A stretch of 64,000 nucleotides of DNA from Halogranum gelatinilyticum (lineage in GTDB: Archaea; Halobacteriota; Halobacteria; Halobacteriales; Haloferacaceae), in NCBI RefSeq assembly GCF_900103715.1, contig NZ_FNHL01000005.1, positions 62,001 through 126,000 of the forward strand, in the 5' to 3' direction. Of this stretch, positions 1-64,000 are shown one piece after another. Position 1 is the first letter of the stretch. Each line of letters starts with the position of its first letter. Both the position numbers and the translations under genes were made by a program. The notes beneath the pieces are model-generated. The model saw nothing but the letters and a program-made list of their open reading frames with translations, had not been told where the DNA came from and ran no database searches.

Positions 1-255
1 GTTTCGTTGAGCGACGGTTTGCTTGACATCGAATGGGGTCGTCCGAGACGTCAGCAGAGCCTGCGTAACGACGTCACTATCACCAGAGACATCTCGGTCG
101 ACGGTGAGTGATTCGACTAAGTACCGTAACGCATCTGGATCGGATGTCTCTTCGATAAAATACTCCGCAGTTGAGGCCGAGCCAAGAATAAAACCGCTAT
201 ACTGCTCTGCTTCCTCACGATCAAAGTTCTTCCAACTCGGCTTCCCACTACTCAT
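1..255 (-). CDS. Hypothetical protein, N-terminal part only (cut by window edge)
   Basis: An ATG at 255 on the minus strand opens 85 codons without a stop up to the window edge. The protein starts MSSGKPSWKNFD, is acidic, and shows no domain that I recognise. It is divergent from the ATPase gene at 390, so the 134 bp between them must hold both promoters. Coding is inferred from the unbroken frame and haloarchaeal amino-acid composition; the function is unknown. Confidence 0.6.
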   Translation of the reverse strand, partial: MSSGKPSWKNFDREEAEQYSGFILGSASTAEYFIEETSDPDALRYLVESLTVDRDVSGDSDVVTQALLTSRTTPFDVKQTVAQRN

Positions 256-389
256 TATCTGGTGAATGTCGGGGGGCACAATAAAACAACATGTGCTACG
301 GAAATCACGTCTGAGAACTTTTCGCCGACGGACTGGCCTTCCAGAAACGTGCATTACTATGTGGCTTACGCGGATAGAGGTAATCATCG

Positions 390-2252
390 ATGACGTTTGA
401 TCCGGACTCGATCACCTCTGGACACTCCCTGATTCAACGACTTGATGAATACAACCCATGGTGGGAACTCGGGAGAGAGGCATCAACGTCCGGTGAATTC
501 TCGTCGCTTCGGAGCACGTTCTATCGATCGTACAACGCACTCCACGAAGGAGAAGCTCGGTTACTGTCCGCAACTGGGTCAGATGGTGTTGGGAAGAGTC
601 GCCTCCTTAGCCAGCTGATTGCGGCGCATATCGACCCAAACTTCGTCGAGAAGTTTTTTCGCGACTCGAAGAGCCGTGAACTGGCTCAATCAAACTTAAT
701 TCCTCCATCAAACGTTCTCTACATACCACTTCGAGACGACCCAGTATTTCAGCTACACCCGGAAGAACAACTCCGGGCAGCTGTCGACCACTTCGAGACA
801 CACGTTTTTCGACAACACCAGTCTTCCACTCACTACCTGTTCTTTGATGATCTCCACGTCGTTGAAAGACCCAACAAGCGTGGCAATCAAGAGGTGGGTC
901 GCTGGGAACAGCTGCTAACCGAGTTACTGGATGAACACGAGGAGCGCCGAATTGTTTTTTCAGGCCTCTCAATGGAGGACGTGAGAAAGCGATTAGCGTC
1001 TGTCACTGTAGGTGGCTCGAACCATACGATACCTGGCAATCATTTTGATGTATATCCTCTCGGGTTCGGTGATTTTCTTCGTATGCGATACCGTGATATC
1101 GAACTTGCACCGGCTTCTGAGCGCTTTGATGAGAAGTCAGCCATGGCGGCGATTCAGGAAGGTGTTATTCAAGCAACCCCGGATACAATCGTCTCGGAGC
1201 TTATTTCGCAAGAATCCGGATCAGTCATCGACTCCTCTACCGCTCGGCGAGAGATTGCAAATTACTGTACTACAGGGGGGACTGTCGCACTTCGGATTGC
1301 CCAGGAAGGAATCTCACTAAACGATGACCGATTCACCGACGTGATTCGGAGTCGTGGGAATGTCGATTTCGATAGCATACAGCGGAGAACGCTCGACGAC
1401 TTCAGAGACGACCTAATCCGCGCCGCTACGTATCTGGGAGGGGTGAAGGACGCATCTGGCTTAGAGCGATTCTGCGCTCTCGCCGCACATGAACACCCGA
1501 TCGATGACGTCTCGTTCGATGACTTGACTGCGGTACTTAACATCGACCGCAGAACACTCCGTGACAAGTATCTTAGCAACCTCTCACGGCTCCACCTCCT
1601 CTCGCCAGCGCAGGAATACGACAACCAACGCCCTCGCAAGATTCGATTCTACCTCCGGAACCCAGGGATTACCAATGCGTTCTGTCAGAACGACCTCAAC
1701 GATGTCCTTCGTCGTCAGCCTGGATTGGACGAAGCTCTCGCAAAGGCGGTCACATTCGACCACACCGTTCGATTATCAAGCGAATTGAACCATATCCACG
1801 ACCCGAAACGAGGCGTCATCAAGTTCTGGGTGGGGTCGAAAGGGACGGTCGACTTCGTTCTCAAGATCAATGGGACACCCATTCCGATCCTCTGGTCATA
1901 CAGTAGAGGTTTGGACGAACTCTATCATAGCACAGACACACCTGGGTTTGACGCACTACAGGAGTTCCTCGATGGGGAGGCATATGCCACCGAGAGAGAC
2001 AGAGTTGACGAACTACTGTATACGTCCGTGACGAACGAATTTGCTGAGCAGCGACGCAAGTATGTCCAGCAAAACGAGTATGCTGGCCGTCTGGATGACG
2101 ATGAGGCCCTAGTCTACGACAGCGAACCTCCGTTTGGAATCGTATTGACGAACGCAAGGGATGCGTTGGAGCAGGGAGTCTACGTAATCGAAGCTGGCTC
2201 AAAGCCAGTCATCCAAATCCCGCTCTGGACATATCTGCGGCTCTCTCGGTGA
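390..2252 (+). CDS. AAA ATPase, NPWW-type (AAA_14/DUF4143-like)
   Basis: A 620-residue P-loop ATPase. Near the N-terminus stands NPWWE (about residues 22-26), a hallmark of AAA_14-type ATPases; Walker A is GSDGVGKS (63-70) and Walker B is FFDDLH (about 151-156). The second half has a helical, wHTH-like stretch (about 340-400) followed by an FYLRNPGITNAF segment that resembles the DUF4143 C-terminal domain of this family, usually a restriction-fold module. A TACTAT box about 30 bp upstream of the ATG supports this start. It precedes an SNF2 helicase gene by 91 bp, and the two may act together. Substrate and partner are unknown; a role in DNA defence or DNA processing is inference from the neighbours. 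Confidence 0.75.
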   Translation: MTFDPDSITSGHSLIQRLDEYNPWWELGREASTSGEFSSLRSTFYRSYNALHEGEARLLSATGSDGVGKSRLLSQLIAAHIDPNFVEKFFRDSKSRELAQSNLIPPSNVLYIPLRDDPVFQLHPEEQLRAAVDHFETHVFRQHQSSTHYLFFDDLHVVERPNKRGNQEVGRWEQLLTELLDEHEERRIVFSGLSMEDVRKRLASVTVGGSNHTIPGNHFDVYPLGFGDFLRMRYRDIELAPASERFDEKSAMAAIQEGVIQATPDTIVSELISQESGSVIDSSTARREIANYCTTGGTVALRIAQEGISLNDDRFTDVIRSRGNVDFDSIQRRTLDDFRDDLIRAATYLGGVKDASGLERFCALAAHEHPIDDVSFDDLTAVLNIDRRTLRDKYLSNLSRLHLLSPAQEYDNQRPRKIRFYLRNPGITNAFCQNDLNDVLRRQPGLDEALAKAVTFDHTVRLSSELNHIHDPKRGVIKFWVGSKGTVDFVLKINGTPIPILWSYSRGLDELYHSTDTPGFDALQEFLDGEAYATERDRVDELLYTSVTNEFAEQRRKYVQQNEYAGRLDDDEALVYDSEPPFGIVLTNARDALEQGVYVIEAGSKPVIQIPLWTYLRLSR

Positions 2253-2343
2253 TTAATACACTCTCTGACCGCTCTTCGACGAAATTAGACACGTAATTCG
2301 ATACTGCACAACCTATTTGACGACATACTGTTTCGCTTGACAC

Positions 2344-4101
2344 ATGGACGAACAGGACCTCGTTGATATCGAGGTCACGCACGGTGATCCAGACGACGTT
2401 ATCGACTCATATTCGTCTGGCATTGCAGATTTCTCTTTCCACCGGCAGACAGTCATCGCGAACCGTTTGCTTGCAGGACAGCCCGATACTGAACTGCGGT
2501 CTCTCATTGGCGTCGACGAAGAACAGGTCAAGCTCCTTGAACACCAGGTCAACGCTGCCCACCGAGCCCTCTTTGAAATGGACGGTAAAGCGCTTCTCGC
2601 GGATGAAGTTGGTCTTGGAAAGACAATCGAGGTTGGTATGATTTTGAAGGAGATGCACTACCGTGAGACCGACGGTTCAGTGTTGATTCTCACCCCTGCA
2701 CAGTTGGCCAAGCAGTGGCAGGGTGAACTTCGAGAAAAATTTGGAATGGAGTTCGTCTGCAACTATGATGACGAGTTTCAAGGATTCGGTGCTCACGACC
2801 GAATCATCGCAAGCATTGACACCGCGAAGAGTGAGCGTCACATGGCTTCGGTGCTCGCCCGAGACTGGGACGTCCTTGTACTAGACGAAGCTCACTATGT
2901 GAAGAACGAGGAGACTGACCGATACGACCTCATCAAAAAACTCAGGTACGACTATGCGTTCTTCCTCACGGCGACACCTATTCAGAACGAACTTACAGAT
3001 CTCTATAACATCGTCTCTCTCCTCCGACCTGGTCTGTTCGGTAGTCGCGACACCTTCCATCAGTACTTCGTGAACAGTAGTCAGCAGACGCTCGTGAACC
3101 GTAGTGAACTCCAACGTCGTCTGGGGCAGGTGATGATCCGCAACAAGCGCGCGGACACAGATATCGATTTCACTGAGCGGATAATCGATACACGGACATT
3201 CGAACCCAACGAGGCCGAACAGGAGTTGTACGAAGCAGTTACTGACTATGTGCGCGCAGCGTATACTGAGGACCAAGGCCAGAAATTGGTCCTAATGCTC
3301 CTCCAGAAAGAGGTAGTCAGTAGTCCTGCTGCACTAGAACAGACCGTCCGGAAGAAACTCGACGATCAGCAAGAGATCACACACGACGATGAACTCGAAA
3401 CGATTCTCGACAAAATCGATGCTGTAGAGAGCGTCACAAAACAAGAACGGCTGTTCGATATCGTGGAGGAAGTTCGGGAACGTGTCGAGATGGGCCGAGT
3501 GATCGTGTTTACACAGTTCCGTCCAACACAGCGTCAACTCCTCGAAGCACTGGACGAGCAGGGCTACACGACGCACGCCTTCCATGGTGGGCATTCAAGC
3601 CAAGAGAAGGAAGATATCGTCGACCAATTCCGTGAAGATGGCGGCGTCCTCGTCTCGACAGACGCAATGAACGAGGGGCGAAATCTTCAGTTTTGTAATA
3701 TTATGGTGAACTACGACCTCCCCTGGAATCCGATGAAGGTGGAGCAGCGTATTGGACGCATCCACCGTATTGGCCAGAAACGGAAGGTGTATATCTTTAA
3801 TATGGGACTGAAGGGGACAATTGAGGAGTACGTCCTCGAACGACTCTATCACAAGATAGATCTCTTCCAGCAAACGGTTGGTGAACTGAGTACGATTCTC
3901 ACACGTATGGAGGACTCTGGAAAGACATTTGAAGATGAGATATTCGATCGGTTAGTTAACGCCGGGTCGGAAGTCGATCTTGAGAACGATTTCGACTCAA
4001 TGGCCATCGATTTAGAGAAACAGCAGGATCTCTCACAAAAGGTGGAGCAGTTCAACAGTGGTGTTTTCGAGGGATTCGACCTGGGGGCCGACGATGACTG
4101 A
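2344..4101 (+). CDS. SNF2-family DEAH helicase
   Basis: A 585-residue superfamily 2 helicase/translocase of the SNF2/RapA type. Motif I is DEVGLGKT (87-94), motif II DEAH (181-184), motif III TATP (209-212). The C-terminal lobe has VIVFTQF, STDAMNEGRNLQ and the arginine-finger motif QRIGRIHRIGQ. There is no separate DNA-binding or nuclease domain, so it is a compact enzyme that probably needs a partner. A CTATTTG box sits about 35 bp upstream of the ATG. The stop overlaps the next start by 8 bp (ATGACTGA), so the helicase and the coiled-coil protein are translationally coupled. Family assignment is secure; the biological role is inferred from context. Confidence 0.9.
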   Translation: MDEQDLVDIEVTHGDPDDVIDSYSSGIADFSFHRQTVIANRLLAGQPDTELRSLIGVDEEQVKLLEHQVNAAHRALFEMDGKALLADEVGLGKTIEVGMILKEMHYRETDGSVLILTPAQLAKQWQGELREKFGMEFVCNYDDEFQGFGAHDRIIASIDTAKSERHMASVLARDWDVLVLDEAHYVKNEETDRYDLIKKLRYDYAFFLTATPIQNELTDLYNIVSLLRPGLFGSRDTFHQYFVNSSQQTLVNRSELQRRLGQVMIRNKRADTDIDFTERIIDTRTFEPNEAEQELYEAVTDYVRAAYTEDQGQKLVLMLLQKEVVSSPAALEQTVRKKLDDQQEITHDDELETILDKIDAVESVTKQERLFDIVEEVRERVEMGRVIVFTQFRPTQRQLLEALDEQGYTTHAFHGGHSSQEKEDIVDQFREDGGVLVSTDAMNEGRNLQFCNIMVNYDLPWNPMKVEQRIGRIHRIGQKRKVYIFNMGLKGTIEEYVLERLYHKIDLFQQTVGELSTILTRMEDSGKTFEDEIFDRLVNAGSEVDLENDFDSMAIDLEKQQDLSQKVEQFNSGVFEGFDLGADDD

Positions 4102-5275
4102 TGCAACCCACGCTGTGACCCAATCCGCTATAGAAGCTATTGCCCGAGAGTATCTGAAAGGTTTGGGGGGTACGATTCGAGAGGATGGTCGACAATGGAA
4201 CGTTTCCTTACCGGCTCACGTTGATGTCGAGTTCAGCGATAGGAGCGAGTTTGAGATAGTACTTGATAGTGAGGAATCGGAAACGGAGGAAGCGTCACGT
4301 CTTCTCACCCCCGAGAGCGAATTTACTCAGCAACTCCTCACTGAAGCGGCACAGATGGCTACTATTGGAGAGGTTGCACTGACTGCTGATACCATCGACC
4401 GTAACTACACTCCCCCATCGTGGATTACCGCAGGCGATTCTGAAGTGATCGATGCCACGTTCACTCCGTACTACGACAAGACTGCCATTTGCTTATTCGT
4501 GAAGGTAGGCGTTGAAACCGTCAGTAAGTATCAGACGCAATTTCTCGAAGCCGTTGCTGTAGATTTGGAGTCAGAATCGATTCTTCCACGGATTCCTTCG
4601 ATTCTGCTGTCCAAGTTCTTCGCACCACGAAACGTTCCTCGAGTAGACTTGTCAGTCGATGCAGATCCATCAGTTTCGTCTGAGAAGCTCACAACGGTGA
4701 TCACAAGTGGGCAGGAGTATGCGGTAGAACACTTGGAGGGCGATATTGATGAGCTCAGACGGTCAGCATCTGAATCTGCTGGCTCGGAGTTTGAAGAATA
4801 CCGCCAACTCCAAGAACAACGAATACCCGAACTCCAGAACGAAATTAACTCGATAGCCGATCGTATCCAGAAATTGGCGGATAAAGTAGATACTGCGGAC
4901 TCTGAGCAACAACGAGTTGAGGCGCTAGAGATGCGAAGCGAACTCAAAGCAGAGAAACAACAAGCCGAAGCCGAACTTAGTGAGATTTTACAGGAGAAGG
5001 AAAGCGGGTATTCACAGAAAAAAGAGGACATCTACGACCGACACGCTATCGAAGTAATAACATCTCCCATTGCAATTACGTTCGTGAGCTACGAACGCGG
5101 AGAGGCTGAGTTTACTATTGGTAATGGGAAAGGGACCGCAGCTCTGCGAGCACCGTACGCCATTGGTGCTGGCGTAACTGAAGATGTTCGGTGTCAAAAC
5201 TGCTCTGAGACACTTTCAGAATCGAATCCAGTCTGTGTGACGAGTGACGGACAAAAATGCCAAACCTGCCGGTAG
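4094..5275 (+). CDS. Coiled-coil protein with C-terminal zinc ribbon, coupled to SNF2 helicase
   Basis: A 393-residue protein whose ATG at 4094 lies inside the last codons of the helicase; a longer frame back to 4058 exists but would overlap more without an obvious signal. Residues roughly 220-325 are a charged heptad-like coiled coil (many E, Q, R, K, L), and the C-terminus has four cysteines in a CQNC...CQTC arrangement that should bind zinc. The N-terminal 200 residues are acidic and unrecognised. The tight overlap implies a stoichiometric complex with the helicase, perhaps as adaptor or dimerisation subunit. I do not recognise the family. Confidence 0.75.
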   Translation: MTDATHAVTQSAIEAIAREYLKGLGGTIREDGRQWNVSLPAHVDVEFSDRSEFEIVLDSEESETEEASRLLTPESEFTQQLLTEAAQMATIGEVALTADTIDRNYTPPSWITAGDSEVIDATFTPYYDKTAICLFVKVGVETVSKYQTQFLEAVAVDLESESILPRIPSILLSKFFAPRNVPRVDLSVDADPSVSSEKLTTVITSGQEYAVEHLEGDIDELRRSASESAGSEFEEYRQLQEQRIPELQNEINSIADRIQKLADKVDTADSEQQRVEALEMRSELKAEKQQAEAELSEILQEKESGYSQKKEDIYDRHAIEVITSPIAITFVSYERGEAEFTIGNGKGTAALRAPYAIGAGVTEDVRCQNCSETLSESNPVCVTSDGQKCQTCR

Positions 5276-5395
5276 CAGTCACCCTTCCCGACCGAGATCT
5301 GAAAAGGTAGGAATCGACTGGGTCACCTGACAAGTAACGTATATTTGAGCAGGGAGTGAACATCTTCTTGATTCGAATTTGGGTGGACTCTAGAG

Positions 5396-6544
5396 ATGCC
5401 TTACCTCGGCCTCATTGACGACCGGAAAGTAATCCCTCCACAGGTAGACGATGGAGCTACTGTCACCTGTCCAGTTTGCAGCGGCCCCATGTCGGTTGTA
5501 CAATCTCATAAGCGAGGTACTGCTTTCATTTCTCGACATTTCCGACACCACGACAGAAATCAGAACACCTCCCAACGGGTATCAGGACAGACAACACTTG
5601 CAGACCTGAACAGACCTGGTGTCTGTCCTGGAGAATCTGACGAGCATCAGAAAATGAAGTCGATTGCGTATGCTCGACTGGAACATGATTTCCCTGACGC
5701 TTCTGTTGAACTAGAGTCCGGAGTAGAGAATCGGATTGCAGACGTACTCGTGACGTTTGACGAACCCCAATCACCGTATGGGAGAGGAATCGCAGTCGAG
5801 GCGCAGTACCGAAACCACGGGAAAGATATCGAGACAGTCACCGAGCACTATCTCGAACGTGGGTTTAGCGTTGTCTGGCTTGAGGAAGATGATTTCACCA
5901 GCCACGATGTTGATCTCTCGGGCATTCTAACCGTCTGGCCGTATGCTCTCCCTGACAGGGTTGGTACGGAGGGTTATTCAGATGTCATCCGGTGGTTGTG
6001 GCAGGACAAATCGCCTCGTGTTGTGATGGAGATCCCGATACCTGCAGATTATTGGGCTTCATTCGACAAAAGCGGTGAGTGGATTACAGTGGCGCAGTGT
6101 CGCCTTCGTCGACGAGGTCGGGCATGGGCGACTGTTTCTCGATCGCCTACTGGACACCTTACGTTTCAATTGGGAAAGAAAGAATTTGGCTGGAACGCCG
6201 ACTCGCATCGAGTCACAGTGCAAGTCGAGAGAAGCGATTGTGCAGAGTTACGAGAGTTTGTAGATAAACTCCAGCATCAGGGATTCGGCTCAGAACGACC
6301 GCCTGAGAAGGAACGAGACCAGCCGTGGCATGACTTAAGCACTGCATGGTTGGCAGGGTCTCCGAACGTCACTGCGTGGCTGTCTGCGTCGCTCTCTTCA
6401 GATGGAAACGTCGTACTCACTTTGGGGAAGAAGCATCCAGTAAACACGGAGACTGTAACCGTCCAGATAGACCGAACCGCCGTTAACAAACTTCGACACC
6501 TGGTTGATCTACTGGAGAGGGCATTCGAATTAGAGTACGGATAG
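5396..6544 (+). CDS. CoiA-like predicted nuclease with two C-terminal repeats
   Basis: A 382-residue member of the CoiA-like family (predicted restriction-fold nuclease). It starts with a zinc knuckle CPVC (25-28), then a GESDEHQKMKS helix (E80, H84, K86/K88), IADVLV with D117, and the VEAQ motif (E136, Q138) that gives the second catalytic acid. The part after residue 220 contains two related units of about 55 residues, each with an RAW/TAW start, LGKK and a VTVQ(V/I) strand followed by an LR..V..L helix; this duplicated domain is absent from the two paralogues downstream. Substrate is unknown. It follows the helicase block on the same strand by 120 bp. Confidence 0.75.
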   Translation: MPYLGLIDDRKVIPPQVDDGATVTCPVCSGPMSVVQSHKRGTAFISRHFRHHDRNQNTSQRVSGQTTLADLNRPGVCPGESDEHQKMKSIAYARLEHDFPDASVELESGVENRIADVLVTFDEPQSPYGRGIAVEAQYRNHGKDIETVTEHYLERGFSVVWLEEDDFTSHDVDLSGILTVWPYALPDRVGTEGYSDVIRWLWQDKSPRVVMEIPIPADYWASFDKSGEWITVAQCRLRRRGRAWATVSRSPTGHLTFQLGKKEFGWNADSHRVTVQVERSDCAELREFVDKLQHQGFGSERPPEKERDQPWHDLSTAWLAGSPNVTAWLSASLSSDGNVVLTLGKKHPVNTETVTVQIDRTAVNKLRHLVDLLERAFELEYG

Positions 6545-6594
6545 CTCGCGGGGATGCAATTTTATTCGCAGAATGAAGACTATTTCTCAGTTAG

Positions 6595-6813
6595 ATGGAG
6601 GAATCGCCAGATGAGCGGTCTGAGACGTTATCACAGATTGACGAGGTTCTCTCCGTTCAGCAGCTCAATCAGCGTATCTCGGACGTCGTAGACATGTCCG
6701 AACTACTTCAGGATGTTCGCGTTATAGTGAATCACGAATCTCGGCAGGAACAATGCAGCCCTCTACTTCACTCTCATCGTCGGTACACGTGGATCTTAGA
6801 TGCTATTGGATAA
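6595..6813 (+). pseudogene. Frameshifted remnant of exonuclease VII large subunit (xseA) N-terminus
   Basis: The first 45 codons (EVLSVQQLNQRI...DVR) match the start of the intact xseA-like gene at 10019 (EVLSVSQLNDRI...GVR). Around 6725-6745 the spacing between matching DNA blocks differs by 2 bp, and the similarity then continues in another frame as NNAALYFTLIVG, equivalent to QNSTALYFTLTDG in the intact copy. The rest of the gene is missing. A TTTTATT box upstream survives. This is a decayed second copy that probably marks an older transfer module or a recombination scar. Confidence 0.85.
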
Positions 6814-6895
6814 ATTCAATTTCCACATCGCCGTTCTCCGCTCCGCCCTCGTCGAAACCTCCGCTACAATCTGGGATGAGTTACTGGTTCCCCGT

Positions 6896-8119
6896 TTACG
6901 GTGGAATCCAGCTCGTGTGGTCGCGGAGAGTTGTATCAGGTGCTTCCATCGTCGCACCGCACTTAGGGCAGTAATCTTCGATCGCGTCCTCATCGTAGAG
7001 ATAGTGATCGCACTCGGGAGGGCTGGCTTGGAAATACACGTCGTCCCAGTCGATGTCTGGTTCTCGACCGTAGAGACAGAAAGTACTGTGTCCTGAACGC
7101 CCTCGATGATTGGTCACTATCCGAACGGGACAGTACATACACTCACGGAGTTCGATTAGCGGCTGGTCGGAATGGTTTGTCCAGAGCGTCTCTCGGCGTC
7201 CCCATTCGTGAATCCCCTTCGGACCCCAGCATCGCTCTATCTCTGGTCGTGTCGCAAGCAGTTTCTCCACCTGCGCGGAATGGTACTGACTTCCTGCCCA
7301 CTTCGAGAACGGGTCTCGGTCGTACTCACGGATAATCGCGTTTTTGAGTGCTTTCAGGGGAAAGTCGGGGCCGTACTCGTCGCTCGCGGTGTAGGTGTAA
7401 CTACCATCGGGTTCGTGGACCCTGCGTAGCTCGCAATCCTGGCCAGCACAGATATCGTACGTGACTAGATCATCCTGGCCGCGGGGGTGGGCATAGGGAG
7501 GCACTCGTTCCCACGCGTGCTCGCCGTCGTAGAGGAGCGATTGGCAGTTCGTATGTCGGTGGGACTTGCTCGTCCGCTGGGAATATCCAGCGCCGTCATC
7601 ACGTTCGAACTCGCCACTAATCGTGTCGTAGTCGAACGTATCGAGTAGGATTGTGCCTGCGCGAATCCAGACAACGGAGAAACCAGCTGCCAAGTAGTCG
7701 TGCGTAACCTGCTGGACGTTCTTGTTCTCGTGGCTATGCTGCACCTCAACGGCGAGTCCCTCCCCGAAGTAAGGGTTCCAATCGTCGAACGTCGCGAGGA
7801 CGTCAGCACGGCGTTCAGTCACAGGTGTCGGCACTTCAGATACGTCGACGTCCACCTCTGTCTCGACGTCGGCACTTTTCCCGAACTGCTGGTGTAGGGC
7901 GACTTCGGCACGGGCGACTGCGCGTTCGTGGGTCTCCGACTCGCCGCCGTTCGAGCAGTGTCGCCCGGTGTCGTCTGATACGTGGTAGAAGTGTCGAGAC
8001 TTCCCCGGCGCGGATCGTGGGTACATTTTCCCACCGCACACTGGGCAGGTGACGGCTTCTCCATTGTCGATAATGGCAGGGACGACCGGGCGACCGTCAC
8101 GGCGACCGCGGAAAGGCAT
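6896..8119 (-). CDS. CoiA-like predicted nuclease, paralogue 2
   Basis: A 407-residue CoiA-like protein. Numbered from the ATG at 8119: zinc knuckle CPVC (25-28), helix with E60 and H64, RRADVLA with D106, and VEVQ (E125, Q127). In the two sister proteins the helix reads H-x-K-M-K, but here it is THERAVAR, so the conserved lysines are lost. The C-terminus ends in a second zinc ribbon (CDHYLYDEDAIEDYC followed by CGAT). The start at 8119 aligns with the sisters (MPF/MPY) and has a TTATTT box 26-31 bp upstream; an ATG at 8134 and a TTG at 8146 are alternatives. Convergent with the xseA remnant. Confidence 0.72.
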   Translation of the reverse strand: MPFRGRRDGRPVVPAIIDNGEAVTCPVCGGKMYPRSAPGKSRHFYHVSDDTGRHCSNGGESETHERAVARAEVALHQQFGKSADVETEVDVDVSEVPTPVTERRADVLATFDDWNPYFGEGLAVEVQHSHENKNVQQVTHDYLAAGFSVVWIRAGTILLDTFDYDTISGEFERDDGAGYSQRTSKSHRHTNCQSLLYDGEHAWERVPPYAHPRGQDDLVTYDICAGQDCELRRVHEPDGSYTYTASDEYGPDFPLKALKNAIIREYDRDPFSKWAGSQYHSAQVEKLLATRPEIERCWGPKGIHEWGRRETLWTNHSDQPLIELRECMYCPVRIVTNHRGRSGHSTFCLYGREPDIDWDDVYFQASPPECDHYLYDEDAIEDYCPKCGATMEAPDTTLRDHTSWIPP

Positions 8120-8188
8120 ATCGGCAACAAACATCTCGGTGAGCAAATAATTTCTCCCAGTCAGAAGGTCCGAACAAGGCGGAACTGG

Positions 8189-9274
8189 TTAAAGCGGGTC
8201 CTCGAGGCCGCAGGAGATACAGCGCATACAGCCGTCTTCACGTTCCCAGATGTGGTCGCAGTACTGGGGGTCTGTAGTCGTCATCTCAGAGAAATCCTCG
8301 AACGGGTCATTTGAGATGATCTCTTCTCCCTTGTGCTCTTTGAGGCGGGCGCCACATCGACATCTGTAGCGATTCTCGCCACGGGGCTCCCAGACGTGTT
8401 GATGATCTTCTTTCTTTTTCTCCTTTTCTCGCTGTTCAAACGCCGCTTGAGCAGTTCTGTCAGCAAGGTCAGAACTCGTCTTGATGGTTGACTTATCGTA
8501 GATGTACGCCTCTACAGCAGTGTCTTTCCAGCGCTCAAGCCGACAGTGGTTGCAGAAATCTCGATCGTGGAGGTCACTCCCTCCGTATTTCCAGGTATGG
8601 TTACAATCCGGATTCGGGTCAGTGAAGGTAAGGGGTTCAGAGTTCACGAACCGCTCCAAATACTCCTCAGGCGGATCGATTTCCGGAGGATCTGCCCACG
8701 AAGCTGCGAAGGCGGTCTCAGCCTGTTGGTCGAATGCGACGACCATCTCCTCAATACGGAATCGGTCGTTGCTAAAATCGTCAGGGCTGGCCCAGTAGAC
8801 GCTATATCCGGCTGAGAGATAGTCGTGTGTGACCGCGTCGAGGTCTTTCTCTTCGTTTGCGTATTGCACCTCAACGATCAACCCACGCCCTAGATAGTCG
8901 TTTGCGTCATCAGAGGGAAACTCAACGATGGCATCAGCACGGCGAGAATCAGCAAGCGTCGGCGTGTTGGAAACTGCAACAGTACCTTCGGGTTCACAGC
9001 GAACATATTGGTCAAAGTGTTGTCTCAACGCCGAGACTGCAAGTGATTTCATCTTCCGGTGAGGGTCCGATTCTCCTCCGGAGCAATTGGCAGTTGAGGT
9101 TCCAGAGGTTGCAGTAACGTGGTAGAAATGGCGAGCTCGGCCATCGTCAAATGGGCCCCGCGGTCGCATTGTCCCGCCACACCCTGGACAGACGACGTCT
9201 GTCCCGTCATCTACCTCTTCTGGAAGAACTCTATTGTCTTCTTCTTCAACAGAGGGTTGGGCGATGAAGGGCAT
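8189..9274 (-). CDS. CoiA-like predicted nuclease, paralogue 3, with C-terminal zinc ribbons
   Basis: A 361-residue CoiA-like protein: CPGC knuckle (29-32), GESDPHRKMKS helix (E68, H72, K74/K76), RRADAIV with D114, and VEVQ (E135, Q137). Three C-terminal cysteine/histidine clusters (CNHTW...CNHC, HVWEP...CRCG, CDHIW...CISC) look like tandem zinc ribbons, suggesting nucleic-acid or protein binding. Its stop lies 69 bp upstream of the start of paralogue 2 on the same strand, so the pair may be co-transcribed from a promoter near 9300. The fold is secure; the target is unknown. Confidence 0.75.
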   Translation of the reverse strand: MPFIAQPSVEEEDNRVLPEEVDDGTDVVCPGCGGTMRPRGPFDDGRARHFYHVTATSGTSTANCSGGESDPHRKMKSLAVSALRQHFDQYVRCEPEGTVAVSNTPTLADSRRADAIVEFPSDDANDYLGRGLIVEVQYANEEKDLDAVTHDYLSAGYSVYWASPDDFSNDRFRIEEMVVAFDQQAETAFAASWADPPEIDPPEEYLERFVNSEPLTFTDPNPDCNHTWKYGGSDLHDRDFCNHCRLERWKDTAVEAYIYDKSTIKTSSDLADRTAQAAFEQREKEKKKEDHQHVWEPRGENRYRCRCGARLKEHKGEEIISNDPFEDFSEMTTTDPQYCDHIWEREDGCMRCISCGLEDPL

Positions 9275-9424
9275 CGATTCCTATCTCATCACTTCATTCG
9301 TGATTTAGAAATAACCTTCCTCTCCTCTCTGTCAAGCTTCAATCTCATACGGGTCAAACTTCTGGGCTCAATACGAGCGTGAGTCCCAGCAAAGCCTCAG
9401 TATCTGTGACCCATAGCTTACAGT

Positions 9425-9937
9425 ATGCCCCATTGCCCGAATTGCGGAAGCCGGGTCAAAGCAGTTCACCACTACTGCGGATCCTGTGGACAGGCGTTAT
9501 CCGATCTTGCAGAGTCGGAATCCGATCCACCGATGGCGGTAGATCGAGCAGGGTTCCTGTCGATGCGTTCGCTTTCCTACGTCAATGAGCTGGTGGGTGG
9601 AGAGCGAGAACTCGATCATGACTCAGTCTCTTACACGCAGTTATCTCGGGATATACGCGCTGCATTTGCTGATTTCGCTCGATTGGCGATGGTGACCGAT
9701 CTCGATCTTCTCCACCTATGGGCTGCTGGTTCGAACACGGATGCGCTGAGTATGTCCGTCGAGGACATGAACAGCAATCAGTTCCGGGACTGGCTTGCTG
9801 CCATTGGGCTGGGCCGAACTCTCCGGATGTACGATGATGCGCTCCACACCGAATTCGAGGACCAGTTCAACAACAGACTACAGAAACTGATTGAGGTCGC
9901 GAATGAGGAACTTGATGACGATGAGATCTCTGAGTAG
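9425..9937 (+). CDS. Zinc-ribbon protein of unknown function
   Basis: A 170-residue protein with an N-terminal treble-clef-like ribbon: CPNC at residues 4-7 and CGSC at 18-21. The remaining 145 residues are predicted mainly helical and acidic, with no motif I recognise. It lies between the CoiA-like genes (divergent) and the exonuclease VII pair on the same strand, 81 bp ahead of the latter, so it may be the first gene of the transfer module or an independent regulator. Confidence 0.7.
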   Translation: MPHCPNCGSRVKAVHHYCGSCGQALSDLAESESDPPMAVDRAGFLSMRSLSYVNELVGGERELDHDSVSYTQLSRDIRAAFADFARLAMVTDLDLLHLWAAGSNTDALSMSVEDMNSNQFRDWLAAIGLGRTLRMYDDALHTEFEDQFNNRLQKLIEVANEELDDDEISE

Positions 9938-10018
9938 TTCTATGCCACAAGAGCAGTGAGGTTTCGTATTCTCGAAGGTACCTTTTTGAGGGTTCTTGTC
10001 GGAAATTAGAAGACGTGT

Positions 10019-11068
10019 ATGACGGATGCACCGGATACCGAACGGCAGAGAGCTGAACCCGATACGAGAGAGGTCCTCAGCGTTTCACAACTGAACGACC
10101 GGATTGCGTCTGTCGTCGAGGAGGCGCCAGCTCTTCACGGTGTCCGCTGTATCGGAGAAGTCACTAACCTCCACCAGAACAGTACTGCGCTCTACTTCAC
10201 CCTCACCGACGGCAACGCCGAACTTCCCTGCATGATTTGGGCGAACCGCTACCGAAACATGGACGCCGACCTCGAGGACGGAACAGAGGTTATCCTCGAG
10301 GGCGATATCGACTACTGGACTGAAGGAGGGAAAATCGACCTCAAACCGTGGGAGATCAGGGTAGTCGGAGAAGGGGAACAGGCGGCCGCAGTCAAGCGAC
10401 TGGAAGCAGAACTAGCGGAACGTGGCTGGCTCGATGATGAACACAAGAAAGACCCACCGAGATTTCCTGACCGAGTCGGCGTCGTCACTTCCCTCCAAGG
10501 AGATGCACGATACGACATTCAGGACTCGGTCCACGGTCGAAACCCCACGATTGACCTCTTAATCAAGGATGCGAGCGTCCAGGGACCGAACGCGCCGACG
10601 TCACTCGCAAACGGAATCCACTATCTTGACCGCAACCAGGACGTCGATTCCATCATCGTGGGTCGAGGCGGCGGAAGCGACACCGACCTGATGGCGTTCA
10701 ACCACGAGGCTGTCGCAGAGGCCATCTTCACGTCTAACACCCCGGTTGTCGCCGCCGTCGGTCACGCAGAAGACCGGACAATAGCAGGACGCGTTGCAGA
10801 TCGAAACGCGATCACGCCGACCGACGCTGGGGAGTACGTTACTGCTGACGTGGAGCAGTTCCTCTCTGGCGAGGTGGACGGGCTAGAGCAAGAATTGGAA
10901 GCCGCCTACGAGTCGTTCAGGCGGGAGTTCGAACACGAAAAAGAACTGGAGCAAGCCGCTGCGGAGGCGGGTGGGCCACCAGGGATGAGCCCGGCCTACT
11001 ATAAGGCAATCATCGCGGTCCTCGTCGTGCTCCTGCTGGTCGTGGTCGGATTGTGGCTGTTCACGTAA
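10019..11068 (+). CDS. xseA: Exonuclease VII large subunit-like protein with C-terminal membrane anchor
   Basis: A 349-residue homologue of XseA. The N-terminal OB-fold part (about 15-115) begins EVLSVSQLN; the catalytic part carries GRGGGSDTDLMAFN (215-228) and AAVGHAEDRTIAGRVAD (245-261), the family signatures. Bacterial XseA is around 450 residues with a long coiled-coil C-terminus; here that region is short and ends in a hydrophobic segment (329-348) that should span the membrane, which is unusual. A TTTTT-containing box precedes the ATG by 30-38 bp. It is followed within 2 bp by xseB and then the secretion-like genes, suggesting processing of single-stranded DNA at the transfer machine. 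Confidence 0.88.
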   Translation: MTDAPDTERQRAEPDTREVLSVSQLNDRIASVVEEAPALHGVRCIGEVTNLHQNSTALYFTLTDGNAELPCMIWANRYRNMDADLEDGTEVILEGDIDYWTEGGKIDLKPWEIRVVGEGEQAAAVKRLEAELAERGWLDDEHKKDPPRFPDRVGVVTSLQGDARYDIQDSVHGRNPTIDLLIKDASVQGPNAPTSLANGIHYLDRNQDVDSIIVGRGGGSDTDLMAFNHEAVAEAIFTSNTPVVAAVGHAEDRTIAGRVADRNAITPTDAGEYVTADVEQFLSGEVDGLEQELEAAYESFRREFEHEKELEQAAAEAGGPPGMSPAYYKAIIAVLVVLLLVVVGLWLFT

Positions 11069-11070
11069 CC

Positions 11071-11253
11071 ATGGCTAAAGACACAGAGATTTCGGAGAAC
11101 GTCGTGCGAATCAACACACTCATAGAGCAGCTGGAAGCCGGTGACCATTCGAAATCCACTGGGGAGGAACTCTTCCAAGAGGGACAGGGTCGGCTTGCGA
11201 AGCTCCGCGAGCTCGTCAACGATGGGGATGGCGAGATCATCGAGCTGGACTGA
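11071..11253 (+). CDS. xseB: Exonuclease VII small subunit-like protein
   Basis: A 60-residue protein with the helical pattern of XseB: a first helix NVVRINTLIEQLEAGD and a second ELFQEGQGRLAKLREL, the two-helix hairpin that in bacteria wraps around the large subunit. The ATG at 11071 starts 2 bp after the xseA stop; an upstream in-frame GTG at 11053 is possible but would overlap xseA. Its position directly after xseA supports the call more than its short sequence does. Confidence 0.78.
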   Translation: MAKDTEISENVVRINTLIEQLEAGDHSKSTGEELFQEGQGRLAKLRELVNDGDGEIIELD

Positions 11254-11272
11254 CGGACCTGCTCTGAACAAC

Positions 11273-11314
11273 TTAACCAACGTGGGACGGTACTTCACCA
11301 ACCTTGTTGGTTAA
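11273..11314. promoter_or_regulatory. Island inverted repeat, copy A (TTAACCAAC-N24-GTTGGTTAA)
   Basis: Arms at 11273-11281 and 11306-11314 are perfect complements with 24 bp between. The site stands between xseB and the start of the long secretion-like gene set, about 80 bp upstream of a good TATA box. It is one of six such sites in the window and is a candidate operator. Confidence 0.75.
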
Positions 11315-11393
11315 GACGTGTTCGATGCTGTCCTCCAGCCAAATCCTCCCGATTTATTTCTAGCTTAGTAACACTCGCAAAATCCAGAAAATA

Positions 11394-11400
11394 TTTATTT
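11394..11400 (+). promoter_or_regulatory. TATA-like box for the transfer operon
   Basis: TTTATTT lies 23-29 bp upstream of the ATG at 11423, the spacing expected for a leaderless haloarchaeal transcript that starts at that ATG. It is preceded by an A/T-rich stretch (about 11376-11393). Confidence 0.6.
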
Positions 11401-11422
11401 CTCATCAAAATACTCGGTCAAT

Positions 11423-11467
11423 ATGTACCACGACTCCGTTGGTGCATACCCATACTCGCACGTATGA
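11423..11467 (+). CDS. Possible 14-residue leader peptide
   Basis: ATG at 11423 encodes MYHDSVGAYPYSHV and stops in a TGA that overlaps the ATG of the next gene (ATGA at 11464-11467). The best TATA box in this gap is placed for a transcript starting exactly at this ATG, so the peptide would be the first translated item and could couple to the gene behind it. It is tiny and may have no function of its own; the call rests only on promoter spacing and overlap. Confidence 0.4.
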   Translation: MYHDSVGAYPYSHV

Positions 11468-11712
11468 TAACCCGGTCAGTCACCATCGAAGACATCGATG
11501 ACCTGTACCTGATGTGGAACGACCACATCAACGCCTCCGCCCTCTATCGCCGCGCTCTCCGGGAGGAAATGGAAGTCCGTGATGTTGACCCCGACGACCT
11601 CCGCACCCTCCTCGAACGGGCCCGCGAGCAGGGCTACACGAAAGAAGAAATCGCCGACGAGACCAACCGGTACGCCGATCTGAAGGCACTCGTCGAAGAC
11701 GCAGAGGAATAA
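11464..11712 (+). CDS. Small protein at head of the transfer operon
   Basis: An 82-residue protein. The first nine residues (MITRSVTIE) could form the strand of a ribbon-helix-helix-like or Phd/CopG-like regulator, and the rest is helical (ALYRRALREEMEVR, LRTLLERAREQGYTKEEIA). I do not recognise a named family. It is the first full gene behind the TATA box at 11394, followed 6 bp later by the pilin-like gene, so an autoregulator of the operon is a reasonable but unproven idea. Confidence 0.65.
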   Translation: MITRSVTIEDIDDLYLMWNDHINASALYRRALREEMEVRDVDPDDLRTLLERAREQGYTKEEIADETNRYADLKALVEDAEE

Positions 11713-11718
11713 CCCGCT

Positions 11719-12141
11719 ATGACACAGGACAGTACAACCTCCGAGACGTCTGAGAATCGTACTGACAATCAGTCCACGGTAGTGAGCAAGGTCCCCAGAC
11801 AAGCCGTTCTCACCGTCGCACTATTGACCCTGTTCGCTGTCCAACCCGCCGCAGCACAGACCAGCGCGGTCTGTAGTGCGGATAACCTCCCCAGCATGAT
11901 TGAGGGGTTCTTCCAGCTCACCACTGGACTCGGCATCGTCGGCCTTGCCGTGGTCTGGCAGGCTGACTCCCTCATCGAGATGTTCACCCTCAACCCCGAG
12001 CAGAAGAAGGGACTCAAGCGCCACAAGCGCTCTGCGATGAAGTCTGCCGTCGTCCTCGTCGTCCTCGGCCCGTTGTACACGGTTGCCGGGTCGATGATGG
12101 GCCTCCCGCTGGCGCAGTGTGTTGACCTCGTCCCCTGGTAA
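11719..12141 (+). CDS. Small membrane protein, VirB2/TrbC pilin-like
   Basis: A 140-residue protein: a polar N-terminus (1-30), a hydrophobic signal segment ending AAAQ (about 34-53), then two transmembrane helices (about 67-85 and 109-128) separated by a basic loop KKGLKRHKR. This layout (cleavable signal plus two helices with a short basic loop) is that of VirB2/TrbC-type conjugative pilins and of the small subunits of archaeal DNA-transfer pili. There is no sequence signature that proves it; the assignment leans on topology and on the VirB6- and VirB4-like genes that follow. Confidence 0.55.
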   Translation: MTQDSTTSETSENRTDNQSTVVSKVPRQAVLTVALLTLFAVQPAAAQTSAVCSADNLPSMIEGFFQLTTGLGIVGLAVVWQADSLIEMFTLNPEQKKGLKRHKRSAMKSAVVLVVLGPLYTVAGSMMGLPLAQCVDLVPW

Positions 12142-12170
12142 GCCACTCCACCACCCCGTCGCGAGCCCCC

Positions 12171-13907
12171 ATGGAACAACGAGAGCTCTCCGTGCTCATG
12201 GCCGTCCTGTTCGTGACGAGTCTAGTCACGGGTATCGTCACGGCAAGCCCACCACGGCCAGGTACGGAAGGAAATGGGCTTTCTGAGAACGAATCTGCGA
12301 CCCTCTGGTCTCGCGATGCGGATAACTACATCAGTCAAGAGGAGTACCGCCAGCGCTACGGTGACGAGCGGACCGCCATCCACCAGCTCGCGAATGGCAC
12401 GGATATAACGTTCAAACGGCCGCCCGCGACTGCCGCAACCTGGACCCGAAACGATTTCGAGGATCTCGACGCCGGTGACTCGGATACGTCCGTTCATCCG
12501 CCCCACGCCTCACTTGAGGATGGCGTGTTCATCGCGGATGCCCATGCAACCGTATTCGCGGTTCAGCCGTCGACGCGGGGCCACCTCGAGTCAGGCGAAA
12601 CCCCGCTCTACATCGCACCGAATGGGACGATGCGCGGGTTCGTCGATTACCGCGTCCGTGTTCCAAACGGGAGTTCCTCGGGAAACAGGACTGTCGAGTG
12701 GTCGCTTACGAACCACGAGATCGAGGAAGTTCGGCTGCAGAAAGACGGGGAAACCATCGCGAGGACCGATGGGTCGCACACGCCAGCCATCGACTACCAG
12801 ATCGACGACGACTGGAGTGCAACCCTCACACTTGAAGCAGAGATCCACGTCCGGCTGAAGAAGACGATACGGACGAACGTGGGGAACAGCACCGACGTCG
12901 ACGTCGTCTACCGTGAGGAGACACGAAACGTCTCGGACTCGATCGACGTCGAGATCTACGACCTCTCTGCGTACCCCTACTACGCCGAGTACCCCAACGG
13001 CGATGCTGGCGTTGCCATCTTCCAGTCTCGGCCGTGGCAAGGCTACACGCTCACCGACGAGGGGAACGCGAGCGTACGCGGTGTCTGGCGATTCTACACC
13101 GCCCGAAACACCAACTGGGACACGCTCGTCAGGTCGAATCGAACCGACAGCGCCGAAGTCGAGTCCGATGCACTCCCCGTGTACGTCCACGCGTATCCCT
13201 CCCGAATCGGCCCGCGTGCGGAACCCGTTCGCGACGGCCCGGAAATCATCGACACCTGGGGCACGGAACGTCCCTCTCCGCTGGGGACCATCGGCGAGAA
13301 TGTCAACATCGAGGTCGTCAACCAGTCCTACGAGACGACGTACGGTGTCGCCGTCCGTGCCGAGAACGTCGACAGAGAGGCACTCCACGTCGCGGGCATC
13401 GTCCGCGGTGTGAACGCATCTATCGTCGAGCCCGACGCCGGTTCCGAGCGGCAGCTTCGCCGCAGTAACCTCACGGTGGAGGTTCTTCAACAAAACCAGT
13501 CACAAGCGACACTCCGGATCGAACTGCGTGACAACCAGACTGGCGCACCGATCGTCCTCAACGACAGCGCCCGCCGGTATCCCATCGGGGGTAGCCCACG
13601 TGATGGCTACATCACCATCGCCAACCGGGAGGTCGAGACCAACGTCTCTGGCGTAGCCATCGTGACGATTACTGAACCCGGCATCTACACCGCCCGATAT
13701 CATCCGGGATCGTGGCTCGGACACAACCCAGCCTACGTGAGTGATACGGCGACCGCCAGGTGGCATCCACTCGGAACCATCGACGGCTGGTTCGCATTCA
13801 TCTTTGAGGTCGGCTGGCAGTTCATCCCCTTCTTCGTGATGTTCTACGCAGGGAGCCGTCTGCTCCGAATGCTCGGCCCAGAAGATATCTTCCAACGAGA
13901 TCCATGA
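12171..13907 (+). CDS. Large exported surface protein with C-terminal membrane helix
   Basis: A 578-residue protein with an N-terminal signal segment (about residues 8-24), a long extracellular part rich in D, N, T and beta-strand patterns with many N-glycosylation sequons, and one hydrophobic C-terminal segment (FIPFFVMFYAGSRLL) followed by a short cytoplasmic tail. No enzymatic motif is visible. It overlaps the next gene by 4 bp (ATGA). A cell-surface adhesin or pilus-associated protein of the transfer system is inferred from position. A 300-codon antisense frame here is a GC-bias shadow. Confidence 0.7.
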   Translation: MEQRELSVLMAVLFVTSLVTGIVTASPPRPGTEGNGLSENESATLWSRDADNYISQEEYRQRYGDERTAIHQLANGTDITFKRPPATAATWTRNDFEDLDAGDSDTSVHPPHASLEDGVFIADAHATVFAVQPSTRGHLESGETPLYIAPNGTMRGFVDYRVRVPNGSSSGNRTVEWSLTNHEIEEVRLQKDGETIARTDGSHTPAIDYQIDDDWSATLTLEAEIHVRLKKTIRTNVGNSTDVDVVYREETRNVSDSIDVEIYDLSAYPYYAEYPNGDAGVAIFQSRPWQGYTLTDEGNASVRGVWRFYTARNTNWDTLVRSNRTDSAEVESDALPVYVHAYPSRIGPRAEPVRDGPEIIDTWGTERPSPLGTIGENVNIEVVNQSYETTYGVAVRAENVDREALHVAGIVRGVNASIVEPDAGSERQLRRSNLTVEVLQQNQSQATLRIELRDNQTGAPIVLNDSARRYPIGGSPRDGYITIANREVETNVSGVAIVTITEPGIYTARYHPGSWLGHNPAYVSDTATARWHPLGTIDGWFAFIFEVGWQFIPFFVMFYAGSRLLRMLGPEDIFQRDP

Positions 13908-14740
13908 CCAGAAACCATCCACACATCAGTCGAAGAAACGCCCTCCGAACAGTTGCAGGCGCGGCGCTTGCAAGCGTGGCTGGCTGTCTGAACGACGGTG
14001 GAAGCTCCGGAACTCCCAGTGACGGGACAGCCACTACAAACAGCCAGGGGCCGCTCACGCGAGTCGCCGTCGAGGGCACAACGCTCGTCGTCGAGCTCTC
14101 GGCAGAAGCCGACGTCGACCAAGTCAACCTCATCCAGCCGAACGGAGAGCTATTCGGAAAGCGTGACGTGGCTGCAGGGGCCCAGCAGGTCTCATTCGAG
14201 ATCGGAACCGCATACGAGCCCGGAGAGTACCGCCTAGTTGCACTGAAAGGGGAGGAGACAGTCGCTGAAAGCACGACAGATATCGAACCGGAAATCCTGA
14301 TTCAGGACGTTGGACTCTACCGAAACAATCCCGGCAAACCGTGGGATGAAATCTACGGAGACACAGAGACAGACCGGTTGAAGAATGGCGAAGCGTTCGT
14401 TACCGTATCAAACGCTGGCACAGGCCCAGATGCGATTGTTGAGCTCGTGTTCTCTGGAGATGTTCCGAACCCCATCGAAGATCCTCGGGGAAGCGGGATG
14501 TACGAAACAGAGCAAGTGGTTGTTGCCCCTGGAGAGACAGTAGATCTCTTCAGCAATTCGTTCCCCTTTGGCTCAGAGTCTGAGAAAGGAATGGGGTGTT
14601 CGCCTGGCGGAAATAGCGGACAATTCACCGTTCTCGTTGAGACAAGGGCCAACGGGAACGAGATTACGAAAGCGTTCGATGTGGAGTACTCTGGATCTGA
14701 GGAGATGAGTGATTGTGAGGTCGCAATCACGGAGGCCTGA
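13904..14740 (+). CDS. Tat-exported lipoprotein of the transfer operon
   Basis: A 278-residue protein starting with SRRNALRT (twin arginine) and a hydrophobic stretch ending in the lipobox SVAGC at about residue 27, followed by a Gly/Ser/Thr-rich linker. This is the standard haloarchaeal Tat lipoprotein design, so it should sit on the outer face of the membrane. The mature part looks beta-rich with two Ig-like halves and no catalytic motif. It is coupled to the surface protein upstream (ATGA) and lies 2 bp before the VirB6-like gene. Confidence 0.75.
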   Translation: MTRNHPHISRRNALRTVAGAALASVAGCLNDGGSSGTPSDGTATTNSQGPLTRVAVEGTTLVVELSAEADVDQVNLIQPNGELFGKRDVAAGAQQVSFEIGTAYEPGEYRLVALKGEETVAESTTDIEPEILIQDVGLYRNNPGKPWDEIYGDTETDRLKNGEAFVTVSNAGTGPDAIVELVFSGDVPNPIEDPRGSGMYETEQVVVAPGETVDLFSNSFPFGSESEKGMGCSPGGNSGQFTVLVETRANGNEITKAFDVEYSGSEEMSDCEVAITEA

Positions 14741-14742
14741 CG

Positions 14743-15804
14743 ATGGTTGACTTGATCGACGTCGTACTGGAAGGGTTCAAAGACGTCGTTGAGTGGGTTA
14801 TCGGTCTCTTCATGGATGGACTCCGGTCAGGGTATCAGACCCTGACTGAGGCGATGTTTGGTACACCAACGCCACAGACTGATGGAACGTTCATCTTCGG
14901 TGACCCAAGCAATGCACCGTGGCCAGCGATTCAGGATGGACTCGTTGGTGGCGAGATCATGCTCATTGCTCTACTCCTGCTCGTAATGAGCGTACAGGGC
15001 CGCCATACCATTCGAATATTCAACGTGGGCAGTGCCTACGAAGCCCGAAAGACCAAGAAAACTGCATGGGTCGGTGCTTTCCTTATCATCACATGGTACT
15101 GGATCGGCGCTCTCACCCTGTACCTTGTAGATGGGTTCACCATTGCCCTAATGCCCGATCTCTCCTCGGTATCTGCAGCGATGCTACGGTTCTTAGGCGT
15201 CTCTATTACCAATCCAGGTCTGGGGCTATTATTCGCCCTCTCTGGTGGTATCTCGATGTGGGCTTTGGAAGCCCTCTTCTACATTCGCAAGATCCTGCTC
15301 TACGTCTACCTGTACGGAATGCCGATTGCGTTTGCGCTAGCCTATGGAAATATACCCGTCATTTCTGATATCGCGATGGGTTTCGCCAAGCGATTTGTTC
15401 CTTTGGCTGTCCTGCCACTTCCAGCAGCAATGGTACTCAAAGGATACGACCTCATCTATGCTGGTGGCTCGCTAACGCCGGGTACCGCGTTTCTAAAGTA
15501 CCTTGTTGCTGCGTCTCTCCCGCTCGTCGCACTCTATGTGACCTGGAAGACGTTCAAGTACGCGACTCCGCTGACTGCAAAGGTCGTCGGAGGCGCGACG
15601 AAGGGGGCGGCACTCATCGGTGGAGTCGCAGCGGGTGCGTACGTCGGTGGCGCTGGCGTCGCGACGACCGCGGCCCGTTGGGGACCAAAGGCAGCTGCTG
15701 GTCACGCTGTCGCGCAGAAAGCCGCAGCTCGAGGAGAGAGTAGTGACGACGAGAACAGTACGCCGTCGTACCGGCGGACCGAGAACGACCCTGGAATCTA
15801 CTAA
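14743..15804 (+). CDS. Polytopic membrane protein, VirB6/TrbL/CedA-like
   Basis: A 353-residue protein with about seven hydrophobic segments: around residues 66-83, 103-125, 130-150, 155-185, 185-215, 216-240 and 250-268, then an Ala/Gly-rich tail ending in a charged segment. This matches the VirB6/TrbL topology and the archaeal CedA-type inner channel component. The tail (KVVGGATKGAALIGG) is typical of TrbL-like C-termini. The call is by topology and neighbours, not by a signature. Confidence 0.6.
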   Translation: MVDLIDVVLEGFKDVVEWVIGLFMDGLRSGYQTLTEAMFGTPTPQTDGTFIFGDPSNAPWPAIQDGLVGGEIMLIALLLLVMSVQGRHTIRIFNVGSAYEARKTKKTAWVGAFLIITWYWIGALTLYLVDGFTIALMPDLSSVSAAMLRFLGVSITNPGLGLLFALSGGISMWALEALFYIRKILLYVYLYGMPIAFALAYGNIPVISDIAMGFAKRFVPLAVLPLPAAMVLKGYDLIYAGGSLTPGTAFLKYLVAASLPLVALYVTWKTFKYATPLTAKVVGGATKGAALIGGVAAGAYVGGAGVATTAARWGPKAAAGHAVAQKAAARGESSDDENSTPSYRRTENDPGIY

Positions 15805-15810
15805 GCACCC

Positions 15811-16932
15811 ATGTCGATGGATCAAGACGCAGCCGCACGGCGCATCATGGACCAGTTCGGTGAAGAGAGTCGAATCCCCTACCTCAACATCGAGGAGGGG
15901 GACGTCGGCGTGCTCATTGCCTTCCCGATTATTGGGCTGTTCGTCGCTGGTCTCACCGGAATCGAATCGCTCGCCCTCCCGTTCGTCGCGGGAGGATTCG
16001 GGTTTGGCGTTGCCGTTATCTACGTCTCTCCCGACCACCTGAACGCGTGGACGTGGACGAAGGACGTCTATCGCTACGCCAAGCGTCCGCGAGTCACGTT
16101 CAGTGCTCCAGAAGAACCCGATAGTACCACGAACGAGACAGAGCGAAACGAGGGCGGGCTTGCGAACTACACGCCATTCAAACCAGATGAGCGAACGCAG
16201 GACCTCACAAACGTCAAGCGGGCGTGGCCCGGTGCTGGAGCGATCCAGCGGGCAGACGGAACGATGGAAGCGTTCATCGAGATCGACCCGGGGAACATGG
16301 ACTTCGCCATGTCCGACGACTGGGCACAGCTCCAGGAGGCGGGTGAAGAGTTCGGCAACAAGGAACTCGATTCGAAGCTCAAACTCCACGCGACAACCCG
16401 GTCATTTCCGGTGGAACAAATCACCCAAACAATTGAGGAACGGCTCAACGACGAGGACGTCAAGCAGAACCCGATCTTCCGGGAACTCCTCGAAGAGTAT
16501 CGTGAGACGCGTCCCAAAGAGATGCGTGACCGAGGTATCCAACAGGTCCGCTACTACATCGGCGTCGAGGTCACGCCGCTCGAAGTCTACGACAGATACC
16601 GAGACGAAGGTACACCTGCCGAGAAACTGACGCAGTTCCCCGTCATCGGGTTCCTGTTCAACCCGTTCGTGACCCGCCGTGAGGACCTCACGGATGTCGA
16701 GCGGCGGGCGCAGATGTTCGAGAAGCTGGACAGCCGCGTCAACGACGTTCGCGCCGAGTTTATCCAGCAGGCCTCTGGCTGGTCTGCTCGTCGGCTCAGT
16801 ACGGTCGAGCTGTTCGTCCTGAACATGGACTTCTGGAACGGGAGAGAGCACGACTACGACGAAGCAGAGCGTGTTGTTCGCGAGCAACCGATTATCGGCC
16901 ACTCGCGCCGGGAGGATGAGACCAATGCGTAA
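15811..16932 (+). CDS. PrgI/VirB3-like membrane protein fused to VirB4 N-domain-like part
   Basis: A 373-residue protein with two close membrane helices near the N-terminus (about residues 33-50 and 55-72), the PrgI/VirB3 hairpin layout, followed by a soluble domain with a pattern like the N-terminal domain of VirB4 proteins (FIEIDPGNMDFA, HATTRSFPVEQ, VRYYIGVEV). There is no P-loop; the ATPase is the next gene. Its last codons overlap the VirB4 start. It probably anchors VirB4 to the membrane. Confidence 0.6.
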   Translation: MSMDQDAAARRIMDQFGEESRIPYLNIEEGDVGVLIAFPIIGLFVAGLTGIESLALPFVAGGFGFGVAVIYVSPDHLNAWTWTKDVYRYAKRPRVTFSAPEEPDSTTNETERNEGGLANYTPFKPDERTQDLTNVKRAWPGAGAIQRADGTMEAFIEIDPGNMDFAMSDDWAQLQEAGEEFGNKELDSKLKLHATTRSFPVEQITQTIEERLNDEDVKQNPIFRELLEEYRETRPKEMRDRGIQQVRYYIGVEVTPLEVYDRYRDEGTPAEKLTQFPVIGFLFNPFVTRREDLTDVERRAQMFEKLDSRVNDVRAEFIQQASGWSARRLSTVELFVLNMDFWNGREHDYDEAERVVREQPIIGHSRREDETNA

Positions 16933-19132
16933 CGTCGTCCTGCAGGCGGGGAGTGGGCCCTTCACCCAGCTCACAGAGTGGCTGCTGAATCCAACGTCGC
17001 CCGAAGGTGCGGCGATTTACCTCCTGTTGGTTGTGGTCCTCGGAGTCGTCGGGAAACTCCTCTGGGACCGCCACACCGCCGACGAGGAACCCGAAGTCGA
17101 CTTCTCGGACGTCCTCGACGAGGAGACGCTCGAAGAGGGGCACGCAGAAGGCCAGCTCCTCGACGACATCTCCGAGTCCCACAAGACGGTGACCGCGCCG
17201 GCAGCCATCGAGTGGGAGACACGAGCCGCTCGGGTTGGCGAGCAGTGGACGACGACGCTGTACATCGCTGACTACGCCGACTACCCGAACGACGGGTATC
17301 TGAGCGATCTCTTCGAGTTGACCGACGTCGAGTTCGACCTCACAGCGCACATCACCCCGAAGAACCAACAGCGTGCGCGGAACGAACTGCAGGACATCGC
17401 TGACGACCTCCAGGTTGACGCGGATCTGGAACAGAGTGTCCGTAGTGCGTACCTCCAAGAGCGAGCGAACGAAGCCGCTGCGACGTACAAGGCCGTCGAG
17501 AGTGGTGCGAACGTCTTCGACCAGGGGATGTTCGTCACGGTTCGCGCCGACGACAAGGACGACCTCAGGGACTCAGTCCAGAAGGTCAAGAGTGCGCTCC
17601 GCGACGACCCGGCAAACCTCACGCCGAAGACTGCAATCTGTCGGCAGGACCTCGCACTACAGTCGGCTGCACCCATCGGAGACAACGAATTCGGGCGCGA
17701 GTCAATCGCCCTTGGTGGGGCTGTCGGCGCACTCCTTTCGTCGCCCCATAACGCGACCATCCTCGAAGAGGGCGGGGTCGAGTTCGGGATCCACAAGGAC
17801 AACCAGAGTCCGGTCGTCATCGACCCGTTCGCCCGTGACAACGGGTATGCGATGTTCACCGTTGGCGATACCGGGTCTGGGAAGTCGTTCGGCTCGAAAC
17901 AGAACTTCATCCGCTCTATCGAGCAGAGCAAGGACCGCATCGGCATCATCCTCGAACCGCTCAACAACTGGGCAGGCGTCTCCGAAGCCCTCGGAGCGAA
18001 ACGCATCACGGTCGGTGGGACGCTCGGGCTGAATCCCCTGGAGATTCGCCAGACGCCCGACCACGTCCAGCGAGCGATGGGCGAGGACGCGAGCCCGTTC
18101 AACGAGAAGCTCGACGACGCCATGAGCTTCCTGACGAACTTCTTCGCACTGCGCGGTATCTCGCTCGGTGACCGCCGGACGACGCTCGAACTCGGCCTCA
18201 AACGCGCCTACAAGCGCAACGACATCACCGACGATATCTCGACGCACAGCAACCCCAGTCCGACCATCCGAGACATGATGGACGTCTTCGAGGACATGGT
18301 CGACGATCCAGAGTCGTTCGTGGTTCGGTCCGACGAGGAGGCCAGGAAGATCCGCGAAGACGCGACGTGGCTTCTCGACCAGCTTCGCCCCTTCGAGGAT
18401 GAGGGTCGCCACGCCAATCTCGGGAAGTCCTCCGAGTTCGACATCCGTGACGAGAAGGTCATCTACCTCGACCTTGCACAGCAGGAGGGCAGCGTCGACA
18501 GCAGCACGGCGCTGACGATGCAGTTGCTCATCTCGCTCGTGTACGAGCGGGCGAAGGAGACTGACAAGGAGGTCGTGTTCGTCATCGACGAGGCGCGGTA
18601 CATCATGCAGGACGCCGCGAGTCTGGCGTTCCTCGAGACGGTGTTCCGCCATCACCGCCATCACGACCTCTCAATTCGTCTCGTCACGCAGACTGTCGAC
18701 GAGTTCTTCGAGCACGCCGAATCCGAAGCCATCCTCGATCAGTGTGCAGTCAAGCAGTTCCATCGTCTGGACGGGATGGACGACCAGTGGGCCGACGAGT
18801 TCGGGCTGAATTACGCCCAGATGCGCTACGTGCAGGACGCGGTCCCCGGGAACGAGGATGCTGGCTTCTCCGAGGCGCTCGTCGGCGTCGACGGCGAATG
18901 GCGCGGCATCAAGGTCGAGGCGATGCCCAAGGAGAAGCAAGTCATCGACTTCGACCCAACCACACAGGTACGGTCTTCACTCCCCGGCGCTGGCGAGGAA
19001 GCAGTCGACACGGATGTACAGCAGTTCCGTGAGGAGCTGGAACAGCAGGCCACGAACGGACAGTCGAAAGAAGCCGAACCCGCCTCTGCGAAACCAGATG
19101 GCGGGGCGATGGAGGGGGAGGACGATGCGTGA
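16925..19132 (+). CDS. virB4: VirB4-family conjugative transfer ATPase
   Basis: A 735-residue ATPase. One membrane helix near residues 28-46, an N-terminal VirB4 domain (50-290), then Walker A GDTGSGKS (about 313-320) and Walker B VVFVIDEA (about 549-556), with a downstream RLVTQTVDEFF segment equivalent to the conserved Gln motif. The ATG at 16925 has a GGAGG ribosome-binding site 9 bp upstream and overlaps the preceding stop by 8 bp; an ATG at 16916 is the alternative. VirB4 energises pilus assembly and substrate transfer, so this gene marks the module as a type IV secretion-like DNA transfer system. It overlaps the next gene by 8 bp. Confidence 0.88.
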   Translation: MRNVVLQAGSGPFTQLTEWLLNPTSPEGAAIYLLLVVVLGVVGKLLWDRHTADEEPEVDFSDVLDEETLEEGHAEGQLLDDISESHKTVTAPAAIEWETRAARVGEQWTTTLYIADYADYPNDGYLSDLFELTDVEFDLTAHITPKNQQRARNELQDIADDLQVDADLEQSVRSAYLQERANEAAATYKAVESGANVFDQGMFVTVRADDKDDLRDSVQKVKSALRDDPANLTPKTAICRQDLALQSAAPIGDNEFGRESIALGGAVGALLSSPHNATILEEGGVEFGIHKDNQSPVVIDPFARDNGYAMFTVGDTGSGKSFGSKQNFIRSIEQSKDRIGIILEPLNNWAGVSEALGAKRITVGGTLGLNPLEIRQTPDHVQRAMGEDASPFNEKLDDAMSFLTNFFALRGISLGDRRTTLELGLKRAYKRNDITDDISTHSNPSPTIRDMMDVFEDMVDDPESFVVRSDEEARKIREDATWLLDQLRPFEDEGRHANLGKSSEFDIRDEKVIYLDLAQQEGSVDSSTALTMQLLISLVYERAKETDKEVVFVIDEARYIMQDAASLAFLETVFRHHRHHDLSIRLVTQTVDEFFEHAESEAILDQCAVKQFHRLDGMDDQWADEFGLNYAQMRYVQDAVPGNEDAGFSEALVGVDGEWRGIKVEAMPKEKQVIDFDPTTQVRSSLPGAGEEAVDTDVQQFREELEQQATNGQSKEAEPASAKPDGGAMEGEDDA

Positions 19133-22100
19133 ATATCTCCGAGTCACGCCAACGTCTGAAGAGCTTGAGCCCGAGGGAATCCCTCGAGTCCTCGAAAGCC
19201 TGCACAAACTGACGACGGCAGAGTCGACGGGACTCGCGCAGAAGCTGAACCCACTCCACAGTAAGACACCGCCACGGTTCGAGTTTCTCGCATTAAGTGA
19301 GGGAGCGGACGACCCTGTCGAGTTCTTCTACGGCGTCGACGAGCATCTCGATACACTGGAAAAACGGCTCCGTTCGATCTACCCCGAGACGTTCGACATC
19401 GAGCGTGTCGACGTCGACGTGGCCGCTCGGCTCATCCAACCAGTCGAATTCACACGAGCTGAGTTCATCGAACACTACGAAACAGGGCATCTGCAGTACG
19501 AATTCAGCCCCGACGAGCAGTACGAACTTGACAGTGAGGACCGTGACCAAGACCAAGCGGCGGCGACTGAAGCCTCCCCATTTGCAGATGGAGGTGCCAC
19601 AATCGATGCTTCCCCTGGTCACTTCGTCGAGGTCGGTGAGACCGCCCTCAAGCTCGCACCACCGAGCGCAATCCCGGACGAGAAGCCACTGACGACGCTC
19701 GAAAAACCAACCGAGACGGATGAGGGAACGATTCTCGCTCGGCCCACCATCGACGCCGTCTCGCCAGTTGGCGTGCGCTGGTCCGGTTCAGCCACCCGGA
19801 AGAAAGACTGGATGACGTCGTTGACGCCCTTCGCCGCTGGCGATGGCGACGACGGGTTAGTGGCTGTCGACCAGCCCGGTGCGACACTGGCGTCACTAGT
19901 GGACCACCTGATGGAGGCAGCCTCACCCGTGGCGTTTCAGGTCGTGTTCCAGCGACGGGCGAGCTGGCAGTCCGACGCAGAGGTCAGAAAAGAGGATCTC
20001 GTCGACGGCCGGGACACTTTCTTCCAGGAGGTCGTGGGCTCTTTCCTCGAGGTCGAAGACCAGCGGAGCGAGCACGACGAGAAACAGCTCAGCGAGTCAG
20101 TCGCCAAGCGCATCGAGTACATCGACGCGAAGAACCCTAAGCGGTCGTACACTGCCAACATCAGGGCAATCGGTGTTCCGACCGGCGACGAATCGCACGA
20201 CGAACTCGCGGCCCAGATGAACTCACTTCGTCCCGTGTTCGACCCGGTTGACGGCCCCTATTACGAAGTCGAGGGAGAACGACTCCGTGCTGGTGGCTTC
20301 CGAGAAAAGACGAAGGACAAGAACGCCCGGACTGCCCTCCGGAGGCTACTTGATCGAGAGATTACGACCGGGAGAGGCAAGACCCGGCCTGATTTCGTCC
20401 TCAGTGGAACGGAACTCGCGAATTTCGTCTTGGTTCCTTCCTCCAAGCAACTCACAGTAGAAGGGACACGCGGAACTCGCGCTGAACAGCAAAGCCGGAA
20501 CCCGCTTCCATGGCCCAATCCGGACCTGGTTCAACAGTTTCAGGAGGGGATGGCGATTGGGTATGCGCTCGATGAGAACGGAGCTCCCCAACCGGACCCG
20601 ATTCGGATTCCGCCCAAGCTCTTGACGACGCACTACGGCCGGTTCGCCTCGACCGGCGGCGGGAAATCGAAGGCAATCATCAACGATGCGCTGTCCCTTC
20701 GTGAGACGACCGGTGGCCCCGTCGTGGTCGTCGATCCGAAAGGCGACGGCATGTGTGCCAACTACCTTCGCTGTCACTACGAACGCTTCAGCGGGTTGGA
20801 CGATGTCTACCAGTTCCGCGTCCCGGAGACTGTCCCCGCGTTCTCCTTCTTCGACATCCGGCCCGCGCTCGAAGCCGGGCGAAACCGTGAGGACGCGATT
20901 CAGGACAAGGTCGACCACTTCCACGACATCCTGCGGATGATTATGGGCCGTGAGCAGTACGGGCAAGCGTTCGTCGCGAACGAGATCCTCAGCTACCTTA
21001 TCAAGGCCCTCTTCGACGAGGAGTACGGGAGCGACGTTTTCGGCCTGGACGACCTCTTCGCGGCAGCCCTCCGGATGCAGCGAGAGCGGACTGTTCCGCC
21101 GGTTTCGGCGGCCAACAGGAACGTCGAGGAGTCGCTCACACGGCACTTCGCGAAGGACGACCACCGGTTTCAAGTGTCGATGGACGCCGTCGGGAACCGC
21201 CTCGATAAGCTCAGAGAGGACGCACACCTGCGACGGATCTTCAGCCACGTTCCGGAGCAGGACGAGACCGGAGAGTACGTTGACAACCGATTCGACTTCC
21301 GCGACTTCCTCGACGAAGACGCCACGATTCTGTTCGACTTGGGAGACCTCCGTCCGGAGGCACAGCGAGCGATCACACTCCTCCTGTTGAGTAACCTCTG
21401 GGACGCAGTGCAGGTGCGTCGACGTGACGGGAACACGGACTACGAGAATCTCACCAACCTCATCATCGAGGAGGCGGCCCCCGTCGCATCAACGAAACTC
21501 GTTTCCGAGCAGTTGCTTCCACAGGGACGGTCCTTCGGCCTGAGCATGGGACTGGTGATGCAGTTCCCCGGCCAGGTCCGAAATCGGAGCGAACGCGCCT
21601 ACGACGAGGTCCTCAACAACATCAAGACGAAGCTCATCGGGAACATCTCCATCGAGCGCGACCTCGCAGAGTCGCTGGCCCACGAAGACTTGAGCCCGAC
21701 CGACCTCAGAAATCGGATCAACACGCTCCCCAGCGGGGAGTGGATCGCCCAACTCCCGAGTCCGTCATTCGGGGAGACAGGTCCGGCCCCGTTCTCGGTG
21801 AAGCCGCTCCCGATAGCAGCCGGCCATCCAGAGAGCGACGAGCCGCTCTCTGTCGAACAGGAGGACCACTTCGAGACCGTGGCCCTCCCACGGCTTTCGG
21901 AGCGAACACAGGCCCAGTATGGGCTTGCTGAGGCCACCGAATCGGAGACAGCCGAAGACGAGGGCTGGGGAAGTAGACCGAACGACGAAGGTTCGACATC
22001 CGCAGACTCGACTTGCCCTACGGACTCGGCGCAGTCGTCGTTCATCGGACAGGCAACCAGTGGTTCGGCAGCCGATGAAGAGAAGAAAGAGAAAAGCGCG

Positions 22101-22940
22101 GACACCACCACCTCGCTGTTTGGCGATTCCGGGGCAACTGAGCCGGAAGAACCAGTCAGTGAAGAAGTGGAGCCAGATGTCGAAGAGAATGAGTCGTCAC
22201 CAGTACAGGCAGGTGGTGTAACCGTTACAGATGACGAACTCCAGCGGCGCGGGCTCACGCACGACGACATCCGATTCCTAACCCGCATTCTCGACGTGAT
22301 GAATGGTGACGCACCAAATCACAGACTCTTGGATTCAATGAGTTCGTTCAAGAGCGACTTTGAGGATCTGGATGTGCACCGGCTCGTCGAGCAAGACCTA
22401 CTGGAGGAAGGACGAGCGTGTGGTCGGAAGTACTACACTGTCCTCCCGGCAGGGCGTGAACTCCTCGGTCAGAAGCTCAAGGTCGGTCCTGGTCAGGGAG
22501 ATGTCGGTGAGAAGACGCCGCACAAGGTCGGTGTGAAGCTGCTCGAACTGTGGTTAGACTCCCGCGACGACGTCGCACAGGTCGAGCCGTACTACGAGTA
22601 CGATGAAGAGACGGTGTTCGACGTTGTCGGTCTCGATGCTGACGGGGAACTCGTGTGGGTCGGTGAAGCCGAACTCGCGAGTAACAACAAACACGCGCCG
22701 GTCGACGACTACGACAAGCAGAGCACGGTGGACGCGAACGCTGTCTGGGCGTTCAACAGACGCGAGACGGCCGTCGAGGTGTTGGACCGTCTCGCAGAGG
22801 CCGACCGGATAGAAAGCAGCGTGAGCGGGCGTGCAGCCCGCTCGTTCTCGGACATTCGAGAGGCCGTTGAATCGTTCGATGCAGCTGGGCTGACGACGAT
22901 TCGGAGCTTCAACAAACTCGACCAGGAGTTCAACACATGA
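19125..22940 (+). CDS. Large HerA/TraG-like coupling ATPase with C-terminal extension
   Basis: A 1271-residue protein. Residues 1-480 are an unrecognised acidic domain; Walker A STGGGKSK sits near 508-515 and a VVVVDPKGDG Walker-type strand follows. The ATPase part ends near 900. A low-complexity acidic linker (about 920-1030) leads to a C-terminal part with a winged-helix-like segment and then KVGVKLLELWL, FDVVGLDADG and WVGEAEL, whose D...ExE spacing recalls restriction-fold nucleases. The ATG at 19125 overlaps virB4 by 8 bp; a longer frame back to 18858 is antisense-like and rejected. It probably brings DNA to the VirB4 channel. Confidence 0.78.
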   Translation: MREYLRVTPTSEELEPEGIPRVLESLHKLTTAESTGLAQKLNPLHSKTPPRFEFLALSEGADDPVEFFYGVDEHLDTLEKRLRSIYPETFDIERVDVDVAARLIQPVEFTRAEFIEHYETGHLQYEFSPDEQYELDSEDRDQDQAAATEASPFADGGATIDASPGHFVEVGETALKLAPPSAIPDEKPLTTLEKPTETDEGTILARPTIDAVSPVGVRWSGSATRKKDWMTSLTPFAAGDGDDGLVAVDQPGATLASLVDHLMEAASPVAFQVVFQRRASWQSDAEVRKEDLVDGRDTFFQEVVGSFLEVEDQRSEHDEKQLSESVAKRIEYIDAKNPKRSYTANIRAIGVPTGDESHDELAAQMNSLRPVFDPVDGPYYEVEGERLRAGGFREKTKDKNARTALRRLLDREITTGRGKTRPDFVLSGTELANFVLVPSSKQLTVEGTRGTRAEQQSRNPLPWPNPDLVQQFQEGMAIGYALDENGAPQPDPIRIPPKLLTTHYGRFASTGGGKSKAIINDALSLRETTGGPVVVVDPKGDGMCANYLRCHYERFSGLDDVYQFRVPETVPAFSFFDIRPALEAGRNREDAIQDKVDHFHDILRMIMGREQYGQAFVANEILSYLIKALFDEEYGSDVFGLDDLFAAALRMQRERTVPPVSAANRNVEESLTRHFAKDDHRFQVSMDAVGNRLDKLREDAHLRRIFSHVPEQDETGEYVDNRFDFRDFLDEDATILFDLGDLRPEAQRAITLLLLSNLWDAVQVRRRDGNTDYENLTNLIIEEAAPVASTKLVSEQLLPQGRSFGLSMGLVMQFPGQVRNRSERAYDEVLNNIKTKLIGNISIERDLAESLAHEDLSPTDLRNRINTLPSGEWIAQLPSPSFGETGPAPFSVKPLPIAAGHPESDEPLSVEQEDHFETVALPRLSERTQAQYGLAEATESETAEDEGWGSRPNDEGSTSADSTCPTDSAQSSFIGQATSGSAADEEKKEKSADTTTSLFGDSGATEPEEPVSEEVEPDVEENESSPVQAGGVTVTDDELQRRGLTHDDIRFLTRILDVMNGDAPNHRLLDSMSSFKSDFEDLDVHRLVEQDLLEEGRACGRKYYTVLPAGRELLGQKLKVGPGQGDVGEKTPHKVGVKLLELWLDSRDDVAQVEPYYEYDEETVFDVVGLDADGELVWVGEAELASNNKHAPVDDYDKQSTVDANAVWAFNRRETAVEVLDRLAEADRIESSVSGRAARSFSDIREAVESFDAAGLTTIRSFNKLDQEFNT

Positions 22941-23821
22941 CGTGGCGCCACGCAACCCGCGAGGAGATCTACAGGTACTACACAGAGGAGTTCCCCTCGT
23001 ACGTCGACGAACTCCCGTCGTTCATCACCGCGAAGGGGCCGAAACAGTACGCACTCGCGTTTCAGGAGCCACACCCGGTACGGAAAGACGGAGTCCCAGA
23101 CAAGGACTTCATCCGTCGAGACACGTGGCAGACGAACGTCTCAGGTGACCGAACCACGGCAGCGTTCCACGACTTCGGCGACGTCCTCGAGTTCATCCAC
23201 CATCCAGCACGGAACGACCCACTCGGGCGGAACGACTTCGCACTCGCCGATCCTGATCTGCTCGACAAACCAGACCCGCGTCCTGATGCGGTCTACTACG
23301 CCCTCGATCACTGGGAACGACCGTGGGTGCTCCTCATCGATATCGACGCGAAAACGATAGCCCGAGAGCGAGCAGCACAAACTGTCTCAGATGAGGATGC
23401 TACGGAAGACAGCGAGGAATTACTCGATGCCGCGGGTATTCTCGACGCAGAGCCAGCAGGCTACCCGTATTCCTTCGAGGATATCGAACGGGCCATCGAG
23501 TACGGTTTCGAGGTGCGGGACATCTTCGAGGACGACTTCAACGCCGAAGAGACGATGGTAGTGTACACCGGTCAGGGCGTTCACGTCTACCTCCTTGACA
23601 GCGATCCCGCCCATCGGTACGACGCCAAGAGTCGAGAAGTGCTGAACGACCTTCTGCAAGACACCTACGAGATTCCCATCGACCCAGTGGTCACCGCCGA
23701 CCGGCGTCGGGTCGCCCGGCTCCCCTACTCGTTGCACGCTGACGTCTGTAGTATCGTCACGCCCATCGAGAGCCCGAACTTCGACGTTCGGTCTGCGACA
23801 CCGGAGGTGGTTAAGGAATGA
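22937..23821 (+). CDS. Archaeo-eukaryotic primase small subunit-like (PriS)
   Basis: A 294-residue protein with the catalytic pattern of PriS: LLIDIDAK (132-139, acids D135 and D137), TGQGVHVY (211-218, replacing the usual SGxxGxH), and DPVVTADRRR...RLPYSLH (249-267, third acid D249 and the conserved R-P-S-L-H). It overlaps the coupling ATPase by 4 bp and the next gene by 4 bp (ATGA). It should make primers on the transferred single strand. Chromosomal PriS is longer, so this is a divergent, element-borne version. Confidence 0.82.
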   Translation: MTWRHATREEIYRYYTEEFPSYVDELPSFITAKGPKQYALAFQEPHPVRKDGVPDKDFIRRDTWQTNVSGDRTTAAFHDFGDVLEFIHHPARNDPLGRNDFALADPDLLDKPDPRPDAVYYALDHWERPWVLLIDIDAKTIARERAAQTVSDEDATEDSEELLDAAGILDAEPAGYPYSFEDIERAIEYGFEVRDIFEDDFNAEETMVVYTGQGVHVYLLDSDPAHRYDAKSREVLNDLLQDTYEIPIDPVVTADRRRVARLPYSLHADVCSIVTPIESPNFDVRSATPEVVKE

Positions 23822-25329
23822 CTCAGTCGACGCCTGTCGAGGACGAGCGTACCGCCTATCGCGTTGCGACGCTCCCGCTCGAATATGGGACGACCCGCAT
23901 CAACCAGCTGTTCACGCGCGGCTACAATCGCTACATCGTCGACGGCGAAGAGCAACCAGAAGATTTGTTGAACGATCTCGAGCGATTCGGGACGGCGGCG
24001 TTCAAAGAAGACGTCAGAGCCAACGCCACAGAGGAACCCTTCGTCGACGAGCCCGGAACGCTCGCCGTTCTCGCGACGTTGAGTGCTATCTGCGTCAAGG
24101 CACACCCGAAGTTCGAACACGCCCCACCGCGAACGGTGCAGGTCCTCTACGATATTCGCGAACTCTACGTCAACAATCTCGCCTCTCTCCTTCGAGAATT
24201 CGGTGATGGGAGTCTCCAACAGGATATCGCAGAGGTTCTGTACGCGAAAGACCCCGGAGAGGACGGACCACACCCCGGTCGCGTTTGTACAGGGATCAAA
24301 GAGATGCCCGAGTTCGGTGACGGATTGTATCTCGAAATCCCGATGGCCGCAGCATCGAGGAAGTGCCTTGTTCACGCCGATACTGAGACCGGAGAAGCCG
24401 AGGAACTGCTCACTCGCGTCGAGAACAACTGCCTCTATGTGCCCGTCGGTGATTTCGACACGAAGTATCGCGAGTACGCCAGACGTGCGTTCAAGAAGCT
24501 CCTGCGGGTCCAGGAGGAGAACCTCTCTGAAGACCAGCTGACGTGGCTAACGACGAATGAGTCGGCCATCACAGAGCGTATCGACCGCTTCATCGAGACG
24601 GGACACCACGAACGGATCTGGCGAGATTGGAATCCCGGTGAACGGACCTTCCGTGTACTCCGGGATGCGATTCGAGACGCTCCAGACGAGGTCGTCTCAC
24701 TGGGAGAGTTCCACTCGGCGAAAGAACTGTTTGAAGCAGTAGAGGCGTACGATCCGGAAGCGAGCTGGAAGCGAGATGTGTGTAATCGCATCTCGAGTCC
24801 TCGGAGTCTCGGGAACCTTCTCGCATCCCAGCGGGACCACCGGAGTCTGACCATTCGAGAGCACAGAAATACGAACCACTATCGGATTCAGGAGTCTTCG
24901 CGTGGCGTCCAGCCCCTCGACGTCGAGGCAATCGAAGACCTGTTCGAGCTTCCCTGTATGGCGAATATGGCCGAGCGCCTCCACGAGAAGAAGCCTGTCC
25001 GAAAGGACCTGTACAACTTCGCCCGGATGGTGATGTGGCTGCCCCAGTACCAGGATAGTGACCTCGAGACGATTGTCGCAGACCTCAAGGACGTCTTCTC
25101 GCGGTGGCCCTGGTACGACGAACAGGTCACCGATTACCAGATTCGCTACGAGTTCTCGAACACCATTGGAGGCGACACCCCGCTTCCGATGAACTGCGAC
25201 AATGACGATATGCAGCGGTACTGCATCGGCCAGGAGCAGTGCCCCTACTCGATCTGGGGGAGCCTTCCCTTCCCGGATGAGATGTATGACCAACTGGATG
25301 AAGACGGCCCTACGGGAGAGGAATTCTAG
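23818..25329 (+). CDS. Primase large subunit-like (PriL) with C-terminal Fe-S domain
   Basis: A 503-residue protein. The N-terminal 370 residues are helical and hard to place, but the C-terminus has four cysteines near positions 380 (LPCMANM), 460 (MNCDN), 469 (YCIG) and 475 (QCPYS), with a DYQIRYEF segment between the first two. This order and spacing is that of the 4Fe-4S domain of archaeal and eukaryotic PriL. Coupled to PriS by ATGA, so the two make a heterodimeric primase. It ends the long co-directional gene set. Confidence 0.78.
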   Translation: MTQSTPVEDERTAYRVATLPLEYGTTRINQLFTRGYNRYIVDGEEQPEDLLNDLERFGTAAFKEDVRANATEEPFVDEPGTLAVLATLSAICVKAHPKFEHAPPRTVQVLYDIRELYVNNLASLLREFGDGSLQQDIAEVLYAKDPGEDGPHPGRVCTGIKEMPEFGDGLYLEIPMAAASRKCLVHADTETGEAEELLTRVENNCLYVPVGDFDTKYREYARRAFKKLLRVQEENLSEDQLTWLTTNESAITERIDRFIETGHHERIWRDWNPGERTFRVLRDAIRDAPDEVVSLGEFHSAKELFEAVEAYDPEASWKRDVCNRISSPRSLGNLLASQRDHRSLTIREHRNTNHYRIQESSRGVQPLDVEAIEDLFELPCMANMAERLHEKKPVRKDLYNFARMVMWLPQYQDSDLETIVADLKDVFSRWPWYDEQVTDYQIRYEFSNTIGGDTPLPMNCDNDDMQRYCIGQEQCPYSIWGSLPFPDEMYDQLDEDGPTGEEF

Positions 25330-25440
25330 CTTTGAGCATCGGTACTCGCGTCCAAGGCGAGGTATCTCTGGCGTTCAATTTGGCAATTAGTTGAAAAAGA
25401 GTTCTCGTCCACCTCCCGCGCCTCTATTTTGACGAAAAGG

Positions 25441-25454
25441 GGGGTAGTGACCCC
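25441..25454. terminator. Hairpin between convergent genes
   Basis: GGGG-TAGTGA-CCCC lies in the 125 bp gap between the convergent PriL-like and OB-like genes, with a short A run before it. It may end transcripts from both sides. The stem is short, so this is tentative. Confidence 0.35.
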
Positions 25455-25760
25455 TCACTTCTCGAATGCCTCCACATAGGCACCCTCGCCGAGCAGCAGC
25501 TGAATCTCGTCGAAGCGTTCATACGGGTGATCGAAACCGTTTAGCTTGTACCGGGTACCCTTTTCCAGCTTGATATCTGGATCGTACACCACGAACGGCC
25601 GGACATCGTCACTCGATAGCGATCCGTCACGAAGCAGTCCCTTCTGGTACGGCTTGTGGCTAGCCAGGTCCTGAATGTGGGTCACCGTTGCGATGACGAA
25701 CACGTTGTCACCGGAGCCGTCCATCTCGTTGAGCCGTGTCCGACCCTGTCGAACTGCCAT
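25455..25760 (-). CDS. Small OB-fold-like protein
   Basis: A 101-residue protein starting at an ATG that overlaps the stop of the upstream gene (TGATG at 25758-25762). It has a strand-rich pattern (VFVIATVTHIQDL, RPFVVYD, KGTRYKLNGF, EIQLLLGE) like a nucleic-acid-binding OB-fold, but no diagnostic motif. It is coupled to the gene at 25760-26128. The function is unknown; single-stranded DNA binding next to the primase would make sense but is inference. Confidence 0.6.
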   Translation of the reverse strand: MAVRQGRTRLNEMDGSGDNVFVIATVTHIQDLASHKPYQKGLLRDGSLSSDDVRPFVVYDPDIKLEKGTRYKLNGFDHPYERFDEIQLLLGEGAYVEAFEK

Positions 25761-26128
25761 CAGAACCACCCCCCACTGACAGTTATCTTTCCGTCGACCG
25801 GGTCATCACAGCGGGGGCAGGCATCGTGCTCAAACAGATCCACCAGACACCCACACTCACACCGTCGCATACTCGTCGTGTCCATCCGGTCGTGATCCGC
25901 ATACAGCACGGTCACCACGTGCCACGCCTTCACCACCAGCAGCATGTCGTACTCAGCGTGGTAGAATGCCGTATCGCCGTCAACCAGCGAATCAACTTCA
26001 AAGGTATCGTGGATCGCGGCCGCCAGTGGTTCAGGCTCGTCAACGCGGACTCGCTTTTCCCACTGCTCAGCAGCGTGGTTCGTAATCGTCGGTAGGCAGT
26101 GCTCGAAGGTCAGGTTTTTCGTACTCAT
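25760..26128 (-). CDS. Hypothetical protein with C-terminal zinc knuckles
   Basis: A 122-residue protein. The first 85 residues contain TITNHAAEQWEKRV and AFYHAEYDMLLVVKAWHVVTVLY, a pattern reminiscent of RelE-fold or phage barnase-like small proteins, and the tail has CECGC and CPRC cysteine pairs. I cannot name the family. It is the first gene of a two-gene minus-strand operon with the OB-like gene. Confidence 0.55.
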   Translation of the reverse strand: MSTKNLTFEHCLPTITNHAAEQWEKRVRVDEPEPLAAAIHDTFEVDSLVDGDTAFYHAEYDMLLVVKAWHVVTVLYADHDRMDTTSMRRCECGCLVDLFEHDACPRCDDPVDGKITVSGGWF

Positions 26129-26705
26129 GATAATCTAGCTCTGATGCATCGTTCGTCGCCTGGACAGCGTTGCCACTCACCAGTAGACGAACAGCGCATC
26201 AATCTCGAGGGGGAAGTCGGTCCTCAAACCCCAACTCAACACGCGCTACTAATTGCTCTCCTGGAGCACTGTTGACGCGTTGTAGGGGTTCTCAGTGGGA
26301 CCGTAGGTCCCTGAATCGAGTAAGAGTCTGCATCTCCGCTATGGCTGGAAGCCCAAAGGGGTTGAACGCGGGCGCGAATTCGCGCACGATACCATACGCT
26401 AAGCGAAGGAGCATCGCTTCGAATTGCAATGGTACTAATTCTCGTCGCCTAATGGCGACAATGCTCTCAAAGCAGTCGAATACGCTCCGAACCAAATGGT
26501 TCGATGCAGTTGTAGGGTCTGCTCCGGCCACTGGCCGTCACCGACCGTCTCCCTCACGTGATGGTATTGTTGCTGAAGGACATATAAAAGATAATCAATT
26601 TGTAAGTTATGTGTGAGTTACTGAATGATTTTGAAGGGTAGAAGGGGGGTAATCTCGATGACTTGCAGGTATATTAAAGAGAGGTGACACGGAACGCTGT
26701 AGCAG
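26129..26705. other. Intergenic region without a confident gene
   Basis: It contains a weak 79-codon minus-strand frame at 26292-26531 with poor third-position bias, and a CATATAAAAGA box near 26582. A TATTAAA box at 26672-26678 is well placed (28-34 bp) for the gene at 26706. I see no RNA gene. The unusual composition suggests decayed sequence. Confidence 0.4.
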
Positions 26706-27434
26706 ATGCGTCGGGTGGTTCGGGTTCCGAAACTGGACGACGAGGAAGCGGCTTATCGAGATAGATCCATAACGCACAGCCAGCAGACCTCGAAGGCAAA
26801 CGATGAGCACCCGCCACTCGATTACCGAGCATCAGACGCGCCAGATGACGCTGCTGCAGATCTTCCGCCGGCATGGGACGTGGAACTCAGTCCGTGGTCA
26901 GTTGGCTACGAGCCGATTGGTGCAACGTCGATTGGGGTCGAAGCAGAGCGAAGGAAGGCCAGCCGGTTCGCTCGATTCAAAGTTCCTGAGACACGACTCG
27001 CACTGCATCAAGAAGGACGACACCCATCAGATGGAAACCAAGCATCCCGGTTAGCGACAATCGACAAGAAGCGGATTACGCAGGCCTACTGTAATCAGCT
27101 GGACGTTCCACGACACCTGCAAGCGGATGCAGTTCGCGGGATGTTACTATTAGATCTCACAGTATTCGGCAACCAGAAACGAATCGAGGGTATCGCGCTG
27201 CTGGTGATTGAGCTGATAGTCGATTACGAGCGCCGATATCGACGACGAGACGCAGAGGCTAGTCGGATGGCCGAAAATCCCAGATTCAAATATCTCATTC
27301 GATCGGCTGGCCTCGTTCCTGGGAAGATAAAGCTCGGTCGAAAAGTGAAATCTGAACTCATAGAGAAAGACTTCTTTGAATCCGATGCACCGGGGCTATC
27401 CCCACGGACAGCTGTAGGGCATGACAACCGATAG
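26706..27434 (+). CDS. Hypothetical protein resembling haloarchaeal RNA polymerase subunit epsilon
   Basis: A 242-residue protein. The middle (WDVELSPWSVGYEPIGATS, then ERRKASRFARF) and the helical C-terminal half (ITQAYCNQLDVP, DLTVFGNQKRIEGIALLVIELIVDYERR, FKYLIRSAGL) follow the pattern I associate with the haloarchaea-specific protein annotated as RNA polymerase subunit epsilon. I cannot confirm this without a search, and a TFB-like helical regulator is an alternative. A TATTAAA box is 28-34 bp upstream. Together with the TFB at 44427 it would give the island its own transcription factors. Confidence 0.45.
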   Translation: MRRVVRVPKLDDEEAAYRDRSITHSQQTSKANDEHPPLDYRASDAPDDAAADLPPAWDVELSPWSVGYEPIGATSIGVEAERRKASRFARFKVPETRLALHQEGRHPSDGNQASRLATIDKKRITQAYCNQLDVPRHLQADAVRGMLLLDLTVFGNQKRIEGIALLVIELIVDYERRYRRRDAEASRMAENPRFKYLIRSAGLVPGKIKLGRKVKSELIEKDFFESDAPGLSPRTAVGHDNR

Positions 27435-28020
27435 TACGACGAAAACCAGAGTTCACTGGTACTGAGATTTTCAAGTCAGCACCATTTCTCATAATGCGCT
27501 CGTTTGGGATTTCAGCAACGACTCAGACCATAGTCCCACAGAAACCCACCATATTATCTATATTTCTCTGAGAGAAGTGCGCAACCCTGTCTAAAATCCC
27601 GTCATGCACTTTTCAGAGCTTGTATCGCCTGATTTCGAGAGCGACGGGGAGATCATCTGCAGAGGCATCAAACGAGCCATCAATTTCCTTGGTTAGATGC
27701 TGCCCAAGCCTGCTCACACTAGAGCACCAATACCCCCGAAATCGAGTCTTTCACCCCACCGTCAAGCACAATTCTTCCCAACCACCGCATTTTCTGGTTC
27801 GTCGAGGACCCTATTACCGCCTGAGAACTGCCCGACACCTCTTTAAGCCAATCTGGGCTGGTCATAATCCACTCTGTACCTTCCAAATCATCCAAAGGAA
27901 GGCTAGGGTACACCGGTGCAAACGCCGCTGGCTCTCTCCGGCCGAAGGGCCATCAAACGACGACCGTCTCTAGCCAATATGTCAGAATTAACTCACTAGA
28001 TGGGAGTGCGATCCGCGGTG
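27435..28020. other. Intergenic region, probable decayed sequence
   Basis: A 31-codon frame from 27604 (MHFSELVSPDF...) and a minus-strand 64-codon frame at 27719-27913 look like fragments of coding sequence, possibly of a transposase, but neither can be assigned. There is no intact gene, tRNA or repeat that I can see up to the hairpin promoter at 28023. Confidence 0.4.
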
Positions 28021-28030
28021 GGGTTTGTCG

Positions 28031-28051
28031 CCCCCGAGAGGGGCGAGGGGG
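28031..28051 (+). promoter_or_regulatory. Cargo hairpin motif 1
   Basis: After the box GTTTGTCG come CCCCC (28031-28035), loop GAGAGGGGCGA, and GGGGG (28047-28051). It ends 26 bp before the ATG at 28078. One of twelve similar modules. Confidence 0.65.
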
Positions 28052-28077
28052 CCGTCGTAGGTACCCACTCAACAATC

Positions 28078-28509
28078 ATGTCTTCCGAACACGAGCAACA
28101 GCAATCACGACTCTCTAGCGAGCAGGCTGAGCAACCGAGCGAAGAACCGTGGACAGATCTCGAACTGACGCTCCCGCACGGCAAAAGTCCGACTGGCATC
28201 GTCTCATTTGTCGAGTGCGCACTCGTCGAACTCACCCACGAAGACGTCGGAGCCGAGTTCGTCTCGACGAGCGTAGCAGGCGTGAAGCGGACACAGTTCA
28301 TCGCCGTCGACGACATCGGTCAGCGGTTCAAGAAGCGGTATTTCGACGAGCGTCTCGGCTGGCACGAAACGACAGTCAGCCGTGAAGCGGTTCGTGAGGA
28401 GTTAGTCAATCGACTCACACAGCGGTCGTCACTGGGCAGTGGTGTGGGTCAGCATGGCGTCGTCGACGATCAAGACAAATTCAAGGTGATGCCCGTTCGG
28501 GAGCTGTGA
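28078..28509 (+). CDS. Small hypothetical cargo protein
   Basis: A 143-residue protein starting at the ATG at 28078, 26 bp after the hairpin; a longer frame from 28000 would run through the hairpin and is rejected. The N-terminal 25 residues are Q/E/S-rich. The body has THEDVGAEFVSTSVAGVKRTQFIAVDDIGQRFKKRYFDERLGWHETTVSR, a mixed alpha/beta pattern that I do not recognise. It is followed by inverted repeat B. Confidence 0.65.
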   Translation: MSSEHEQQQSRLSSEQAEQPSEEPWTDLELTLPHGKSPTGIVSFVECALVELTHEDVGAEFVSTSVAGVKRTQFIAVDDIGQRFKKRYFDERLGWHETTVSREAVREELVNRLTQRSSLGSGVGQHGVVDDQDKFKVMPVREL

Positions 28510-28525
28510 ATTCGGGAGTGACGTC

Positions 28526-28566
28526 TTAACCAACAATAGTACAAGATAATAACGCTTGTTGGTTAA
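28526..28566. promoter_or_regulatory. Island inverted repeat, copy B (N23)
   Basis: TTAACCAAC at 28526-28534 and GTTGGTTAA at 28558-28566, perfect arms, 23 bp between. It stands 92 bp before the HTH gene at 28659. Confidence 0.75.
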
Positions 28567-28658
28567 GTTTGTGGTCCGCTGGTGGATTCCGCCCCGCACA
28601 AAGTCAAGAAACTATTCCTCGAAGTAAGAACTATATCCCGTGCCGCGCAAGAACGAGT

Positions 28659-29192
28659 ATGTCCAACAGCGAGTCTCCAGGCGGCCCGCCCTCTTTCGAG
28701 GATGCGTTTCGTGGCGACGACGTTGAGCAACGCATCTACGGGACCATTCTCCAGACTCGCGAGCCGACGACAGCAAGCGCCATCGCCGACGTTGCCGACT
28801 GTGACCCGAAAACTGCTCGGAAATATCTGGGCTGGTTCAGTGAACTCGGTATCGTCACGCGCCACAACGGCCATCCGGCCACCTACGAGCGCAACGACGC
28901 CTACTTCGAGTGGCGGCGAATCAACCAGCTAGCGGCCGACCACTCCGTCGAAGACCTCCAGCAGCGCGTTCGGGAACTGAGCTCACGGATCGAGGAGTAC
29001 GAGGACACGTACGGTGCCCCGACGCCAGCGGCCGTCGACGCAGTCGACACCGCAGAATCGAGCGACGACCGGACGATCGATGACGTCTACGGTGACCTCG
29101 GCGACTGGGCAACCGCTCGGGACGAGCGAACACGCTACGAACGTGCCCGTCAGCAACGCGCGAGCACTGAGACCGAACAGGTATCCGGGTAA
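28659..29192 (+). CDS. Winged-helix regulator, DUF7342-like
   Basis: A 177-residue protein. Residues 15-75 form a wHTH (VEQRIYGTILQTREPTTASAIADVADCDPKTARKYL..., read as short segments: TTASAIADVA and PKTARKYLGWF as helices 2 and 3), followed by a coiled-coil segment LQQRVRELSSRIEEYE. The pattern fits the haloarchaeal DUF7342 family. The ATG at 28659 is the first after inverted repeat B. It is followed 8 bp later by a possible RNase-toxin-like gene, so it may be the antitoxin and autorepressor of that pair. Confidence 0.7.
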   Translation: MSNSESPGGPPSFEDAFRGDDVEQRIYGTILQTREPTTASAIADVADCDPKTARKYLGWFSELGIVTRHNGHPATYERNDAYFEWRRINQLAADHSVEDLQQRVRELSSRIEEYEDTYGAPTPAAVDAVDTAESSDDRTIDDVYGDLGDWATARDERTRYERARQQRASTETEQVSG

Positions 29193-29200
29193 CCACATCG

Positions 29201-29635
29201 ATGGTGCCGCCAACAGGGGACGGCGGAAGCCCTGAACCTATCGATCGCCCGACACTCGAGTTCCTGCAAACACGTCTTCGAGCAACGGGTCAGGTCGCAA
29301 CAGCACTCATCACCGACGCGGGCGGCCATCTCGAACTTCGTGTGACACTCACACCATCGTACTATCCAGACTCCGTCGAGGAGGCGACTCTGGCTGTTCG
29401 CTGGTACACGAACGACGACTTCAAAATTCACTACCGGGAGGTTCAGTCAGACCGCTCCTGGGAATGTCGGTGGGATCGCCACCCAAACCCCCACAATACC
29501 CGAGACCATTTCCACCCTCCACCCGCTGCCCCCACCCCCGGCGACGACGCTTCGTGGCCGACCGACCATCGAGACGTGCTTCGGCTCGTCCTCGGCGAAA
29601 TTGAAGACCGGATAGCGGCCCTGTGGAGTGAGTAA
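29201..29635 (+). CDS. Possible toxin-like protein (TumE/DUF6516-like tail)
   Basis: A 144-residue protein. The strand pattern ELRVTLTPSYYP, LAVRWYTNDDFKIHY and especially CRWDRHPNPHN...HFHPPP resembles the end of TumE-type (DUF6516) toxins, which have a WD-N-PHH...PHHKH pattern. It follows the wHTH gene by 8 bp. The toxin role is inferred from this resemblance and the arrangement. Confidence 0.5.
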   Translation: MVPPTGDGGSPEPIDRPTLEFLQTRLRATGQVATALITDAGGHLELRVTLTPSYYPDSVEEATLAVRWYTNDDFKIHYREVQSDRSWECRWDRHPNPHNTRDHFHPPPAAPTPGDDASWPTDHRDVLRLVLGEIEDRIAALWSE

Positions 29636-29690
29636 GGGATGTCCCAAAGGTGAACCTGTATCGCGAACCGTTTTAGCACTCCGCCGCAGG

Positions 29691-29732
29691 TTAACCAACA
29701 CAGAATCATAGCCCCCTTGCAGCGTTGGTTAA
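29691..29732. promoter_or_regulatory. Island inverted repeat, copy C (N24)
   Basis: TTAACCAAC at 29691-29699 and GTTGGTTAA at 29724-29732, perfect arms. A cargo hairpin follows 24 bp downstream. Confidence 0.75.
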
Positions 29733-29756
29733 CACGTAGCAGAGAGCAGTTTGTCC

Positions 29757-29777
29757 GCGCCTGAGAGGCCGAGGCGC
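29757..29777 (+). promoter_or_regulatory. Cargo hairpin motif 2
   Basis: GCGCCT (29757-29762), loop GAGAGGCCG, AGGCGC (29772-29777), behind TTTGTCC. It ends 25 bp before the ATG at 29803. Confidence 0.6.
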
Positions 29778-29802
29778 GTAGATTCGCGCCGACGTGATTC
29801 CC

Positions 29803-30093
29803 ATGCCCGGTACAGACGCACTCGACGATGCATCAGCCGACCACGAACGGTTTGAAGCAGATCTCATCGCACAGGATCAAGATGCCGCCCGCGTCTCGGT
29901 AGCGGATATTGACGAGAGGAGAGCCCATTCTCTGGTCAATGACCTCGTCGACGACGACGTCATCACTCCCATCCCCGACGAACGGGTCCTCGTCCACGAG
30001 CCAAGCGACGAGGCATTCGACTCGATACTCCAACTCGCGGTCTTCCATCGAGGTTGGACCGCCGCTCGCGACACCGACGAGGGAGGAGAGTGA
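29803..30093 (+). CDS. Small conserved-looking haloarchaeal cargo protein
   Basis: A 96-residue acidic protein (MPGTDALDDASADHERFE start). ARVSVADIDERRAHSLVNDLVDDDVI suggests a small helical domain, followed by a strand PIPDERVLVHEP and a helix SILQLAVFHRGW. The family is not named to me. The ATG at 29803 is 25 bp after the hairpin; a GTG at 29794 is an alternative. Its stop overlaps the next ATG by one base (TGATG). Confidence 0.65.
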   Translation: MPGTDALDDASADHERFEADLIAQDQDAARVSVADIDERRAHSLVNDLVDDDVITPIPDERVLVHEPSDEAFDSILQLAVFHRGWTAARDTDEGGE

Positions 30094-30422
30094 TGCAACA
30101 GACACTTGCTGGCTGTGCCTTCTGCGATGCGGTTCCCGGTACAGACGTGGGAGAGGCACATACCTGGGGCAAAGACGAACGAGTCACACACCCGATCTGC
30201 GTCGACTGCGCGATCCAGTCGAATCCCGATCCCGACGAGCGTGACCACCACGCCTGCGATAGCTGTGGCCTCGTCGTCGATGCGCTTGCAGCCCTCACAC
30301 GGTTCCGTGTCGAACTCGGCCACCTGGAAGGTCCACTACAGCTGTGTGCGAGATGTAGTCCCGATGGGCCCGCGACGTACTGGACGCGGGACCTAGGCGA
30401 CCATCTCGTTAGTGAGCCTTGA
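30093..30422 (+). CDS. Zinc-binding protein with four CxxC pairs
   Basis: A 109-residue protein with CAFC, CVDC, CDSC and CARC pairs, so two zinc sites are likely; the middle is short and there is no catalytic motif. It is translationally coupled to the upstream gene (TGATG at 30091-30095). Such proteins act as small nucleic-acid or protein binding modules; the role here is unknown. Confidence 0.7.
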   Translation: MQQTLAGCAFCDAVPGTDVGEAHTWGKDERVTHPICVDCAIQSNPDPDERDHHACDSCGLVVDALAALTRFRVELGHLEGPLQLCARCSPDGPATYWTRDLGDHLVSEP

Positions 30423-30502
30423 TACAGAGTCGTAGTCGGTCGTACGTGTCAGCGATGATTCGTGAGACCCTTATCCATCAGTACAGCCTACTCGCCCTAC
30501 CG

Positions 30503-31096
30503 ATGACCGACACAGAACGCGATTGTCACGGGTACACCCCGATGGACTACGACTCGGACAGCGAGGCAGACGAGGTGTACCAGCGGTGTCTGTCGTATCT
30601 GCTTGCACACGCGCCTATCGAGCCCGACGACGTCGTGCTTGACATCGGTACGGGTACCGGTATCGTCGCTTTCGAACTTGCGTCGAAGTGTGACCACGTG
30701 ATAGGGCGGGATATCTACGACGAGTGGCCCCGGTACGCCCGTGAGAAGGCCGAGCAGCGTGGCATAGAGAACGTCTCGTTCAGCCACGGGTCGTTCCGTG
30801 AACCGAACGTTGACGAACCAGTGGACGTCGTCATCGCCAGCTATGCCCTCTACATGGCCTACGACGAAGGGGGCGAGGACGAATTACGCGCCGCCATCGG
30901 CGGTCTCGCGTCGCTGAATTCGCGGTGCATAGTGATCGCCGACAAGATGCGCTTCGCACCGGTGCAGTCCCCAAGCGATTACGAGACGTTACCACCGATG
31001 GGAACCGTCGCCGATCTCCTCGTGGATGCAGGCTTCACGATCACCGATATCGAGATCATCACTAAGTCGGTCGGTGTCATCATCGCCACCCGATAG
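30503..31096 (+). CDS. SAM-dependent methyltransferase
   Basis: A 197-residue class I methyltransferase: motif I VVLDIGTGTGIVAF, motif II acid in VIGRDIYDE, and motif IV region VDVVIASYALYM. The substrate cannot be read from sequence; it is not a DNA methyltransferase, as no NPPY/DPPY-type motif is present. The ATG at 30503 has TTAT about 32 bp upstream; an ATG at 30455 would add 16 residues. A small-molecule or protein target is likely. Confidence 0.8.
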   Translation: MTDTERDCHGYTPMDYDSDSEADEVYQRCLSYLLAHAPIEPDDVVLDIGTGTGIVAFELASKCDHVIGRDIYDEWPRYAREKAEQRGIENVSFSHGSFREPNVDEPVDVVIASYALYMAYDEGGEDELRAAIGGLASLNSRCIVIADKMRFAPVQSPSDYETLPPMGTVADLLVDAGFTITDIEIITKSVGVIIATR

Positions 31097-31174
31097 TACC
31101 ACGTCAGCAGCCTCCGTCGAAAACTCAGCCGTACGGAACTTCCGAGAGTTGAACGAATGACGTTCCATGAGTGT

Positions 31175-31270
31175 GTGCTGAACCTACCCTCTGTATGTTA
31201 CACGCGACTTCTGACAGGGCTCAGCGAGGTTTCTGCGCTCGTGCTGAATACAGCGCGCGAGTCGGTAACT
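31175..31270 (+). repeat. Cassette repeat junction: half-sites reverse-B then A
   Basis: TACCCTCTGTATGTTACACGCGACTTCTGACAG-type sequence (reverse B, 31184-31216) is followed by GAGGTTTC...GTGCTGAATACAGCGCGCG (A, 31226-31260). The same composite occurs inverted at 61706-61790, with about 80 percent identity by eye. It forms the left flank of a small-gene cassette. Confidence 0.75.
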
Positions 31271-31317
31271 GACACAACGCACAGTATGAGAGAATCGAAT
31301 TGCTCAGAGGAGGCGAT

Positions 31318-31473
31318 TCACTGCATATTTGGTGGTTCAGAATCGTCTGAGAGGAAGATGCTGTCTTGGTTTGGGTCAAAATAAACTTCCAACGCTCGTA
31401 GTGCCCCAGCATAGGCAGAAATCATGACGAATGCGAATCCAACCAAGGCCGGAATTATGAGCTCAAGAACCAT
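31318..31473 (-). CDS. Small single-helix membrane protein in a repeat-flanked cassette
   Basis: A 51-residue protein starting at the ATG at 31473: one hydrophobic helix (about residues 4-24, IIPALVGFAFVMISAYAGA) and an acidic tail. It is the only plausible gene between two copies of the cassette repeat. Small membrane proteins are also the content of two other repeat-flanked cassettes in this window (48354 and 61802). The function is unknown. Confidence 0.55.
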   Translation of the reverse strand: MVLELIIPALVGFAFVMISAYAGALRALEVYFDPNQDSIFLSDDSEPPNMQ

Positions 31474-31578
31474 CGTCCGACCGACTTTATAGTGTTCTAA
31501 CAAATAAGCACCGGTCAATTCACACGTCTCTACTGAACGGCTGTTTCGCAACCAACGGGGTGAAACGAATCGCAGTCG

Positions 31579-31637
31579 CGTGCTGAATACACCCTCTGTA
31601 TGTGTCACGCACTTTCTGCCAAGGTCTGGAGGTTTCA
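31579..31637 (+). repeat. Cassette repeat, reverse half-site B with A-like edge
   Basis: TGCTGAATACACCCTCTGTATGT...CACTTTCTGCCAAGG matches 31177-31235 as a direct repeat and matches the reverse complement of the B half-site at 48204. Right flank of the cassette holding the gene at 31318. Confidence 0.7.
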
Positions 31638-31696
31638 ACAGAGCCGTGTAGACTTGCTCACAGCGTAGTCACGGCCTCACTTCCTCCCCTCCGTGG

Positions 31697-32509
31697 TCAG
31701 ATCGTCATTGAGTGACGTTCGACGCGCCCATCGGTTACCGCAACAGCGTCTTTCTCTTCCAGTCGTATCACGATCTCCTGTACGTCCGCTGTAGACCGAT
31801 CAAGCTCCTGTTGCAGGTCAGCCACCGACTTCGGTTCGTCAAGCGCGTGCAGCATTTCGAGCTCTTCGTAGACGCGTTCGGTGATCTCCGCCACTGGGCC
31901 GTGCAACGGCGTCGTCACATTGTGTTGTTCGGTGAGATCGGTCAACGCTTCGTTGACGTACGTCACGAACAGCTCTTGCTCCAAGAGTTCGACCTGCGTC
32001 TCGAGTTCCGCTTCGACGACATCGAACTCGAGGCCGGTCTGCATCAACGAGAACATATCCTCGATATCGTCCACCCGACCGGCAACCGCTTTGAACAGGA
32101 AGATATCTTCTGGGCTCACGAGCTCGACCACGAGATTCCCAGGATCGAGATACCGTTCGCTCCGCTCACGGATGCCTGGAGACAGAATCAGCTTGCCGAT
32201 TACCTGCTGGTTGAAAACGTCGATACGACACCCGTCATCGTTCTCGAAGATGCGCTGGGCACCGAGTTCTTCGTACTCTTCGTCCGGTTCCCGGACGATA
32301 TCGTATCCCAACTCGAGGAGCACCGCTTGTAACTGGCTCAGATCGTCGCCGGAGGAAACGATGAGGTCGATATCTTTGGTCGTTTCCTTGAGTCCGCGAA
32401 AGGCCATCGACCCACCGCCAATCAAGAAGACAGTAAGTGGGTTGTCCAGCTGCTGGCCGATGCGCTCGAGTTCCGACCGGATGTATGAGCTATCGAACCG
32501 CCGCCTCAT
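31697..32509 (-). CDS. Nucleotidyltransferase, toxin-like (MNT/AbiEii type)
   Basis: A 270-residue protein with the minimal nucleotidyltransferase signature GGGSMAF (31-37) and TKDIDLIV (44-51, acids D46 and D48), and a third acid in CRIDVF. The C-terminal 100 residues are helical with a wHTH-like end (SVADLQQELDRSTADVQEIVIRLEE). The ATG overlaps the stop of the HTH gene upstream (ATGA at 32506-32509). Together they look like an AbiE-type or other NTase toxin-antitoxin pair. A HEPN protein gene lies divergently beyond the regulator. Confidence 0.8.
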   Translation of the reverse strand: MRRRFDSSYIRSELERIGQQLDNPLTVFLIGGGSMAFRGLKETTKDIDLIVSSGDDLSQLQAVLLELGYDIVREPDEEYEELGAQRIFENDDGCRIDVFNQQVIGKLILSPGIRERSERYLDPGNLVVELVSPEDIFLFKAVAGRVDDIEDMFSLMQTGLEFDVVEAELETQVELLEQELFVTYVNEALTDLTEQHNVTTPLHGPVAEITERVYEELEMLHALDEPKSVADLQQELDRSTADVQEIVIRLEEKDAVAVTDGRVERHSMTI

Positions 32510-33429
32510 GGCGTCACCTCGTACTCGTCAGCCAGTTCCTGGAAGTCCTCCCACTCGGGAAGTCGGGACGTCCGCTGGGCACCGCTGGTGTCGAGATACG
32601 TGTAGAGGTCGTCGACGACGTCGTCGACGCCGTACTTGGTGGCTTGGGCTAGAAGTTCGCCGCGGTCGATGTCGACGTGACTGAGCAGGAGCAGGCAGTA
32701 TGACTGCGTTCGTGGGCCGGAATCAATCACGAGCATGTGACAGCACAACATCTCCGGGGAGAGCTCGCTCGTCGCTTCCGAATAGAGGTAGTATCGACGA
32801 TCACGTGCCAACAGCGGGAGACCGTATCGCTGGAATTGGTCTGGTCCTGTCGGAATGAAGTGTTCGTCGGTGATCTCAGTCGGTGTCTGGACAAGGAACT
32901 CGTCGAGGGACTCCCACAGAATCGTGTAGGTGTCGGTCTGTGCTTCGACAGTCTGACGGTGGACGTGATGGGCAAGCTCACGAGCGAATACGCTCAACTG
33001 TTCGAAGCCGTCGTTCAGTGCGTACGCCCCGTCGTCAGTTTGGTAGACGATTCCGCGATGCTGAAGCGGGGCAAGCGTACGGTGGACGGTACTTCGGTGG
33101 ACGTCGGCGCGGCGTGCGAGTTCGGTCGCGGTCCGTGGGGTGTCGAGGTAGTAGCACACACGGAGGGCTGCCCCTGACAACAGCTCCGGCCAGTCGATGT
33201 GTGAATACTGCTGTGTGAGGTTCGTGAGTAACTCGAGGGCCTTTGCGTCCGACAGTCGAATCCGCTTTGTTTTCCCCTGTCGACGTGTCTCGACGAGGCC
33301 AGCCGTTTCGAGCCGCTCGACGAGTTCTGACGTGTAGCTGAGACTCCGATCGAGATTCGTTGCAAAGTCAGAGACCGTCTGCTCACCGTGGAGGGCTGTA
33401 AGGGCGCGAACCTCGCCTTCTGTGAGCAT
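32506..33429 (-). CDS. Double winged-helix antitoxin/repressor of the NTase
   Basis: A 307-residue protein with two wHTH units: residues 5-60 (GEQTVSDFATNLDRS, YTSELVERLETAGLV) and 85-145 (RTATELARRADVHRSTVHRTL, HRGIVYQTDDG). The C-terminal half is an effector-like or NTase-binding domain. ATG at 33429 with TTTATATA 24-31 bp upstream, so leaderless. The TATA box is bracketed by TGTTGCA/TGCAACA arms, a likely autoregulatory site. Confidence 0.78.
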   Translation of the reverse strand: MLTEGEVRALTALHGEQTVSDFATNLDRSLSYTSELVERLETAGLVETRRQGKTKRIRLSDAKALELLTNLTQQYSHIDWPELLSGAALRVCYYLDTPRTATELARRADVHRSTVHRTLAPLQHRGIVYQTDDGAYALNDGFEQLSVFARELAHHVHRQTVEAQTDTYTILWESLDEFLVQTPTEITDEHFIPTGPDQFQRYGLPLLARDRRYYLYSEATSELSPEMLCCHMLVIDSGPRTQSYCLLLLSHVDIDRGELLAQATKYGVDDVVDDLYTYLDTSGAQRTSRLPEWEDFQELADEYEVTP

Positions 33430-33431
33430 AC

Positions 33432-33481
33432 TGTTGCATACTAGCGAACCAATATATAAATGAGTTCGGTATTTTGCAACA
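33432..33481 (-). promoter_or_regulatory. Promoter/operator of the NTase module
   Basis: TGTTGCA at 33432-33438 and TGCAACA at 33475-33481 are perfect complements 36 bp apart, and the TATA box TTTATATA (about 33453-33460) lies between. The geometry suggests repression by the double-wHTH protein. Confidence 0.55.
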
Positions 33482-33518
33482 CAGAGCGGACTCTGTCGAG
33501 GACGTGGGCATACCGAAT

Positions 33519-33546
33519 GAAAGCCCTCGGCCGCTCGGCATCGGCT
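33519..33546 (+). repeat. Fragment of the GC-rich dispersed repeat
   Basis: GAAAGCCCTCGGCCGCTCGGCA matches the start of the long copy at 35894 almost exactly and then diverges. Confidence 0.55.
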
Positions 33547-33656
33547 TTTCTATGATGTGAATGAAGCATAATCAACGCAGAGCTGAAGAAGAATCTGCTT
33601 GATTAAATGCAGACCGACAGATAGTATTTTCATGTCCTGTCCCACCGTTCTTGCAT

Positions 33657-34466
33657 ATGTATTGGAACGAAGAGGAGGTCAAGGACTACATTCGCTATCC
33701 CAGCGAAGGCAGCGCAGAGGAGCTTGCTTCTGAGATTTATTTCATTGCCCAGAATGAGCTTGACCAAGATGAAGTGATGGCGGAGCTCGTCAACGAGCTT
33801 GAAGAGAACGGATACGACTATGCACCTCTCAGGCCATACCGTTCACTCGAATACTACGAGGTGAAGACCGGCGAAGTCCGCTCTACCAATAAGAAACAGT
33901 GCGTCAGGTACAATGAGATAATGCTGCACTGTATCAATATCCTGACTGAGTACCCATTTGCACTAGTTACCCATCCCGACCCGGACTCCTGGAAAATCGT
34001 CACAGCTGCAGATTTGAATACAAGAACTGCGAAGGAGTTCCTGTTCACCTATTATGCAGAGACTGCGAAAGCAGTTGCTGATCTAATCAAAGCTGAGTAC
34101 AGCGTTGAAGAGCTCCAGGAAGTCTATGAGGATGTCCGTCCAAGAGGAGGCGCAATAGGTCGATGGCGTAACGCTGTCGATGAGAACGTGAATCTTCATC
34201 CCGTTGAGTTCATGTCCATCGCAGACCTGAAAGAAGTTATTCGAGGTAACGAGGACCTCCTCGATCAATTGGGGTTCTCCTCAAAGACTCAGTGTAAGAA
34301 GGCGTTCGACACTGTTGAGAAGTATCGAAACAAGGTGATGCACGGCAACAGAAGCGTGATTTCTAGCGAAGGGGATGTAAACGCACTCGTGGAATCACTT
34401 GAGATAGCCTGTAATATAGCGGTTGAAGCAGGTGGCGACGGCCCTGGATTAGATATTCCACCTTGA
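33657..34466 (+). CDS. HEPN-like protein
   Basis: A 269-residue protein from the ATG at 33657 (a TTG at 33651 would add two residues). Near the C-terminus KYRNKVMHGNRSV carries R-x4-H, the catalytic signature of HEPN ribonucleases, in a helical context (FDTVEKY before, LVESLEIACNIAVEAG after). The N-terminal 190 residues are helical and unrecognised. It is separated from the NTase by the regulator gene and divergent from it. HEPN and NTase proteins often form toxin-antitoxin pairs, so they may belong together. Base composition is lower in GC than the neighbours. Confidence 0.6.
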   Translation: MYWNEEEVKDYIRYPSEGSAEELASEIYFIAQNELDQDEVMAELVNELEENGYDYAPLRPYRSLEYYEVKTGEVRSTNKKQCVRYNEIMLHCINILTEYPFALVTHPDPDSWKIVTAADLNTRTAKEFLFTYYAETAKAVADLIKAEYSVEELQEVYEDVRPRGGAIGRWRNAVDENVNLHPVEFMSIADLKEVIRGNEDLLDQLGFSSKTQCKKAFDTVEKYRNKVMHGNRSVISSEGDVNALVESLEIACNIAVEAGGDGPGLDIPP

Positions 34467-34490
34467 TTCGCCACAGGTTGCTTCGTACTC

Positions 34491-34586
34491 TGAGTTCGCC
34501 AGAATGTCGGCTGTATCACTGAACGTCGGGCCCGGTTGAACAGGTTCTTTGTTACGGCCCACCATGCAGCGCCGCTGCCGCCCCCC
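34491..34586 (+). repeat. Partial GC-rich dispersed repeat
   Basis: The block from TGAGTTCGCCAGAATGTCGGCTG through CCCGGTTGAACAGGTTC to GCCGCTGCCGCCC aligns with 35995-36083. It fills most of the gap between the HEPN-like gene and the membrane protein gene. Confidence 0.7.
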
Positions 34587-34711
34587 ATGTCGCACGCGAC
34601 CGTCAATTTGAGTTAATGTTGTCGCCCAATATCCCATAGATCTCTCTGTGAAACAGCTGGTTAGGTAGGTGACTGGGCGCACGTAGTAAATCGAACCGGG
34701 AGTAAGCTCAA

Positions 34712-35704
34712 TTAACCGAATGGAAGCCAGACTAGCATCACCCAGACAACAAGCGTATACATGGCATCGATAGCCACTGATCTTGCGTTCGTAGTGAGTA
34801 CCTGATCATATCGGAGTCCGCCAAAGGAGATGTACGCGACGTTGACTACGTGCTGTAGAAGCCTCATTACAACCACCACCCCGAGAACGGTGAGGACCGG
34901 TCCAAGAATCCATGAAAGAGTCCACGATAAAACGAAGTAAACCGGGAAGACCACCATACCCGAAATTCCGAGTGCAAAACCTATAGAAGCTCGATCACTG
35001 ATCGGTTTCTGGTCACGGTGAGTATCAACCCAAGTTTGAAGCTCATCGATGTACGGATTGTCCTCTTCTTCTGGGATTGAGTTTCGTAGAAGAAAGTAAG
35101 CCACAGAAACATAGACTGCCCGAAGAACTTGAATGAGAAGGAGGGAAACCGCGGTTTTCATCGAGTCCCCAATCGAGTCCTCAGAATTTATGAATTCGGT
35201 GACTGCATCAACGTCTCCCAAATCCATACCAATAGATTGGGTGATAGAAACCACCTTGACGTAGTACAGAACGCCCCAACTGAACCGGTACGTCTGAAAT
35301 ACCGATTCGTACCCGAGTATAAACAAAACGGTCCCGAGTAGCGTAATCAATAAACTCAGGCCAACTGTCTCTATACTTGGGACAAACGCTGAGAGTTCGA
35401 TACTAGCAAACTGGACAATCTGTACCAAACAAATTATGGCGCTAATTTGGAGGGGTCGAACCGTAAGTCGAGAAACACGTTCTGGGTCGGCAAATCGATC
35501 TGTGAACGCAAGAAATCTGAAGACAGACGAGAAGACCAGCACCACCATCGCTACTGAAAGCAGGGTCTGTCTGTAGCCTGATGATGGAATCTGCCCAACA
35601 GCCAGTGCAAGTGCGGGTCCAATCGCAAGTTCTGCACCAAACTGCTCAGAGATTGAGCGCTGGAACACGATGTCTGAAACATAATCGCCATCGACGCTCC
35701 CCAT
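34712..35704 (-). CDS. Polytopic membrane protein of unknown function
   Basis: A 330-residue protein with about seven hydrophobic segments (near residues 25-45, 47-68, 88-110, 115-140, 190-210, 245-285 in two parts, and 305-328) and a charged loop EEEDNPYIDELQTW. It is low in GC compared with the flanks and has no recognised motif. It stands alone between two copies of the GC-rich repeat, which may have carried it in. Confidence 0.65.
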   Translation of the reverse strand: MGSVDGDYVSDIVFQRSISEQFGAELAIGPALALAVGQIPSSGYRQTLLSVAMVVLVFSSVFRFLAFTDRFADPERVSRLTVRPLQISAIICLVQIVQFASIELSAFVPSIETVGLSLLITLLGTVLFILGYESVFQTYRFSWGVLYYVKVVSITQSIGMDLGDVDAVTEFINSEDSIGDSMKTAVSLLLIQVLRAVYVSVAYFLLRNSIPEEEDNPYIDELQTWVDTHRDQKPISDRASIGFALGISGMVVFPVYFVLSWTLSWILGPVLTVLGVVVVMRLLQHVVNVAYISFGGLRYDQVLTTNARSVAIDAMYTLVVWVMLVWLPFG

Positions 35705-35893
35705 AGAGATGATAGGTACATTGTCACATATTCTGAAGTATCTTGCTCCCCAAGCCGCTAGTTGAGAGTCATTTTTCGCCAGCCAGTAGAATTGACTCGA
35801 TGTACCACCGACAGGTGTAGATGTCCTGATCGGGGAATAACCCGAGGTTGTCGGTGAGTAGCAATTCTCGTCTCACAAGCATAGATTCTGTTT

Positions 35894-36325
35894 GAAAGCC
35901 CTTGGCCGCTCGGCATCCCGCGACCACCGCTGCGCTCCTCGTGCCTGCGGTGCTTGCAGGGTCGGGGGACGACCGAGACGGCCTCGCCCTTTCTGAGTCC
36001 GCCAGGATGTCGGCTGGGTTACTGAGCGTCGAGCCCGGTTGAACAGGTTCTATGTTACGGCACGCCCCGCTCGCCGCTGCCGCCCTCCGCGTCGCTCGCC
36101 ACCGACCATTCCGGGCGTGCGGGCGCTCTCCGCACCGCGAGCGCCCGTTCCGGGCTAAAATGAATCTGGTCTCGACGCCAGCGGGTATCCCCGTCGGTTG
36201 CGCCCCTTGCGGGCTTTCGCGTTCCAGCGCTTTGTGCCGCCTGCGCTGTCGCGCGCCACACGGCGGCGCGCGTTCTCGACGACAGTCGCCCTGGACACGG
36301 TCCCGCGCATCGGGCCGGACACGAG
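35894..36325 (+). repeat. GC-rich dispersed repeat, long copy 1
   Basis: About 430 bp that align along nearly the whole length with 41972-42388: shared blocks include TGCGGTGCTTGC, TCGCCG...CGCCCTCCGCGTCGCTCGC, TGAATCTGGTCTCGACGCCAGC, GCGGGCTTTCGCGTTCCAGC and CGTCGCCCTGGACACGG/GGGCCGGACACGAG. No open frame is conserved between copies, so an RNA or a non-coding mobile sequence is more likely than a gene. The 730 bp gap 35705-36435 holds nothing else but the hairpin at 36375. Confidence 0.75.
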
Positions 36326-36374
36326 CGAGCATATCAGTCTCTGACCTGCCCTCAACAACGTCGGTAAGTTTTTA

Positions 36375-36397
36375 GCGCCTGCAATGGGTGCAGGCGC
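36375..36397 (+). promoter_or_regulatory. Cargo hairpin motif 3
   Basis: GCGCCTGCA-ATGGG-TGCAGGCGC, a perfect 9 bp stem behind AGTTTTTA. It precedes a tiny frame at 36436 and the gene at 36491. Confidence 0.7.
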
Positions 36398-36490
36398 GGC
36401 TTGAACACGCCTGCATAGGAGCTAGGTGATTTCTGATGGAACAACACCACCAGCGACAGGCGTATCGTCACTCAGAGGAGGATCGACAAG

Positions 36491-36667
36491 ATGGCGGTTG
36501 ACCTTGGCCGGGTTGAGCAGGCGGAAGACGAACTGGAGCAGTGGTTGGTCGACCAAGCCGAAGCGGGTGTTCCCGAGATCGTTCTCGTCGGACTCCTTCA
36601 TGACTACGCCGACGACATCGAACAGCTCGGGTACGTCCCACGGATGTGGGGACGCAACGACCGATGA
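36491..36667 (+). CDS. Small acidic protein upstream of tnpB
   Basis: A 58-residue helical protein (MAVDLGRVEQAEDELEQW start, end GYVPRMWGRNDR). A 21-codon frame (36436-36501, MEQHHQRQAYRH...) overlaps its start and could be a coupling leader. The gene follows cargo hairpin 3 and is 29 bp from cargo hairpin 4. Unknown function; a partner of the TnpB protein cannot be excluded. Confidence 0.6.
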   Translation: MAVDLGRVEQAEDELEQWLVDQAEAGVPEIVLVGLLHDYADDIEQLGYVPRMWGRNDR

Positions 36668-36696
36668 TACACCCCGACTTTCGTGCTGTGTTTTTT

Positions 36697-36719
36697 GCGC
36701 CCGTAACGGGCGGGGGCGC
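36697..36719 (+). promoter_or_regulatory. Cargo hairpin motif 4
   Basis: GCGCCC (36697-36702) pairs with GGGCGC (36714-36719) behind TGTTTTTT. It ends 35 bp before the tnpB ATG at 36755. Confidence 0.6.
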
Positions 36720-36754
36720 GACGTGATCGGGCCTTCACCAGAGAGGAATCACAC

Positions 36755-37996
36755 ATGAGACGAACGAATACCTTCGATATCGTTCCCCGGTCCGAGACGA
36801 CAGAAGAGATTCTCGTACGGGTGCTAGACGCCTCGGCAAGCCTCTGGAACACACTCACCTACGACCGCCGACAGCAGTTCTTCGAAGGAGAGAGTGTCTG
36901 GGAGTGCGATGGCTACTACGACGAGTATGTCGACGTACTCGGCGGTGCGACGACCCAGCAGATTGCCCGCGTGAACGATACCGCGTGGCGGTCCTTCTTC
37001 GAGCTTCTCGACGAGCCAGAATACGATCCGAGTCCCCCCGGCTACTGGGGAAATCGAGACGATGGCCGAGAGCTGCGAACCTACATTCGAAACGACGCAT
37101 ACACGCTCCAGTGGAACGAGCGCTCACGACTGGAGATACCCATCGGAATGGACCTCAAAGACGAGTACGGGTTCGGGATGTACGAGCGGCTTCGGCTACC
37201 GGTTCGGGGCGATCCAAAGTGGTGTGGAGACGCTGGCCGCCTCGAAATCTCGTACGACTCGGTCGAAGAGACGTACCGTGTGCATCAATCCGTAACCATC
37301 GACGACGTCGAAGAGAGCAGATCAGATGGCTCCGAGTCCGCTGCACTCGATCTCGGTGCGAATGTGCTCGTCGCCTGTACGACAACGACCGGGGAGCAGT
37401 ATCTCTACAGTGGACAAACCCCGTTCGATCGGTTCCGAGAGACGACTAACGCTATCGCCAACGCCCAAGCGAAACTCCCCGACGGACAACACTCCAGTCA
37501 GCGAATCAAGCGTCTCTATCGCAAGCGCTCTCGACGGCGCGATCATGCGGTGAACGCGCTCCTCCGTGACGTAGTTGAACGGTTAGACGAAGCTGGTGTT
37601 ACAACGCTCTACCACGGCGATCTCACCGGAGTGCTCGGTGAGTACTGGTCGGTGGAGGCGAATCTCAAAGCACGGACCTTCTGGGCGCATCGGCAGTGTA
37701 TTGATAGACTCGGATCAGTCTGTGAAGAGTATGGAATCGACGTAGAAGCAATCTCGGAGGCGTGGACGTCCCAGACCTGTCCAGAATGTGGCGAACGGGA
37801 CCGAACACGCCGGCATCGAGAGACGCTCACCTGTCCGTGTGGTTTCGACGGCCACGCCGACCTCGTTGCTTCGAGAACATTACTCGAACGAGCAACGAAC
37901 ACAACAGTCAGGCCGACGGCACGGCCCGTGCGGTTCCAGTGGGACGATCACCAGTGGTTTCCCGTTGAGGGTGCCGCAGTGTCGCCCAACGAATAG
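36755..37996 (+). CDS. tnpB: TnpB-type RNA-guided nuclease-like protein, divergent
   Basis: A 413-residue TnpB. RuvC-I is ALDLGANVLV, the bridge part ends RLYRKRSRRRDHAVNALL, the zinc finger is CPEC...CPCG, and RuvC-III is GHADLVASRTLLE. The RuvC-II position, usually EDL, reads HGDLTG, with glycine in place of the catalytic glutamate. No IS200/IS605 left end is visible, and the gene is preceded by the same promoter hairpin as other cargo genes, so it may be domesticated. A TnpA is absent. Possible guide RNA sequence would lie at the 3' end. Confidence 0.8.
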   Translation: MRRTNTFDIVPRSETTEEILVRVLDASASLWNTLTYDRRQQFFEGESVWECDGYYDEYVDVLGGATTQQIARVNDTAWRSFFELLDEPEYDPSPPGYWGNRDDGRELRTYIRNDAYTLQWNERSRLEIPIGMDLKDEYGFGMYERLRLPVRGDPKWCGDAGRLEISYDSVEETYRVHQSVTIDDVEESRSDGSESAALDLGANVLVACTTTTGEQYLYSGQTPFDRFRETTNAIANAQAKLPDGQHSSQRIKRLYRKRSRRRDHAVNALLRDVVERLDEAGVTTLYHGDLTGVLGEYWSVEANLKARTFWAHRQCIDRLGSVCEEYGIDVEAISEAWTSQTCPECGERDRTRRHRETLTCPCGFDGHADLVASRTLLERATNTTVRPTARPVRFQWDDHQWFPVEGAAVSPNE

Positions 37997-38021
37997 CGCA
38001 CAGACCCGCGAGGTGCCGCCG

Positions 38022-38049
38022 TAGCGTCCTTGACGCTAGCGAGCGGACG
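38022..38049 (+). other. Hairpins after tnpB, possible guide-RNA/element end
   Basis: TAGCGTC-CTT-GACGCTA (38022-38038) is a perfect 7 bp stem; an alternative pairing is GCGTCC (38024-38029) with GGACGC (38044-38049). It is placed where the right end and reRNA scaffold of a TnpB element would be, or it could be a terminator. Confidence 0.4.
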
Positions 38050-38206
38050 CTTCCATTGTGTGGAGTGGATGTCGACCCGCTGGACGCTTGCATTACTCGG
38101 ACGTACTCCAAGTACAGCTCTATCTCCAGAATAAGGCTACTGACTAGAGAAGGCTGTATCACGCGGACACAATGGACTTATGACAGTACGAGATGGACAA
38201 GAGAGC

Positions 38207-38770
38207 ATGTCTCTGTTGCCCTCCACTGACGACGTGACTGCCGAGCAAGAGGGCGACATACGAGTTCTCGGTGTGGATGAAGATGAGACAGCAAACGTGT
38301 TTGAGGCCCTTTCGTCGGAAACGGCGCGGCGTATCCTGACTGCAATTTACGACGATCCGGCACCTCCATCTGAACTTGCTACCCGACTCGATCTGTCCCT
38401 GCAGAACGTCTCCTACCACCTCGACAATCTCGAAGAGGCAGGCGTGGTCCGTGTGGCTGATACCCGGTACTCAGAGAAGGGCAAAGAGATGAACGTGTAT
38501 GCACCCGCAGACGACCCCGTCGTCGTCTTCGTCGGCACCACGGAACGTAAAACGGGACTCCTCGACCTACTGAAGCGGCTCGTCGGCGCGACGGGGCTTC
38601 TGTTCCTCGTCTCTGCTTTCCTGTTTGTCTTTCAGGCATTTGGACAGCCAGGTGGTGCAGGTGATACGCCGACGATTCTGGAACTCCTCTCCTTCCCGGG
38701 ACTGGAGTTCCTCCTCGGGGGACTGTTCGTCCTTGGACTGGTCGTCCTGTGGTGGGCCCGGAACAGGTAG
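38207..38770 (+). CDS. ArsR-like wHTH regulator with two membrane helices, copy 1
   Basis: A 187-residue protein. Residues 25-95 form a wHTH (EALSSETARRILTAIYDDPAPPSELATRLDLS, then NVSYHLDNLEEAGVV and the wing RYSEKGKEMNVY), and the C-terminus has two membrane segments (about 127-148 and 162-183). The start at 38207 (MSLLPSTDD) matches its paralogue at 39466 (MSLLPYSD). It is paired with a 139-residue membrane protein downstream. A membrane-tethered transcription regulator sensing envelope state is likely. Confidence 0.82.
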   Translation: MSLLPSTDDVTAEQEGDIRVLGVDEDETANVFEALSSETARRILTAIYDDPAPPSELATRLDLSLQNVSYHLDNLEEAGVVRVADTRYSEKGKEMNVYAPADDPVVVFVGTTERKTGLLDLLKRLVGATGLLFLVSAFLFVFQAFGQPGGAGDTPTILELLSFPGLEFLLGGLFVLGLVVLWWARNR

Positions 38771-38791
38771 ATGGTCGACATCCTCATCTGT

Positions 38792-38805
38792 CAAAATTAA
38801 TTTTG
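38792..38805. promoter_or_regulatory. Perfect 14 bp palindrome before membrane gene
   Basis: CAAAATTAATTTTG lies 44-57 bp upstream of the ATG at 38849 and includes the most TATA-like sequence of the gap, so it may be promoter and operator in one. Confidence 0.45.
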
Positions 38806-38848
38806 GCCCAAACATCGTACTAAGGGCCCTGGTGGTCAACTGACGTGT

Positions 38849-39268
38849 ATGTCACGTACCTCAACGCAATCGATCGTAACAAGAACCTCGATTATCGGCG
38901 GCTTGGTTGGTGGACTGGTCCACGCAGGTGTGGCTGTTTTGCTCTGGAATCGTTGGTTCGATAATCTGTGGGAACTGCTCATGACCAAACCACTCAATGG
39001 AGCGTATATCCTCCTTGGAATGTTTCTCCTTGGATTCGTTCCAGTCCTGTTTTACGTTGGTGAGAAGGTCATCTCACCTGCCATCATCGTCGCTGCATTC
39101 CTGCTCCTTTCAGGATTCGGCTCGTGGCTAGCGGGCCCTGTTCGTCCACCATCTGCTGTGCCGACACCATTTGCTCTGTATATCCTCCTCTGGGTGGGCG
39201 TCGTCGCTCTTGCGGGTGTCACAGGGAGGCTGGAATATCGCCGTAAGCAACGAGCCGCAAGCGCGTGA
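38849..39268 (+). CDS. Four-helix membrane protein paired with regulator copy 1
   Basis: A 139-residue protein with about four membrane helices (residues 13-33, 48-68, 72-92, 105-128) and a basic tail RLEYRRKQR. No catalytic motif. Its size equals that of the protein at 40112, which is paired with the paralogous regulator; the two pairs probably arose by duplication. The function is unknown. Confidence 0.7.
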   Translation: MSRTSTQSIVTRTSIIGGLVGGLVHAGVAVLLWNRWFDNLWELLMTKPLNGAYILLGMFLLGFVPVLFYVGEKVISPAIIVAAFLLLSGFGSWLAGPVRPPSAVPTPFALYILLWVGVVALAGVTGRLEYRRKQRAASA

Positions 39269-39435
39269 TACTGGCCACTTCGGGAACGACACGCCGTCCT
39301 GTCCGATAGGGCTCCCCAGCGCAGGAAATGAAATCTCTACGTAGCGGCTGTTTTACGAGCGATAGCATCTGACCGACAGGATTTCAACAAAGCCAGCCGA
39401 ATCGGTAGGTACTGCTGACCGACATCCCAATTGAG

Positions 39436-39464
39436 TTTCAGTAGCACATCGGACTAAACTGAAA
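39436..39464. promoter_or_regulatory. Inverted repeat at start of regulator copy 2
   Basis: TTTCAGT (39436-39442) and ACTGAAA (39458-39464) are perfect complements with 15 bp between and end one base before the ATG. Likely an autoregulatory site. Confidence 0.5.
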
Positions 39465-39465
39465 T

Positions 39466-40068
39466 ATGTCTCTTCTACCATACTCTGACACAGACGTTGA
39501 CGCTCGCCAGAAAGGAGAGATTCAGGTCCTTGGGATGGACGATGAGGAAACGAACGAGGTCTTGAGCGCGATCTCGTCCACGACTGCCCGTAAAATCCTC
39601 ACTGAGGTGTACACCGAACCAGCGACACCCTCAGAGATCGCAGATCGGACTGGCGGTTCGGTGCAGAACGTCTCGTATCATCTCACGAAGCTCGAAGACG
39701 CAGGAGCGATCGAAGTCGCTGATACTAGATATTCGGAGAAGGGTCAAGAGATGCGGATCTATGGACCTTCAGACGAGCCGATTGTCCTGTTTGTCGGAAC
39801 CGAGGAACGTCAAGCTGGACTCCTGTCACGGCTGAAGCAACTCGTCTCCGCTGTTGGAGTTGTGATTGCGACAAGCTTCGCCATCGGCATCGTCGTTGAT
39901 GATTCAATGCTATTCGGAATCCAGATGAACGCATCGGCTGGACAAGTAACCGGCTTCCCGCTGGCGATTGGTTTCCTTATCGGCGGCCTGTTCAGTCTTC
40001 TTCTGGTGGGTCTATGGATCGGGTGGAACTGGTACTCGAACAGAGAGAACGCTCAAAATTCGATATGA
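39466..40068 (+). CDS. ArsR-like wHTH regulator with two membrane helices, copy 2
   Basis: A 200-residue paralogue of the protein at 38207: the wHTH part reads ISSTTARKILTEVYTEPATPSEIADRTGGSVQNVSYHLTKLEDAGAI in order, split here only for identification as helices TPSEIADRT and NVSYHLTKL, and the wing TRYSEKGQEMRIY is nearly identical to copy 1. Two membrane helices follow (about 130-150 and 163-188). The start at 39466 follows an inverted repeat directly. It precedes a 139-residue membrane protein. Confidence 0.82.
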   Translation: MSLLPYSDTDVDARQKGEIQVLGMDDEETNEVLSAISSTTARKILTEVYTEPATPSEIADRTGGSVQNVSYHLTKLEDAGAIEVADTRYSEKGQEMRIYGPSDEPIVLFVGTEERQAGLLSRLKQLVSAVGVVIATSFAIGIVVDDSMLFGIQMNASAGQVTGFPLAIGFLIGGLFSLLLVGLWIGWNWYSNRENAQNSI

Positions 40069-40111
40069 GCGTACTCAATCGTTATTTCGTTCCCAGCCCT
40101 CGTCACGTAAC

Positions 40112-40531
40112 ATGCCCTCCACTGCCAACAGATTGCTTTTTGGATCCCGACCTAACCATTCGAAAGCCGGGGTCGGAATTTCGATCGGCCTCTTCGTCTT
40201 GTTCTTCGTCAGTTCCAGCGTGCTGAACCTCCAACCATACCTCACACAGATTCCGTTTGAGATTCTCATTGGAGGTGTCTCGCTCGTCATCTGTTCGGGG
40301 ATTGCGTGGTTCGCATACCAGAACGATGGGCTCGTAATCGCGTGGCTCATCGCATTCAGTATCCCCTTCGCAGTATATCTCGAAGGATTTCTTGAATCGG
40401 GAACGAGCGACCGTGTTGCCGATGCTGTGCTATCGGCGGGCGTGATCGGTCTAGTCTATGCCGTAATAGTCGGAACTCTGGGATTTGCTGGCGGCGTTGC
40501 TGTTCGGCGAATTGTAAAACCCAGCGGGTGA
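40112..40531 (+). CDS. Four-helix membrane protein paired with regulator copy 2
   Basis: A 139-residue protein with four membrane helices (about residues 18-38, 45-65, 70-90, 108-130). The ATG at 40112 lies 43 bp after the regulator stop; the longer frame from 39968 overlaps the regulator in another frame and is rejected. Same size and neighbour type as 38849, but the sequences are only weakly alike. Confidence 0.68.
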   Translation: MPSTANRLLFGSRPNHSKAGVGISIGLFVLFFVSSSVLNLQPYLTQIPFEILIGGVSLVICSGIAWFAYQNDGLVIAWLIAFSIPFAVYLEGFLESGTSDRVADAVLSAGVIGLVYAVIVGTLGFAGGVAVRRIVKPSG

Positions 40532-40604
40532 AATCGGCCTGTGTGCAGATCTCACTCTCTGTATCTATCAATAGTCGATTTTGGATTGCTAAGAATGAAT
40601 TATT

Positions 40605-41897
40605 TCACTCGCTGGCACCAATCGCGTAGATCCGTCCATCAGCGATTCCGACGTAGCACATTCCGTGTGCCAGTGTGACTTCAGTATCCATGATGTAGCC
40701 CGCCATCCCGATGTCGGGGACTGTGATCTCGAGGTTCCACGCTTGGCTGTCACTCGTCTCGTAGGCAACGACGGAGTCGTTCCGCGGCACGACCACGCCA
40801 CCGTCACCGGCGGCAGGGGGTTGGTTGTCCCCACTCTCGGCCGACCGCCAGCGAATCGCCCCGTCCGAGATATCGATTGCAACGAGCCCTCCGTGATACG
40901 TATTCACGTACGCAGTATCTCCTGTGACCGCTGGTGAGGGTATCGCGTTCCCGTAGTCCTCGTCGACGACGGTTGTCCGCCACAGTACGGTTCCATCAGC
41001 GGTATCGGCGGCGACGAGTTCCTCGGCAATGCCCGGGACGTACAGACGGCCCTCGGCGACCGTCGGTGTGCCCTGAATATCCGGACAACACTCGTCAGGT
41101 GTGGCGATCTGTTTGCTCCACTGTCTCTCACTGGTCGTCGCATCAAGTGCTGCAATACGTCCGTCAGTTAATCCGACGTAGACGCCGTCGTGGTCCGCAC
41201 AGATCGCTGTGTAGCACTCCCCGTCGATAGGTGTGCGCCACTGTTGGGTGCCATCCAGCGTGTAGGCGTACACCGCGTTGTCCTCGTCTCGCGTCGCCAA
41301 GTAACAGGTTCTGTCCACGACTGCTGGCGAGCCAGTCACGTCCGGAATCGTCTCCGTCCACTGGATCGACCCGTCGTCGCGGGCGAGGGCAGTCAAGGCC
41401 GCCTGCTCGTAGTCCGGACCACGCGTGACGGCCAGGAGTGTGTCGTCCGCGAGTGCGAGTCCGACTGCACGGCCCGTTTCAAGTTGCACATCTAGTTGCT
41501 GCTCGCCGGATTCAGCATCGAACCCTGCAAGGTAGACGACCGAATGCTCAGCGTCATCCGGTGACTCGACATAGGCGAGGTAGACACGCTCCGGGCCGAC
41601 GACCGGGGCCGTTGCGCCATGTGGGTCGTTCCCCGGCCGCCGAAGCCAAGCGACGTCGACGTCGCCGTGTGGGACTGTGGAGGCCGCGTAGCCGGTTCGG
41701 CCGCCATCGTGTCCCTCCATCAGCCAACGACCAGACGTCGTGTAGCTCGCGATGTACGCGTCGTTCGTGAACGGCTTCGGCACCGACTCCCCACCTGAGA
41801 GGCCGGGGACGTTCGGGGCGGTACACCCGGCCAGAGCCAGCACACTTCCGCCAGCCACAGTCTGTCGGAGGAGGTGCCGACGCGTCAGCGAGACCAT
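40605..41897 (-). CDS. Tat lipoprotein with PQQ-like beta-propeller
   Basis: A 430-residue protein. TRRHLLRQT is the twin-arginine motif and LALAGC the lipobox (about residue 25). The body has repeated units with W or G near AxDxxxGxxxW, for example ALDATTSERQW, AADTADGTVLW and AIDISDGAIRW, the signature of PQQ-binding-like (WD-type) propeller blades. There is no clear metal or PQQ site, so it could be a scaffold like BamB. Start at 41897 chosen because the Tat signal begins there; the longer frame adds 24 residues. Confidence 0.82.
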   Translation of the reverse strand: MVSLTRRHLLRQTVAGGSVLALAGCTAPNVPGLSGGESVPKPFTNDAYIASYTTSGRWLMEGHDGGRTGYAASTVPHGDVDVAWLRRPGNDPHGATAPVVGPERVYLAYVESPDDAEHSVVYLAGFDAESGEQQLDVQLETGRAVGLALADDTLLAVTRGPDYEQAALTALARDDGSIQWTETIPDVTGSPAVVDRTCYLATRDEDNAVYAYTLDGTQQWRTPIDGECYTAICADHDGVYVGLTDGRIAALDATTSERQWSKQIATPDECCPDIQGTPTVAEGRLYVPGIAEELVAADTADGTVLWRTTVVDEDYGNAIPSPAVTGDTAYVNTYHGGLVAIDISDGAIRWRSAESGDNQPPAAGDGGVVVPRNDSVVAYETSDSQAWNLEITVPDIGMAGYIMDTEVTLAHGMCYVGIADGRIYAIGASE

Positions 41898-41971
41898 ATG
41901 AACAGTGGACAACACTGTGTCAAACGTCTTCTGGAGGGACAAACAGCTGCTAGCGTTTGGTGCGGTCACCT

Positions 41972-42388
41972 CGAAAGCCCCCGGACGCTCGCCGGCCGTG
42001 ACTCGCTGTGCGCCTCGTTCCTGCGGTGCTTGCGTCGTCGGGGCACGTCGGGCGTCCGGCCCCTTTCAGTCCCGCCCGGAGTCTGTTGCTAGGCTCGTGA
42101 TCCCCATCGGTTGACTGGTGTGGTACTATACGGCACGCACCGCTCGCCGCATTCCGCCCTCCGCGTCGCTCGCGACCGACCATTCCGGGCTGCGCCGAGC
42201 AAGCTCGGCGTTCCGGGCTAAAGTGAATCTGGTCTCGACGCCAGCATTAAGCGCGTTTTCGGTTGCGCCCCTCGCGGGCTTTCGCGTTCCAGCGCTTTGG
42301 GCCGTTCCGCGCGGCGAGTCATACCACGACTCGCCGTGCTCACGACCGTCGCCCTGGACACGGACTCGCAGTCCGGGCCGGACACGAG
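41972..42388 (+). repeat. GC-rich dispersed repeat, long copy 2
   Basis: Aligns with 35894-36325 (see that entry for shared blocks). Inside it GGCGAGTC-N7-GACTCGCC (42315-42337) forms a perfect stem that copy 1 lacks, so hairpins vary between copies. It leads directly into the structured leader of the OB-fold gene. Confidence 0.75.
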
Positions 42389-42459
42389 AAACGGCTTAAA
42401 GCTGGACGCTCGCTCCGGGCGGGTCGGCGCGCGGTGCTGGTTGGGTGACCTTCCTTTGG

Positions 42460-42605
42460 CGCGCTCTCGCTCGCGCCCCAGGGGGCGCTCACGAAGGCGC
42501 GAGCGAGAGCGCGTAGAAGGTTCTGTCGGGCGTTGTCGTCGGAAAACCGCGATGTTGGTGCATCGCGGTGTCGGGCGCGTGTGCGCCTTCGGATCAGTGA
42601 GATCC
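42460..42605 (+). promoter_or_regulatory. Structured leader upstream of OB-fold gene
   Basis: Three perfect hairpins follow each other: an 18 bp stem (42460-42477 with 42496-42513, 18-nt loop), CCGCGATG-TTGGTG-CATCGCGG (42547-42568), and GGATC-AGTGA-GATCC (42591-42605), the last ending one base before the ATG. A stem of 18 perfect GC-rich pairs is far above chance. It may be a cis-acting RNA or a replication/transfer signal. Confidence 0.6.
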
Positions 42606-42606
42606 A

Positions 42607-43503
42607 ATGTCAAGTAAGAACGCAACGAGTAATGTAGTTTCGGTCGATGAACAGGCGTTCGAGAAACAAAGCGAAGCAGCGGTCGACGAGGACGGCTTCG
42701 AGGTCGTCGATGAGACGCCGGAATTCAGAGCGACGGTGCAGATGGAAGTGCAAGCGAAGGTGGATGCGAACCACCCGGACGGAATCGTCGACACGAGCGA
42801 GGAGCGCATCTACGGGGCAACCCTCGAACAGGAAGAGCGCATTCGGGGCCGCGAGGAAGAGCTGGAGCGCATCAGTGCACGAGCGACGTTCGGAACGCAA
42901 GCGGGACGAGAAGAGCGGTCGCGAGACGTGGCGGCGAAACGAAATGAGGAGCGACGGACGGCGTTCCAGAAGCGAGCGGCGAGCGTGGATGTGTGGGCAG
43001 ATCCAGATAGAGGCGATCCGCGTGAAGAACTGACGAAGGAGCAGTTGGCGGCGGTGAACACCCAGGCGGTGCGATTGAGCGAGAAGCTCGATGGCTGGTC
43101 GCGAGCGGCGATTGGGCGGCGACTCGGTGAGGCCGTGGTCGGTGGGAAGGACATGATGAGCGCGGTCGTCAGTGTGTTCGAGGCGTTGCAGACGGTGCCG
43201 GGACAGGTAGTTCCCATCGGGAAGCTCGAGGACGTGAATCGCAAAGAGGTGCGTATTGCGGGGCGTGTCGAGACACTGTGGGTTCCCTCGCATCCGAGTA
43301 TCGCTCAAGTGGGCCTCATCGCCGACGATAGTGGAAAAACCAGAGTGACGGTCTGGAAAGCGTCGAATGCACCCCTGATGGACGAGGGCGAGCAGGTGCG
43401 CATCGATGGTGCGGCGCGGAACTGGTACGAAGGACGTGTCTCCCTGGCCGTCACCGGGTGGTCGAGTCTCACTTTCCCTGAGCGCGGTCGGTGGTGGGAA
43501 TAG
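42607..43503 (+). CDS. OB-fold DNA-binding protein (RPA/SSB-like)
   Basis: A 298-residue protein. The N-terminal 60 residues include FRATVQMEVQAKVD; the middle is a long helical basic part (ATLEQEERIRGREEELERI to RTAFQKRAASVDVW); the C-terminal 90 residues are an OB-fold: VNRKEVRIAGRVETLW, QVGLIADDSGKTRVTVWK, GEQVRIDGAARNWYEGRVSLAVTGWSSL, the pattern of RPA-type single-stranded DNA-binding domains. Such proteins are common on haloarchaeal plasmids. It probably protects single-stranded DNA of the element. Confidence 0.78.
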   Translation: MSSKNATSNVVSVDEQAFEKQSEAAVDEDGFEVVDETPEFRATVQMEVQAKVDANHPDGIVDTSEERIYGATLEQEERIRGREEELERISARATFGTQAGREERSRDVAAKRNEERRTAFQKRAASVDVWADPDRGDPREELTKEQLAAVNTQAVRLSEKLDGWSRAAIGRRLGEAVVGGKDMMSAVVSVFEALQTVPGQVVPIGKLEDVNRKEVRIAGRVETLWVPSHPSIAQVGLIADDSGKTRVTVWKASNAPLMDEGEQVRIDGAARNWYEGRVSLAVTGWSSLTFPERGRWWE

Positions 43504-43662
43504 CCGGACGACGTGGCCTTCTTTTTTGCTACGTGCCCGTTCGCCCACTTCCCGCCGCCCCACCCAACCTCCACGTTCCGGGCAACTCGCAGAGCCGCCG
43601 GGCTTTCGCTATCGTTCGGTAGCGAGTTCGCTCCGTATCGGCGGTCTTGAATTGTTATCGAG

Positions 43663-43716
43663 TGGTGACAGGTTTCTGAGGCCGTGCTGAACTCAGGGCG
43701 CGAGTCGGTCAGTGAC
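43663..43716 (+). repeat. Cassette repeat, half-site A
   Basis: GGTGACAGGTTTCTGAGGCCGTGCTGAACTCAGGGCGCGAGTCGGTCAGTG-type sequence; nearly the same as the inverted copy at 48601-48653. The last codons of the NUDIX gene lie within it. Confidence 0.75.
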
Positions 43717-44248
43717 TGTCCCACGTTGAGACGTGTTCCTCCACGAAGTCAAGAACGTTTTCTGGAAGTTCTGAGAACCATTTCGCCTCCAACACCTCCT
43801 CGTCACTGATCGAGATGGAACCACCGTCGTACTCTGCATTGAAAATGACCGTCAGCATACAGTACCGCTCACCGGGATTGGGTGCCAGCACGATGGTCTT
43901 CCGCCGGGCATAGTTTACGCCCGTAATGGTGCATTCGACTCCAGTCTCTTCACGTACTTCCCGACGTGTGGTTTCTTCCATTGTTTCCCCCGGTTTGTGT
44001 CCGCCACCCGGAATCCCCCACTCGTTCGGTGAACCTTCATGTCGAATCAATAGCACCCGATTCGCATCATCAGTTATCCACGCACCAGCGTCGCCAATCC
44101 ATCCCTCTTCTGCCATCTCCTCCCCTTGTTTGAAGTAATCCGGGTTATTCTCGACAGTCTCTTCGTGAACAGGGAACGGGCCGTACCCTTCCTGTAACCG
44201 GTCAATCCGTCGGCAGACCTCTTCCCGAGTTTTCTTCTCGATATTCAT
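43709..44248 (-). CDS. NUDIX hydrolase in a repeat-flanked cassette
   Basis: A 179-residue protein. The Nudix box is GGGHKPGETMEETTRREVREETG (matching Gx5Ex7REUxEExGU, about residues 81-103), preceded by the strand AWITDDANRVLLIRHEG. It hydrolyses a nucleoside diphosphate derivative; the substrate cannot be told. It lies alone between half-site A (43663) and half-site B (44286), and its stop codon is inside A, so gene and repeats appear to move as a unit. Confidence 0.88.
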   Translation of the reverse strand: MNIEKKTREEVCRRIDRLQEGYGPFPVHEETVENNPDYFKQGEEMAEEGWIGDAGAWITDDANRVLLIRHEGSPNEWGIPGGGHKPGETMEETTRREVREETGVECTITGVNYARRKTIVLAPNPGERYCMLTVIFNAEYDGGSISISDEEVLEAKWFSELPENVLDFVEEHVSTWDSH

Positions 44249-44285
44249 GCTTCCGGATACACATTCGACATGGAAGATAGTCTTT

Positions 44286-44330
44286 GATGACTACACCCTC
44301 TAAGTTCAGCACGCACTTTCTGTCAGACTC
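44286..44330 (-). repeat. Cassette repeat, half-site B (inverted)
   Basis: On the minus strand CTGACAGAAAGTGCGTGCTGAACTTAGAGGGTGTAGTCA, almost identical to 48204-48246. Right flank of the NUDIX cassette, 38 bp before its start codon. Confidence 0.75.
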
Positions 44331-44365
44331 CGAGGAATTAGACGAGACCGCAGTGTTGTTTTTCT

Positions 44366-44385
44366 GCCCCTGAGGGGTGAGGGGC
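44366..44385 (+). promoter_or_regulatory. Cargo hairpin motif 5
   Basis: GCCCC (44366-44370), loop TGAGGGGTGA, GGGGC (44381-44385), behind TTGTTTTTCT. It ends 41 bp before the TFB ATG. Confidence 0.65.
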
Positions 44386-44426
44386 GCAAGAGATTCGCGA
44401 TTCGTCTAGTGTCCCTCGTGAGTACC

Positions 44427-45383
44427 ATGGCAACGAGAGATATCTACGAAACGGCCTTCGACGAAGACGTCCAGTGTGAGTCCAGTTCGAACTACTGTCC
44501 CGAATGCAACGGGCACGTCGCGACCAACGCAGTGGAAACGGCCTGTGAAGACTGTGGGCTGGTCATCGCCGACCAGCAGATCGACCACGGCCCCGAGTGG
44601 CGCTCGTTCGAAGACGGCGACAACAACCGCGAACGGACGGGTGCTCCTCTCACAGCGGCCCGTCACGACCGGGGCTTATCGACTACGATCGGGCGTAGAA
44701 CTGATGCGAAGGGACGCACGCTCTCTGGGTCGAAACGATGTCAGCTTGCCCGACTGCGACGTGAGCAGACGCGGGGGCGGTTCCAGTCGAAAGCCGAGCG
44801 CAACCTCGCACACGGCTTGGGTGAGATCCGAAGAATCACGAGTGCCCTCGGACTTGCTGACTCGGTTCGAGAGCAAGCGTGTCAGCTCTTTCGCAGTGCC
44901 CAACGCGAGGACCTCTTGCTTGGTCGGTCGATTGAAGCAATCGCTGCCGCCAGCGTCTATGGAGTCTGTCGGTGTCACGGACGGCCAGTCGCCCGTGATG
45001 ACTTCGTCGACGTTGCTCGAGTCGACCACTCGGGTGTCACGAACGCGTACAAAACGCTCAATAAAGAGTTGGGACTCCCGACACAGCCCGTCGCCCCACA
45101 ATCGCTGATTCCCAAACTCGCTTCGGAACTCGGTGTCGGGAAACGGATTCGTCGTCGAGCGCGAACGCTTGCCGAGCGTGCGCATGAGACGTCCATTACG
45201 AACGGCTATCAGCCGTCTGGGGTTGCTGCAGCCTGTCTTTATCTCGCCGGTCGTGAACATGGTCAGTCGCTGACACAGACACAGGTTGCTGAAGCCGCTG
45301 GAACGACGCCGACGACACTTCGAGCGCGACGTGCAGAACTTACCGAGCTGATTGACGGGGAGGTCCAAGTCGCATCGCCATAG
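44427..45383 (+). CDS. tfb: Transcription initiation factor B (TFB)
   Basis: A 318-residue TFIIB homologue: N-terminal zinc ribbon CPEC...CEDC (about residues 22-43), B-finger/linker (REQTRGRFQSKAERN), then two cyclin repeats (about 120-205, with GRSIEAIAAASVYGVCR, and 215-310, with GYQPSGVAAACLYLAG). Length is normal for haloarchaeal TFBs. The ATG at 44427 is preferred to one at 44409. Haloarchaea use several TFBs to select promoters, so this one may recognise the unusual hairpin promoters of the island. Confidence 0.92.
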   Translation: MATRDIYETAFDEDVQCESSSNYCPECNGHVATNAVETACEDCGLVIADQQIDHGPEWRSFEDGDNNRERTGAPLTAARHDRGLSTTIGRRTDAKGRTLSGSKRCQLARLRREQTRGRFQSKAERNLAHGLGEIRRITSALGLADSVREQACQLFRSAQREDLLLGRSIEAIAAASVYGVCRCHGRPVARDDFVDVARVDHSGVTNAYKTLNKELGLPTQPVAPQSLIPKLASELGVGKRIRRRARTLAERAHETSITNGYQPSGVAAACLYLAGREHGQSLTQTQVAEAAGTTPTTLRARRAELTELIDGEVQVASP

Positions 45384-45509
45384 GGTTCGAGGGAGCTCGG
45401 CGTCGACAGACAAGACGAGTGGTTTTGCGACTGTACGCAACCCGAGTGCGGTTCGTCGGGGTCCGTCTCGATATTGAAGTACGATGCCGGACGAAATCGA
45501 GACAAGCCG

Positions 45510-46382
45510 ATGACTGACCACTACGCCGACTACGAAGCACTTCGTCCTGTGGGTGAAGCAACCCGGATGCCGGATCGCGAACTCGGTGCTCATTTCGACG
45601 CTCAAAATCGAGAAGAGTCTCTCGTAGGTTACCCAGCCGAGGCCCAACAGCGAGAGATCAACTGTGCCTCTTGTGGGACGTCGATTCCACCCGGCCAGCC
45701 AAAGTGCCGGTTCTGTCTCACTCACCATCTCGATCCATCGAACGAGCAGCGTCACTCGGATACCGAGCTGTCGCTCCTGCACGTCGTGCACCTGTTCGTC
45801 GAGTCGACGACGTACTACGGCGCCATCGCAAAAGGAGCCGCTGCAGCGAGACTGCTTGCGACAAATGGGTCTGACCCCGCCGTCGACGAGTGCCAGCTTA
45901 TCTACGACTTCGACGAAGAACCGGCTGCACGGTTGACCGACGCGTGGCCAGCGCTCTCTCCTGCGGTTCGAGTTGCTTCGAAGCATGGTGCGGAGGTGCT
46001 TGCAGTTGCCCGTCAGCGAACGACCTGGGGAAGCACAGCTCGCTCATTGAATCAACACGCGACGTACCTCTACGACGAGAGTGGGAGCGCCATTCGAGAT
46101 CAAGCGAAACTCTCGACGCTCCTCGAGAGCGCAGGCGACGACGGCTGGCTCGTTCCAGCGATTGCACTCCAACGCTCTCCCATGGAGACGCGTTCTGAGT
46201 CTCAAGAGCACTCGATACCAACGAAGACGTCGCTGCAGTGTGGGGAGTGTGGCCGAGAGACGACACATCGGTTCTCAGCGTTCAAGGAAAGTCCCGACGA
46301 GGCGTGGAGTGGACAGCCAATCTGGAAGTGCGATCTGTGTGGAACTCCGTGCTTTGGGCCTGATTCCGGAGCGAGTCAGTAA
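45510..46382 (+). CDS. Zinc-ribbon protein with a domain shared with the gene at 48765
   Basis: A 290-residue protein. N-terminal knuckle CASC...CRFC (about 52-66), C-terminal CGEC and CDLC pairs. The middle (about 90-240) starts LLHVVHLFVESTTYYGAIAKG and ends YLYDESGSAIRDQAKLSTLLES...WLVPA, which parallels the 163-residue protein at 48765 (LIYALVEAPNRDNALAKG; FLYDEYGGAIRHRDQLDRVLES...WIIPA). It is a diversified cargo family of unknown role. Start at 45510 gives MTDHYADYE. Confidence 0.68.
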   Translation: MTDHYADYEALRPVGEATRMPDRELGAHFDAQNREESLVGYPAEAQQREINCASCGTSIPPGQPKCRFCLTHHLDPSNEQRHSDTELSLLHVVHLFVESTTYYGAIAKGAAAARLLATNGSDPAVDECQLIYDFDEEPAARLTDAWPALSPAVRVASKHGAEVLAVARQRTTWGSTARSLNQHATYLYDESGSAIRDQAKLSTLLESAGDDGWLVPAIALQRSPMETRSESQEHSIPTKTSLQCGECGRETTHRFSAFKESPDEAWSGQPIWKCDLCGTPCFGPDSGASQ

Positions 46383-46445
46383 GCTCACACAGAGAGATGT
46401 CGGGAGAATATTGGTTGCTGTCGGTCGCTCTTTGAGAGATTTATC

Positions 46446-46467
46446 CGCCCCCGAGAGGTGCGAGGCG
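46446..46467 (+). promoter_or_regulatory. Cargo hairpin motif 6
   Basis: CGCC...GGCG around the loop CCCGAGAGGTGCGA, behind ATTTATC. It ends 29 bp before the ATG at 46497. Confidence 0.5.
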
Positions 46468-46496
46468 CTCAGAAATACTCGTCCCAAGATTAAGCA

Positions 46497-46610
46497 ATGA
46501 CAACAAGAGACACCATCAGTCAGACACCTCTCAAGAGCAGCCACCGTGCCGCCCTCAGCAACACCGGATGTCAGATGAAATGCGTCGCACGGCAGGGTGT
46601 GGGTCGATGA
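46497..46610 (+). CDS. 37-residue small protein
   Basis: MTTRDTISQTPLK... ending GRQGVGR-like basic tail (ARQGVGR). It starts 29 bp after cargo hairpin 6 and overlaps the next ATG by 4 bp (ATGA at 46607-46610). With no domain, it may be a real micro-protein or a translated leader for the zinc-finger protein. Confidence 0.45.
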   Translation: MTTRDTISQTPLKSSHRAALSNTGCQMKCVARQGVGR

Positions 46611-46747
46611 AACGGCTAATCGCACATCTATTCGCTACTGACGAGACTGTTATCCACGAGTGTCGTCACTGTGGAACGACACTCAACAGCACCGACGACT
46701 CGTGTTCAGTGTGTGAGTCGGCCGACGTCGCGACCTATAAATTTTGA
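46607..46747 (+). CDS. 46-residue zinc-finger micro-protein
   Basis: It has CRHC at about residues 19-22 and CSVC at 33-36, the two-CxxC design of the haloarchaeal zinc-finger micro-proteins. It is coupled by ATGA to the 37-residue gene. Third-position GC bias is weak but the cysteine spacing is convincing. It is followed by three operator-like inverted repeats. Confidence 0.65.
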   Translation: MKRLIAHLFATDETVIHECRHCGTTLNSTDDSCSVCESADVATYKF

Positions 46748-46768
46748 CTCCTAGTGTGCGAACTATGA

Positions 46769-46838
46769 CTTTGAGTACACTCAAAGCGTGTTGGAGTCTA
46801 GCCCAACACACTTTTGCTGTTGGGAATCATCCCAACAG
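46769..46838. promoter_or_regulatory. Three inverted repeats at the tumE-1 promoter
   Basis: CTTTGAG-TACA-CTCAAAG (46769-46786), TGTTGG-N8-CCAACA (46789-46808) and TGTTGG-N8-CCAACA (46818-46837). The last two have identical arms and spacing and are 29 bp apart; all lie in the 98 bp before the toxin ATG. They should be operators for the HTH antitoxin. The second toxin locus has the same N8 geometry (50752-50771). Confidence 0.65.
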
Positions 46839-46845
46839 GTAACGG

Positions 46846-47160
46846 ATGGGTCAGGAACTTACGCGTCGCTATACACACGTCGAAGCCGGACTCGTCGAAA
46901 ACGTCGTCATCCGGCGAACAACCGATACAGATGCCTACCCATCCGGATGGAAGTACACGCTTCACCTCGGAACGCTCGAAGACCTCACGCTCATCCGGTA
47001 CGACAACGCCAACGAAGATACGAAGGGCCACGAACTCCATACCGCAGCCGGCGATACTGACGTTGAGTTCCAGGGTATGGAAGAACTCCTCGTCGAGTTC
47101 TGGGCCAGCGCTGACGAATATTGGGATGTCATCGGGGGCAGCCCACCGCGGTCATACTAA
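46846..47160 (+). CDS. TumE-family (DUF6516) toxin-like protein, copy 1
   Basis: A 104-residue protein with the TumE-like pattern: SGWKYTLHLGTLEDLTLIRYDNANEDTKGHELH in order (short form: YTLHLG, RYDNA, KGHELH). The copy at 50412 has KYSMHYG, GYDNA and KGHERH. TumE toxins are small ribonuclease-like proteins. It is followed 24 bp later by an HTH gene, the presumed antitoxin. Confidence 0.78.
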   Translation: MGQELTRRYTHVEAGLVENVVIRRTTDTDAYPSGWKYTLHLGTLEDLTLIRYDNANEDTKGHELHTAAGDTDVEFQGMEELLVEFWASADEYWDVIGGSPPRSY

Positions 47161-47184
47161 ATCACAACACCAACTGAAACAACC

Positions 47185-47604
47185 ATGACGACACTCCATA
47201 TTACCGTCGGCGACCGAGCACAGCTCCGTGAGGACACCCTGCAATTCGTTCAGGGCACAGAGTCCGACAAGGGAATGACGGAGGATGACCGAGCAGTCCT
47301 TCAGTTTGGATCCTACGACGACCTCGTCGATAGCCTCACCCCACTCCGTCTCGAACTCATTCAAGCAATTGCGACAGAGCAGCCCTCGAGTATGCGTGAG
47401 GCAGCCCGACTCGTCGATCGCGACGTCTCTGATGTCCATGCAGACCTGAAACATCTGGAGGTACTCGGTATCCTCGAACTCAAAGAAGGTGGCCCCGGTG
47501 GGGCAATCCAACCAGTCGTTCCTTTCGATAAGATCGAGATGCACATCGACTATCCGCTCCTCGACGACGTCGACGCAGACAGTACTCCCGCTAGCGCTGA
47601 CTAA
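47185..47604 (+). CDS. HTH antitoxin-like protein (HVO_A0114-type), copy 1
   Basis: A 139-residue protein. The N-terminus is a strand-rich part (TTLHITVGDRAQL), the wHTH is RLELIQAIATEQPSSMREAARLVDRDVSDVHADLKHLEVLG in order (recognition helix SDVHADLKHLE), and a wing and a strand end follow. This is the design of the HVO_A0114-type DNA-binding antitoxins that accompany TumE. It probably binds the inverted repeats at 46789-46838. Confidence 0.75.
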   Translation: MTTLHITVGDRAQLREDTLQFVQGTESDKGMTEDDRAVLQFGSYDDLVDSLTPLRLELIQAIATEQPSSMREAARLVDRDVSDVHADLKHLEVLGILELKEGGPGGAIQPVVPFDKIEMHIDYPLLDDVDADSTPASAD

Positions 47605-47706
47605 CTCAAGAATCGGGAGGAAAGTGTAGTGGACATGTTCGAGAGGTCAACGGGGCTTATCGGGGTCAAACCTCTGCAACGCTAAACGCCACGGAGATTT
47701 TTTCAT

Positions 47707-47724
47707 CCCCTGAAGGGTGCGGGG
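47707..47724 (+). promoter_or_regulatory. Cargo hairpin motif 7
   Basis: CCCC (47707-47710), loop TGAAGGGTGC, GGGG (47721-47724), behind ATTTTTTCAT. It ends 25 bp before the ATG at 47750. The T-run to ATG distance of about 50 bp would put the hairpin between TATA position and transcription start. Confidence 0.6.
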
Positions 47725-47749
47725 CACTCGAGAAGTGCCTCGTCGACCC

Positions 47750-48154
47750 ATGACGAATGCATTTGCAAACCTCGACAGTACTTGGAGAGTCGTCAAACGA
47801 GCCCAGTATGAGGCATTCGAGTTCGAACTTTGTGATGGTGGTATTCGCGTCAAAAACTGCAGTCACGCCGAGCCAGCGGATCACGAGTACCACGTCACCG
47901 TCGACGACGGAATCCCGGTGGCGTGTGAGTGTCCAGCCGACGCGAAGTACTCGTCGGCGTGTAAGCACCGTGTTGCAGTTGCGATTCGGACTCCACTCCT
48001 CGATGCCGCTGCAACGCAGGCGGTCGCCGACGGCGGAACCGTCGTGAGCGATGGTGACGCTGGCGAGACAGACGAGTGCGACTGTGCAGACCTTGGCGAC
48101 GGGTTCCCCTGCTGGGAGTGCTATCGAACGGGGAAGCGAACACTGCCGGAGTAG
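47750..48154 (+). CDS. SWIM zinc-finger protein
   Basis: A 134-residue protein. CECPADAKYSSACKHRVAVA is the SWIM signature (CxC...CxH, about residues 63-78), found in proteins that bind DNA or partner proteins. A cysteine-rich tail (CDCADLGDGFPCWEC) follows. The ATG at 47750 is the first after the hairpin. SWIM proteins occur in plasmid and island contexts; the specific role is unknown. Confidence 0.8.
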   Translation: MTNAFANLDSTWRVVKRAQYEAFEFELCDGGIRVKNCSHAEPADHEYHVTVDDGIPVACECPADAKYSSACKHRVAVAIRTPLLDAAATQAVADGGTVVSDGDAGETDECDCADLGDGFPCWECYRTGKRTLPE

Positions 48155-48203
48155 CACCGGCTCACGGCTCACGAGGCGAGCAGCTATCGGTGTATTTCTC
48201 CAA

Positions 48204-48246
48204 GTGGTGACAGAAGGTGCGTGCTGAACTTAGAGGGTGTAGTCAG
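48204..48246 (+). repeat. Cassette repeat, half-site B
   Basis: GTGGTGACAGAAGGTGCGTGCTGAACTTAGAGGGTGTAGTCA-type sequence; near-identical to the inverted copy at 44286. Left flank of the cassette with the small membrane gene at 48354. Confidence 0.75.
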
Positions 48247-48353
48247 CGCGACGAGTCTGTTTATTACCTCCCGCCTCCTGCTGAACCAGCCGTTGGAAAG
48301 GGAGTACGTACGTACGTATACTCTTATGCCGGACTAACGTAGGTGGCTATGAA

Positions 48354-48548
48354 ATGACGAACAGTGGACAAAAGAAAGGCGTGGGCCGAGTGGAGATAGC
48401 ACTACTATTAGGTCTTGGTCTCCTTTCCGCCGTATATGCTGTGGCCCAATGGACGAATGTTTTCACGTACACTCCTCCTGCTATCGTTTATTTCATAGCA
48501 AGTATTGTGTGCTTGCTGTGGGGTGTGTCACTTAACCGGCGCTCGTGA
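48354..48548 (+). CDS. Small two-helix membrane protein in a repeat-flanked cassette
   Basis: A 64-residue protein with two hydrophobic segments (about 14-32 and 41-59) and a basic tail LNRRS. It lies between half-site B (48204) and half-site A (48601), the same arrangement (5' end toward B, 3' end toward A) as the NUDIX cassette. The function is unknown. Confidence 0.6.
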   Translation: MTNSGQKKGVGRVEIALLLGLGLLSAVYAVAQWTNVFTYTPPAIVYFIASIVCLLWGVSLNRRS

Positions 48549-48600
48549 ACTACCTCATATGAGTCTATCACTGCGTTCCGACACCACACGACAACTGACT

Positions 48601-48653
48601 CGTGACCGACTCGAGCGCTGAGTTCAGCACGGCTTCAGAAACCTATCACAGAT
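48601..48653 (-). repeat. Cassette repeat, half-site A (inverted)
   Basis: On the minus strand GATAGGTTTCTGAAGCCGTGCTGAACTCAGCGCTCGAGTCGGTCACG-type sequence; matches 43663-43716. Right flank of the cassette. Confidence 0.75.
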
Positions 48654-48715
48654 TGAGGGGTAAACGAGAGCGACGAAACACAACCGAGCTGGAGCGCACC
48701 GGAGAGCGTTTTTCT

Positions 48716-48735
48716 GCCCCCGAAGGCTGCGGGGC
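48716..48735 (+). promoter_or_regulatory. Cargo hairpin motif 8
   Basis: GCCCC (48716-48720), loop CGAAGGCTGC, GGGGC (48731-48735), behind GTTTTTCT. It ends 29 bp before the ATG at 48765. Confidence 0.65.
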
Positions 48736-48764
48736 GTCACACACATCGCGTTCCGAGAACCACA

Positions 48765-49256
48765 ATGCACCAACTCATCTACGCGCTCGTTGAAGCACCG
48801 AATAGAGACAATGCCCTCGCCAAAGGTAACGCAGCGTTCGACCGTCTCGTTGGCGTCGGCCCCGACACCGACGCCGTCTTTGATTACTACGTCACGTTCG
48901 ACGACGAGACAACGTCTGTCGCCGGGAAGGCACGGTGGGGTGAACTACCCGTGGTGGCACCGGTCGACTCCGACGAAGGATCGGAACTTCTTGAACGAGG
49001 ATGGAACGCAACGACCGAAGAGTTCGAACGGAATCTCGAACGAGTACGAACCGCCGTCGACGAGTTCGACACTGAGGAACTCATGCGCGACAAAGAGCTC
49101 GCTCGACACGCCTGTTACAATCTCGGAGCGTACCATGGCCCGTCGCTCTTCCTGTACGATGAGTACGGCGGGGCGATCCGCCATCGCGACCAGCTCGATC
49201 GTGTCCTCGAGTCCGACGAGCAGGTGTGGATTATTCCGGCGGACGTCCACTACTGA
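48765..49256 (+). CDS. Conserved-looking haloarchaeal cargo protein
   Basis: A 163-residue protein of alpha/beta type beginning MHQLIYALVEAPNRDNALAKG and ending FLYDEYGGAIRHRDQLDRVLES...WIIPADVHY. It matches the central domain of the 290-residue protein at 45510, so it is the stand-alone form of that domain. No catalytic motif is visible. It is the only gene between hairpin 8 and inverted repeat D. Confidence 0.65.
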   Translation: MHQLIYALVEAPNRDNALAKGNAAFDRLVGVGPDTDAVFDYYVTFDDETTSVAGKARWGELPVVAPVDSDEGSELLERGWNATTEEFERNLERVRTAVDEFDTEELMRDKELARHACYNLGAYHGPSLFLYDEYGGAIRHRDQLDRVLESDEQVWIIPADVHY

Positions 49257-49291
49257 GCCAGAAATCGCCCAACTGAACAGGCACTATGGTC

Positions 49292-49332
49292 TTAACCAAC
49301 AGAGCGCAACTACCGCCGTTTCTGTTGGTTAA
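49292..49332. promoter_or_regulatory. Island inverted repeat, copy D (N23)
   Basis: TTAACCAAC at 49292-49300 and GTTGGTTAA at 49324-49332, perfect arms, 23 bp between; cargo hairpin 9 follows 48 bp downstream. Confidence 0.75.
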
Positions 49333-49379
49333 TGAGATGACGGCCCTGCGAATTCGGTGAGCGCCGAGTGAGTTTTTCA

Positions 49380-49399
49380 CCTCCAGAGGAGTGCGGGGG
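49380..49399 (+). promoter_or_regulatory. Cargo hairpin motif 9
   Basis: CCTCC (49380-49384) pairs with GGGGG (49395-49399) allowing G-T wobble, loop AGAGGAGTGC, behind AGTTTTTCA. It ends 24 bp before the ATG at 49424. Confidence 0.45.
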
Positions 49400-49423
49400 A
49401 CAGAGAGCCGTCGCAGTAGACCA

Positions 49424-49687
49424 ATGACTGACGACAACCCACCAGCGACGAAGTCGAATCGAGAGGAAGCAACCCAGACCGAATACGTTGAGCGCAGTGA
49501 CGCTGGTGTCTCGTTGACGGTGAAACTGAAACGTGGAACGGCGACGAGAGACCAAGACGAGCTGACGGCCAAAGTCAAGACACGAACACTTGGAGAGACT
49601 CATGACGACTTGGACACAGTATCTGCACAACCTCGCCGAGGACGTTCGGCAGATTCACCCCGACGACGAGGCAGAGCAGGGTGCTAA
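49424..49687 (+). CDS. DUF7389-like small protein, probably frameshifted near 49615
   Basis: An 87-residue reading frame. TEYVERSDAGVSLTVKLKRGTATRDQDE is the DUF7389 core. The family normally continues YLHDLAED.RQI, and exactly that (QYLHNLAEDVRQIHPDDE) is encoded from 49617 in another frame, one base out, while the open frame continues as an Arg-rich tail. A one-base indel around 49610-49617 is the simplest explanation. I list it as a gene because the first 60 codons look intact. Confidence 0.55.
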   Translation: MTDDNPPATKSNREEATQTEYVERSDAGVSLTVKLKRGTATRDQDELTAKVKTRTLGETHDDLDTVSAQPRRGRSADSPRRRGRAGC

Positions 49688-49703
49688 GAGAGCTGGTTTT
49701 TCG

Positions 49704-49726
49704 CGCCTCCAGAATGGCTGGAGGCG
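49704..49726 (+). promoter_or_regulatory. Cargo hairpin motif 10
   Basis: CGCCTCCAG-AATGG-CTGGAGGCG, a perfect 9 bp stem behind GGTTTTTCG. It ends only 7 bp before the ATG at 49734, closer than in the other copies. Confidence 0.65.
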
Positions 49727-49733
49727 AAACTCA

Positions 49734-49955
49734 ATGAGCAACGACGCAGCCGAACCAACAGCATCGACCGGCCTCACACCCGAGCAGCGTCTCGAAGCAC
49801 CAACCACCCACCTCGTCGACGCAGGTATCTCGACCATCCACGACATGGCGACGCTTCGAGCCTGTGTCGCCTACGAGAACGCGAATCAACAGCGCGTGCG
49901 GATTCTCCGGCGGCTCGAACACCGAGCACAGGAGATTCGGACACAGGAGGAATGA
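49734..49955 (+). CDS. Small helical cargo protein
   Basis: A 73-residue protein (MSNDAAEPTAST start). The body is helical: TPEQRLEAPTTHLVDAGISTIHDMATLRACVAYEN, then a basic/charged end VRILRRLEHRAQEIRTQ. It looks like a small helix-hairpin domain. It starts right after hairpin 10, and the frame is continuous with the displaced DUF7389 tail, which supports an indel upstream. Function unknown. Confidence 0.6.
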   Translation: MSNDAAEPTASTGLTPEQRLEAPTTHLVDAGISTIHDMATLRACVAYENANQQRVRILRRLEHRAQEIRTQEE

Positions 49956-49984
49956 ATCGTATCGGTGAGAGACAAGCAGATATC

Positions 49985-50431
49985 TCAGGCCTTCGCGCTA
50001 TCATCAACTGGTTCTGTATCAGTGATCGCAACCGGGAGTTCGATATTGATATCATCGTACCACACCGTCGGCTTCTTCGAGCGACCAACCTGCTCGAACT
50101 CAACTAGTCCAAGTGTTTCGAGCTCCGAGAGGTTGTCATGAACCTGCCGGACGTCGCGACCGACGAATCGTGCAGCTTCACGAATGCTCTGTGGCTCTTC
50201 GCGAGCAATGGTTTGCAGGAGCTGGACGTTTCTCGCTGACAGCAATCGTTGAAGATCTTCCTCCCGCTGGAGGACGACCTCATAGAGTGGCTCTGGTTCA
50301 TCGCCCGCCTCAAGGGCTGCGAGCTGTGCTTCGACCGCATCGAAAGCATTGTCAGGTGTGCCGACTCGAACGGTCAGCGTCCGGCGGTCGTTCGCTCCAT
50401 CATTGGTTGGTTCAGTCTTGCTCATATTCAT
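49985..50431 (-). CDS. HTH antitoxin-like protein (HVO_A0114-type), copy 2
   Basis: A 148-residue protein. RTLTVRVG strand, wHTH with LLQTIAREEPQSIREAARFVGRD and recognition helix RQVHDNLSELE, wing FEQVGRSKKP, then VWYDDINIELPV. The copy at 47185 has the same plan. It overlaps the toxin gene by 20 bp if the ATG at 50431 is used (14 bp from 50425). It should bind the inverted repeats at 50725-50771. Confidence 0.78.
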   Translation of the reverse strand: MNMSKTEPTNDGANDRRTLTVRVGTPDNAFDAVEAQLAALEAGDEPEPLYEVVLQREEDLQRLLSARNVQLLQTIAREEPQSIREAARFVGRDVRQVHDNLSELETLGLVEFEQVGRSKKPTVWYDDINIELPVAITDTEPVDDSAKA

Positions 50432-50720
50432 TCACCTCGCGTCGAAATCGCTGCAGGACCTCGACGTAACTGCCGGGATACTCGTAGTCGCCGTCGATGT
50501 CCCCGCCATCGTGACGTTCATGGCCTTTCGTCTCCGGATGGGCATTGTCGTAACCGAGAATCGTGTCTCCCGGCTTATTCCCGTAGTGCATACTGTACTT
50601 GATTCCCTCAGGGTAGGCTTCTGACCCGGGAACGGACCACACCGAGATATGCGCGAAGCGATCCGATTCCGGATAGTCGATTGTTTGACCGATGATTCGT
50701 TTCGCGCCATTCCCGACCAT
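50412..50720 (-). CDS. TumE-family (DUF6516) toxin-like protein, copy 2
   Basis: A 102-residue protein with IKYSMHYGNKPGD, GYDNAHPETKGHERH and a helical C-terminus YVEVLQRFRREVNEYE. Same family as 46846; toxin first, antitoxin second, in both operons. Its promoter carries TGTTGT-N8-ACAACA (50752-50771). A decayed copy of the same gene is visible at 62795-62865. Confidence 0.78.
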   Translation of the reverse strand: MVGNGAKRIIGQTIDYPESDRFAHISVWSVPGSEAYPEGIKYSMHYGNKPGDTILGYDNAHPETKGHERHDGGDIDGDYEYPGSYVEVLQRFRREVNEYEQD

Positions 50721-50724
50721 CTAG

Positions 50725-50771
50725 TGTTGTTATGCACCACATCATGATGAATGTTGTTGTAGAGAACAACA
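50725..50771. promoter_or_regulatory. Tandem operators at the tumE-2 promoter
   Basis: TGTTGT-N8-ACAACA (50752-50771) is a perfect inverted repeat; a weaker TGTTGT-N8-ACATCA (50725-50744) lies 27 bp away. The N8 spacing and tandem layout copy the tumE-1 promoter (29 bp apart there). Confidence 0.6.
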
Positions 50772-50843
50772 GCACCTCAATACCGACGAGAATCAGCAAA
50801 CGCTCTCCGGCACCGAGGCGGCCGCTCGCTGCTTGTTTGAAGA

Positions 50844-50884
50844 TTAACCAACAGAGTGGGACCGATTCCAGCCTTGTTGGTTAA
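50844..50884. promoter_or_regulatory. Island inverted repeat, copy E (N23)
   Basis: TTAACCAAC at 50844-50852 and GTTGGTTAA at 50876-50884, perfect arms; cargo hairpin 11 follows 23 bp downstream. Confidence 0.75.
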
Positions 50885-50907
50885 TGCATCCCGCGGCGAT
50901 ATTTATT

Positions 50908-50927
50908 GCCCCTGAGAGCTGCGGGGC
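50908..50927 (+). promoter_or_regulatory. Cargo hairpin motif 11
   Basis: GCCCC (50908-50912), loop TGAGAGCTGC, GGGGC (50923-50927), behind ATATTTATT. It ends 25 bp before the GTG at 50953. Confidence 0.65.
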
Positions 50928-50952
50928 GGCGGTGCCTCGCAGGTGACTCCCT

Positions 50953-51645
50953 GTGTCCATTCACGACTTCTCCGGCGCAACCAGCGACAGCGCGACAAAC
51001 ACCTACGGCGACGCTCGACAGGCCGACTATGTGGCGTTTCTCCATCGCGTCCCATTCGCCATCGACGCGTTGAACCTCAGCTTCCTCACCGGCTTTCGAG
51101 AGGACTGCAGCTACCAACAACAGCAGTTCCTCAATCTCGACCTACCAGTCGGCATGCTCGACAATGACTTCAGAAATCCAGATCTCGACCGCTACACGGA
51201 ACGAGTCCTGGACCACGAACCCGACGTCGGCATCATCGGAGACGCCTACGATAGTGCAGAGGCTCAGTCGTACGTTCGGGCGGTGCGAGACCTCCAAGAG
51301 CGTGTTCCCGACACGGAGTTCGTCATCGTCCCGAAATGCAAAGCGGCACTCGAGGAGATACCAGATGGCATCGTCGTCGGCTACTCCCGTGGTTACGCGG
51401 ACATCTTAGCGCACGAGTTCTCAGACCCAGTCGATTGGCGAGGCCGTCGAGTCCATATCCTCGGAGGCAGTCCACCCAAGCAACTCACTGCCATCCACCA
51501 ACTGACGCAACCGACGCTGGCGGGCGACCCACCTGCCGACATCGTCGGCCTCGATTGGAACGGACTCCATCGCGGTGCGCAGTTCGGCGAGTTCTGGACG
51601 GATAGTGGATGGGACGACAGCGGTCGCGACGCTATAGCCATATGA
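50953..51645 (+). CDS. DUF6610-like protein, possibly TGT/DpdA-like
   Basis: A 230-residue protein starting at GTG 50953, 25 bp after hairpin 11. It has EFVIVPKCKAALEEIPDGIVVGYSRGYAD and RVHILGGSPPKQLTAIHQL followed by DIVGLDWNG, the order and motifs of TGT/DpdA-type barrels (a pocket loop VGYS, then HxLGGxPxxQ). DpdA inserts 7-deazaguanine derivatives into DNA. I recall haloarchaeal DUF6610 for this sequence type. The DpdA link is a suggestion only. The catalytic acids of TGT are not clearly visible, and the barrel is short. Confidence 0.55.
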   Translation: MSIHDFSGATSDSATNTYGDARQADYVAFLHRVPFAIDALNLSFLTGFREDCSYQQQQFLNLDLPVGMLDNDFRNPDLDRYTERVLDHEPDVGIIGDAYDSAEAQSYVRAVRDLQERVPDTEFVIVPKCKAALEEIPDGIVVGYSRGYADILAHEFSDPVDWRGRRVHILGGSPPKQLTAIHQLTQPTLAGDPPADIVGLDWNGLHRGAQFGEFWTDSGWDDSGRDAIAI

Positions 51646-51962
51646 CGGTTCGAGCAACGGTCCGGCACGGGCTTGGTCACGTCCGCTCGTTTTGGGAGAG
51701 TCAAGGCGTCTGGCCGGAGCGACCGACTGGGTGTAATAGCCAGACACAGTATCAACCTCCGACGCCAGCAGATCTTCACTCATCGGCCTGCGTCGAGTGT
51801 GAAGACGACGTCTGGACGGGGTCGCGTGGCCCACTCGTCGCGGAGTACGATACTGGGGACGCTTGTGGGTACTTCTGTTACGAGTGTCACTTCACGCACC
51901 GCACTCGGAACCATCTCGGGGAAGTCATGGGCGAAGCCAGTGTCTATATCCCGCCCGTGTAG
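51642..51962 (+). CDS. Zinc-binding protein coupled to DUF6610-like gene
   Basis: A 106-residue protein with CVEC and CYEC pairs (about residues 54-57 and 84-87) in a DUF-like context, HFTHRTRNHLGEVMGEASVYIPPV at the end. Its ATG overlaps the stop of the preceding gene (ATGA at 51642-51645). It likely works with the TGT-like protein, for example as a small zinc partner. Unknown family. Confidence 0.65.
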   Translation: MTVRATVRHGLGHVRSFWESQGVWPERPTGCNSQTQYQPPTPADLHSSACVECEDDVWTGSRGPLVAEYDTGDACGYFCYECHFTHRTRNHLGEVMGEASVYIPPV

Positions 51963-52136
51963 TACGATCTTGGGTTCCACGCCCGCTCAGGACGCGAGTT
52001 TCTCTAACCGCTAATCAAATGTACCAAGACCGATGTCCAGCCTCTGTTATTCGTAGTAGGGTTTTCGCTCAACCACATCTGCGAAGCCGACTGACTCGCT
52101 CACATCGGTGACCTCAACAGTTACAGAGAGTCAAGG

Positions 52137-53616
52137 AGAATGCCTGACCCTTTAGGGTCAGGATGAATCCGACCTACCCTACACAAACCACCGTTCGACT
52201 ACACGGCAGGATATTCCACGCTGCATAATCCACACACTCAAGTAACTATCACGACATAGGTTACGTATGGCGAAACAGGTCGTCACCCGCACCTACACTG
52301 CTTCCATACGGAATCAGCAACGGGTGTCCGACGACCTCGATTCGCTCGGGTTTTCAGCCTCAAAACTCTGGAACGTCGGACGATGGACGTGTGACCGTGT
52401 GTGGTCCGAGATCGGCTACATCCCCGGTCACAACGAACTCACCTCGTATTTGAAGTCACACGAACGCTACGATGACCTGCATTCTCAGTCAAGTCAGCGA
52501 GTCCTTCAAGAACTCGCTGAAGCGTTCAACGGCTGGTACGGCAAACGACGCAACGGAGACACGGGAGCGAACCCACCGAAGTACCGCAAACACGGTGACG
52601 ACCATCCACGGAGTACGGTGACGTTCAAAGCCGCAGGCTTCAAACTCGACACCAACCACGAGAGAGTCCGACTCAGCAAAGGCTCCAACCTGAAAGAATA
52701 CTGGTCGGACTTCATCCTCTGCAAGTACCAGACGCGCCCTGACGTTAATCTCTCCACTGTCGAGAACGTCCAACAAGTTCGGGCTGTCTGGACTGGTGAC
52801 GAGTGGGAACTGCACTTCGTCTGCAAGGTCGAAATAGAGGTCGCTGACGCACCCGGTGAGAAGACCGTGGGTGTTGATCTCGGCATCAACAACTTCGCCG
52901 CACTCGCCTACGAAACCGGTCACAGCGAACTATACCCGCTGAACTGCTTGAAGCAGGATGACTACTACTTCAGCAAGCGCATCGCTCAGTGTGACGATTC
53001 GGACTCCAACCAAGCGACACGGTTGAACCAGAAGAAGTCGGCTCGCCGTACCCACTACCTCCACACCCTGTCCAAGCACATCGTTGAACGGTGTGTTGAC
53101 GAAGGTGTTGGGACGATTGTGGTGGGTGACCTCTCGGGCACCCGTGAGGATGAGGAGAACGGCGAGTCGAAAAACTGGGGCAAGCACGGCAACCTTGACT
53201 TGCACTCGTGGGCGTTCGACCGCTTCACCTCGATGCTTGAATACAAGGCCGATATGGAAGGCATCACGGTCGCGCAGGTATCGGAGCGCGATACGTCGAA
53301 GTCGTGTTCATGCTGTGGTCAGAAGCGTGAGGTGAACCGTGTTGAACGCGGACTGTACGTCTGCGATTCGTGTGAGACGGTGGCGAACGCGGACGTGAAT
53401 GGCGCCGAGAACATTCGGCAGAAAGTATCTCCGAGTCTCGCCACGGATGGCGGTGATAGGAGTAACGGCTGGTTGGCACAGCCATCGAGGTTCTTGTTTG
53501 ACAAGGAAACTGGTGCGTTCGCACCTCAAGAACACGTAACATCGTAAACCACAATATCCCAACCCAGCGGCGCGGTGCCGTGGGATTCCCGCGTCTTCAG
53601 GCGCGGGAGGATGTCA
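52137..53616 (+). mobile_element. IS1341-type element (tnpB only) inserted at an ArdC-like gene
   Basis: Left hairpin CCTGACCCT-TT-AGGGTCAGG (52143-52162) and right hairpin TCCCGCG-N8-CGCGGGA (53587-53608) ending GGATGTCA fit IS200/IS605-group ends. It has tnpB and no tnpA, so it moves only with help. Ends are approximate. Sequence right after the end (from 53617) continues as the C-terminal part of an ArdC-like protein; the N-terminal part is not found left of the element, so a deletion came with or after insertion. Confidence 0.75.
52267..53547 (+). CDS. tnpB: TnpB-type RNA-guided nuclease-like protein, IS1341
   Basis: A 426-residue TnpB. RuvC-I is GVDLGINNFAAL (about residue 200), the zinc finger is CSCC...CDSC, RuvC-III is NADVNGAENI. 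The RuvC-II segment reads TIVVGDLSGTRED, with glycine where ED would normally follow the strand; the acid may have moved to TREDEE, or activity is lost. ATG at 52267 with the typical haloarchaeal start MAKQVVTRTY. A reRNA is expected to overlap the 3' end and run to about 53616 with the guide beyond it. Confidence 0.9.
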   Translation: MAKQVVTRTYTASIRNQQRVSDDLDSLGFSASKLWNVGRWTCDRVWSEIGYIPGHNELTSYLKSHERYDDLHSQSSQRVLQELAEAFNGWYGKRRNGDTGANPPKYRKHGDDHPRSTVTFKAAGFKLDTNHERVRLSKGSNLKEYWSDFILCKYQTRPDVNLSTVENVQQVRAVWTGDEWELHFVCKVEIEVADAPGEKTVGVDLGINNFAALAYETGHSELYPLNCLKQDDYYFSKRIAQCDDSDSNQATRLNQKKSARRTHYLHTLSKHIVERCVDEGVGTIVVGDLSGTREDEENGESKNWGKHGNLDLHSWAFDRFTSMLEYKADMEGITVAQVSERDTSKSCSCCGQKREVNRVERGLYVCDSCETVANADVNGAENIRQKVSPSLATDGGDRSNGWLAQPSRFLFDKETGAFAPQEHVTS

Positions 53617-54012
53617 ATGGCACTCGGAGACGAGTGGGAGATCGAGACGGCAGTAGTGGCTGAGGACGAATGGTCGCACGGTGAGGCGCGCGGTGTGTGT
53701 ATCTACTCCGGTGCTCGTCCACGGGTCGAGGTGAAAGACCGACCGAATGACGCCGACCTCGCGACGACGTTGGTTCACGAGTTGGCCCACGCTCGGCTAC
53801 ACAACGGGGTTCGTGAAGAGGATGAGCGTGCGAAGCGTGAGGTTGAGGCGGAAGCAGTTGCGTACGTTGTCGGTCGGCACTTCGGGTTGGATACGAGCGG
53901 CTCGGCGTTCTACCTCGCCGCGTGGGGTGACGAGGATGCAGAGACGTTGCAGGAGCGTCTCGGGCGGATCAGTTCGAATGCTCAGGAGATTATCCGGTCG
54001 CTTAGGGAGTGA
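53611..54012 (+). pseudogene. C-terminal fragment of ArdC-like antirestriction protein
   Basis: The frame from 53617 reads ALGDEWEIETAVVAEDEWSHGEARGVCIY, then TLVHELAHARLH (zincin HExxH, about residues 60-65 of this piece), REVEAEAVAYVVGRHFGLDTSGSAFYLAAW and LGRISSNAQEI, the typical end of haloarchaeal ArdC-like proteins. The N-terminal single-stranded DNA-binding half (about 170 residues) is missing upstream. The reading frame runs through the IS right end, so a short fusion protein is possible. ArdC proteins protect incoming conjugative DNA; this copy is probably broken. Confidence 0.75.
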
Positions 54013-54024
54013 GTTCTCGGCGAG

Positions 54025-54065
54025 TTAACCAACGTTTGTGAGTTAGGTCGCGGTTCGTTGGTTAG
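54025..54065. promoter_or_regulatory. Island inverted repeat, copy F (N23), orphan
   Basis: TTAACCAAC at 54025-54033 and GTTGGTTAG at 54057-54065 (one mismatch at the edge). No gene follows on this strand; the next coding sequence is the end of proA. Confidence 0.65.
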
Positions 54066-54073
54066 GTTTGTCA

Positions 54074-54094
54074 CCCCCAGAAGGTGCGCGGGGG
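54074..54094 (+). promoter_or_regulatory. Cargo hairpin motif 12, orphan at the island edge
   Basis: CCCCC (54074-54078), loop AGAAGGTGCGC, GGGGG (54090-54094), behind GGTTTGTCA. It starts 8 bp after copy F. The gene it should serve is gone, which places the island boundary right here. Confidence 0.6.
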
Positions 54095-54177
54095 TCACAA
54101 CCTAACGTAAGCTGATACGACGGTACGACCGACGTACTCAGCGGGCCGGAAGCAGCGGTTCGCTCGCCGGGCCTGAG

Positions 54178-55509
54178 CTACTGGTTCGACAGCGACCCCT
54201 GGTTCCAGGAGGCGTCGAAGTCCTCGTGCAGGAACGGTTTCGCGTCGGCACCCGCGTACGTTCCGACGACCTGTCCGTCGCCTTCGAGGAAGTATTGGTA
54301 GGTTGTGAGTCCCTCGAGGCCGACGGGACCGCGCGCGTGAATCTTCCCGGTGCTGATCCCCACTTCGGCCCCGAGCCCGTAGCGGAAGCCGTCGGCGAAC
54401 CGTGTCGAGGCGTTGTGGAACACGCTCGCCGAGTCGAGACTCCGCATGAACAATCCGGCGCGGGTGGAGTCGTCGGTGACGATCGAATCCGTATGCTTGG
54501 AGCCGTACGTCGTGATGTGGTCGGTCGCCTCTTCGAGCGATCCGACGATCTTGACGGCGATGACGAGATCACCGTACTCGGTCTCCCAGTCGGTCTCGCT
54601 GGCCGTCTCCATCGGTACGATCGCTCGCGACGCGTCGTCGCCTCGCATCTCGACGTCGGCGTCCTCGTACTGTGCGGCGATTTCCGGGAGGAACTCCTCG
54701 GCGACGCTTTCGTGGACCAGGAGCGTCTCGACCGCGTTACACACGGCGGGATACTGCACCTTCGCGTCGTACGCGATGTCGGTCGCCATCGGGATGTCCG
54801 CCTCGCTGTCGACGTAGACGTGGCAGACGCCCTCAGTGTGACCGAGCACCGGGATGCTCGTGTTATCCTGGATGTAGCTCACGAACTCCGAACTGCCTCG
54901 TGGCATGACGAGGTCGATGGAGTCGTCCATCCCGAGGACGGTGTCCACGTCCGCTCGCGCTTCGATGAGCTGTGCCCATCCGCTGGGGACGTCGGCCGTC
55001 GCCTCCTGGATCAGCTCGAAGAGGATCCGGTTCGAGTGACTCGCCTCGCTCCCGCCTTTCAGTATCACTGCGTTACCCGAGCGCAGGCAGAGCGACGCGA
55101 TCTGTACGAGTGCGTCGGGTCTGGATTCGAAGATCGTCCCGACGACACCGATGGGAACGGAACGCTTGTACAGTTCCAACCTTTCATCGAGCTTTCGGGC
55201 CTCTTGCGTCTTTCCGAGCGGGTCCTCCTGGGCGGCCACGCTCCGAACCATGTCCGTGATGCTGTCCAGTTTCGACGACGAGAGTTTCAGCCGGTCGACG
55301 AGTGCCTGACTGTACTCTCCCGCTTCGAGGAGTTCCTCCGCCTCGCGGACGTCTCTCTCGTTCGCTTCGAGTATCTCTTCGTGTCTCGCGTCAATCGTCT
55401 CCGCGATCGCGTGGAGTGCCTCGGAGCGTTCATCGTCCGACAGGCTCGCGATTCGGAGCGCGGCCGTCTGTGCCTCTTCGACTTTCGTTTCGGTCGTTTT
55501 CTCAGTCAT
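54178..55509 (-). CDS. proA: Gamma-glutamyl phosphate reductase
   Basis: A 443-residue enzyme of the aldehyde dehydrogenase superfamily that reduces glutamyl-5-phosphate to the semialdehyde in proline synthesis. Motifs: [12 protein letters not shown] (about residue 125), GSEASHSN, catalytic cysteine in [12 protein letters not shown] (about residue 253), [16 protein letters not shown] at the end. The ATG at 55509 overlaps the proB stop by 8 bp. Order on the strand is proC-proB-proA. GC-rich third positions mark it as core genome. Confidence 0.96.
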
Positions 55510-56353
55510 CGTCGTCTCCGTTCGTCGGGATGAACAGCGTCCCGACCTGTTCGGCTGCACTGATCTTGTCTAACACGTCACTTTCGGTCGACTTCGCGAT
55601 GATTGCCGGAATGCCGTGTTCGCTCGCGGCACGCGCGCCAGCCACCTTCGTTCGGATGCCGCCGAACGCGTCTTTCGAACTCTCGTCGACCAGTTCCTGT
55701 ACTGCGGCGTAGTTGCTGCTGATGGTTTCGATACGCTCTGCCGACGGATCCTTCTTCGGGTTCCCGGTATAGACACCGCCGACGTCGGTGAGCGTGACCA
55801 ACAGGTCTGCACCGATGCCGATCGCCACCGACGACGACAGCATATCGTTGTCTCCGATCCGAAGCTCCTCGGTCGCGACGGCGTCGTTCTCGTTGATTAT
55901 CGGGACGATGTCCCACTCGAGAAGCGTCTCGACGGTGTTGGTGAAGTTGGTGAATCGGTCGGGGTCTTCGAGGTCGTTCTCCGTCAGGAGGATCTGAGCG
56001 ACGGTTTGGTCGAACTGCTCGAAGCGCTCGGTGTACCGCCGCATGAGCTGCGACTGTCCCACCGTCGAGAGCGCCTGAGACTGCTCGACCGTCTCGTCGG
56101 TGAGACCGATGAGGCCCTTCCCGGCACCGACCGCACCCGAGGAGACGAGCAACACCCGTTTGCCCTGTTGCCTGAGGTCCATCACGTCGTCGACGAGTTT
56201 GTTGACCTTCGAATCGTCGAGGTTGGACTGCTCGTCGGTCAGCGAGTTCGTCCCCGCTTTGACGACGACCAGGTCGGCCTCGGCCGCGAGCCGTCGAGTT
56301 TCGTGTACCGTGTCCGCCTCGGCGGTCCCGCTCATCTCAACCGTCTCACTCAT
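55502..56353 (-). CDS. proB: Glutamate 5-kinase (without PUA domain)
   Basis: A 283-residue kinase: VVKAGTNSL near the start, VSSGAVGAG (about residue 66), NENDAVAT (about 150), and [16 protein letters not shown] (about 180). It phosphorylates glutamate, the first step of proline synthesis. Bacterial proB often adds a PUA domain at about 270-370; this one ends before it. The ATG overlaps the proC stop by 8 bp (ATGAGTGA). Confidence 0.95.
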
Positions 56354-57122
56354 CGCCGGTCCCCCGTGCCAGTTCCTCCGACCGCCGTTCTGCGGCGGCG
56401 ACCGCGTCCGAGACCGCCTCGTCGGCGGTGCTCTCCCGCAGCACTTCCATCCCTTCGATGGTCGTTCCTTTCGGCGAACAGACGTCGTCGATGAGTTCGT
56501 CAATCGACTTCTCGGAGGTGAGGACGGTTTCGGCCGCACCCTTGAACGTCTGTGCTGCGAGGATTTCAGCGTCGTCGGGATCCAACCCACCGGCGACACC
56601 CGCCTGTGTCATCGCGTTCAGGAGATAGAAGACGAACGCGGGCCCGCTCCCGTTGACCGCAGTCGAGATGTGCATCTGTGCCTCGTCTACCTCGACGAAG
56701 ACACCGGCGTCGCTGAGCAGTTCGACGACGTTGTCGGTGAGTTCCGCGCCGGCGACGGCGGCCGCCATGTCGCCAGTCGCGGCCGCGAGGTTCGGCATGA
56801 CCCGAACGACGCTGGCGTCCGTCCGCGCTTCGAGCGTCGTCGTCGAAACCCCCGCAGCGATGGAGACGAGCGTCTGGTCGTCCGAGAGATCAAGCTCCTC
56901 TACGATCGTAGCGGTGAGGTCGGGCTTGACGACGACGAACACGACTGGAGACTCCGCAGCGACCGCGAGCTCCGTCGTGGCCGTTTCGCAGTACGGCTCG
57001 ACCGCCGCGAGGGCCTCGCTGTCGACGTCACAAGCCGTTATCGTGTGTCTCCCGGTCCGTGAAAGCCCCTTCACGAGGGCACTCCCCATATTTCCACATC
57101 CGATGACGCTGACGTGTACCAT
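56346..57122 (-). CDS. proC: Pyrroline-5-carboxylate reductase
   Basis: A 258-residue enzyme. The Rossmann motif is [11 protein letters not shown] at the start; [14 protein letters not shown] (about 105) and [24 protein letters not shown] (about 160-185), plus [11 protein letters not shown] (about 220), are the family signatures. It makes proline from pyrroline-5-carboxylate with NAD(P)H. The ATG at 57122 starts the operon; the longer frame from 57299 has no signal. Confidence 0.95.
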
Positions 57123-57379
57123 TCTACTGCCCCTTGGGTGTCTGAGACACAAAGCCACTATGTTTTCGCTGAAAATCACCATCTCTTCGCTGACCGAGCG
57201 ACGGCCGCACCGCTTCGGGTCCGCCGCCGGTAGGTTGATGGCCTGGCTTTCCACGTACGAACGCCAGCTGTTCGCTGCACGGTCTTCCGGATCCCTCACA
57301 GCAGGTGTCGTCGCAATCTGCCTGACGCGAGCCGCTCAGGCTCACAAAGAGATATCACCCTCCGGGTGATGTGTCTGCT

Positions 57380-58420
57380 ATGCGTGATACCGGGGCGAAC
57401 GAATCACACCAGTCCGACGGTTCCGACAGAGTGGTCTCACTCGGGGACATACCACTTCACTCGACGAACCTCCTCTCGTTACTCGACGAAGACGGTGTCA
57501 TCCGGTATCAGAGCCCCTCGATCGCGCGACTGTGCGGCTTCGAGCAGGAAGATCTGGTGGACGTCCCGTGCACCGAGTGCTTCCATCCCGACGACCGTGA
57601 CGCGGTGTTCAGTGCGTTCGAGAACGTCGTCTCGAGTGACGAGTTCGTCGTCGAGGCGGTCGAATACCGCCATCTGAAGGCAGACGGGACGTATCTCTGG
57701 GTCGAATCCGTCGCGTCCTCGAATCCGACGTCGAACGGCTACTACGTGATCAACACGCGTGACATCTCCGAGCGAAAGCACCACCAGAAGGAACTGGAAC
57801 GTGCGAACGAACGGCTCCAGGAGTTCGCCAGCATCGTCTCGCACGACCTCCGAAACCCCCTCGCCGTCGCGCAGGGCTACCTCGAACTCGCCGAAGGTGA
57901 CGCGCCGACCGAACATCACACGAAGATCTCCAATGCACTCGACCGCATGGCGACGCTCATCGACAGCCTACTGATGAACGCGCGCGGCGAGACGCGGGGC
58001 GTCGAGATCGAACCGGTCGACGTCTCGCGTCTCGCCGAAACCTGCTGGCAGAACGTCGTGAGCAAGGACGCGACGCTGCACACCGACTTCGACCGCCCGC
58101 TCCACGCCGATCCGTTGCATCTCACGCAACTCCTCGAAAACCTGTTCAGGAACGCCATCGAACACGGATGCGACGACGTCGCCATCGCCCTCGGCGCGCT
58201 CGACGACGGCTTCTACGTCGAAGACGACGGCTCCGGCATCCCGAAGGCCGAGCGCGACCGCATCTTCGAACCCGGATACACGAGTTCCGTGAGCGGAACC
58301 GGTCTTGGTCTCTCTATCGTCCAGCAGGTCGTCGACAGCCACCAGTGGAACATACGGATCACCGAGAGTTCGAGCGGCGGTGCGCGCTTCGAGATCACCG
58401 ACGCCGAGTTCGCCCAGTGA
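57380..58420 (+). CDS. PAS-sensor histidine kinase
   Basis: A 346-residue protein without membrane helices: PAS domain (about 30-135: LLDEDGVIRYQSPSI, CFHPDDRD, EYRHLKADGTYLWVE), HisKA with IVSHDLRNPLAVA (His about 155), and HATPase with RNAIEHG (N-box), DDGSGIP and GTGLGLSIV (G-boxes). A soluble PAS kinase for an unknown signal; no response regulator is adjacent. ATG at 57380 chosen over GTG at 57371. Confidence 0.9.
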   Translation: MRDTGANESHQSDGSDRVVSLGDIPLHSTNLLSLLDEDGVIRYQSPSIARLCGFEQEDLVDVPCTECFHPDDRDAVFSAFENVVSSDEFVVEAVEYRHLKADGTYLWVESVASSNPTSNGYYVINTRDISERKHHQKELERANERLQEFASIVSHDLRNPLAVAQGYLELAEGDAPTEHHTKISNALDRMATLIDSLLMNARGETRGVEIEPVDVSRLAETCWQNVVSKDATLHTDFDRPLHADPLHLTQLLENLFRNAIEHGCDDVAIALGALDDGFYVEDDGSGIPKAERDRIFEPGYTSSVSGTGLGLSIVQQVVDSHQWNIRITESSSGGARFEITDAEFAQ

Positions 58421-58620
58421 GCCAGGCACGGGCGACTGCAACTCTCTCGTCTGCTTCGGGACTGTATCTCCGCGTCTCTGCGTCTCCGCGTTTCCGCGTC
58501 TCTCGGGAGACGACGTTTCCGCGGGACGGCGGCCCGTGGTTCCGCCCGTCGGTCGACCTGCGGGCCCGTAACCACCACAAGAGCTACCATCCACCACACT
58601 CTTGTCAACGGCGTATCGAG

Positions 58621-59055
58621 ATGTCCGACCAACCCCAACACTGCACCTGTTACGAGTGTGCTCACACCTACGGCTTTCTCGGTGCCGAGCCACATCCGGG
58701 AATCTGTCCAGCCTGTGGCTCCCGCGCGGTGTCCTTCTCGGGGCAGGTCGAACTCGTCGACCCGGAGGACGTCGACGGCGACGAGCGTGACGAGGTCGCG
58801 GATCTCGGACTCGTCAACGTCGTCCACGTCTGGGGCCGAGACGCCACCGACCGACCGTTGAGCTGGCACGTCGACCTCGTCGGTACCTGCCAACAGCCGA
58901 CGCTCCGCCACGTCCGCATCGGAGACCGGCGAGTGCTCCCGCGAGCGGAGTGCTGGTCGGACGACCTCGTTCCCGACGTCGTCCGTGACGCGGTTCGCGA
59001 GAGAACCGGCTCGGAGCTAGTGGTTCCGAAGGGTAAGGGAAGTCGAGACCGATAG
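58621..59055 (+). CDS. Zinc-ribbon protein of unknown function
   Basis: A 144-residue protein with CTCYEC (8-13) and CPAC (29-32) cysteine pairs. The remaining part includes VVHVWGRDATDRPLSWHVDLVG and ends in a basic tail KGKGSRDR. The ATG at 58621 follows the histidine kinase by 200 bp, and the gap has tandem CGTCTC-type repeats (about 58470-58503). It looks like a core genome gene of unknown role. Confidence 0.65.
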   Translation: MSDQPQHCTCYECAHTYGFLGAEPHPGICPACGSRAVSFSGQVELVDPEDVDGDERDEVADLGLVNVVHVWGRDATDRPLSWHVDLVGTCQQPTLRHVRIGDRRVLPRAECWSDDLVPDVVRDAVRERTGSELVVPKGKGSRDR

Positions 59056-59131
59056 TCTCGTGGCTACGCAGCGTTCGGATTAGCGACCCGCACGCTCGGG
59101 TCAGCTCTGTGGCGCGGCGGTCGGACGGTCG

Positions 59132-59284
59132 TCAGCGCGTGCTCCGTGCCGGTCGTATCTCGGCACCGCTCCGGACCATGTCGTCGCACCGAGGACAGAC
59201 GCGAGGCTCGTCGACGTTGGTCGGTGTGAACACACGAACGTACTGTTTCGTGACCGCGGACCCGCAGTTCTGACAGGAGGGCAT
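59132..59284 (-). CDS. Small zinc-finger protein, DUF7563-like
   Basis: A 50-residue protein starting MPSCQNCGS with CQNC (4-7) and CPRC (30-33), and an RVFTPTNVDEPRV middle, like the haloarchaeal DUF7563 micro-proteins. It is divergent from the lipoprotein gene at 59476. The longer frame to 59356 is not supported. Confidence 0.65.
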   Translation of the reverse strand: MPSCQNCGSAVTKQYVRVFTPTNVDEPRVCPRCDDMVRSGAEIRPARSTR

Positions 59285-59475
59285 ACACTGAAACGAGCCG
59301 ACCGCCCCGTTGTAGTCTTTGTGGGGCCATCGTGGCAGCCACGCAACACGCATCACTCGCCCCCTCGGCTCTCGTCGTCGCCGACGACGTCCGGCCTGAC
59401 CCGCTGCGACTCCTTCGTCCGGGCCGGTGGCCGACGAAGATTGATACCTGTCGAGTCCCTTCGAACCGTATCCAG

Positions 59476-60696
59476 ATGGACCGACGGACGTATCTCACGA
59501 TCAGCGGACTCACGGCCGGTGCCGCGCTGGCGGGCTGCGTCGGCAGCCCCAGTGGCGACGCGGACTCGGAGTCGACATCACGCTCAGACGACGCGTCGAC
59601 GACGGACTCGGGCGAGTCGGACGATATCACGGTCGAACGCGCCGTGACGGGCTTGACACGTCCGTGGTCGCTCGAATCCCTCCCCGACGACCCGCGGCTC
59701 CTCGTGACCGAACAACGAGGACGACTGTTGCTCGCCGACCCCGAATCGGGGTCTACAGAGCGGGTCGGCGGGACGCCCGAGGTGTACGCCCGCGGACAGG
59801 GAGGTCTCCTCGACGTCGCGCTCCATCCACGGTTCCCGTCCGAGCCGTGGCTGTATCTCACCTACTCGGCCGCACGGAACGACGGAACCTCGACGACTCA
59901 TCTCGGACGGGGACGACTCGACACCGATGCGGCTCGTCTCACCGAGTTCGAGCAGTTGCACGCGGCCGAACCGTTCGTCGAATCGACGGGGCATTTCGGC
60001 TCCCGGCTGACGTTCGACGCCGAGGAACGGCTGTACATGACCGTCGGCGACCGGCAGTTCAAGAACTTCGGGCCGGACCACGTCTCGCAGGATCTGACCA
60101 ACGAACTCGGCTGTGTGCTCCGGTTCGAGGCCGACGGCTCGGTCCCCGCAGACAACCCGTTCGTCGACGACTCTGACGCCAGAGACACGATCTTCAGCTA
60201 CGGCCACCGGAACCCGCAGGGGCTGACCACCCACCCCGAGACGGGCGAAATCTGGGAGTCGGAGTTCGGCGAACAGGACGGTGACGAGCTCAACGTCCTC
60301 GAAGCCGGGGCGAACTATGGCTGGCCCGTCGCCGACGAGGGCTGTACCTACGGCAGTGGCGAGCCCATTGGTGTCTCCCACGACGAGCGCGACGACGTCG
60401 TCGCACCCGTCTTCTCGTGGCCGTGCGGCAGTGGCGGCTTCCCCCCGAGCGGGATGGCCTTCTACACCGGCGAGACCTTCTCCGACTGGCAGGGTGACCT
60501 CTTCGTCGGCGGTCTCGCCTCGCAGTATCTCGCGCATTTCACCGTCGATGGCCGGACCGTGACGGAAGTCGACCCTCTGCTTGCCGACCGCGGCTGGCGT
60601 GTCCGCGACGTGCTGGCAGTCCCCGAGACGGGCGACCTGTACGCAATCGTCGACGCGGGCGACGCCCCGCTCGTCAGACTCAGCGTCGACGGCTAG
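59476..60696 (+). CDS. PQQ-dependent sugar (aldose) dehydrogenase-like lipoprotein
   Basis: A 406-residue protein. DRRTYLT is a twin arginine and ALAGC the lipobox (about residue 21), so it is probably exported by Tat and lipid-anchored. The propeller has family motifs GGLLDVALHP, VGDRQFKNFG, GHRNPQGLTTHPETG, WESEFGEQDGDE and GANYGWPV. It would oxidise aldoses with PQQ outside the cell; whether PQQ is available is unknown. ATG at 59476. Confidence 0.88.
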   Translation: MDRRTYLTISGLTAGAALAGCVGSPSGDADSESTSRSDDASTTDSGESDDITVERAVTGLTRPWSLESLPDDPRLLVTEQRGRLLLADPESGSTERVGGTPEVYARGQGGLLDVALHPRFPSEPWLYLTYSAARNDGTSTTHLGRGRLDTDAARLTEFEQLHAAEPFVESTGHFGSRLTFDAEERLYMTVGDRQFKNFGPDHVSQDLTNELGCVLRFEADGSVPADNPFVDDSDARDTIFSYGHRNPQGLTTHPETGEIWESEFGEQDGDELNVLEAGANYGWPVADEGCTYGSGEPIGVSHDERDDVVAPVFSWPCGSGGFPPSGMAFYTGETFSDWQGDLFVGGLASQYLAHFTVDGRTVTEVDPLLADRGWRVRDVLAVPETGDLYAIVDAGDAPLVRLSVDG

Positions 60697-60798
60697 CGTC
60701 GTCACAACTCGGCTCGTCGGAATCACGACTCCGTTACACGCCCCGTGCGACTTTCCGGCTACCACACTCCTTTGGAGTTCCTGCGCGTCTCTCTGCCT

Positions 60799-61602
60799 AT
60801 GACGACTCTCGAACTCCCGGCCATCGGCTACGGGACGTCCGGCAAAGAAGAAGGGGACGTGTGGACCGACAGCGTCGCGGCGGCGTTGGACGCTGGCTAC
60901 CGCCACGTCGACACTGCACAGATGTACGAGAACGAGGCCGAAGTCGGTGCTGGCATCCGCCAGAGTTCCGTGGACCGCGAGGACGTGATACTGGCGACGA
61001 AGGTCCACCCGGACAACCTCGCAGCCGACGATGCGGTGCGCACGGCCAACGAGAGCCTGGACCGCCTCGGCGTCGAGAAGGTCGAGATGCTCTACGTCCA
61101 CTGGCCTGCCAAGGCGTACGACGCCGCGGAGACGCTGTCCGCCTTCGACGAACTCCACGACGAGGGCGTGATGGACTACGTCTGTCTGAGCAACTTCACA
61201 CCCGAGTTGTTGGACGAAGCGCGCTCCATCTTGGACGCCCCCATCGCCGCCCATCAGGTCGAGTGTCACCCGCTGCTCCCGCAGGACGAACTCAGAGCGT
61301 ACGCGAAGCAACACGGCCACCACCTCGTCGGCTACTCGCCGTTGGGCCGTGGCGAGATTCTCGACCACCCGGTTCTCTCCGACATCGCTTCGAAACACGA
61401 CGTCTCGACCGCACAAGTCTGTCTCGCGTGGGCCATCGAACACGACGTCGTCCCCATCCCGAAAGCGACCGGTGACCACATCACGGACAACCTTCGTGCT
61501 TCGGAGTTACAGCTGGACGACGAGGACCTCACGGCAATCGACAGCATCGACGAGCGACGGCGCGTCATCGACCCCGACATCGGCCCGTGGAACCAGAGCT
61601 GA
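60799..61602 (+). CDS. Aldo/keto reductase
   Basis: A 267-residue NADPH-dependent reductase. Family motifs: GYRHVDTAQMYENEAEVGAGI (catalytic D45, Y50), LATKVHP (K75), LYVHWP (H107), YSPLGRG and VPIPKATGDHITDN. The ATG at 60799 lies 102 bp after the sugar dehydrogenase; it may be a separate transcript. Substrate unknown. Confidence 0.93.
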   Translation: MTTLELPAIGYGTSGKEEGDVWTDSVAAALDAGYRHVDTAQMYENEAEVGAGIRQSSVDREDVILATKVHPDNLAADDAVRTANESLDRLGVEKVEMLYVHWPAKAYDAAETLSAFDELHDEGVMDYVCLSNFTPELLDEARSILDAPIAAHQVECHPLLPQDELRAYAKQHGHHLVGYSPLGRGEILDHPVLSDIASKHDVSTAQVCLAWAIEHDVVPIPKATGDHITDNLRASELQLDDEDLTAIDSIDERRRVIDPDIGPWNQS

Positions 61603-61705
61603 CGCTAGCGCTCGTTCCATTGAAAGCTAGGACGAGGCTCGCGGGCAAAAAACGGTGACCGGTTCTGAACCTCGTCAGCGTCGTATCCAGAACCCCTGCC
61701 CGATA

Positions 61706-61790
61706 TGCGCGCTGTATTCAGCACACCCGCTGAAAGCTACCCAATCTCTGTCAGAAGTCGCGTGCAACATACAGAGGCAGTATGCAGCAC
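61706..61790 (-). repeat. Cassette repeat junction (inverted): reverse-B and A
   Basis: On the minus strand CTGTATGTTGCACGCGACTTCTGACAG (reverse B) then CTTTCAGCGGGTGTGCTGAATACAGCGCGC (A); the same composite as 31175-31270. It lies outside the island, so the repeat family is not island-specific. Confidence 0.75.
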
Positions 61791-61801
61791 GGTCTCTAAA
61801 T

Positions 61802-61993
61802 TCAGATGTCGGTGACAAACTTATCATAGAGTTTGCCAAGAAGGAGAACAACCACAATGATTCCAACCCAAAGAAAAGCGGCTAAAAGGAATTCTTCAAT
61901 GCTTCCAGGTCCATCCAGCCCGGATTGAAGAAGCAAAATCATCTGTTTAGATGAGTTTGTACACCAATTGATGAAGTCCTTTGGGCTCGGCAC
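61802..61993 (-). CDS. Small membrane protein next to a cassette repeat
   Basis: A 63-residue protein with one hydrophobic helix (about 35-55, LLAAFLWVGIIVVVLLLG) and a polar N-terminus containing one cysteine. It lies between the composite repeat at 61706 and an A half-site at 62009, like the cassettes at 31318 and 48354, but here the gene points the other way relative to A and B. Third-position bias is weaker than in the chromosome around it. Confidence 0.55.
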   Translation of the reverse strand: MPSPKDFINWCTNSSKQMILLLQSGLDGPGSIEEFLLAAFLWVGIIVVVLLLGKLYDKFVTDI

Positions 61994-62008
61994 CTCTTGA
62001 TGAATATG

Positions 62009-62040
62009 TGCCCTCTATTCAGCACAAGCAGGAAAGCCTA
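62009..62040 (-). repeat. Cassette repeat, half-site A (inverted)
   Basis: On the minus strand AGGCTTTCCTGCTTGTGCTGAATAGAGGGC, matching A in the GGTTTC...GTGCTGAA part. Right flank of the small membrane cassette. Confidence 0.6.
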
Positions 62041-62085
62041 CTCGAGATGCGACAATCGTGAGAGTGTTCATCTCTTCGTCGAAGA

Positions 62086-62337
62086 TTAGGCATTTTCGTC
62101 TATCCACTCGCAGAAGGCCTCGAAATTGTTTGCTCCGGCACTTTCGGCGATGCTTCGGAGCGTCCCGGTACGGAGTTCGCTATGCAGTGGGACAGTCACT
62201 TGTCGGCGGTCCGCTTCGTTCGTCGGGTGTTCGTAGTACAGTTGGGCGTGGTCGCCGGTCGTACGTCGCCACTCGAACCCACCGACGTTGACCAGCACCT
62301 TCACTACCTCCGTTCCAGAGAACGTTCGCCGACCCAT
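62086..62337 (-). CDS. hicA: HicA/YcfA-like mRNA interferase toxin
   Basis: An 83-residue protein with the HicA core: VVKVLVNVGGFEWRRTTGDHAQLYYEHP (catalytic His in GDHAQLY), VTVPLHSELRTGTLRSIAESAG. The usual HicA has GSHxxF and H at the active site; here GDHAQL. It follows hicB by 3 bp on the same strand, antitoxin first. Confidence 0.88.
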   Translation of the reverse strand: MGRRTFSGTEVVKVLVNVGGFEWRRTTGDHAQLYYEHPTNEADRRQVTVPLHSELRTGTLRSIAESAGANNFEAFCEWIDENA

Positions 62338-62340
62338 CGA

Positions 62341-62610
62341 TTAGTCGAGGACGTCCGGCGGTTCCTGATCGCCAGTGGTATTGTTCGCGGGGTTGATTCC
62401 CAGCGCACGAAGTTCTTCGTCCGTCGGTTCGCGGCCACGTTTCCCAATATGGACTGCGACAGCGTCGTCGAGATTGTCCAGTGCCTCCTCTCTGGACTCT
62501 CCCTGCGTGGTCACGCCCGTATCGACGTCCTTCGCGATCCACCAGCCGTCCTCTTGCCAGAGACGAATCTCGCCATCGTTGGCGTCGCCGTTCCGAGTCG
62601 AACTGGCCAT
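62341..62610 (-). CDS. hicB: HicB-like antitoxin
   Basis: An 89-residue protein: strand IRLWQEDGWWIAKDVDTGVTTQGESREEALDNLDDAVAVHI (in short: WWIAKD, GVTTQGES, EALDNLDDAV) is the HicB partial RNase H-like core; a short Pro/Asp tail follows. ATG at 62610 has TTATAC 26-31 bp upstream, so leaderless; an ATG at 62652 would add 14 residues and lose this spacing. Confidence 0.85.
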   Translation of the reverse strand: MASSTRNGDANDGEIRLWQEDGWWIAKDVDTGVTTQGESREEALDNLDDAVAVHIGKRGREPTDEELRALGINPANNTTGDQEPPDVLD

Positions 62611-62719
62611 CTTACCTCTAGTTGCCGGATGAGGCGTATAAGCATTCGGCATACCGCTCTCGCTACGAAGACACAAACGTGGTTTCTCCAGTAAGGTGTT
62701 CAGGATCGGGTCAGCATGA

Positions 62720-62790
62720 TGACCGACTCGCGCGCTGTATTCAGCACACCCACTGAAACCTCTCCGAACGCTGTCAGAAGTTGTGAGACA
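62720..62790 (-). repeat. Cassette repeat junction (inverted) beside hicBA
   Basis: On the minus strand CACAACTTCTGACAGCGTTCGGAGAGGTTTC...GTGCTGAATACAGCGCGCGAGTCGGTCATC, matching reverse-B plus A. It lies upstream of hicB and next to a tumE remnant. Confidence 0.75.
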
Positions 62791-62794
62791 CCCG

Positions 62795-62865
62795 TCTTCT
62801 TTCGTAGTGCATGCTGTCTTTGGTGCCCTTGAGATGAGCTCCTGACTCGGAGACGGACACGGGCG
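62795..62865 (-). pseudogene. Remnant of a tumE toxin gene
   Basis: The minus strand encodes SVSESGAHLKGTKDSMHYERR, parallel to SVPGSEAYPEGIKYSMHYGNK in the tumE copy at 50412; DNA identity is high over about 65 bp (GTAGTGCATRCTGT and GGGAACGGACCAC-like blocks). The rest of the gene is gone. It ends at the cassette repeat, which suggests the repeat broke or replaced the gene. The rest of 62611-63009 holds nothing that I can call. Confidence 0.65.
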
Positions 62866-63009
62866 AACCGACCCCGACCACAGTACGACTGTCGTCAGCG
62901 ATAGCTCAACAAACGGAGTCCGTTCAACGAGACGAGCACAGTCGAATGTGGACTCTTCGCGCCCCGTTTCGACGACTGGTCGGTGCGAGTGGGCTCGCAA
63001 ACCGGGCTA

Positions 63010-63660
63010 TCAAGGCCCGAACGCCGCGATGTCGGCACCGACCGTCGCCAGCGCGTCGGCGGGGTTCGGGTCGCTGTCGGCCAGATGGGTGTAGCGGTGC
63101 TTCGGGATGGTCGCCAATGCCGCTGCGACGGCCTCGCTATACGTTTCGACACCCGGTTCCGTTGGGTCGTCGCCGCCCCAGACGTCCCGAATGACGGTCA
63201 TCGAGTCGATCCGGACTTCGAGCTGTTGTGGGTCGTAGCGTGTCAACAGCTCGGAGAGTCCGAGCTGGAGGGCGACGTACTCGGCGGTGTTGTTCCCGGT
63301 GTGGGAACCAGCGGGACGGCCGAGACGGGCGAGTTCGGTCTCCTCGGCGTCCATGATGACCGCCCCCGCACCCGCAGGACCGGGGTTGCCGCGTGAGCTT
63401 CCGTCGACGTAGAGGACGAACGAATCACCCGACGACTCGGGGGGAGTCGGTCGAGCGATGTCCGACGACAACAGCTCTTCGAGTGCCCGACGCAGTTCCG
63501 CCCGCGAGGTCGCCGGGTCGAACAGTCCGCCATAGCCGGGGACGGCGTCGTCGATGACGGCTATTGCGGTCTCCATCTCGTAGCCCACCCCTGCGAGCAC
63601 CTCGTCGACGAGCGTCGCGAGCGGCGAGAGCTGTTCGGCTGGGAGCGGTTCGGCGGTCAC
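63010..63660 (-). CDS. RNase HI-like protein with N-terminal extension
   Basis: A 216-residue protein from the GTG at 63660, which has GGGAGGGG 5-12 bp upstream. The C-terminal part is RNase HI: VLYVDGSSRGNPGPAGAG (first Asp), NTAEYVALQLGL (Glu), RIDSMTVIRDVWG (second Asp), NPADALA (last Asp). The N-terminal about 80 residues (EQLSPLATLVDEVLAGVGYE, DPATSRAELRRALEELLSSD) are helical and not catalytic. It removes RNA from RNA-DNA hybrids. A longer frame to 63780 lacks a good start. Confidence 0.85.
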   Translation of the reverse strand: MTAEPLPAEQLSPLATLVDEVLAGVGYEMETAIAVIDDAVPGYGGLFDPATSRAELRRALEELLSSDIARPTPPESSGDSFVLYVDGSSRGNPGPAGAGAVIMDAEETELARLGRPAGSHTGNNTAEYVALQLGLSELLTRYDPQQLEVRIDSMTVIRDVWGGDDPTEPGVETYSEAVAAALATIPKHRYTHLADSDPNPADALATVGADIAAFGP

Positions 63661-63888
63661 ATGCCCCTCCCTGGGTCTCTCCCGGCGATGCTCTCGCCTG
63701 TCACGGATCTGGTCACCCGAGCGCGCCACTGCATAGAGGCGTTCCGTGGCCGAGCGACATAATCCCTTCAGATATCCCACGGACGACGCCGCGGTAGCCT
63801 CGTGGGTCGGTTCCGTTCCTCCGGTTTCCTCGAACTCTCACCTCAGTGACCCGAACACCGATATACACCGTTTGCGAATAGTCGGCCA

Positions 63889-64000
63889 ATGAAAGTCTTC
63901 GAAACGCAGCTTCCGGGTGTCGGGCAACGGTACACACTGACGTTCCCGTCCGGCGGCCAGTTCGTCGTCGTGTTGCACAACGACGGCCGTCGGCGGACGT
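63889..64000 (+). CDS. Cation:proton antiporter regulatory subunit-like (KhtT/TrkA-C), N-terminal part
   Basis: 37 codons from the ATG at 63889, cut by the window end. MKVFETQLPGVGQRYTLTF and FVVVLHNDGRRR match the N-domain of KhtT-type regulators of potassium/proton antiporters (PGIGxxY...IIIHxDGRRE). GATATA lies about 28 bp upstream, so leaderless. Divergent from the RNase HI-like gene. Confidence 0.75.
   Translation, partial: MKVFETQLPGVGQRYTLTFPSGGQFVVVLHNDGRRRT

Follow-up and report, generated by a model that had tools for sequence, protein, structure and literature searches.

What would an exonuclease VII with a predicted membrane anchor do at the head of an archaeal operon that resembles a conjugation machine? 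The locus that raises this question lies in a window of 64,000 bases, which takes up positions 62001-126000 of C5, a contig of 214.8 kb in a haloarchaeal genome of 3.77 Mb. Its xseA gene (10019..11068, plus strand) encodes an exonuclease VII large subunit of 349 residues, as judged from Pfam and NCBIfam profiles, PDB 8txr, an AlphaFold2 model and the catalytic residues. Matches to PF02601 (Exonuc_VII_L, 6.6e-51) and to the OB-fold family PF13742 (5e-20) both exceed the curated cut-offs, the NCBIfam xseA equivalog is matched at 283 bits against a cut-off of 180, and the E. coli enzyme in PDB 8txr, an entry titled ExoVII(H238A), is the top structure match both by sequence (1.1e-42) and by fold. 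A profile search of the genome returned no other protein above the PF02601 cut-off. Residues D155, R205, H238 and D241 of E. coli XseA align with D166, R216, H249 and D252 of the window protein (an offset of 11), and these four residues are the same in all 33 XseA sequences, from haloarchaea and bacteria, that were aligned. We take the four E. coli positions to be catalytic, from a list that reportedly goes back to Poleszak in 2012. The family matches and the invariance of the four residues bear out the catalytic motifs that an earlier note on this DNA had picked out.

The remainder of the protein departs from the standard plan of XseA, in which the coiled coil is followed by a short C-terminal domain (PMC5684230). 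From its N-terminus, the window protein comprises an OB-fold (residues ~42-118), the nuclease core (~152-274), a coiled coil that is present but short, at about 40 residues (278-317), a hinge and a transmembrane helix (325-348). In the AlphaFold2 model (mean pLDDT 87, with the hinge at ~318-324 at low confidence) this last helix is distinct from that of the coiled coil and coincides with a hydrophobic stretch; the 19 residues from 330 to 348 have a mean hydropathy of 3.27, and the codons of the helical end (residues 325-349) occupy 10991..11065 on the plus strand. Domain comparison and the model agree that the usual C-terminal domain is gone and that the transmembrane helix stands in its place. 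The protein is accordingly a structural variant of the exonuclease VII large subunit and no standard member. The helix proposed earlier as a replacement for a long coiled-coil tail is thus predicted here as well, but the coiled coil is shortened and it is the C-terminal domain that has been lost. By prediction the layout is that of a tail anchor, with one transmembrane helix at the extreme C-terminus and the soluble domain N-terminal to it. The basic residues before the helix and the 0-5 residues that follow it suggest that the tail would insert in the membrane and leave the enzyme domain on the cytoplasmic side.

Directly behind xseA lies an open reading frame that opens at a GTG (11053) and probably starts at the ATG at 11071, giving an xseB-like product of 60 residues (11071..11253, plus strand). 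The matching small subunit reported in the earlier note is supported by the conservation of the gene behind xseA and by the xseB annotation that its counterparts in this position carry in relatives; taken alone, the product matches PF02609 (E 0.075) and TIGR01280 (E 0.009) only below the curated cut-offs.

The membrane tail proves to be a property of a lineage. In a sample of public genomes, the haloarchaeal XseA proteins have a membrane helix 0-5 residues from the C-terminus, with one exception (L122) that looks frameshifted, and the terminal helix was found in none of the bacterial or Woesearchaeal XseA of that sample. Nor was it present in a second sample, of 29 XseA drawn from the best-scoring genomes of the same phylum outside the haloarchaeal order, which keep the usual C-terminal domain (0/29); the helix as a general archaeal trait is thereby ruled out. 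A single group in the tree (SH-aLRT 99) takes in the tail-anchored proteins. Three genomes of the haloarchaeal order (L014, L015 and L018) encode a bacterial-type XseA with a normal C-terminal domain and no helix, and these fall outside the group. The distance from core to helix varies within it: this stalk measures 62-64 residues in the clade linked to type IV secretion systems (T4SS), as against 84-222 in the other tail-anchored proteins, and a value of 185 in the short-stalk set belongs to a row truncated by its contig, most likely L129. As most haloarchaeal XseA with the helix have no T4SS nearby, the helix as a transfer-specific trait is ruled out too, and the tail therefore evolved before or apart from the link to transfer. 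The anchor, on this sequence evidence, appears to be a haloarchaeal variant of exonuclease VII that is by itself uninformative on transfer. The earlier note had read the helix as a sign of transfer, which is not borne out, and had called exonuclease VII mainly bacterial, which needs correction, given that PF02601 occurs in 161 of the 295 genomes that were examined in this archaeal phylum. It had also raised the prospect of homologues without the helix in the same setting; a search for them showed the helix in all intact T4SS-linked copies. Our search of the open-access literature found no paper on a membrane tail of XseA or on xseA in haloarchaeal transfer.

The operon itself starts with xseAB (10019) and closes with a primase pair (to 25329), all on the plus strand. 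Behind xseB come a conserved gene for a protein we call p82 (11464..11712); a conserved small membrane protein, possibly a VirB2/TrbC-like pilin, whose weak match to PF04956 (E 0.035) is not significant (11719..12141); p578, a large exported or membrane protein conserved in both main T4SS types (12171..13907); a conserved putative lipoprotein with a twin-arginine and lipobox-like start (13904..14740); a VirB6/TrbL-like (TrbL_3) membrane channel protein (14743..15804; PF19590, 5.1e-136); and p373, a conserved membrane protein that matches no family and stands just before VirB4, presumably in the position of VirB3 (15811..16932). A VirB4-like ATPase follows (16934..19132, start approximate; PF03135 at 22.6 bits, cut-off 21), which VirB4-like NCBIfam models match at 1e-38, below the equivalog cut-off, and then a VirD4/HerA-like coupling ATPase (19107..22940, start approximate) with a weak HerA match (PF01935, 1.6e-4). 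Its type II homologue, 41% identical, matches T4SS-DNA_transf (PF02534) above the cut-off. The last two genes encode a PriS-like DNA primase (22937..23821; TIGR00335 at 8e-8, below the equivalog cut-off, with a relative annotated as DNA primase) and a primase-associated protein (23818..25329; NF038197, 6.4e-259). Because a type II VirD4-like protein (L049:27998-32368) carries a C-terminal Pox_D5 match of the primase-helicase type, a primase-linked component may be present in T4SS of both main types. With VirB6, VirB4-like and HerA/VirD4-like components and the primase pair downstream, the description of xseAB as the head of a conjugation-like operon stands.

At the front of the operon, 28 nt before the xseA ATG, lies a conserved, putatively promoter-like element of BRE/TATA type, TCGAAGGTACCTTTTTGAG (9972..9990, plus strand), which is conserved in an alignment of xseA upstream regions from both main T4SS types. 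An oriT-like element upstream of xseA was considered and set aside, as the conserved stretch there resembles a promoter. A zinc-ribbon gene precedes it in the window (9425..9937, plus strand); at other loci (L049, L050, L188, L200, L203, L204) a histone-like ORF of 55 residues with a weak DUF1931/CBFD match, with or without a gene for TATA-binding protein, stands directly before xseA.

Further upstream, a 52-nt repeat (6732-6783 and 10161-10212, 75% identical) and the protein sequence mark the 5' end of a second, remnant xseA copy (6595..6813, plus strand, 72 residues). Similar 5' fragments are scattered in several genomes (L200-L206), often keeping the upstream histone-like or zinc-ribbon gene, and the one in L205 adjoins what is left of a VirD4 gene, as if T4SS genes had been deleted. 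The window also encodes three similar cysteine-containing proteins (5396-6541, 6896-8146 and 8189-9274) with no Pfam family above the cut-off, which we take to be perhaps CoiA-like; two of the three genes are likewise found upstream of xseA in L202. A SNF2-type helicase (2344-4101), for which PADLOC reports matches to the DISARM DrmD and BREX BrxH models, is flanked by AAA-type proteins (390-2252 and 4058-5275), and the three may form a defence island. On the same contig, a gene with a borderline match to ArdC-like ssDNA-binding (anti-restriction) proteins lies at C5:26661-26900 (L250), and plasmid pNG600 has an annotated ArdC-like gene.

T4SS genes lie downstream, on the same strand and within 16 kb, at 37 of 42 loci of this XseA clade, counting loci that are partly non-independent. 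The other five are L066 and L184, which are copies of one contig end, L050, where the record wraps, L198, where the T4SS is ~13 kb away, and L210, a truncated xseA without a T4SS. Among 78 other haloarchaeal and bacterial XseA loci, T4SS genes lie downstream in one (L105), and its standing as an independent second capture is weakened by an opposite-strand Orc1/Cdc6-like gene and others that intervene. The linkage recurs in dozens of haloarchaeal plasmids, and the gene order of the window in many; xseAB is thus found together with virB4 in other haloarchaeal elements, the check that the earlier note had proposed. The T4SS-linked clade is monophyletic (SH-aLRT 100) and nested in the tail-anchored haloarchaeal XseA. 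It occurs with three T4SS types, the third in Halorussus halobius (L188), although T4SS proteins are only ~30-40% identical between types. Type I systems are mostly 80-98% identical to that of the window and type II systems ~26-41%, while XseA is ~68-82% identical to the window's on type I and type II alike. In the XseA tree the type II copies are nested within those of type I and are themselves interspersed with a few of the latter, though the inner branches are short. From the three T4SS types and the partly mixed type I and II copies it follows that the cassette has been kept, or re-acquired, at the operon head.

The same comparisons show that xseAB comes and goes. It is missing from many type I operons, including ones whose VirB4 is 91-98% identical, and the genome studied here has two more T4SS operons without it (C6:104900-107041, VirB4 94%; C4:103004-105010, VirB4 74%). 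Some operons without xseAB retain only xseB, the histone-like ORF or a broken xseA; because such operons were deliberately sampled, their number is no frequency. No substitute nuclease was seen in the xseAB slot of those inspected, and the content of the slot varies. Since closely related T4SS operons often lack it, xseAB appears from its distribution to be accessory and dispensable, and no core transfer gene. The dN/dS of 0.05-0.21 between intact xseA copies indicates purifying selection on the enzyme.

An accessory distribution bears directly on whether this is simply a lineage-specific exonuclease VII for the ordinary repair of ssDNA ends and adducts, which owes its place in the operon to chance or to general plasmid maintenance. 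The full catalytic core would suit such a task, bacterial exonuclease VII contributes to the repair of DNA and to quinolone tolerance (PMC5684230), and other tail-anchored xseAB pairs lie near Orc1/Cdc6 replication genes. However, PF02601 is matched in 60 of 170 haloarchaeal genomes of the family, most of which have no XseA at all, so that the gene is accessory and not housekeeping, and the strict position at the T4SS head would be left unexplained. We regard repair or housekeeping as an unlikely explanation.

The module has also moved as a unit. Up to 20.8 kb of xseAB plus type II T4SS is 100% identical across contigs of five species from three families, namely Haloarcula japonica, Haloarcula amylovorans, Halorussus marinus, Halorussus halobius and Halosegnis rubeus, which carry 20-20.8 kb of it (L161, L166, L167, L168, L169). 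Of this identical module, 14.4 kb is found as well in pNG600 of Haloarcula marismortui and in a Halobaculum roseum plasmid, two plasmids that are only ~85% identical in another part (NC_006394.1 versus NZ_CP082289.1). Such identity suggests that the module has moved very recently, although contamination between assemblies or laboratory transfer is a possible alternative explanation. In PLSDB, MOB-suite typing classes the xseAB-T4SS plasmids as non-mobilizable, a weak call, because the typing relies on known relaxases.

How such elements would obtain ssDNA without a relaxase is the point at which a nuclease becomes of interest. Profile searches of this genome found neither MobA-type (PF03432) nor TrwC-type (PF08751) relaxases; the PF13814 relaxase profile matched nothing anywhere it was searched and is thus uninformative for this genome. 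The absence of the first two agrees with what is described for archaeal conjugative elements, which have no recognisable relaxase and would have to obtain their ssDNA in a different way, NurA-HerA having been proposed as the source in the Ced/Ted systems (PMC9905601). One might then propose that XseA itself makes or matures the ssDNA moved by the T4SS. Exonuclease VII enzymes, however, degrade ssDNA and do not nick at one site, and many near-identical T4SS operons lack xseAB with no other conserved nuclease seen in the slot. We consider a relaxase or resection substitute very improbable: as xseAB is dispensable, XseA probably does not make the transferred strand, and it more likely trims ssDNA, removes displaced strands or guards against rival DNA.

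Protection would be the whole function if XseAB were a gatekeeper, a membrane-anchored nuclease that degrades foreign ssDNA from rival plasmids or viruses on entry and stands at the operon head for co-expression rather than for any need of the transfer process. Its optional presence in T4SS operons would fit, as would the related tail-anchored XseAB on plasmids without a nearby T4SS, some of them near CRISPR, Piwi or restriction genes, and the one T4SS-linked copy near BREX genes. Yet a single XseA clade is fixed at the operon head in three T4SS types, neither XseA nor XseB is matched by a defence model in PADLOC, and an ssDNA nuclease at the point of entry would also endanger the plasmid's own incoming strand. 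We judge it rather unlikely overall, though it is the main rival and close to the transfer reading.

We favor, with a probability of about one half, the reading of xseAB as a tail-anchored, cytoplasm-facing ssDNA nuclease module that trims ssDNA at a T4SS for which no relaxase was recognised. The OB-fold and nuclease core of XseA would lie in the cytoplasm, where a stalk of ~62-64 residues and one C-terminal helix would keep them near the membrane's inner face, with the small subunit seated along the stalk. Working at the T4SS base, XseA would cut or trim ssDNA, whether displaced strands, ends or flaps, that arises while plasmid DNA leaves or enters the cell, and synthesis of the complementary strand would be primed by the primase encoded at the opposite end of the operon. 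That a single T4SS operon should encode both an ssDNA nuclease and a primase fits ssDNA transfer; we infer the single-stranded form of the transferred DNA, the nuclease activity and the role in transfer. The linkage of the clade to predicted T4SS of three types suggests the connection to transfer, on genomic grounds. In its favor are the conservation of the promoter-like element across T4SS types, the low dN/dS, the primase pair that ends the operon, the Pox_D5 match on type II VirD4, the ArdC-like genes on this contig (a borderline match) and on pNG600, the movement of the module between genera, and the lack of MobA-type and TrwC-type relaxases in this genome; against it, xseAB is optional, several copies are broken and the tail also occurs without a T4SS nearby. 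A role in transfer for this accessory module is therefore best described as plausible. Of the earlier proposal of ssDNA processing at the membrane during transfer, the conserved T4SS linkage and its plausibility survive, while the argument from the helix fails and xseAB proves accessory. It is possible, and we suggest it only tentatively, that one plasmid lineage recruited a haloarchaeal tail-anchored exonuclease VII to process ssDNA at the membrane in relaxase-less conjugation, acting together with the operon's archaeal primase.

The window proteins can be set against several known systems. With E. coli exonuclease VII (PDB 8txr) XseA shares the OB-fold, the D/R/H/D nuclease core, the coiled coil and a putative small-subunit partner; it differs in its missing C-terminal domain, its terminal membrane helix and short stalk, and its place in an operon on a plasmid, with the xseB-like gene directly behind. 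The remaining haloarchaeal XseAB, whether encoded on plasmids or on chromosomes (~30-53% identical), share the tail-anchor helix, an adjoining XseB and an accessory distribution, but have longer stalks and no T4SS operon, and some lie beside ADP-ribosylglycohydrolase or Orc1/Cdc6 genes. On two Halorubrum plasmids (L212:9042-11614 and L213:9036-11608) tail-anchored xseAB stands directly behind an ADP-ribosylglycohydrolase gene, and a gene of this type is likewise near xseAB in L051 and L216. Bacterial conjugative T4SS also have a single operon for their VirB6/TrbL, VirB4 and VirD4/HerA-like components, whereas the window operon has no recognised relaxase in its genome and adds a nuclease and an archaeal-type primase. 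The Ced/Ted systems of archaeal DNA import (PMC9905601, PMC11868833) have related archaeal T4SS cores and a proposed nuclease-based source of ssDNA; the present system differs in being plasmid-borne, in its VirD4-like ATPase and in having exonuclease VII instead of NurA-HerA. Fusexin-bearing integrated haloarchaeal elements (PMC9259645) likewise carry VirB4, VirD4/TraG and HerA-like genes on mobile DNA, and the main text of that report makes no mention of XseA.

A membrane-tethered exonuclease VII, seen only in haloarchaea among the XseA samples examined and in no bacterial or methanogen-class sequence among them, is unusual for an otherwise soluble repair enzyme. The occurrence of an ssDNA nuclease and a primase at opposite ends of one T4SS operon, on plasmids of many culturable haloarchaea, would make it genetically testable whether DNA is transferred as a single strand, which bears on how conjugation-like systems of archaea produce and process the DNA they move when they have no known relaxase (PMC9905601).

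Follow-up and report, generated by a model that had tools for sequence, protein, structure and literature searches.

The window analysed here, a stretch of 64,000 nt, comes from a haloarchaeal, plasmid-like contig of 214,766 bases. It carries on its plus strand a gene for a 298-aa protein, preceded by a long conserved leader whose helices run up to the start codon. The features are as follows.

41973-42606, plus strand: whole conserved leader, ~640 nt, before the OB-fold gene, sharply bounded on its 5' side at GAAAGCCC
42246-42400, plus strand: middle segment, variable; about half of the relatives have unrelated sequence in its place
42460-42513, plus strand: P2, made up of P2a (42460-42472/42501-42513) and the apical P2b (42473-42478/42483-42488)
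42493-42500, plus strand: GAAGGCGC, invariant, 5' half of a possible pseudoknot, flanked by P2b and the 3' arm of P2a
42547-42568, plus strand: P3, hairpin CCGCGATG/CATCGCGG, with two-sided changes in relatives
42574-42587, plus strand: P4, hairpin GGCGC-GTGT-GCGCC (arms 42574-42578/42583-42587)
42583-42590, plus strand: GCGCCTTC, invariant, 3' half of the possible pseudoknot, immediately before P5
42591-42605, plus strand: P5, hairpin GGATC-AGTGA-GATCC, ending one base before the ATG, hypervariable yet paired in relatives
42607-43503, plus strand: gene for the 298-aa OB-fold protein, with a predicted domain for binding single-stranded nucleic acid (residues ~205-288)
43522-43527, plus strand: T6 run after the stop codon of the OB gene, a probable terminator

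The last third of the gene probably encodes an RPA/SSB-type OB fold. Its matches were weak but consistent and included Pfam PF01336 (25.8 bits, where the cut-off is 27), a partial match to NCBIfam replication factor A, and the structure 2kbn (phmmer, E = 4.7e-9). The predicted structure of the protein was poor (pLDDT 54.5).

BLAST comparison of the upstream region with relatives (the best 80 among 160 from genome contigs) placed the 5' edge of conservation at 41970-41973, with little similarity further upstream, and this edge holds in loci whose upstream DNA is unrelated. The last 205 nt of the leader were matched in about 70 to 81 of 81 sequences, mostly at ~80 to 90% identity, and the middle segment was covered in only ~40 to 48 of the 81, compared with ~70 on either flank. 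Downstream of the gene, 59 of 83 alignments lost similarity at 43560-43590, shortly past the T6 run. Ten TATA-like patterns were sought within 500 nt before the ATG at 77 loci and none was found, which fits a long transcribed leader with its promoter upstream of the leader.

Parts of the leader also occur elsewhere. A 75%-identical copy of its 5' domain, with neither core nor OB gene, lies at 35894-36325 of the window, upstream of a TnpB-like gene (36755-37996). When the leader-gene unit was examined for IS200/IS605-like ends, its edges were sharp, but no transposase accompanied it, and the TnpB gene at 36755 adjoins only the partial copy of the 5' domain. A dispersed noncoding element of ~330 bp, which starts with CTCGAAAGCCC and contains CCCCTTTCAGTCCCACCC, is present in ~22 copies in the same genome (L006 to L030) and has only ~112 nt in common with the 5' end of the leader (41968-42079), at roughly 70% identity. 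The exact 19-mer GTCCCCTTTCAGTCCCACC occurs nine times in this genome and three times in one congener and is absent from 38 others. Partial tandem duplicates of the leader core were seen directly upstream of an intact core at L112 (2748-2845) and in G205 (C63/C84).

The original prediction, made from the letters of the window, described a perfect 18-bp stem and two more hairpins before the OB-fold gene, and these elements proved to be the 3' portion of the ~640-nt leader. The arms of the stem (42460-42477/42496-42513) are fully complementary, with 18 nt between them, and the stem extends at 88% pairing to 42453-42477/42496-42520. The further hairpins are P3 (arms 42547-42554/42561-42568) and P5 (arms 42591-42595/42601-42605), the latter stopping one base short of the ATG (42607); P4 was not part of that description. 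The complementarity of the 18-bp stem stands, but its top 5 bp (GCGCC/GGCGC) have a competitor, the apical hairpin GCGCCC-N2-4-GGGCGC, which is kept in relatives (L226, L227, and L258) in which the top 5 bp cannot form. A 181-nt region folded at -97.4 kcal/mol; 200 dinucleotide-shuffled versions of it gave -73.3 ± 4.15 kcal/mol (z = -5.8), and no shuffle reached so low an energy.

Both P2a and P2b have undergone two-sided changes across groups of relatives. P2 is almost invariant inside the main group, so the stronger structural evidence comes from diverged loci, where P2a arms include GCGCTCTCGCTC, GCGCGCCGCTC, CCGCGCC, TTCGCGA, and GTGTGCGCCACTC, each with a complementary 3' arm, in some cases with a single mismatch. 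P2b takes the forms GCGCCC, GCCCCC, GCCCGGC, and GCCCGTC, with matching 3' arms apart from mismatches in a few (6 of 162 leaders were not parsable for P2). P3 appears as CCCCGTG/CACGGGG, CCCCACTG/CAGTGGGG, or CCACGGCT/AGTCGTGG, and in diverged groups P2 and P3 are rebuilt from other letters with the topology unchanged. The loop of P4 is often GTGA in relatives; its 5' arm is variable and has been replaced in group 3 (L051, L088, and L090). The variant leader of this group (L051, L088, L090, L097, L210, L233, and L237) has P3 as CCACGGCT/AGTCGTGG and, opposite GCGCCTTC, a local GAAGACGC; L237 is without P2 and contains GCGTCTTC, a perfect match to GAAGACGC.

In an alignment of 96 distinct rows fitted to a covariance model (A4), a procedure that favours the structure of the model, 97.2% of cells were paired, and 15 pairs and 133 cells had changed on both sides, compared with 36.8 cells in shuffles; when the partners were slid, at most 57.9% of cells were paired and 14 had changed on both sides. 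RNAalifold run on a plain MAFFT alignment recovered little except the pairing of GAAGGCGC with GCGCCTTC, because sequence aligners misalign P5.

GAAGGCGC and GCGCCTTC are perfectly complementary in 179 of 202 rows; 5 rows keep the pairing through G-U, 14 lose the last pair alone (C-A), and the other 4 were judged false pattern matches. Complementarity is present in 98.3% of cells, and the two motifs, unlike the other helices, are too invariant to covary. They could form a pseudoknot beside P5. This pairing and P4 both use GCGCCTTC and are mutually exclusive, and the alternative between them is a possible switch.

P5 combines hypervariability with kept pairing. At least four Watson-Crick pairs are found in 96 of 115 distinct versions, the other 19 being without a 4-bp hairpin, and the 3' arm stops one base before the ATG in 76 of the 96 hairpin versions. 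In an earlier set, from which 11 of 186 rows had been dropped beforehand, 85 of 103 versions were paired, whereas 500 shuffles gave 9.6 on average and never more than 20; one distinct string (13 rows) lying inside the coding region is counted among the 103 and was excluded from later P5 analyses. P5 changes in sequence more rapidly than third codon positions do. Among 36 leader pairs at 96 to 98% identity, P5 differs by 20%, third codon positions by 7.5%, and the leader core by 5%, and among 328 leader pairs ~95% identical over the first 240 to 300 nt of the gene, only 9% have the same P5. Two relatives (L121 and L142) agree at every position of the 100 nt upstream and differ at just 11 of the 300 nt downstream, yet their P5s, of 18 and 27 nt, are unrelated. 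P5 types recur on backgrounds with only 55 to 58% gene identity. Shorter versions that have no hairpin also occur, such as AGGAACTACA before the ATG, so that new hairpins could, speculatively, be created by inverted duplication of a short arm.

The P5 loop contains an SD-like 4-mer in 65 of the 96 hairpin versions, compared with 23.0 expected from loop shuffles (maximum of 36 in 1,000). The anti-SD sequence used for this count is one that we take to be correct; the 16S tail CTGGATCACCTCCT had no match in the assembly of the same genome. A role of the loop in SD pairing is doubtful, since most Haloferax volcanii mRNAs are leaderless and leaderless initiation is favoured there (PMC4983044, in excerpt), and since translation of sod in that species is independent of SD pairing, the SD being dispensable (PMC3986360, in excerpt). 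P5 is also unlikely to be the protein's specific contact, as it differs between near-identical proteins. The idea that P5 serves as a barcode separating resident copies was rejected for now: P5 was common to 3 of 82 within-genome pairs (9 pairs representing the same locus twice having been removed), and ~2 were expected from between-genome pairs of equal identity, an expectation worked out by hand. A search for a hidden partner covered upstream stretches of ~520 nt and 400 nt downstream for 110 of 162 leaders (the ones whose flanks were long enough and whose P5 measured at least 14 nt), and reverse complements of P5 words were no more common there than with shuffled P5s.

The conservation of structure near homologues, on which the original prediction hinged, was found: across the Halobacteria, homologous genes are preceded by the same kind of sequence or fold. 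A covariance model (R1) was built for the final 157 nt of the leader from 25 sequences, with the structure set by hand; it matched 157 of 292 Halobacteria genomes and 57 of 77 genera (E ≤ 0.001). The leader and gene together matched 171 of 72,556 plasmid records, and the organism names listed were haloarchaeal. The leader is mostly plasmid-borne, with examples on pNRC100 of Halobacterium NRC-1 (OB gene VNG_RS12910) and pHME132 of Haloferax mediterranei, where the GAAAGCCC edge lies some 540 to 730 nt ahead of the ATG, but chromosomal copies exist too, and several copies may be present per genome and even per replicon. One scan of viral contigs yielded no viral relatives. Conservation of the leader core exceeds that of the gene's DNA at gene identities of 70 to 85%, and the leader is retained where the OB protein is only 30 to 37% identical (G282).

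Coupling to the OB family was surveyed in 16 genomes, hand-picked, many for their multiple copies, so that the fractions do not describe a random sample. R1 gave 121 rows, of which 52 were dropped as opposite-strand echoes of the self-complementary P2. Among the remaining 69 sense matches, 57 stand directly before an ORF of the OB family (56 at -20 to +130 nt and one at -24); the others comprise 6 before TFIIB-like genes, 2 partial tandem copies, 1 running into a contig end, and 3 weak matches. Seen from the gene, the leader is present at 57 of 63 OB-family ORF matches, and the 6 that lack it are fragments. This count omits 20 of the 83 rows, in which the match was weak or short and fell mostly on chromosomal RPA-like genes.

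The leader transfers as a unit to the TFIIB-like genes, whose plasmid relatives are annotated as belonging to the transcription initiation factor IIB family. At the TFIIB-like loci inspected (L367, L368, L371, and L373), the upstream domain is identical in kind. Five of six TFIIB-like genes open with nearly identical codons, encoding MSSNNAS or MSSNYAS, though one of these has lost its ATG; a similar N terminus (MSSNNAS) is found on OB proteins. TFIIB-like (TFB) genes with the leader were recorded at L354 to L358, L364, L371, and L373. At H61 the TFB gene ends a cluster of small genes like that of the OB gene at H16, and WP_058365798.1 is common to both. In the window, a NUDIX gene on the minus strand separates the OB gene from a TFB gene (43709-45383), and in PHS2 of Halobacterium salinarum a TFB gene directly follows the OB gene.

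Taken together, these comparisons point to a cis-acting RNA leader that works at translation initiation and forms a new family in haloarchaea (probability about 0.68). Its coupling to the OB family and its arrangement around the start codon favour translational control. We infer that it is transcribed as RNA, with P2a, P2b, and P3 as a scaffold that would hold GAAGGCGC unpaired. Free GAAGGCGC would then pair with GCGCCTTC in the pseudoknot, in competition with the local hairpin P4, and P5, right behind GCGCCTTC, would expose or hide the start region. Feedback by the OB protein itself on its own leader, suggested by analogy, is a tentative part of this reading, with somewhat less than an even chance: protein in excess over its single-stranded DNA targets may bind the folded leader and block initiation, as T4 gp32 does, and TFIIB-like genes with the leader may answer in trans to the OB protein. 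The proposal of an autoregulatory RNA is accordingly supported as far as sequence goes, by a conserved structure with compensatory changes that ends at the start codon and by its presence at nearly all OB-family matches, while binding and the direction of regulation are conjectural.

A serious competitor, though one we would not bet on, is an RNA element of another kind, either a P4/pseudoknot switch answering the ribosome, a helicase, salt, or a small ligand, or processing at P5 that gives a leaderless mRNA. The mutually exclusive use of GCGCCTTC would suit such a switch, the leader also precedes TFIIB-like genes, which need not adjoin an OB gene, and the preference of H. volcanii for leaderless initiation (PMC4983044, in excerpt) would suit processing. 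No ligand pocket or cleavage motif was recognised in the leader, however, no Rfam family matched it, and the strong coupling to the OB family points to the OB protein as the partner.

It is improbable that the locus is a DNA element (a replication origin, a transfer site, or inverted repeats controlling transcription) whose RNA folding is incidental. P2 is a near-perfect DNA palindrome that was matched on the opposite strand too, GAAGGCGC and GCGCCTTC are invariant inverted motifs, some leader copies lie on MPF_T-typed plasmids, and counts of G-U versus A-C in the model alignment, in which P5 rows are shifted, are compatible with either strand and with DNA as well as RNA. Against a DNA element stand the multiple copies per genome and on one replicon, the chromosomal copies, and the fixed one-base distance between P5 and the ATG; in our judgement, the compensated P3 and P5 are also too short for DNA cruciforms. 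The origin or transfer site that the original prediction had offered as its second possibility is not supported, given the multiple copies, the constant placement relative to an ATG, and the leader's presence on TFIIB-like genes.

Equally improbable is a mobile gene cassette in which the leader is a recombination hot spot, leader and first codons being swapped between genes with P5 as the breakpoint. Such swapping would account for the sharp edges at both ends, for the same leader and similar N terminus on OB and TFIIB-like genes, and for the reappearance of P5 types on distant backgrounds. It would, however, need two crossovers within tens of bases to explain the near-identical flanks of L121 and L142, and it leaves the kept pairing of P5 unexplained. 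Coincidence, or functionless GC-rich low-complexity sequence whose arms (GCGCTCTCGC) fold readily, has a negligible claim; the core's conservation beyond that of the gene speaks against it, and it is already refuted by the spread across genera, the two-sided changes in the A4 alignment, and the excess of paired P5s over shuffles.

Rfam 15 gave four matches to the window between 41000 and 44000 at E values up to 10, all to miRNA or sRNA models and below the gathering score, and none to 18 leader loci. Literature searches found no such leader in titles or opening abstracts; the subscription literature was mostly outside their scope, which makes them weak evidence of absence. Among known systems, the operator of T4 gene 32 has a pseudoknot, and gp32 has an OB fold. 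The T4 and RB69 gene 32 operators resemble the present case as structured leaders that precede the start of a gene for a single-strand-binding protein, and their sequences diverge while similar structures are kept (excerpts of PMC535899). The haloarchaeal leader differs from them in being archaeal, ~640 nt long, and mostly plasmid-borne, with P2 and P3 as a scaffold and, at the ATG, a hairpin that is hypervariable but paired, and in also serving TFIIB-like genes; repression, moreover, is here something we infer. The S15 r-leader of Halobacteria is likewise a predicted haloarchaeal cis-regulatory RNA found by covariation (excerpts of PMC7247131). Unlike the archaeal ribosomal-protein leaders, the present one is much longer, stands before other genes, involves no r-protein, and has no Rfam 15 match. 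The cspA cold-shock mRNA, which is bacterial and chromosomal, has a long structured 5' untranslated region before a gene for an OB-fold single-strand-binding protein and is similar in this layout; to our knowledge, its leader has no hypervariable start hairpin. The control RNAs of ColE1- and R1-type plasmids have fast-evolving hairpins and so resemble P5 as a hypervariable but paired plasmid hairpin; unlike them, co-resident leaders do not avoid sharing P5, and the search of nearby sequence revealed no complementary partner.

Few archaeal cis-regulatory RNAs are known (PMC7247131, in the part available), and structured leaders have been called "not typical in haloarchaea" (PMC4983044, in the part available). 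More than half of the Halobacteria genomes sampled contain the leader described here, and the replicons that carry it include some from culturable strains. A bolder extension, which we regard as unlikely though worth stating, is that the plasmid OB-fold and TFIIB-like genes form one post-transcriptional regulon and that the start hairpin is actively diversified with its pairing preserved, either in an RNA arms race over the ribosome-entry site or by inverted-duplication mutagenesis dedicated to that site. The leader makes the start of haloarchaeal translation on structured mRNAs directly testable, and the evolution of P5 calls for an explanation.
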